Source: Utricularia gibba (taxonomy: Eukaryota > Streptophyta > Magnoliopsida > Lamiales > Lentibulariaceae). Taken from it: a stretch of 24,151 bases of DNA. Location: the NCBI GenBank assembly GCA_002189035.1, contig NEEC01000464.1:1-24151 (forward strand), given 5' to 3'. Under the pieces are notes generated by a model. That model did not search any database, had not been told where the DNA came from, and saw only the letters and a list, made by a program, of their open reading frames with translations. Every line of letters starts with the position of its first letter. Position 1 is the first letter of the stretch. Below are positions 1-24,151 of the stretch, piece after piece. Position numbers and translations under genes: made by a program.

Positions 1-50
1 TGTGGATGAGAAAACCATTTGGGGTGCTCATGACATCCTAACTTCAATAA
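1..50 (+). repeat. Partial monomer at window start
   Basis: The window opens inside a unit, at the TGTGGATGAG segment just after the second HindIII site. Nothing before this is visible, so the left boundary of the array lies outside the window. Confidence 0.95.
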
Positions 51-971
51 ATGCATCACGATTTTCGTCGAATAGGACCGATTGGGCTCAGGAGTCGAAC
101 CGAACCTTGGGTCGGACGAACTTCCCAATGAAAGCACCACCACCAAAAACGACAAGCTTTTCCTTCAGAAACCATGTAGGCAGCTGCCGAAAACCCAACG
201 TTAATAAATGGATCACTTTTTTTGCCGGGCTACAAAATGACTATGGGCCCGAGACGACCTCCGGCCGATCCTGTGCCCCTCGAGAGCGCCTCCTCAAATA
301 AAAAGCTGTGGATGAGAAAACCATTTGGGGTGCTCATGACATCCTAACTTCAATAAATGCATCACGATTTTCGTCGAATAGGACCCGATTGGGCTCAGGA
401 GTCGAACCGAACCTTGGGTCCGGACGAACTTCCAATGAAAGCACCCAAAAAACGACAAGCTTTTCCTTCAGAAACATGTAGGCAGCTGCCGAAAACCCAA
501 CGTTAATAAATGGATCACTTTTTTTTCCGGGCTACAAATGACTATGGGCCGAGCCCGACCCGACCTCGGCCCGATCCTGGTGCCCCTCGAGAGCGCCTCC
601 TCAAATATAAAGCTTGTGGATGAGAAAACCATTTGGGGTGCTCATGACATCCTAACTTCAATAAATGCATCACGATTTTCGTCGAATAGGACCCGATTGG
701 GCTCAGGAGTCGAACCGAACCTTGGGTCCGGACGAACTTCCCAATGAAACACCCAAAAAAACGACAAGCTTTTTCCTTCAGAAACCATGTAGGCAGCTGC
801 CGAAAACCCAACGTTAATAAATGGATCACTTTTTTTTGCGGCTACAAATGACTATGGCCCGAGCCCGACCCGACCTCGGCCCGATCCTGTGCCCTCGAGA
901 GCGCCTCCTCAAATAAAAGCTTGTGGTTGAGAAAACCATTTGGGGTGCTCATGACATCCTAACTTCAATAA

Positions 972-1282
972 ATGCATCACGATTTTCGTCGAATAGGACC
1001 CGATTGGGCTCAGGAGTCGAACGAACCTTGGGTCGGATGAACTTCCCAACGAAAGCACCCACCCAAAAACGACAAGCTTTTCCTTCAGAAACAATGTAGG
1101 CAGCTGCCGAAAACCAACGTTAATAAATGGATCACTTTTTTTGCCGGGCTACAAATGACTATGGGCCCGAGCCCGACCGACCTCCGGCCCGATCCTGGTG
1201 CCCCTCGAGAGCGCCTCCTCAAATATAAAGCTTGTGGATGAGAAAACCATTTGGGGTGCTCATGACATCCTAACTTCAATAA
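972..1282 (+). repeat. Subtype-B-like monomer (left block)
   Basis: It is preceded by AAAAGCTTGTGGTTGAG instead of TATAAAGCTTGTGGATGAG. It carries GGATGAAC, AACGAAAGC and a CAATGTAGG variant in place of GGACGAAC, AATGAAAGC and CCATGTAGG. Similar units begin at 2211 and 3135, four and three monomers further on. Confidence 0.7.
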
Positions 1283-2210
1283 ATGCATCACGATTTTCGT
1301 CGAATAGGACCCGATTGGGCTCAGGAGTCGAACCGAACCTTGGGTCCGGACGAACTTCCCAATGAAAGCACCAACCAAAAACGACAAGCTTTTCCTTCAG
1401 AAACCATGTAGCAGCTGCCGAAAACCCAACGTTAATAAATGGATCACTTTTTTTCCGGGCTACAAATGACTATGGGCCCGAGCCCGACCGACCTCCGCCC
1501 GATCCTGGTGCCCCTCGAGAGCGCCTCCTCAAATATAAAGCTTGTGGATGAGAAAACCATTTGGGGTGCTCATGACATCCTAACTTCAATAAATGCATCA
1601 CGATTTTCGTCGAATAGGACCCGATTGGGCTCAGGAGTCGAACCGAACCTTGGGTCCGGACGAACTTCCCAATGAAAGCACCCACCAAAAACGACAAGCT
1701 TTTCCTTCAGAAACCATGTAGGCAGCTGCCGAAAACCCAACGTTAATAAATGGATCACTTTTTTTGCCGGGCTACAAATGACTATGGGCCGAGCGACCCG
1801 ACCTCCGGCCCGATCCTGGTGCCCTCGAGAGCGCCTCCTCAAATAAAAGCTTGTGGATGAGAAAACCATTTGGGGTGCTCATGACATCCTAACTTCAATA
1901 AATGCATCACGATTTTCGTCGAATAGGACCCGATTGGGCTCAGGAGTCGAACCGAACCTTGGGTCCGGACGAACTTCCAATGAAAGCCCAACCAAAAACG
2001 ACAAGCTTTTCCTTCAGAAACCATGTAGGCAGCTGCCGAAAACCAACGTTAATAAATGGATCACTTTTTTTGCCGGGCTACAAATGACTATGGGCCGAGC
2101 CCGACCCGACCTCCGGCCGATCCTGGTGCCCCTCGAGAGCGCCTCCTCAAATATAAAGCTTGTGGATGAGAAAACCATTTGGGGTGCTCATGACATCCTA
2201 ACTTCAATAA

Positions 2211-2521
2211 ATGCATCACGATTTTCGTCGAATAGGACCGATTGGGCTCAGGAGTCGAACCGAACCTTGGGTCCGGATGAACTTCCCAACGAAAGCACCA
2301 CCCAAAAACGACAAGCTTTTCCTTCAGAAACAATGTAGGCAGCTGCCGAAAACCCAACGTTAATAAATGGATCACTTTTTTTGCCGGGCTACAAATGACT
2401 ATGGGCCCGAGCCCGACCGACCTCCGCCCGATCCTGGTGCCCCTCGAGAGCGCCTCCTCAAATATAAAGCTTGTGGATGAGAAAACCATTTGGGGTGCTC
2501 ATGACATCCTAACTTCAATAA
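2211..2521 (+). repeat. Subtype-B-like monomer (left block)
   Basis: It carries GGATGAAC, AACGAAAGC and CAATGTAGG, the same combination as the unit at 972. Its upstream junction is the A-type TATAAAGC, so it looks like a recombinant between subtypes. Confidence 0.65.
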
Positions 2522-3134
2522 ATGCATCACGATTTTCGTCGAATAGGACCGATTGGGCTCAGGAGTCGAACGAACCTTGGGTCCGGACGAACTTCCCAAT
2601 GAAAGCACCCACCAAAAACGACAAGCTTTTCCTTCAGAAACATGTAGGCAGCTGCCGAAAACCCAACGTTAATAAATGGATCACTTTTTTTCCGGCTACA
2701 AATGACTATGGGCCCGAGCCCGACCCGACTCCGGCCCGATCCTGGTGCCCTCGAGAGCGCCTCCTCAAATATAAAGCTTGTGGATGAGAAAACCATTTGG
2801 GGTGCTCATGACATCCTAACTTCAATAAATGCATCACGATTTTCGTCGAATAGGACCCGATTGGGCTCAGGAGTCGAACCGAACCTTGGGTCCGGACGAA
2901 CTTCCCAATGAAAGCACCAACCAAAAACGACAAGCTTTTCCTTCAGAAACCATGTAGGCAGCTGCCGAAAACCCAACGTTAATAAATGGATCACTTTTTT
3001 TGCCGGGCTACAAATGACTATGGGCCCGACGACCCGACCTCCGGCCGATCCTGGTGCCCCTCGAGAGCGCCTCCTCAAATAAAAAGCTTGTGAGAAAACC
3101 ATTTGGGGTGCTCATGACATCCTAACTTCAATAA

Positions 3135-3441
3135 ATGCATCACGATTTTCGTCGAATAGGACCGATTGGGCTCAGGAGTCGAACAGAACCTTGGGTCCGG
3201 ATGAACTTCCAACGAAAGCACCCACCAAAAACGACAAGCTTTCCTTCAGAAACAATGTAGGCAGCTGCCGAAAACCAACGTTAATAAATGGATCACTTTT
3301 TTTGCCGGGCTACAAATGACTATGGGCCGAGCCCGACCGACCTCCGCCCGATCCTGGTGCCCCTCGAGAGCGCCTCCTCAAATATAAAGCTTGTGGATGA
3401 GAAAACCATTTGGGGTGCTCATGACATCCTAACTTCAATAA
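3135..3441 (+). repeat. Subtype-B-like monomer (left block)
   Basis: It carries GAACAGAACC, GGATGAAC, AACGAAAGC and CAATGTAGG. The upstream junction is shortened to AAAAAGCTTGTGAG. GAACAG is otherwise typical of the middle-block B units. Confidence 0.7.
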
Positions 3442-4056
3442 ATGCATCACGATTTTCGTCGAATAGGACCCGATTGGGCTCAGGAGTCGAACCGAACCTT
3501 GGGTCCGGACGAACTTCCCAATGAAAGCACCAACCAAAAACGACAAGCTTTTCCTTCAGAAACCATGTAGGCAGCTGCCGAAAACCAACGTTAATAAATG
3601 GATCACTTTTTTTGCCGGGCTACAAATGACTATGGGCCGAGCGACCGACCTCCGCCCGATCCTGGTGCCCTCGAGAGCGCTCCTCAAATAAAAAGCATGT
3701 GGTTGAGAAAACCATTTGGGGTGCTCATGACATCCTAACTTCAATAAATGCATCACGATTTTCGTCGAATAGGACCCGATTGGGCTCAGGAGTCGAACGA
3801 ACCTTGGGTCCGGACGAACTTCCAATGAAAGCACCCACCAAAAACGACAAGCTTTTCCTTCAGAAACATGTAGCAGCTGCCGAAAACCCAACGTTAATAA
3901 ATGGATCACTTTTTTTCCCGGGCTACAAATGACTATGGGCCGAGCCCGACCCGACCTCCGGCCCGATCCTGGTGCCCCTCGAGAGCGCCTCCTCAAATAT
4001 AAAGCTTGTGGATGAGAAAACCATTTGGGGTGCTCATGACATCCTAACTTCAATAA

Positions 4057-4394
4057 ATGCATCACGATTTTCGTCGAATAGGACCCGATTGGGCTCAGGA
4101 GTCGAACCGAACCTTGGGTCCGGACGAACTTCGAAAGCGACAAGCTTTTCCTTCAGAAACCATGTAGGCAAAAAGCGTTTTTTTCGACAAGCTTTTCCTT
4201 CAGAAAATGTAGGCAGCTGCCGAAAACCCAACGTTAATAAATGGATCACTTTTTTTGCCGGGCTACAAATGACTATGGGCCGAGCCCGACCCGACCTCCG
4301 GCCGATCCTGGTGCCCCTCGAGAGCGCCTCCTCAAATATAAAGCTTGTGGATGAGAAACCATTTGGGGTGCTCATGACATCCTAACTTCAATAA
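4057..4394 (+). repeat. Rearranged 338-bp monomer with internal duplication
   Basis: After GAACTTCG the usual AATGAAAGCACCCAACCAAAAA segment is largely missing. The CGACAAGCTTTTCC stretch occurs twice, starting at 4138 and again at 4185. The copies are joined by a short A5-GCG-T7 stretch (4170-4184) found nowhere else in the window. The first copy runs through CCATGTAGGCA before the break. The unit therefore has an extra HindIII site and combines a deletion, a direct duplication and a small inverted A/T element. Confidence 0.85.
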
Positions 4395-6531
4395 ATGCAT
4401 CAGATTTTCGTCGAATAGGACCGATTGGGCTCAGGAGTCGAACGAACCTTGGGTCCGGACGAACTTCCAACGAAAGCACCCACCCAAAAACGACAAGCTT
4501 TTCCTTCAGAAACATGTAGGCAGCTGCCGAAAACCAACGTTAATAAATGGATCACTTTTTTGCCGGGCTACAAATGACTATGGGCCGAGCCGACCGACTC
4601 CGCCGATCCTGGTGCCCTCGAGAGCGCCTCCTCAAATATAAAGCTTGTGGATGAGAAAACCATTTGGGGTGCTCATGACATCCTAACTTCAATAAATGCA
4701 TCACGATTTTCGTCGAATAGGACCGATTGGGCTCAGGAGTCGAACGAACCTTGGGTCCGGAGAACTTCCCAATGAAAGCACCCACCAAAAACGACAAGCT
4801 TTTCTTCAGAAAAATGTAGGCAGCTGCCGAAAACCCAACGTTAATAAATGGATCACTTTTTTTCCGGGCTACAAATGACTATGGGCCCGAGCCCGACACC
4901 TCCCGGCCCGATCCTGGTGCCCTCGAGAGCGCCTCCTCAAATAAAAGCTTGTGGATGAGAAAACCATTTGGGGTGCTCATGACATCCTAACTTCAATAAA
5001 TGCATCACGATTTTCGTCGAATAGGACCCGATTGGGCTCAGGAGTCGAACAACCTTGGGTCCGGACGAACTTCCCAATGAAAGCACCCAACCAAAAAGAC
5101 AAGCTTTTCCTTCAGAAAATGTAGGCAGCTGCCGAAAACCAACGTTAATAAATGGATCACTTTTTTTGCCGGGCTACAAATGACTATGGCCGAGCGACCG
5201 ACCTCCGGCCCGATCCTGGTGCCCTCGAGAGCGCCTCCTCAAATATAAAGCTTGTGGATGAGAAAACCATTTGGGGTGCTCATGACATCCTAACTTCAAT
5301 AAATGCATCACGATTTTCGTCGAATAGGACCCGATTGGGCTCAGGAGTCGAACCGAACCTTGGGTCCGGACGAACTTCCAATGAAAGCACCCACCCAAAA
5401 ACGACAAGCTTTTCCTTCAGAAACCAGTAGGCAGCTGCCGAAAACCCAACGTTAATAAATGGATCACTTTTTTTCCGGGCTACAAATGACTATGGGCCCG
5501 AGCCGACCCGACTCCGGCCGATCCTGGTGCCCTCGAGAGCGCCTCAAATATAAAGCTTGTGGATGAGAAAACCATTTGGGGTGCTCATGACATCCTAACT
5601 TCAATAAATGCATCACGATTTTCGTCGAATAGGACCGATGGGGCTCAGGAGTCGAACCGAACCTTGGGTCCGGACGAACTTCCCAATGAAAGCACCACCC
5701 AAAAACGACAAGCTTTTCCTTCAGAAACATGTAGCAGCTGCCGAAAACCAACGTTAATAAATGGATCACTTTTTTTGCCGGGCTACAAATGACTATGGGC
5801 CCGAGCCCGACCGACCTCCGCCCGATCCTGGTGCCCTCGAGAGCGCCTCCTCAAATATAAAGCTTGTGGATGAGAAAACATTTGGGGTGCTCATGACATC
5901 CTAACTTCAATAAATGCATCACGATTTTCGTCGAATAGGACCGATTGGGCTCAGGAGTCGAACCGAACTTGGGTCCGGACGAACTTCCCAACGAAAGCAC
6001 CCAACCAAAAACGACAAGCTTTTCCTTCAGAAACCATGTAGGCAGCTGCCGAAACCCAACGTTAATAAATGGATCACTTTTTTTCCCGGGCTACAAATGA
6101 CTATGGGCCCGAGCCGACCCGACCTCCGGCCCGATCCTGGTGCCCCTCGAGAGCGCCTCCTCAAATAAAAAGCTTGTGGATGAGAAAACCATTTGGGGTG
6201 CTCATGACATCCTAACTTCAATAAATGCATCACGATTTTCGTCGAATAGGACCCGATTGGCTCAGGAGTCGAACGAACCTTGGGTCCGGACGAACTTCCC
6301 AATGAAAGCACCCAACCAAAAACGACAAGCTTTTCCTTCAGAAACCATGTAAGCAGCTGCCGAAAACCCAACGTTAATAAATGGATCACTTTTTTTGCCG
6401 GGCTACAAATGACTATGGGCCCGAGCCGACCGACTCCGGCCCGATCCTGGTGCCCGAGAGCGCCTCCTCAAATATAAAGCTTGTGGATGAGAAAACCATT
6501 TGGGGTGCTCATGACATCCTAACTTCAATAA

Positions 6532-6823
6532 ATGCATCACGATTTTCGTCGAATAGGACCCGATTGGGCTCAGGAGTCGAACCGAACCTTGGGTCCGGAC
6601 GAACTTCCCAAAAAACCACCAACCAAAAACGACAAGCTTTTCCTTCAGAAAATGTAGGCAGCTGCCGAAAACCCAACGTTAATAAATGGATCACTTTTTT
6701 TCCGGGCTACAAATGACTATGGGCCCGAGCCCGACCCGACCTCCGGCCCGATCCTGGTGCCCCTCGAGAGCGCCTCCTCAAATATAAAGCTTTGGGGTGC
6801 TCATGACATCCTAACTTCAATAA
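6532..6823 (+). repeat. 292-bp monomer with 19-bp deletion at its right junction
   Basis: At 6788-6795 AAAGC runs straight into TTTGGGGTGC. The intervening TTGTGGATGAGAAAACCAT of a normal unit is absent, which removes the second HindIII site. Short T-rich identity at both deletion edges suggests slippage or microhomology joining. Confidence 0.85.
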
Positions 6824-7741
6824 ATGCATCACGATTTTCGTCGAATAGGACCCGATTGGGCTCAGGAGTCGAACCGAACCTTGGGTCCGGACGAACTTCC
6901 CAATGAAAGCACCAACCAAAAACGACAAGCTTTTCCTTCAGAAACCATGTAGGCAGCTGCGAAAACCCAACGTTAATAAATGGATCACTTTTTTTGCCGG
7001 GCTACAAATGACTATGGGCCAGCCCCGACCCGACCTCCGCCCGATCCTGTGCCTCGAGAGCGCCTCCTCAAATATAAAGCTTGGTGAGAAAACCATTTGG
7101 GGTGCTCATGACATCCTAACTTCAATAAATGCATCACGATTTTCGTCGAATAGGACCGATTGGGCTCAGGAGTCGAACCGAACCTTGGGTCCGGACGAAC
7201 TTCCCAATGAAAGCACCCAACCAAAAACGACAAGCTTTTCCTTCAGAAAAAATGTAGGCAGCTGCCGAAAACCCAACGTTAATAAATGGATCACTTTTTT
7301 GCGGGCTACAAATGACTATGGGCCGAGCCCGACCCGACCTCCGCCCGATCCTGGTGCCCTCGAGAGCGCCTCCTCAAATATAAAGCTTGTGGATGAGAAA
7401 ACCATTTGGGGTGCTCATGACATCCTAACTTCAATAAATGCATCACGATTTTCGTCGAATAGGACCCGATTGGGCTCAGGAGTCGAACCGAACCTTGGGT
7501 CCGGACGAACTTCCCAATGAAAGCACCCAACCAAAAACGACAAGCTTTTCCTTCAGAAAATGTAGGCAGCTGCCGAAAAAACGTTAATAAATGGATCACT
7601 TTTTTTGCCGGGCTACAAATGACTATGGCCCGAGCGACCGACCTCCGGCCCGATCCTGTGCCCCTCGAGAGCGCCTCCTCAAATAAAAGCATGTGGTTGA
7701 GAAAACCATTTGGGGTGCCCATGACATCCTAACTTCAATAA

Positions 7742-7981
7742 ATGTCACGATTTCGTCGAATAGGACCCGATGGGCTCAGAAGTCGAACAGAACCTTGGTC
7801 CGGATGAAAGCACCGAAAAAGTGTAGGCAGCTGCCGAAAACCCAATGTAATAAATGATCACTTTTTTGCGGGCTACAAATGACTATGGTCCCGATCCTGG
7901 TGCCCCTCGAGAGCGCCTCCTCAAATATAAAGCTTGTGGATGAGAAACCATTGGGGTGCTCATGACATCCTAACTTCAAAA
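7742..7981 (+). repeat. Truncated 240-bp B-type monomer with internal deletions
   Basis: The unit keeps B-type markers (CAGAAGTCGAACAG, GGATGAA, GTGTAGG, CCCAATGTAATAA). It has lost material in at least two places. Between 7804 and 7822 the AACGAAAG to CTTTTCCTTCAG part is mostly gone, including the HindIII site. At 7888-7890 TATGG joins TCCCGATCC, so the CCCGA micro-repeat segment is missing. Several single-base losses are added (ATGTCACG, GATTTCG, AAATGATCAC). It sits just before the first recognisable higher-order unit. Confidence 0.85.
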
Positions 7982-9787
7982 ATGCATCGATTTTCGTCGA
8001 ATAGGACCCGATTGGGCTCAGGAGTCGAACCGAACCTTGGGTCCGGCGAACTTCCAATGAAAGCACCCAACCAAAACGACAAGCTTTTCCTTCAGAAACC
8101 ATGTAGGCAGCTGCCGAAAACCAACGTTAATAAATGGATCACTTTTTTTGCGGGCTACAAATGACTATGGGCCCGAGCCGACCCGACCTCCGGCCCGATC
8201 CTGGTGCCCCTCGAGAGCGCCTCCTCAAATAAAAAGCATGTGGTTGAGAAAACCATTTGGGGTGCTCATGACATCCTAACTTCAATAAATGCATCACGAT
8301 TTTCGTCGAATAGACCCGATTGGGCTCAGGAGTCGAACCGAACCTTGGGTCCGGACGAACTTCCCAATGAAAGCACCCAACCAAAAACGACAAGCTTTTC
8401 CTTCAGAAAATGTAGGCAGCTGCCGAAAAACCAACGTTAATAAATGGATCACTTTTTTTGCCGGGCTACAAATGACTATGGGCCCAGCCGACCCGACCTC
8501 CCCGATCCTGGTGCCCCTCGAGAGCGCCTCCTCAAATATAAAGCTTGTGGATGAGAAAACCATTTGGGTGCTCATGACATCCTAACTTCAATAAATGCAT
8601 CACGATTTTCGTCGAATAGGACCCGATTGGGCTCAGGAGTCGAACCGAACCTTGGGTCCGGACCCACCCAACCAAAAACGACAAGCTTTTCCTTCAGAAA
8701 AAATGTAGGCAGCTGCCGAAACCCAACGTTAATAAATGGATCACTTTTTTGGCCGGGCTACAAATGACTATGGGCCCGAGCCCGACCCGACCTCCAGCCC
8801 GATCCTGGTGCCCCTCGAGAGCGCCTCCTCAAATATAAAGCTTGTGGATGAGAAAACCATTTGGGGTGCTCATGACATCCTAACTTCAATAAATGCATCA
8901 CGATTTTCGTCGAATAGGACCCGATTGGGCTCAGGAGTCGAACCGAACCTTGGGTCCGGACGAACTTCCCAATGAAAGCACCCAACCAAAAACGACAAGC
9001 TTTTCCTTCAGAAACCATGTAGGCAGCTGCCGAAAACCAACGTTAATAAATGGATCACTTTTTTTGCCGGGCTACAAATGACTATGGGCCCGAGCGACCC
9101 GACTCCGGCCCGATCCTGGTGCCCCTCGAGAGCGCCTCCTCAAATAAAAAGCTGTGGTGAGAAAAACCATTTGGGGTGCCCATGACATCCTAACTTCAAT
9201 AAATGCATCACGATTTTCGTCGAATAAGACCCGATTGGGCTCAGAAGTCGAACAGAACCTTGGGTCCGGATGAACTCCCCAACGAAAGCACCCACCCAAA
9301 AACGACAAGCTTTTCCTTCAGAAAAATGTAGGCAGCTGCCGAAAACCCAATGTAATAAATGGATCACTTTTTTTCCGGGCTACAAATGACTATGGGCCCG
9401 AGCCCGACCCGACCTCCGCCGATCCTGGTGCCCTCGAGAGCGCCTCCTCAAATATAAAGCTTGTGGATGAGAAAACCATTTGGGGTGCTCATGACATCCT
9501 AACTTCAATAAATGCATCACGATTTTCGTCGAATAGGACCCGATTGGGCTCAGGAGTCGAACCGAACCTTGGGTCCGGACGAACTTCCCAATGAAAGCAC
9601 CCAACCAAAAACGACAAGCTTTTCCTTCAGAAAAATGTAGGCAGCTGCCGAAAACCCAACGTTAATAAATGGATCACTTTTTTTCCCGGGCTACAAATGA
9701 CTATGGGCCCGAGCCCGACCGACCTCCAGCCCGATCCTGGTGCCCTCGAGAGCGCCTCCTCAAATATAAAGCTTGTGGATGAGAAAA
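7948..9787 (+). repeat. Higher-order repeat unit 1 (six monomers, ~1840 bp)
   Basis: It is bounded by the rare CCATTGGGG variant (normal units have CCATTTGGGG) at 7948 and 9788. In order it holds a monomer with ACCAAAACGAC and TTGCGGGC; one preceded by AAAAAGCATGTGGTTGAG; one with AAAAAATGTAGG, TTTGGCCGGG and CTCCAGCCCG; one of plain A type; a B-type unit (9203); and one with TTTCCCGGG. The same ordered markers return in the next two higher-order units. It is the shortest of the three. Confidence 0.65.
9203..9511 (+). repeat. Subtype-B monomer
   Basis: Markers are GTGCCCATGAC upstream, GAATAAGACCC, CAGAAGTCGAACAG, GGATGAACTCCCC, AACGAAAGC, GAAAAATGTAGG and CCCAATGTAATAA. It shows the fullest set of differences from the majority unit. 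Confidence 0.8.
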
Positions 9788-10136
9788 CCATTGGGGTGCT
9801 CATGACATCCTAACTTCAAAAAATGCATCACGATTTTTGTCGAATAGGACCCGATTGGGCTCAGGAGTCGAACCGAACCTTGGGTCCGGACGAACTTCCC
9901 AATGAAAGCACCCAACCAAAACGACAAGCTTTTCCTTCAGAAACCATGTAGGCAGCTGCCGAAAACCCAACGTTAATAAATGGATCACTTTTTTTGCCGG
10001 GCTACAAATGACTATGGGCCCGAGCCCGACCCGACCTCCGGCCCGATCCTGGTGCCCCTCGAGAGCGCCTCCTCAAATAAAAAAGCATGTGGTTGAGAAA
10101 ACCATTTGGGGTGCCATGACATCCTAACTTCAATAA

Positions 10137-10446
10137 ATGCATCACGATTTTCGTCGAATAGACCCGATTGGGCTCAGAAGTCGAACCGAACCTTGGGTCC
10201 GGATGAACTTCCCAACGAAAGCACCCACCAAAAACGACAAGCTTTTCCTTCAGAAAAATGTAGGCAGCTGCCGAAAACCCAACGTAATAAATGGATCACT
10301 TTTTTTGCCGGGCTACAAATGACTATGGGCCCGAGCCCGACCCGACCTCCGGCCCGATCCTGTGCCCCTCGAGAGCGCCTCCTCAAATAAAAGCATTGTG
10401 GTTGAGAAAACCATTTGGGGTGCTCATGACATCCTAACTTCAATAA
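10137..10446 (+). repeat. Subtype-B monomer (start of four-monomer rhythm)
   Basis: It is preceded by AAAAAAGCATGTGGTTGAG and GTGCCATGAC. It carries GAATAGACCC, CAGAAGTCGAACCG, GGATGAAC, AACGAAAGC, AAAAATGTAGG and CCCAACGTAATAA. The next B units follow at 11370, 12609, 13850 and 15083. Confidence 0.8.
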
Positions 10447-11369
10447 ATGCATCACGATTTTCGTCGAATAGGACCCGATTGGGCTCAGGAGTCGAACCGA
10501 ACCTTGGGTCCGGACGAACTTCCCAATGAAACCAACCAAAAAACGACAAGCTTTTCCTTCAGAAAAATGTAGGCAGCTGCCGAAAACCCAACGTTAATAA
10601 ATGGATCACTTTTTTGCCGGGCTACAAATGACTATGGGCCCGAGCCCGACCCGACCTCCCCGATCCTGGTGCCCTCGAGAGCGCCTCTCAAATATAAAGC
10701 TTGTGGATGAGAAAACATTTGGGGTGCTCATGACATCCTAACTTCAATAAATGCATCACGATTTTCGTCGAATAGGACCGATTGGGCTCAGGAGTCGAAC
10801 CGAACCTTGGGTCCGGACGAACTTCCCAATGAAACCACCCAACCAAAAACGACAAGCTTTTCCTTCAGAAAAAATGTAGGCAGCTGCCGAAAACCCAACG
10901 TTAATAAATGGATCACTTTTTTTCCGGGCTACAAATGACTATGGGCCGAGCCCGACCCGACCTCCAGCCCGATCCTGGTGCCCTCGAGAGCGCCTCCTCA
11001 AATATAAAGCTTGTGGATGAGAAAACCATTTGGGGTGCTCATGACATCCTAACTTCAATAAATGCATCACGATTTTCGTCGAATAGGACCCGATTGGCTC
11101 AGGAGTCGAACCGAACCTTGGGTCCGGACGAACTTCCCAATGAAAGCACCCAACCAAAAACGACAAGCTTTTCCTTCAGAAACCATGTAGGCAGCTGCCG
11201 AAAACCAACGTTAATAAATGGATCACTTTTTTTGCCGGGCTACAAATGACTATGGGCCCGAGCGACCCGACCTCCGGCCCGATCCTGTGCCCCTCGAGAG
11301 CGCCTCCTCAAATAAAAAGCATGTGGTTGAGAAAACCATTTGGGGTGCCATGACATCCTAACTTCAATA

Positions 11370-11680
11370 ATGCATCACGATTTTCGTCGAATAAGACCGA
11401 TTGGGCTCAGAAGTCGAACAGAACCTTGGGTCCGGATGAACATCCCAACGAAAGCACCCACCAAAAACGACAAGCTTTTCCTTCAGAAAAAGTGTAGGCA
11501 GCTGCCGAAAACCCAATGTAATAAATGGATCACTTTTTTTGCCGGGCTACAAATGACTATGGGCCCGAGCCCGACCCGACCTCCAGCCCGATCTGGTGCC
11601 CCTCGAGAGCGCCTCCTCAAATATAAAGCTTGTGGATGAGAAAACCATTTGGGGTGCTCATGACATCCTAACTTCAAAAA
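11370..11680 (+). repeat. Subtype-B monomer
   Basis: It is preceded by AAAAAGCATGTGGTTGAG and GTGCCATGAC. It carries GAATAAGACCG, CAGAAGTCGAACAG, GATGAACATCCC, AAAAAGTGTAGG and CCCAATGTAATAA. The last two also occur in the truncated unit at 7742. Confidence 0.8.
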
Positions 11681-12608
11681 ATGCATCACGATTTTCGTCG
11701 AATAGGACCCGATTGGGCTCAGAGTCGAACCGAACCTTGGGTCCGGACGAACTTCCAATGAAAGCACCCAACCAAAAACGACAAGCTTTTCCTTCAGAAC
11801 CATGTAGCAGCTGCCGAAAACCCAACGTTAATAAATGGATCACTTTTTTTTCCCGGGCTACAAATGACTATGGGCCCGAGCCCGACCCGACCTCCGGCCC
11901 GATCCTGGTGCCCTCGAGAGCGCTCCTCAAATATAAAGCTTGTGGATGAGAAAACCATTGGGGTGCTCATGACATCCTAACTTCAATAAATGCATCACGA
12001 TTTTCGTCGAATAGGACCCGATTGGGCTCAGGAGTCGAACCGAACCTTGGGTCCGGACGAACTTCCCAATGAAAGCACCCAACCAAAAACGACAAGCTTT
12101 TCCTTCAGAAACCATGTAGGCAGCTGCCGAAAACCCAACGTTAATAAATGGATCACTTTTTTTGCGGGCTACAAATGACTATGGGCCCGAGCCCGACCCG
12201 ACCTCCGGCCCGATCCTGGTGCCCTCGAGAGCGCCTCCTCAAATAAAAAGCATGTGGTTGAGAAAACCATTTGGGGTGCTCATGACATCCTAACTTCAAT
12301 AAATGCATCACGATTTTCGTCGAATAGGACCCGATTGGGCTCAGGAGTCGAACCGAACCTTGGGTCCGGCGAACTTCCCAATGAAAGCACCCAACCAAAA
12401 CGACAAGCTTTTCCTTCAGAAACCATGTAGGCAGCTGCCGAAAACCCAACGTTAATAAATGGATCACTTTTTTTGCGGGCTACAAATGACTATGGGCCCG
12501 AGCCCGACCCGACCTCCGGCCGATCCTGGTGCCCTCGAGAGCGCCTCCTCAAATAAAAGCTGTGGTTGAGAAAACCATTTGGGTGCTCATGACATCCTAC
12601 TTCAATAA

Positions 12609-12918
12609 ATGCATCACGATTTTCGTCGAATAGACCCGATTGGGCTCAGAAGTCGAACAGAACCTTGGGTCCGGATGAATTCCCAACGAAAGCACCCACC
12701 AAAAACGACAAGCTTTTCCTTCAGAAAAATGTAGGCAGCTGCCGAAAACCCAACGTTAATAAATGGATCACTTTTTTTGCCGGGCTACAAATGACTATGG
12801 GCCCGAGCCCGACCCGACCTCCGGCCCGATCCTGTGCCCCTCGAGAGCGCCTCCTCAAATAAAAAAAGCTTGGTTGAGAAAACCATTTGGGGTGCTCATG
12901 ACATCCTAACTTCAATAA
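12609..12918 (+). repeat. Subtype-B monomer
   Basis: It is preceded by AAAAGCTGTGGTTGAG and CATCCTACTTC. It carries GAATAGACCC, CAGAAGTCGAACAG, GATGAATTCCC, AACGAAAGC and AAAAATGTAGG. GATGAATTCCC creates an EcoRI site (GAATTC) that I see in no other unit. Confidence 0.8.
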
Positions 12919-13849
12919 ATGCATCACGATTTTCGTCGAATAGGACCCGATTGGGCTCAGGAGTCGAACGAACCTTGGGTCCGGACGAACTTCCCAATGA
13001 AAGCACCCAACCAAAAACGACAAGCTTTTCCTTCAGAAAAAATGTAGGCAGCTGCCGAAAACCCAACGTTAATAAATGGATCACTTTTTTTCCGGGCTAC
13101 AAATGACTATGGGCCCGAGCCCGACCCGACCTCCGCCCGATCCTGGTGCCCCTCGAGAGCGCCTCCTCAAATATAAAGCTTGTGGATGAGAAAACCATTT
13201 GGGGTGCTCATGACATCCTAACTTCAATAAATGCATCACGATTTTCGTCGAATAGGACCCGATTGGGCTCAGGAGTCGAACCGAACCTTGGGTCCGGACG
13301 AACTTCCCAATGAAAGCACCCAACCAAAAACGACAAGCTTTTCCTTCAGAAAAAATGTAGGCAGCTGCCGAAAACCCAACGTTAATAAATGGATCACTTT
13401 TTTGGCCGGGCTACAAATGACTATGGGCCCGAGCCGACCCGACCTCCAGCCCGATCTGGTGCCCCTCGAGCGCCTCAATATAAAGCTTGTGGATGAGAAA
13501 ACCATTTGGGGTGCTCATGACATCCTAACTTCAATAAATGCATCACGATTTTCGTCGAATAGGACCCGATTGGGCTCAGGAGTCGAACCGAACCTTGGGT
13601 CCGGACGAACTTCCCAATGAAAGCACCCAACCAAAAACGACAAGCTTTTCCTTCAGAAACCATGTAGGCAGCTGCCGAAAACCCAACGTTAATAAATGGA
13701 TCACTTTTTTTGGGGCTACAAATGACTATGGGCCCGAGCCCGACCCGACCTCCGGCCCGATCCTGGTGCCCTCGAGAGCGCCTCCTCAAATAAAAAGCAT
13801 GTGGTTGAGAAAACCATTTGGGGTGCTCATGACATCCTGACTTCAATAA

Positions 13850-14156
13850 ATGCATCACGATTTTCGTCGAATAGACCCGATTGGGCTCAGAAGTCGAACA
13901 GAACCTTGGGTCCGGATGAACATCCCAACGAAAGCACCCCCAAAAACGACAAGCTTTTCCTTCAGAAAAAGTGTAGGCAGCTGCCGAAAACCTGTAATAA
14001 ATGGATCACTTTTTTGCCGGGCTACAAATGACTATGGGCCCGAGCCCGACCCGACCTCCGGCCCGATCCTGTGCCCCTCGAGAGCGCCTCCTCAAATAAA
14101 AAAGCATATGGTTGAGAAAACCATTTGGGGTGCTCATGACATCCTAACTTCAATAA
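13850..14156 (+). repeat. Subtype-B monomer
   Basis: It is preceded by AAAAAGCATGTGGTTGAG and CATCCTGACTT. It carries GAATAGACCC, CAGAAGTCGAACAG, GATGAACATCCC, AAAAAGTGTAGG and a shortened AACCTGTAATAA. Confidence 0.8.
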
Positions 14157-15082
14157 ATGCATCACGATTTTCGTCGAATAGGACCCGATTGGGCTCAGGA
14201 GTCGAACCGAACCTTGGGTCCGGACGAACTTCCCAATGAAAGCACCCAAAAAAACGACAAGCTTTTCCTTGAGAAACCATGTAAGCAGCTGCCGAAAACA
14301 ACGTTAATAAATGGATCACTTTTTTTCCCGGGCTACAAATGACTATGGGCCCGAGCCCGACCCGACCTCCGGCCCGATCCTGGTGCCCCTCGAGAGCGCC
14401 TCCTCAAATATAAAGCTTGTGGATGAGAAAACCATTGGGGTGCTCATGACATCCTAACTTCAAAAAATGCATCACGATTTTCGTCGAATAGGACCCGATT
14501 GGGCTCAGGAGTCGAACCGAACCTTGGGTCCGGACGAACTTCCCAATGAAAGCACCCAACCAAAACGACAAGCTTTTCCTTCAGAAACATGTAGGCAGCT
14601 GCCGAAAACCCAACGTTAATAAATGGATCACTTTTTTTGCGGGCTACAAATGACTATGGGCCCGAGCCCGACCGACCTCCGGCCCGATCCTGGTGCCCCT
14701 CGAGAGCGCCTCCTCAAATAAAAAGCATGTGGTTGAGAAAACCATTTGGGGTGCCCATGACATCCTACTTCAATAAATGCATCACGATTTTCGTCGAATA
14801 GACCCGATTGGGCTCAGGAGTCGAACCGAACCTTGGGTCCGGAAACTTCCCAATGAAAGCACCCAACCAAAACGACAAGCTTTTCCTTCAGAAACATGTA
14901 GGCAGCTGCCGAAAACCCAACGTTAATAAATGGATAACTTTTTTGGGGCTACAAATGACTATGGGCCCGAGCCCGACCCGACCTCCGGCCCGATCCTGGT
15001 GCCCCTCGAGAGCGCCTCCTCAAATAAAAAGCATGTGGTTGAGAAAACCATTTGGGTGCTCATGACATCCTGACTTCAATAA

Positions 15083-15387
15083 ATGCATCACGATTTTCGT
15101 CGAATAGACCCGATTGGGCTCAGGAGTCGAACAGAACCTTGGGTCCGGATGAACATCCAACGAAAGCACCACCCAAAAACGACAAGCTTTTCCTTCAGAA
15201 AAATGTAGGCAGCTGCCGAAAACCCAACGTAATAAATGGATCACTTTTTTGCCGGGCTACAAATGACTATGGGCCGAGCCCGACCCGACCTCCGGCCCGA
15301 TCCTGTGCCCCTCGAGAGCGCTCCTCAAATAAAAGCTTGTGGATGAGAAAACCATTTGGGGTGCTCATGACATCCTAACTTCAATAA
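15083..15387 (+). repeat. Subtype-B monomer (last of the regular series)
   Basis: It is preceded by AAAAAGCATGTGGTTGAG and CATCCTGACTT, as for the unit at 13850. It carries GAATAGACCC, GAACAGAACC, GATGAACATCC, AAAAATGTAGG and CCCAACGTAATAA. CAGGAGTCG is of the A type, so it is partly mixed. Confidence 0.75.
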
Positions 15388-15770
15388 ATGCATCACGATT
15401 TTCGTCGAATAGGACCCGATTGGGCTCAGGAGTCGAACCGAACCTTGGGTCCGGACGAACTTCCAACGAAAGCACCACCCAAAAACGACAAGCTTTTCCT
15501 TCAGAAACCATGTAGGCAGCTGCCGAAAACCCAACGTTAATAAATGGATCACTTTTTTTGCGGGCTACAAATGACTATGGGCCCGAGCCCGACCCGACCT
15601 CCGGCCCGATCCTGGTGCCCTCGAGAGCGCCTCCTCAAATAAAAAGCTGTGGTTGAGAAAACCATTTGGGGTGCCCATGACATCCTAACTTCAATAAATG
15701 CATCACGATTTTCGTCGAATAGGACCCGATCGGGCTCAGGAGTCGAACCGAACCTTGGGTCCGGAAACTT

Positions 15771-16007
15771 CCCAATGAAAGCACCAACAAAAAGACGACA
15801 AGCTTTTCCTTCAGAAACCATGTAGGCAGCTGCCGAAAACCCAACGTTAATAAATGGATCACTTTTTTTGCGGGCTACAAATGACTATCCCAATGAAAGC
15901 ACCCAACCAAAAACGACAAGCTTTTCCTTCAGAAACCATGTAGGCAGCTGCCGAAAACCCAACGTTAATAAATGGATCACTTTTTTTGCCGGGCTACAAA
16001 TGACTAT
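15771..16007 (+). repeat. Tandem duplication of a ~118-bp partial monomer (430-bp interval)
   Basis: The segment from CCCAATGAAAGC to TGACTAT occurs at 15771-15888 and again at 15889-16007. At the junction GACTAT is followed directly by CCCAATG, which skips the CCCGA, XhoI, HindIII and ATGCAT parts. As a result two unit starts (15698 and 16128) are 430 bp apart. The copies differ (first CACCAACAAAAAGACGAC, second CACCCAACCAAAAACGAC; first TTGCGGGC, second TTGCCGGGC). This suits an out-of-register exchange between different monomers better than a very recent copy. Confidence 0.9.
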
Positions 16008-18632
16008 GGGCCCGAGCCCGACCGACCTCCGGCCCGATCCTGGTGCCCCTCGAGAGCGCCTCCTCAAATAAAAAGCTTGTGGATGAGAAAACCATTTGGG
16101 GTGCTCATGACATCCTAACTTCAATAAATGCATCACGATTTTTCGTCGAATAGGACCCGATTGGGCTCAGGAGTCGAACCGAACCTTGGGTCCGGACGAA
16201 CTTCCCAACGAAAGCACCCAACCAAAAACGACAAGCTTTTCCTTCAGAAACCATGTAAGCAGCTGCCGAAAACCCAACGTTAATAAATGGATCACTTTTT
16301 TTCCGGGCTACAAATGACTATGGGCCCGAGCCCGACCCGACCTCCGGCCCGATCCTGGTGCCCCTCGAGAGCGCCCTCCTCAAATATAAAGCTTGTGGAT
16401 GAGAAAACCATTTGGGGTGCTCATGACATCCTAACTTCAATAAATGCATCACGATTTTCGTCGAATAGGACCCGATTGGGCTCAGGAGTCGAACCGAACC
16501 TTGGGTCCGGACGAACTTCCCAATGAAAGCACCCAACCAAAAACGACAAGCTTTTCCTTCAGAAACCATGTAGGCAGCTGCCGAAAACCCAACGTTAATA
16601 AATGGATCACTTTTTTTTCCGGGCTACAAATGACTATGGGCCCGAGCCGACCCGACCTCCGGCCCGATCCTGGTGCCCCTCGAGAGCGCCTCCTCAAATA
16701 AAAAGCTTGTGGATGAGAAAACCATTTGGGTGCTCATGACATCCTAACTTCAATAAATGCATCACGATTTTCGTCGAATAGGACCCGATTGGGCTCAGGA
16801 GTCGAACCGAACCTTGGGTCCGGACGAACTTCCCAACGAAAGCACCCAACCAAAAACGACAAGCTTTTCCTTCAGAAACCATGTAAGCAGCTGCCGAAAA
16901 CCCAACGTTAATAAATGGATCACTTTTTTTCCCGGGCTACAAATGACTATGGGCCCGAGCCCGACCCGACCTCCGGCCCGATCCTGGTGCCCCTCGAGAG
17001 CGCCTCCTCAAATATAAAGCTTGTGGATGAGAAAACCATTTGGGGTGCTCATGACATCCTAACTTCAATAAATGCATCACGATTTTCGTCGAATAGGACC
17101 CGATTGGGCTCAGGAGTCGAACCGAACCTTGGGTCCGGACGAACTTCCCAATGAAAGCACCCAACCAAAAACGACAAGCTTTTCCTTCAGAAACCATGTA
17201 GCAGCTGCCGAAAACCCAACGTTAATAAATGGATCACTTTTTTTGCCGGGCTACAAATGACTATGGGCCCGAGCCCGACCCGACCTCCGGCCCGATCCTG
17301 GTGCCCCTCGAGAGCGCCTCCTCAAATAAAAAGCTTGTTGAGAAAACCATTTGGGGCTCATGACATCCTAACTTCAATAAATGCATCACGATTTTCGTCG
17401 AATAGGACCCGATTGGGCTCAGGAGTCGAACCGAACCTTGGGTCCGGACGAACTTCCCAACGAAAGCACCCACCAAAAACGACAAGCTTTTCCTTCAAAC
17501 CATGTAGGCAGCTGCCGAAAACCCAACGTTAATAAATGGATCACTTTTTTTGCCGGGCTACAAATGACTATGGGCCCGAGCCCGACCCGACCTCCGGCCC
17601 GATCCTGGTGCCCCTCGAGAGCGCCTCCTCAAATATAAAGCTTGTGGATGAGAAAACCATTTTGGGTGCTCATGACATCCTAACTTCAATAAATGCATCA
17701 CGATTTTCGTCGAATAGGACCCGATTGGGCTCAGGAGTCGAACCGAACCTTGGGTGGACGAACTTCCCAATGAAAGCACCCAACCAAAAACGACAAGCTT
17801 TTCCTTCAGAAACCATGTAAGCAGCTGCCGAAAACCCAACGTTAATAAATGGATCACTTTTTTTCCCGGCTACAAATGACTATGGGCCCGAGCCCGACCC
17901 GACCTCCGGCCCGATCCTGGTGCCCCTCGAGAGCGCCTCCTCAAATATAAAGCTTGTGGATGAGAAAACCATTTGGGGTGCTCATGACATCCTAACTTCA
18001 ATAAATGCATCACGATTTTCGTCGAATAGGACCCGATTGGGCTCAGGAGTCGAACCGAACCTTGGGTCCGGACGAACTTCCCAATGAAAGCACCCAACCA
18101 AAAACGACAAGCTTTTCCTTCAGAAACCATGTAGGCAGCTGCCGAAAACCCAACGTTAATAAATGGATCACTTTTTTTCCCGGGCTACAAATGACTATGG
18201 GCCCGAGCCCGACCCGACCTCCGGCCCGATCCTGGTGCCCCTCGAGAGCGCCTCCTCAAATATAAAGCTTGTGGATGAGAAAACCATTTGGGGTGCTCAT
18301 GACATCCTAACTTCAATAAATGCATCACGATTTTCGTCGAATAGGACCCGATTGGGCTCAGGAGTCGAACCGAACCTTGGGTCCGGACGAACTTCCCAAT
18401 GAAAGCACCCAACCAAAAACGACAAGCTTTTCCTTCAGAAACCATGTAAGCAGCTGCCGAAAACCCAACGTTAATAAATGGATCACTTTTTTTCCGGGCT
18501 ACAAATGACTATGGGCCCGAGCCCGACCCGACCTCCGGCCCGATCCTGGTGCCCCTCGAGAGCGCCTCCTCAAATAAAAGCATGTGGTTGAGAAAACCAT
18601 TTGGGGTGCTCATGACATCCTAACTTCAATAA

Positions 18633-18943
18633 ATGCATCACGATTTTCGTCGAATAGGACCCGATTGGGCTCAGGAGTCGAACAGAACCTTGGGTCCGGA
18701 TGAACTTCCAACGAAAGCACCCACCCAAAAACGACAAGCTTTTCCTTCAGAAAAATGTAGGCAGCTGCCGAAAACCCAATTAATAAATGGATCACTTTTT
18801 TTGCCGGGCTACAAATGACTATGGGCCCGAGCCCGACCCGACCTCCGGCCCGATCCTGGTGCCCCTCGAGAGCGCCTCCTCAAATATAAAGCTTGTGGAT
18901 GAGAAAACCATTTGGGGTGCTCATGACATCCTAACTTCAATAA
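18633..18943 (+). repeat. Subtype-B monomer in the right block
   Basis: It is preceded by AAAAGCATGTGGTTGAG. It carries GAACAGAACC, GGATGAAC, CCAACGAAAGC, CACCCACCC, AAAAATGTAGG and a shortened CCCAATTAATAA. It is surrounded by A-type units. Confidence 0.75.
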
Positions 18944-19861
18944 ATGCATCACGATTTTCGTCGAATAGGACCCGATTGGGCTCAGGAGTCGAACCGAACC
19001 TTGGGTCCGGACGAACTTCCCAATGAAAGCACCCAACCAAAAACGACAAGCTTTTCCTTCAGAAACCATGTAGCAGCTGCCGAAAACCCAACGTTAATAA
19101 ATGGATCACTTTTTTTGCCGGGCTACAAATGACTATGGGCCCGAGCCCGACCCGACCTCCGGCCCGATCCTGGTGCCCCTCGAGAGCGCCTCCTCAAATA
19201 AAAAGCTTGTTGAGAAAACCATTTGGGGTGCTCATGACATCCTAACTTCAATAAATGCATCACGATTTTCGTCGAATAGGACCCGATTGGGCTCAGGAGT
19301 CGAACGAACCTTGGGTCCGGACGAACTTCCCAACGAAAGCACCCACCAAAAACGACAAGCTTTTCCTTCAGAAACATGTAGCAGCTGCCGAAAACCCAAC
19401 GTTAATAAATGGATCACTTTTTTTTGCCGGGCTACAAATGACTATGGCCCGAGCCCGACCCGACCTCCGGCCCGATCCTGGTGCCCCTCGAGAGCGCCTC
19501 CTCAAATATAAAGCTTGTGGATGAGAAAACCATTTGGGGTGCTCATGACATCCTAACTTCAATAAATGCATCACGATTTTCGTCGAATAGGACCCGATTG
19601 GGCTCAGGAGTCGAACCGAACCTTGGGTCCGGACGAACTTCCCAATGAAAGCACCCAACCAAAAACGACAAGCTTTTCCTTCAGAAACCATGTAGGCAGC
19701 TGCCGAAAACCCAACGTTAATAAATGGATCACTTTTTTTGCCGGGCTACAAATGACTATGGGCCCGAGCCCGACCCGACCTCCGGCCCGATCCTGGTGCC
19801 CCTCGAGAGCGCCTCCTCAAATATAAAGCTTGTGGATGAGAAAACCATTTGGGGTGCTCAT

Positions 19862-19905
19862 GACATCCTAACTTCAATAAATGCATCACGATTTTCGTCG
19901 AATAG
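19862..19905 (+). other. Most conserved segment of the monomer (reference copy)
   Basis: The stretch from GACATCC through AATAAATGCATCACG to TCGAATAG is nearly unchanged in all units, including the indel-rich left block. The exceptions I noticed include CAAAAAATGC (9823, 11681, 14467), ATGTCACG (7742), ATCAGATT (4395), CATCCTGACTT (13850, 15083) and GATTTTTCG (16128). It holds ATGCAT and a four-T run that hardly varies. Selection for protein binding or positioning is possible. Lack of the C/G runs that vary elsewhere may explain it just as well. Confidence 0.5.
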
Positions 19906-19921
19906 GACCCGATTGGGCTCA

Positions 19922-19932
19922 GGAGTCGAACC
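19922..19932 (-). promoter_or_regulatory. Pol III B-box-like match on minus strand (reference copy)
   Basis: Read on the minus strand the sequence is GGTTCGACTCC, which fits the RNA polymerase III internal B-box consensus GGTTCGANNCC. It recurs in A-type units but is broken in most B-type units by CAGAAGTCGAACAG. I found no convincing A-box 30-60 bp upstream on that strand and no tRNA fold. A T4 run lies roughly 75-80 bp downstream on that strand (complement of GAGAAAACC). The match may be chance, multiplied by the array. Confidence 0.2.
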
Positions 19933-20009
19933 GAACCTTGGGTCCGGACGAACTTCCCAATGAAAGCACCCAACCAAAAACGACAAGCTTTTCCTTCAGA
20001 AACCATGTA

Positions 20010-20019
20010 GGCAGCTGCC
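20010..20019. other. 10-bp perfect palindrome GGCAGCTGCC (reference copy)
   Basis: The palindrome contains a PvuII site and an E-box-type CAGCTG. It is present in most units, but G-loss (GTAGCAG) or G-to-A (GTAAGCAG) variants shorten it at one end. The corresponding position in the other half-unit (GGTGCTCATG) is not palindromic. No function can be assigned. Confidence 0.5.
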
Positions 20020-20074
20020 GAAAACCCAACGTTAATAAATGGATCACTTTTTTTGCCGGGCTACAAATGACTAT

Positions 20075-20095
20075 GGGCCCGAGCCCGACCCGACC
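20075..20095 (+). repeat. GC-rich CCCGA micro-repeat (reference copy)
   Basis: Within each unit a GGGCCC is followed by short tandem CCCGA-like words, ending in CCCGACC. This is the most length-variable part of the monomer. Shortened forms such as GAGCGACC, GAGCCGACC and GAGCCCGACCGACC occur across the left and middle blocks. Replication slippage or sequencing error in C/G runs would both act here. Confidence 0.7.
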
Positions 20096-20140
20096 TCCGG
20101 CCCGATCCTGGTGCCCCTCGAGAGCGCCTCCTCAAATATA

Positions 20141-20299
20141 AAGCTTGTGGATGAGAAAACCATTTGGGGTGCTCATGACATCCTAACTTCAATAAATGCA
20201 TCACGATTTTCGTCGAATAGGACCCGATTGGGCTCAGGAGTCGAACCGAACCTTGGGTCCGGACGAACTTCCCAACGAAAGCACCCAACCAAAAACGAC
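20141..20299 (+). repeat. Half-unit H2 (159 bp) of the ancestral dimer
   Basis: This half runs from the second HindIII site of the reference monomer to the base before the first HindIII site of the next unit. It begins with the same AAGCTT as H1, then has a comparable GAGAAAACCAT word (H1: CAGAAACCAT), the AATAAATGCATCAC core (H1: AATAAATGGATCAC), and a GAACCGAACCT segment in place of H1's GACCCGACCT. Most subtype-diagnostic bases of the array (GACGAA/GATGAA, AATGAAAG/AACGAAAG, GGATGAG/GGTTGAG) lie in this half. Confidence 0.8.
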
Positions 20300-21446
20300 A
20301 AGCTTTTCCTTCAGAAACCATGTAAGCAGCTGCCGAAAACCCAACGTTAATAAATGGATCACTTTTTTTGCCGGGCTACAAATGACTATGGCCGAGCCCG
20401 ACCCGACCTCCGGCCCGATCCTGGTGCCCCTCGAGAGCGCCTCCTCAAATATAAAGCTTGTGGATGAGAAAACCATTTGGGGTGCTCATGACATCCTAAC
20501 TTCAATAAATGCATCACGATTTTCGTCGAATAGGACCCGATTGGGCTCAGGAGTCGAACCGAACCTTGGGTCCGGACGAACTTCCCAATGAAAGCACCCA
20601 ACCAAAAAACGACAAGCTTTTCCTTCAGAAACCATGTAGGCAGCTGCCGAAAACCCAACGTTAATAAATGGATCACTTTTTTTGCCGGGCTACAAATGAC
20701 TATGGGCCCGAGCCCGACCCGACCTCCGGCCCGATCCTGGTGCCCCTCGAGAGCGCCTCCTCAAATAAAAGCTTGTGGATGAGAAAACCATTTGGGTGCT
20801 CATGACATCCTAACTTCAATAAATGCATCACGATTTTCGTCGAATAGGACCCGATTGGGCTCAGGAGTCGAACCGAACCTTGGGTCCGGACGAACTTCCC
20901 AACGAAAGCACCCAACCAAAAACGACAAGCTTTTCCTTCAGAAACCATGTAGCAGCTGCCGAAAACCCAACGTTAATAAATGGATCACTTTTTTTGCCGG
21001 GCTACAAATGACTATGGGCCCGAGCCCGACCCGACCTCCGGCCCGATCCTGGTGCCCCTCGAGAGCGCCTCCTCAAATATAAAGCTTGTGGATGAGAAAA
21101 CCATTTGGGGTGCTCATGACATCCTAACTTCAATAAATGCATCACGATTTTCGTCGAATAGGACCCGATTGGGCTCAGGAGTCGAACCGAACCTTGGGTC
21201 CGGACGAACTTCCCAATGAAAGCACCCAACCAAAAACGACAAGCTTTTCCTTCAGAAACCATGTAGCAGCTGCCGAAAACCCAACGTTAATAAATGGATC
21301 ACTTTTTTTCCGGGCTACAAATGACTATGGGCCCGAGCCCGACCGACCTCCGGCCCGATCCTGGTGCCCCTCGAGAGCGCCTCCTCAAATAAAAAGCTTG
21401 TTTGAGAAAACCATTTGGGGTGCTCATGACATCCTAACTTCAATAA

Positions 21447-21758
21447 ATGCATCACGATTTTCGTCGAATAGGACCCGATTGGGCTCAGGAGTCGAACGAA
21501 CCTTGGGTCCGGATGAACTTCCCAACGAAAGCACCCACCAAAAACGACAAGCTTTTCCTTCAGAAAAATGTAGGCAGCTGCCGAAAACCCAACGTTAATA
21601 AATGGATCACTTTTTTTGCCGGGCTACAAATGACTATGGGCCCGAGCCCGACCCGACCTCCGGCCCGATCCTGGTGCCCCTCGAGAGCGCCTCCTCAAAT
21701 ATAAAGCTTGTGGATGAGAAAACCATTTGGGGTGCTCATGACATCCTAACTTCAATAA
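21447..21758 (+). repeat. Subtype-B-like monomer in the right block
   Basis: It is preceded by AAAAAGCTTGTTTGAG. It carries GAACGAACC, GGATGAAC, AACGAAAGC, CACCCACC and AAAAATGTAGG. Confidence 0.7.
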
Positions 21759-23012
21759 ATGCATCACGATTTTCGTCGAATAGGACCCGATTGGGCTCAG
21801 GAGTCGAACCGAACCTTGGGTCCGGACGAACTTCCCAATGAAAGCACCCAACCAAAAACGACAAGCTTTTCCTTCAGAAACCATGTAGGCAGCTGCCGAA
21901 AACCCAACGTTAATAAATGGATCACTTTTTTTGCGGGCTACAAATGACTATGGGCCCGAGCCCGACCCGACCTCCGGCCCGATCCTGGTGCCCCTCGAGA
22001 GCGCCTCCTCAAATAAAAAGCTTATGAGAAAACCATTTGGGGTGCTCATGACATCCTAACTTCAATAAATGCATCACGATTTTCGTCGAATAGGACCCGA
22101 TTGGGCTCAGGAGTCGAACCGAACCTTGGGTCCGGACGAACTTCCCAACGAAAGCACCCACCCAAAAACGACAAGCTTTTCCTTCAGAAACCATGTAGGC
22201 AGCTGCCGAAAACCCAACGTTAATAAATGGATCACTTTTTTTTGCCGGGCTACAAATGACTATGGGCCCGAGCCCGACCCGACCTCCGGCCCGATCCTGG
22301 TGCCCCTCGAGAGCGCCTCCTCAAATATAAAGCTTGTGGATGAGAAAACCATTTGGGGTGCTCATGACATCCTAACTTCAATAAATGCATCACGATTTTC
22401 GTCGAATAGGACCCGATTGGGCTCAGGAGTCGAACCGAACCTTGGGTCCGGACGAACTTCCCAACGAAAGCACCCAACCAAAAACGACAAGCTTTTCCTT
22501 CAGAAACCATGTAGGCAGCTGCCGAAAACCCAACGTTAATAAATGGATCACTTTTTTTGCCGGGCTACAAATGACTATGGGCCCGAGCCCGACCCGACCT
22601 CCGGCCCGATCCTGGTGCCCCTCGAGAGCGCCTCCTCAAATAAAAGCTTGTGGATGAGAAAACCATTTGGGGTGCTCATGACATCCTAACTTCAATAAAT
22701 GCATCACGATTTTCGTCGAATAGGACCCGATTGGGCTCAGGAGTCGAACCGAACCTTGGGTCCGGACGAACTTCCCAATGAAAGCACCCAACCAAAAACG
22801 ACAAGCTTTTCCTTCAGAAACCATGTAAGCAGCTGCCGAAAACCCAACGTTAATAAATGGATCACTTTTTTCCCGGGCTACAAATGACTATGGGCCCGAG
22901 CCCGACCCGACCTCCGGCCCGATCCTGGTGCCCCTCGAGAGCGCCTCCTCAAATAAAAAGCTTGTGGTTGAGAAAACCATTTGGGGTGCTCATGACATCC
23001 TAACTTCAATAA

Positions 23013-23323
23013 ATGCATCACGATTTTCGTCGAATAGGACCCGATTGGGCTCAGGTCGAACGAACCTTGGGTCCGGATGAACTTCCCAACGAAAGCACCC
23101 ACCCAAAAACGACAAGCTTTTCCTTCAGAAACCATGTAGGCAGCTGCCGAAAACCCAACGTTAATAAATGGATCACTTTTTTTGCCGGGCTACAAATGAC
23201 TATGGCCCGAGCCCGACCCGACCTCCGGCCCGATCCTGGTGCCCCTCGAGAGCGCCTCCTCAAATATAAAGCTTGTGGATGAGAAAACCATTTGGGGTGC
23301 TCATGACATCCTAACTTCAATAA
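23013..23323 (+). repeat. Subtype-B-like monomer in the right block
   Basis: It is preceded by AAAAAGCTTGTGGTTGAG. It has CTCAGGTCGAACG (three bases lost from GGAGTCG), GGATGAAC, AACGAAAGC and CACCCACCC, but the A-type CCATGTAGG. Confidence 0.7.
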
Positions 23324-23949
23324 ATGCATCACGATTTTCGTCGAATAGGACCCGATTGGGCTCAGGAGTCGAACCGAACCTTGGGTCCGGACGAACTTCC
23401 CAATGAAAGCACCCAACCAAAAACGACAAGCTTTTCCTTCAGAAACCATGTAAGCAGCTGCCGAAAACCCAACGTTAATAAATGGATCACTTTTTTTGCC
23501 GGGCTACAAATGACTATGGCCCGAGCCCGACCCGACCTCCGGCCCGATCCTGGTGCCCCTCGAGAGCGCCTCCTCAAATATAAAGCTTGTGGATGAGAAA
23601 ACCATTTGGGGTGCTCATGACATCCTAACTTCAATAAATGCATCACGATTTTCGTCGAATAGGACCCGATTGGGCTCAGGAGTCGAACCGAACCTTGGGT
23701 CCGGACGAACTTCCCAATGAAAGCACCCAACCAAAAACGACAAGCTTTTCCTTCAGAAACCATGTAGCAGCTGCCGAAAACCCAACGTTAATAAATGGAT
23801 CACTTTTTTTGCCGGGCTACAAATGACTATGGGCCCGAGCCCGACCGACCTCCGGCCCGATCCTGGTGCCCCTCGAGAGCGCCTCCTCAAATATAAAGCT
23901 TGTGGATGAGAAAACCATTTGGGTGCTCATGACATCCTAACTTCAATAA

Positions 23950-24151
23950 ATGCATCACGATTTTCGTCGAATAGGACCCGATTGGGCTCAGGAGTCGAAC
24001 CGAACCTTGGGTCCGGACGAACTTCCCAACGAAAGCACCCAACCAAAAACGACAAGCTTTTCCTTCAGAAACCATGTAGGCAGCTGCCGAAAACCAACGT
24101 TAATAAATGGATCACTTTTTTTTGCCGGGCTACAAATGACTATGGGCCCGA
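23950..24151 (+). repeat. Partial monomer at window end
   Basis: The last unit is cut after 202 bp, within GGGCCCGA. The array continues beyond the window, so its right boundary is not visible. Confidence 0.95.

What the first reader, a model, noticed from the sequence alone, without database searches (positions are those of the whole stretch)
19985..20299. The 315-bp monomer is a fossil dimer of two ~157-bp half-units
The two HindIII sites of each unit divide it into 156 and 159 bp. The halves align in order at a constant offset: 20014-20047 against 20171-20204 gives 25 of 34 identities without gaps, and 20086-20107 against 20242-20264 gives 16 of 23 columns. Both halves also share AAGCTT, an AGAAA(A)CCAT word and AATAAATG at matching positions. 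This implies an older satellite of about 157 bp that doubled, diverged and then spread as a dimer. The half-length is close to a nucleosome's worth of DNA.
Basis: seen in the sequence. Interest (0 to 1): 0.75.

Follow-up and report, generated by a model that had tools for sequence, protein, structure and literature searches.

The report
Satellite repeat built from doubled half-units
The repeated DNA that fills this piece of a tiny-genome plant (most likely a bladderwort) is a doubled unit: each ~315-base repeat consists of two related ~157-base halves that parted long ago, related arrays keep the same pairing, and a younger round of doubling is visible in another array.

Summary
Confirmed, with corrections. 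The window is one whole contig (C197) of ~78 head-to-tail copies of a ~315-bp satellite. Halves H1 (156 bp) and H2 (159 bp) align over nearly their full length at ~60-64% identity; 0 of 1000 shuffles reach the score under any of five scoring schemes. In 36 stretches from 34 contigs H1 and H2 alternate, with two same-type neighbours, both in C271. Subfamilies as little as 65-69% alike per half keep the arrangement; a tree of halves from 20 contigs splits H1 from H2 with 100/100 support, so the pairing predates the sampled subfamilies. A distant single-unit relative (131-bp tandem copies, E 3e-7) joins the tree between H1 and H2. No ~157-bp period showed in 59 contig starts. A younger doubling shows on C20. 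Corrections: HindIII sites are neither in every unit nor ancestral; no sampled subfamily has clearly more similar halves, so 'diverged, then joined' stays open; the nucleosome link is untested. The genome is probably Utricularia gibba, whose putative centromeres are said in print to lack satellites. A new member of a known kind.

The parts
1..24151 (+). satellite array, ~78 head-to-tail units, the whole contig C197
   Evidence: units tile the contig on one strand; 99.8% covered
19985..20299 (+). one 315-bp dimer unit (reference copy)
19985..20140 (+). half-unit H1 (156 bp)
   Evidence: HindIII to HindIII; group H1
20141..20299 (+). half-unit H2 (159 bp)
   Evidence: HindIII to next unit start; group H2
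20014..20047 (+). well-matching core of H1 (partner 20171-20204 in H2), around AATAAATG.ATCAC
   Evidence: 25 of 34 identities
20171..20204 (+). well-matching core of H2
20111..20138 (+). 28-bp stretch of H1 almost free of substitutions among 339 units; related words in both halves of C404 and in the 131-bp relative
   Evidence: 59 of 2000 permutations give as long a run, so weak
15800..15917 (+). 118-bp remnant unit (unit positions 1-90 joined to 286-315): an internal deletion, not a half-unit step
4133..4188 (+). short irregular stretch between a truncated unit and the next HindIII start
7542..8080 (+). irregular units (one matched only to unit position 283; the next 87% to the reference)

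Best explanation
The array is a dimeric satellite: two diverged copies (H1, H2) of one ancestral element of about 130-160 bp became linked head to tail, and from then on the pair, not the half, was the unit that unequal crossing over and gene conversion multiplied and made uniform. Shown here: common descent of the halves, their alternation, one pairing older than the sampled subfamilies, and a much later repeat of the same doubling in another array (C20, unit of two dimers). Inferred: that the mechanism is unequal exchange between units; that the halves are now too different (~60% identical) to recombine often with each other, which locks the dimer; and that the arrays form (peri)centromeric heterochromatin, because 31 of the 34 contigs in which I read the family are shorter than 140 kb and the other 3 have it at an end.
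For: Half-half homology over nearly the full length, 0 of 1000 shuffles. Alternation with 2 same-type neighbours, both in C271, in 36 stretches from 34 contigs. H1 and H2 are the two sides of a 100/100 branch in a tree of 40 half consensi from 20 contigs. Units within the A arrays are 96-99% alike at lags 1-12, gaps left out, while halves within a unit are ~60% alike, the mark of homogenisation at dimer level. No sign of exchange between halves: 21 of 53 minor alleles at differing columns equal the partner half, 18.2 expected. Half-half homology also in subfamilies C (C131) and E (C404), absent in two units each of the 343- and 534-bp families. Single-unit relative M (131-bp tandem copies): nhmmer E 3.4e-7 for 1 Mb, no hit at E 0.1 in 303 controls, joins between H1 and H2. 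Younger doubling: C20 unit identity 0.898 at lag 1, 0.984 at lag 2, alternating to lag 8.
Against: No ~157-bp period was found in 59 sampled contig starts of 700-1200 bases (3 of them all N; the scan sees only well-kept repeats; nearest values 140 and 130 bp), so the presumed founder satellite is not seen as such; M is 131 bp and sits inside a 1.01-kb repeat. H1-H2 identity is not clearly higher in any other subfamily (0.49-0.57 within subfamilies), against my expectation after reading C404. One H1-to-H2 switch at the shared word AGAAACCAT exists (C103 near 25.1 kb, L003 near 4105), a half-register junction that the 'locked' view would make rare; it lies in a low-quality stretch and may be an artefact. 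L003 and L014 show several same-type neighbours among broken matches. Centromere position and function were not tested.
Confidence: 0.93

Rival explanations
1. The halves diverged first: two related but already different monomer types lay in one old satellite pool, an exchange put them side by side, and the heterodimer spread (as in alpha-satellite dimers). 'Doubled, then diverged' is then the wrong order.
For: The branch between the H1 and H2 groups is long (0.27 + 0.18 changes per column) before the first subfamily split; no subfamily shows clearly more similar halves; the third type M is 52-57% identical to H1, 45-59% to H2, and these are 53-59% identical to each other over the same columns (8 contigs).
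Against: Equally expected if a homodimer formed early and evolved for long before the sampled subfamilies. No array of H1-only or H2-only monomers was found.
Confidence: 0.4
2. Chance or shared composition: GC-rich, CCCGACC-like words make the halves look alike.
For: Both halves contain similar simple words.
Against: 0 of 1000 dinucleotide shuffles; reversed and reverse-complemented H2 stay near the shuffles; two other satellite families of the genome show no such signal.
Confidence: 0.01
3. Convergence: separate sequences acquired the same protein-binding or nucleosome-favouring words at a fixed spacing.
For: The best-matching block is short and word-like (AATAAATG.ATCAC).
Against: The alignment runs over nearly the whole half, and both sides of the tree show broadly the same subfamilies, as descent predicts. 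Columns shared by the halves are no less variable among units than the others (0.0184 against 0.0166, permutation p 0.59).
Confidence: 0.02
4. The source of the family is a spacer subrepeat, possibly of the rDNA intergenic spacer: the 131-bp copies (M) inside a 1.01-kb GC-rich repeat are the older, single-unit form, and the satellite escaped from it.
For: M is a single-half tandem outside the dimer groups; 828 exact 30-mers, in the first 100 places listed on contigs C9-C23 in clusters of ~1.01-kb repeats, with gaps of 10.6-11.3 and 21 kb between some clusters; the neighbouring stretch of C362 is withheld, as DNA close to human rRNA genes might be; rDNA-derived satellites are known, e.g. in tomato (PMC2679016, abstract and outline).
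Against: No rRNA was seen: Rfam found nothing in L090, L091, L034, L075, L030 or L109-L111 (L109 is all N), 5.8S gave no match in the genome (39 of 2618 candidates scored), and two 18S searches failed on the machine. Direction is open: the spacer may have captured a satellite monomer.
Confidence: 0.3

Closest known systems
Primate alpha-satellite dimers (suprachromosomal families 1-2) and higher-order repeats
   Same: Two alternating diverged monomers; unit-to-unit identity far above half-to-half identity; passages of PMC8122249 give up to ~30% difference within a dimer and up to 97-100% identity between higher-order blocks.
   Different: Halves here differ more (~40%), half length is 157 instead of 171 bp, GC is ~50%, and no CENP-B box or CENH3 binding was tested.
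Gn7c161, the 161-bp (peri)centromeric repeat of Genlisea nigrocaulis, same plant family
   Same: Close in length to the half-unit; the most abundant tandem repeat of a small Lentibulariaceae genome (PMC4542322, passages).
   Different: Given there as a 161-bp motif; its full sequence was not at hand, so no homology test was made.
rDNA-spacer-derived satellite (tomato)
   Same: A spacer subrepeat gives rise to satellite arrays (PMC2679016, abstract and outline).
   Different: Here only a distant 131-bp relative in an unproven spacer context.
Dimeric repeat of the beetle satellite of P. subdepressus (2 x 72 bp)
   Same: Two clades of variants organised in alternating dimers (PMC8122249, passage).
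   Different: Shorter unit; sequence not compared.

Membership tests
dimeric (higher-order) satellite DNA | long head-to-tail arrays | tested here: met
   24-kb contig all array; 9352 matches of a degenerate H2 word, control 0
dimeric (higher-order) satellite DNA | unit made of two homologous, diverged monomers | tested here: met
dimeric (higher-order) satellite DNA | the two monomer types alternate | tested here: met
   36 stretches, 34 contigs, 2 same-type neighbours (C271); left out of that call: L003, L005, L007, L014, seen, where L005 is regular, L007 has one broken match, and L003 and L014 are noisy with several same-type neighbours
dimeric (higher-order) satellite DNA | units more alike than the monomers within a unit | tested here: met
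   0.96-0.99 (A arrays, gaps left out) against ~0.6
dimeric (higher-order) satellite DNA | monomeric relatives exist in the genome | tested here: inconclusive
   131-bp tandem relative M; no 157-bp period in 59 contig starts
plant centromeric satellite | monomer near nucleosome length | tested here: met
   156 and 159 bp, by length only
plant centromeric satellite | AT-rich sequence (said of most flowering plants in PMC8122249, passage) | tested here: not met
   GC 0.48-0.51
plant centromeric satellite | present at the centromere of all chromosomes | tested here: inconclusive
   at ends of 3 of 13 long contigs sampled at both ends; the listing for the degenerate H2 word, which appears to run in contig order, starts at C7, so no match on C1-C6
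plant centromeric satellite | bound by CENH3 | not testable with these tools
   needs ChIP or immuno-FISH
rDNA-spacer-derived satellite | homologous subrepeat next to rRNA genes | tested here: inconclusive
   relative found, rRNA neighbourhood withheld or unseen

The most novel reading that the evidence does not exclude
The genome, said to have putative centromeres without satellites, carries at least three satellite families of ~315, ~341 and ~534 bp, and one of them records stepwise doubling: a single ~131-157-bp element that may still survive in the rDNA spacer, an ancient locked dimer of 315 bp, and young units of two dimers (~620 bp). The satellite would then have escaped from the spacer and taken over pericentromeric DNA.
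Probability: 0.25. Interest if true: 0.65.

Novelty: new member of a known kind. Interest (0 to 1): 0.42.

Why it matters
It gives a layered series in one small plant genome: an old dimer shared by the sampled subfamilies, and a second doubling in which neighbouring units still differ by only ~10%. That makes the question of how higher-order repeats start testable with reads from one species. It also bears on a printed statement that putative U. gibba centromeres lack satellite repeats (PMC8333044, passage): arrays exist (9352 H2 words, about 2.9 Mb if one per 315 bp), and 31 of the 34 contigs in which I read them are shorter than 140 kb.

Tried and rejected
Chance similarity: rejected by shuffles, reversed controls and the two unrelated families. 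Exchange between halves: no excess of partner-half alleles. Selection on shared words: no lower variability at columns shared by the halves; the low-variation stretch in H1 is only weakly unusual (59 of 2000). Longer higher-order structure in the window family: none at lags 1-12 in 10 contigs. Expectation that older subfamilies have more similar halves: not borne out, although single words (GCATCAC, CTCGAGAGCGCC) are shared in C404. Relation to the 343- and 534-bp families: no profile hit; thirds of the 534-bp unit were not compared. rRNA beside M: nothing seen. Nucleosome-type periodicity: not seen. Papers: five searches (listings with starts of abstracts) showed no paper on this satellite; the genome paper of 2017 is not held, so it may be described there.

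Full report
What was checked. The window is the whole of contig C197 of a genome of 100,091,633 bases in 516 contigs. It is satellite from end to end, on one strand, in units of mostly 303-316 bp. The coordinates, the two HindIII sites and the 25 of 34 identities are right. Global and local alignments of H1 with H2 beat all of 1000 mononucleotide and 1000 dinucleotide shuffles under each of five scoring schemes, while reversed and reverse-complemented H2 stay near the shuffles, at most ~2.3 standard deviations above. In a scan of offsets 10-157 of the circular unit the 15 best windows all lie at offset 157.

Where it comes from. The contigs include an rbcL gene on C516, read here as plastid, and a cox1 on C515, read as mitochondrial, whose translation has two adjacent cysteines (SLLLLCCSALVE), a mark of Utricularia as I recall from the literature. 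A paper passage gives the U. gibba assembly as NEEC01000001-NEEC01000518 (PMC6982007), close to 516 contigs, and another mentions a 6.8-Mb Unitig_8 (PMC8333044), close to C451 here (6,822,880 bases). I therefore take the genome to be Utricularia gibba; this is an inference.

How the halves are arranged elsewhere. I read 13 stretches of arrays, the first 700-1200 bases of 59 further contigs (not a random choice: eight were known large contigs and several neighbour known arrays by number), both ends of 13 long contigs, and longer pieces of divergent arrays. The dimer family is in 23 of the 59 starts, its distant relative M in 3, and 3 are all N. The main repeat periods in these starts are ~300-316, ~337-347 and ~520-537 bp, besides telomere repeats, the M periods (130, ~1010 bp) and a few others such as 444 and 140 bp; none is near 157 bp, though the scan would miss badly decayed repeats. 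Assigning each half by best match, H1 and H2 alternate in 36 stretches from 34 contigs, with two same-type neighbours, both in C271. That call left out L003, L005, L007 and L014; L005 is regular, L007 has one broken match, and L003 and L014 are noisy mosaics with several same-type neighbours among broken matches.

Age of the dimer. Majority sequences of both halves could be made for 31 contigs; 20 of these went into a tree. All 20 H1 and all 20 H2 fall on opposite sides of a branch with 100/100 support, and both sides show broadly the same subfamilies (A: C197 and like; B: C270, C50, C106 and like, the last not always grouping with the others; C: C131, C300 and like; D: C510; E: C404, C209). 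Between subfamilies H1 is 69-86% and H2 65-85% identical; H1 against H2 within a subfamily is 49-57% over aligned columns or 55-70% in local alignments, which in some contigs cover only half the length. So one pairing precedes the sampled subfamilies. The halves are not clearly more alike in any of them, so I cannot tell whether a homodimer diverged for long before the radiation or two diverged monomers were joined.

A single-unit relative. On C362, C350 and C494, tandem copies 131-134 bp apart inside a 1.01-kb GC-rich repeat match a profile of the halves over ~117 columns (E 3.4e-7 for 1 Mb, 27.8 bits; no hit at E 0.1 among 300 resampled sequences and 3 reversed ones; no hit to the 16 other loci given, which include the 341- and 534-bp families). 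Each copy corresponds to one half. In a tree on 125 columns M (4 copies) is one group and joins between H1 (98/93) and H2 (98/97). It is thus a monomeric cousin outside the dimer groups. An exact 30-mer of it occurs 828 times; in the first 100 places listed it comes in clusters of ~1.01-kb repeats, with gaps of 10.6-11.3 or 21 kb between some clusters. The stretch next to it on C362 is withheld. An rDNA spacer would fit, but no rRNA was seen.

How it most likely works. Units inside the window family are 96-99% alike at lags 1-12, gaps left out, halves only ~60%: turnover acts on the dimer. Minor alleles at columns where the halves differ match the partner half little more than expected (21 of 53; 18.2 expected). 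I infer that unequal exchange and conversion between dimers keep arrays uniform, and that exchange between halves became rare once they had diverged. One junction from H1 into H2 at the shared word AGAAACCAT (C103 near 25.1 kb) looks like a half-register exchange, but lies in a poor stretch; among 390 spacings of the H2 word in the 36 stretches none is near 157 bp (two are under 280: 269 and 200 bp, both in C271). The same doubling has happened again, much later: on C20 neighbouring dimers are 0.898 alike and second neighbours 0.984, alternating to lag 8. C312 and C50 show weaker patterns of this sort, C232 is unclear, C131, C300, C296, C460, C192, C510 and C270 are flat or nearly so, and C104 has too few units (12 contigs tested). 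Two units each of the unrelated 343- and 534-bp families have no half-half homology, so the doubled make-up is not a general feature of satellites here.

Place and function. The degenerate H2 word has 9352 matches (control 0). The listing shows only the first 100 places, appears to run in contig order and starts at C7, so C1-C6, among them C1 (8.5 Mb) and C2 (6.2 Mb), have no match; the word misses some copies, for example the C106 type. The dimer family lies at ends of 3 of 13 long contigs (C213 end; C460 and C510 both ends); counting the 341- and 534-bp families (C244 end, C451 end, C480 start; C505 start), 7 of 13 have satellite at an end, and C213, C244, C451 (a short, decayed run) and C480 have telomere repeats at the other end. 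Several held contigs have lengths that are multiples of 2,500, so some ends may be cut. This fits arms running from telomere to a satellite block where assembly stops, that is (peri)centromeric DNA, but is no proof. A paper states that putative U. gibba centromeres lack satellite repeats (PMC8333044, passage); 31 of the 34 contigs in which I read the family are shorter than 140 kb, so that statement may rest on what was assembled.

Known or new. Alternating dimers and higher-order repeats are well known (PMC8122249, passages), and satellites derived from rDNA spacers are known too (PMC2679016, abstract and outline). Genlisea, of the same family, has a 161-bp (peri)centromeric repeat (PMC4542322, passages), whose relation to this one was not tested. 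Five searches listed no paper on this satellite; the 2017 genome paper is not held. Verdict: the observation and its main interpretation stand; a new member of a known kind with an unusually clear history.

Noticed in passing
L037 + L093 (C20:1-4700): Second-tier doubling: neighbouring dimers 0.898 identical, second neighbours 0.984, alternating to lag 8; C312 and C50 show weaker patterns, and part of the listing for C8 suggests a unit of four dimers.
   Followed up: partly
C362, C350, C494 (L091, L034, L075, L110, L111): 1.01-kb GC-rich repeat with 131-bp tandem copies distantly related to the half-unit; 828 exact 30-mers genome-wide; possibly rDNA spacer.
   Followed up: partly
L090 (C404:1-5000), L030 + L092 (C209): C404 has a 2335-bp tandem unit holding a run of about six diverged half-units plus ~1.3 kb of other, partly AT-rich sequence; C209 carries nearly the same halves. 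A satellite piece caught in a longer repeat.
   Followed up: partly
L104, L105, L080, L083 (~341 bp) and L106, L025 (~534 bp): Two further satellite families unrelated to this one by profile search; units from L104, L105, L106 and L025 show no half-half homology; a 25-mer of the ~341-bp family has 3336 matches at up to 2 mismatches, control 0.
   Followed up: partly
window 1-24151; L003, L014: Units carry on average 4-7 deletions but 0.1-0.9 insertions relative to the reference copy, 10 of the 15 commonest deletions in runs of one base; L003 and L014 are mosaics of perfect and scrambled pieces. This looks like long-read consensus error, so exact unit lengths should not be trusted.
   Followed up: partly
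L003 near 4105 (C103 near 25.1 kb): An H1 head runs straight into an H2 body at the shared word AGAAACCAT, leaving two H2 bodies ~152 bp apart: a possible half-register exchange, or an artefact of a poor stretch.
   Followed up: partly
C213, C244, C451, C480: Long contigs with telomere repeats at one end and a satellite family at the other, a possible guide to centromere positions.
   Followed up: no
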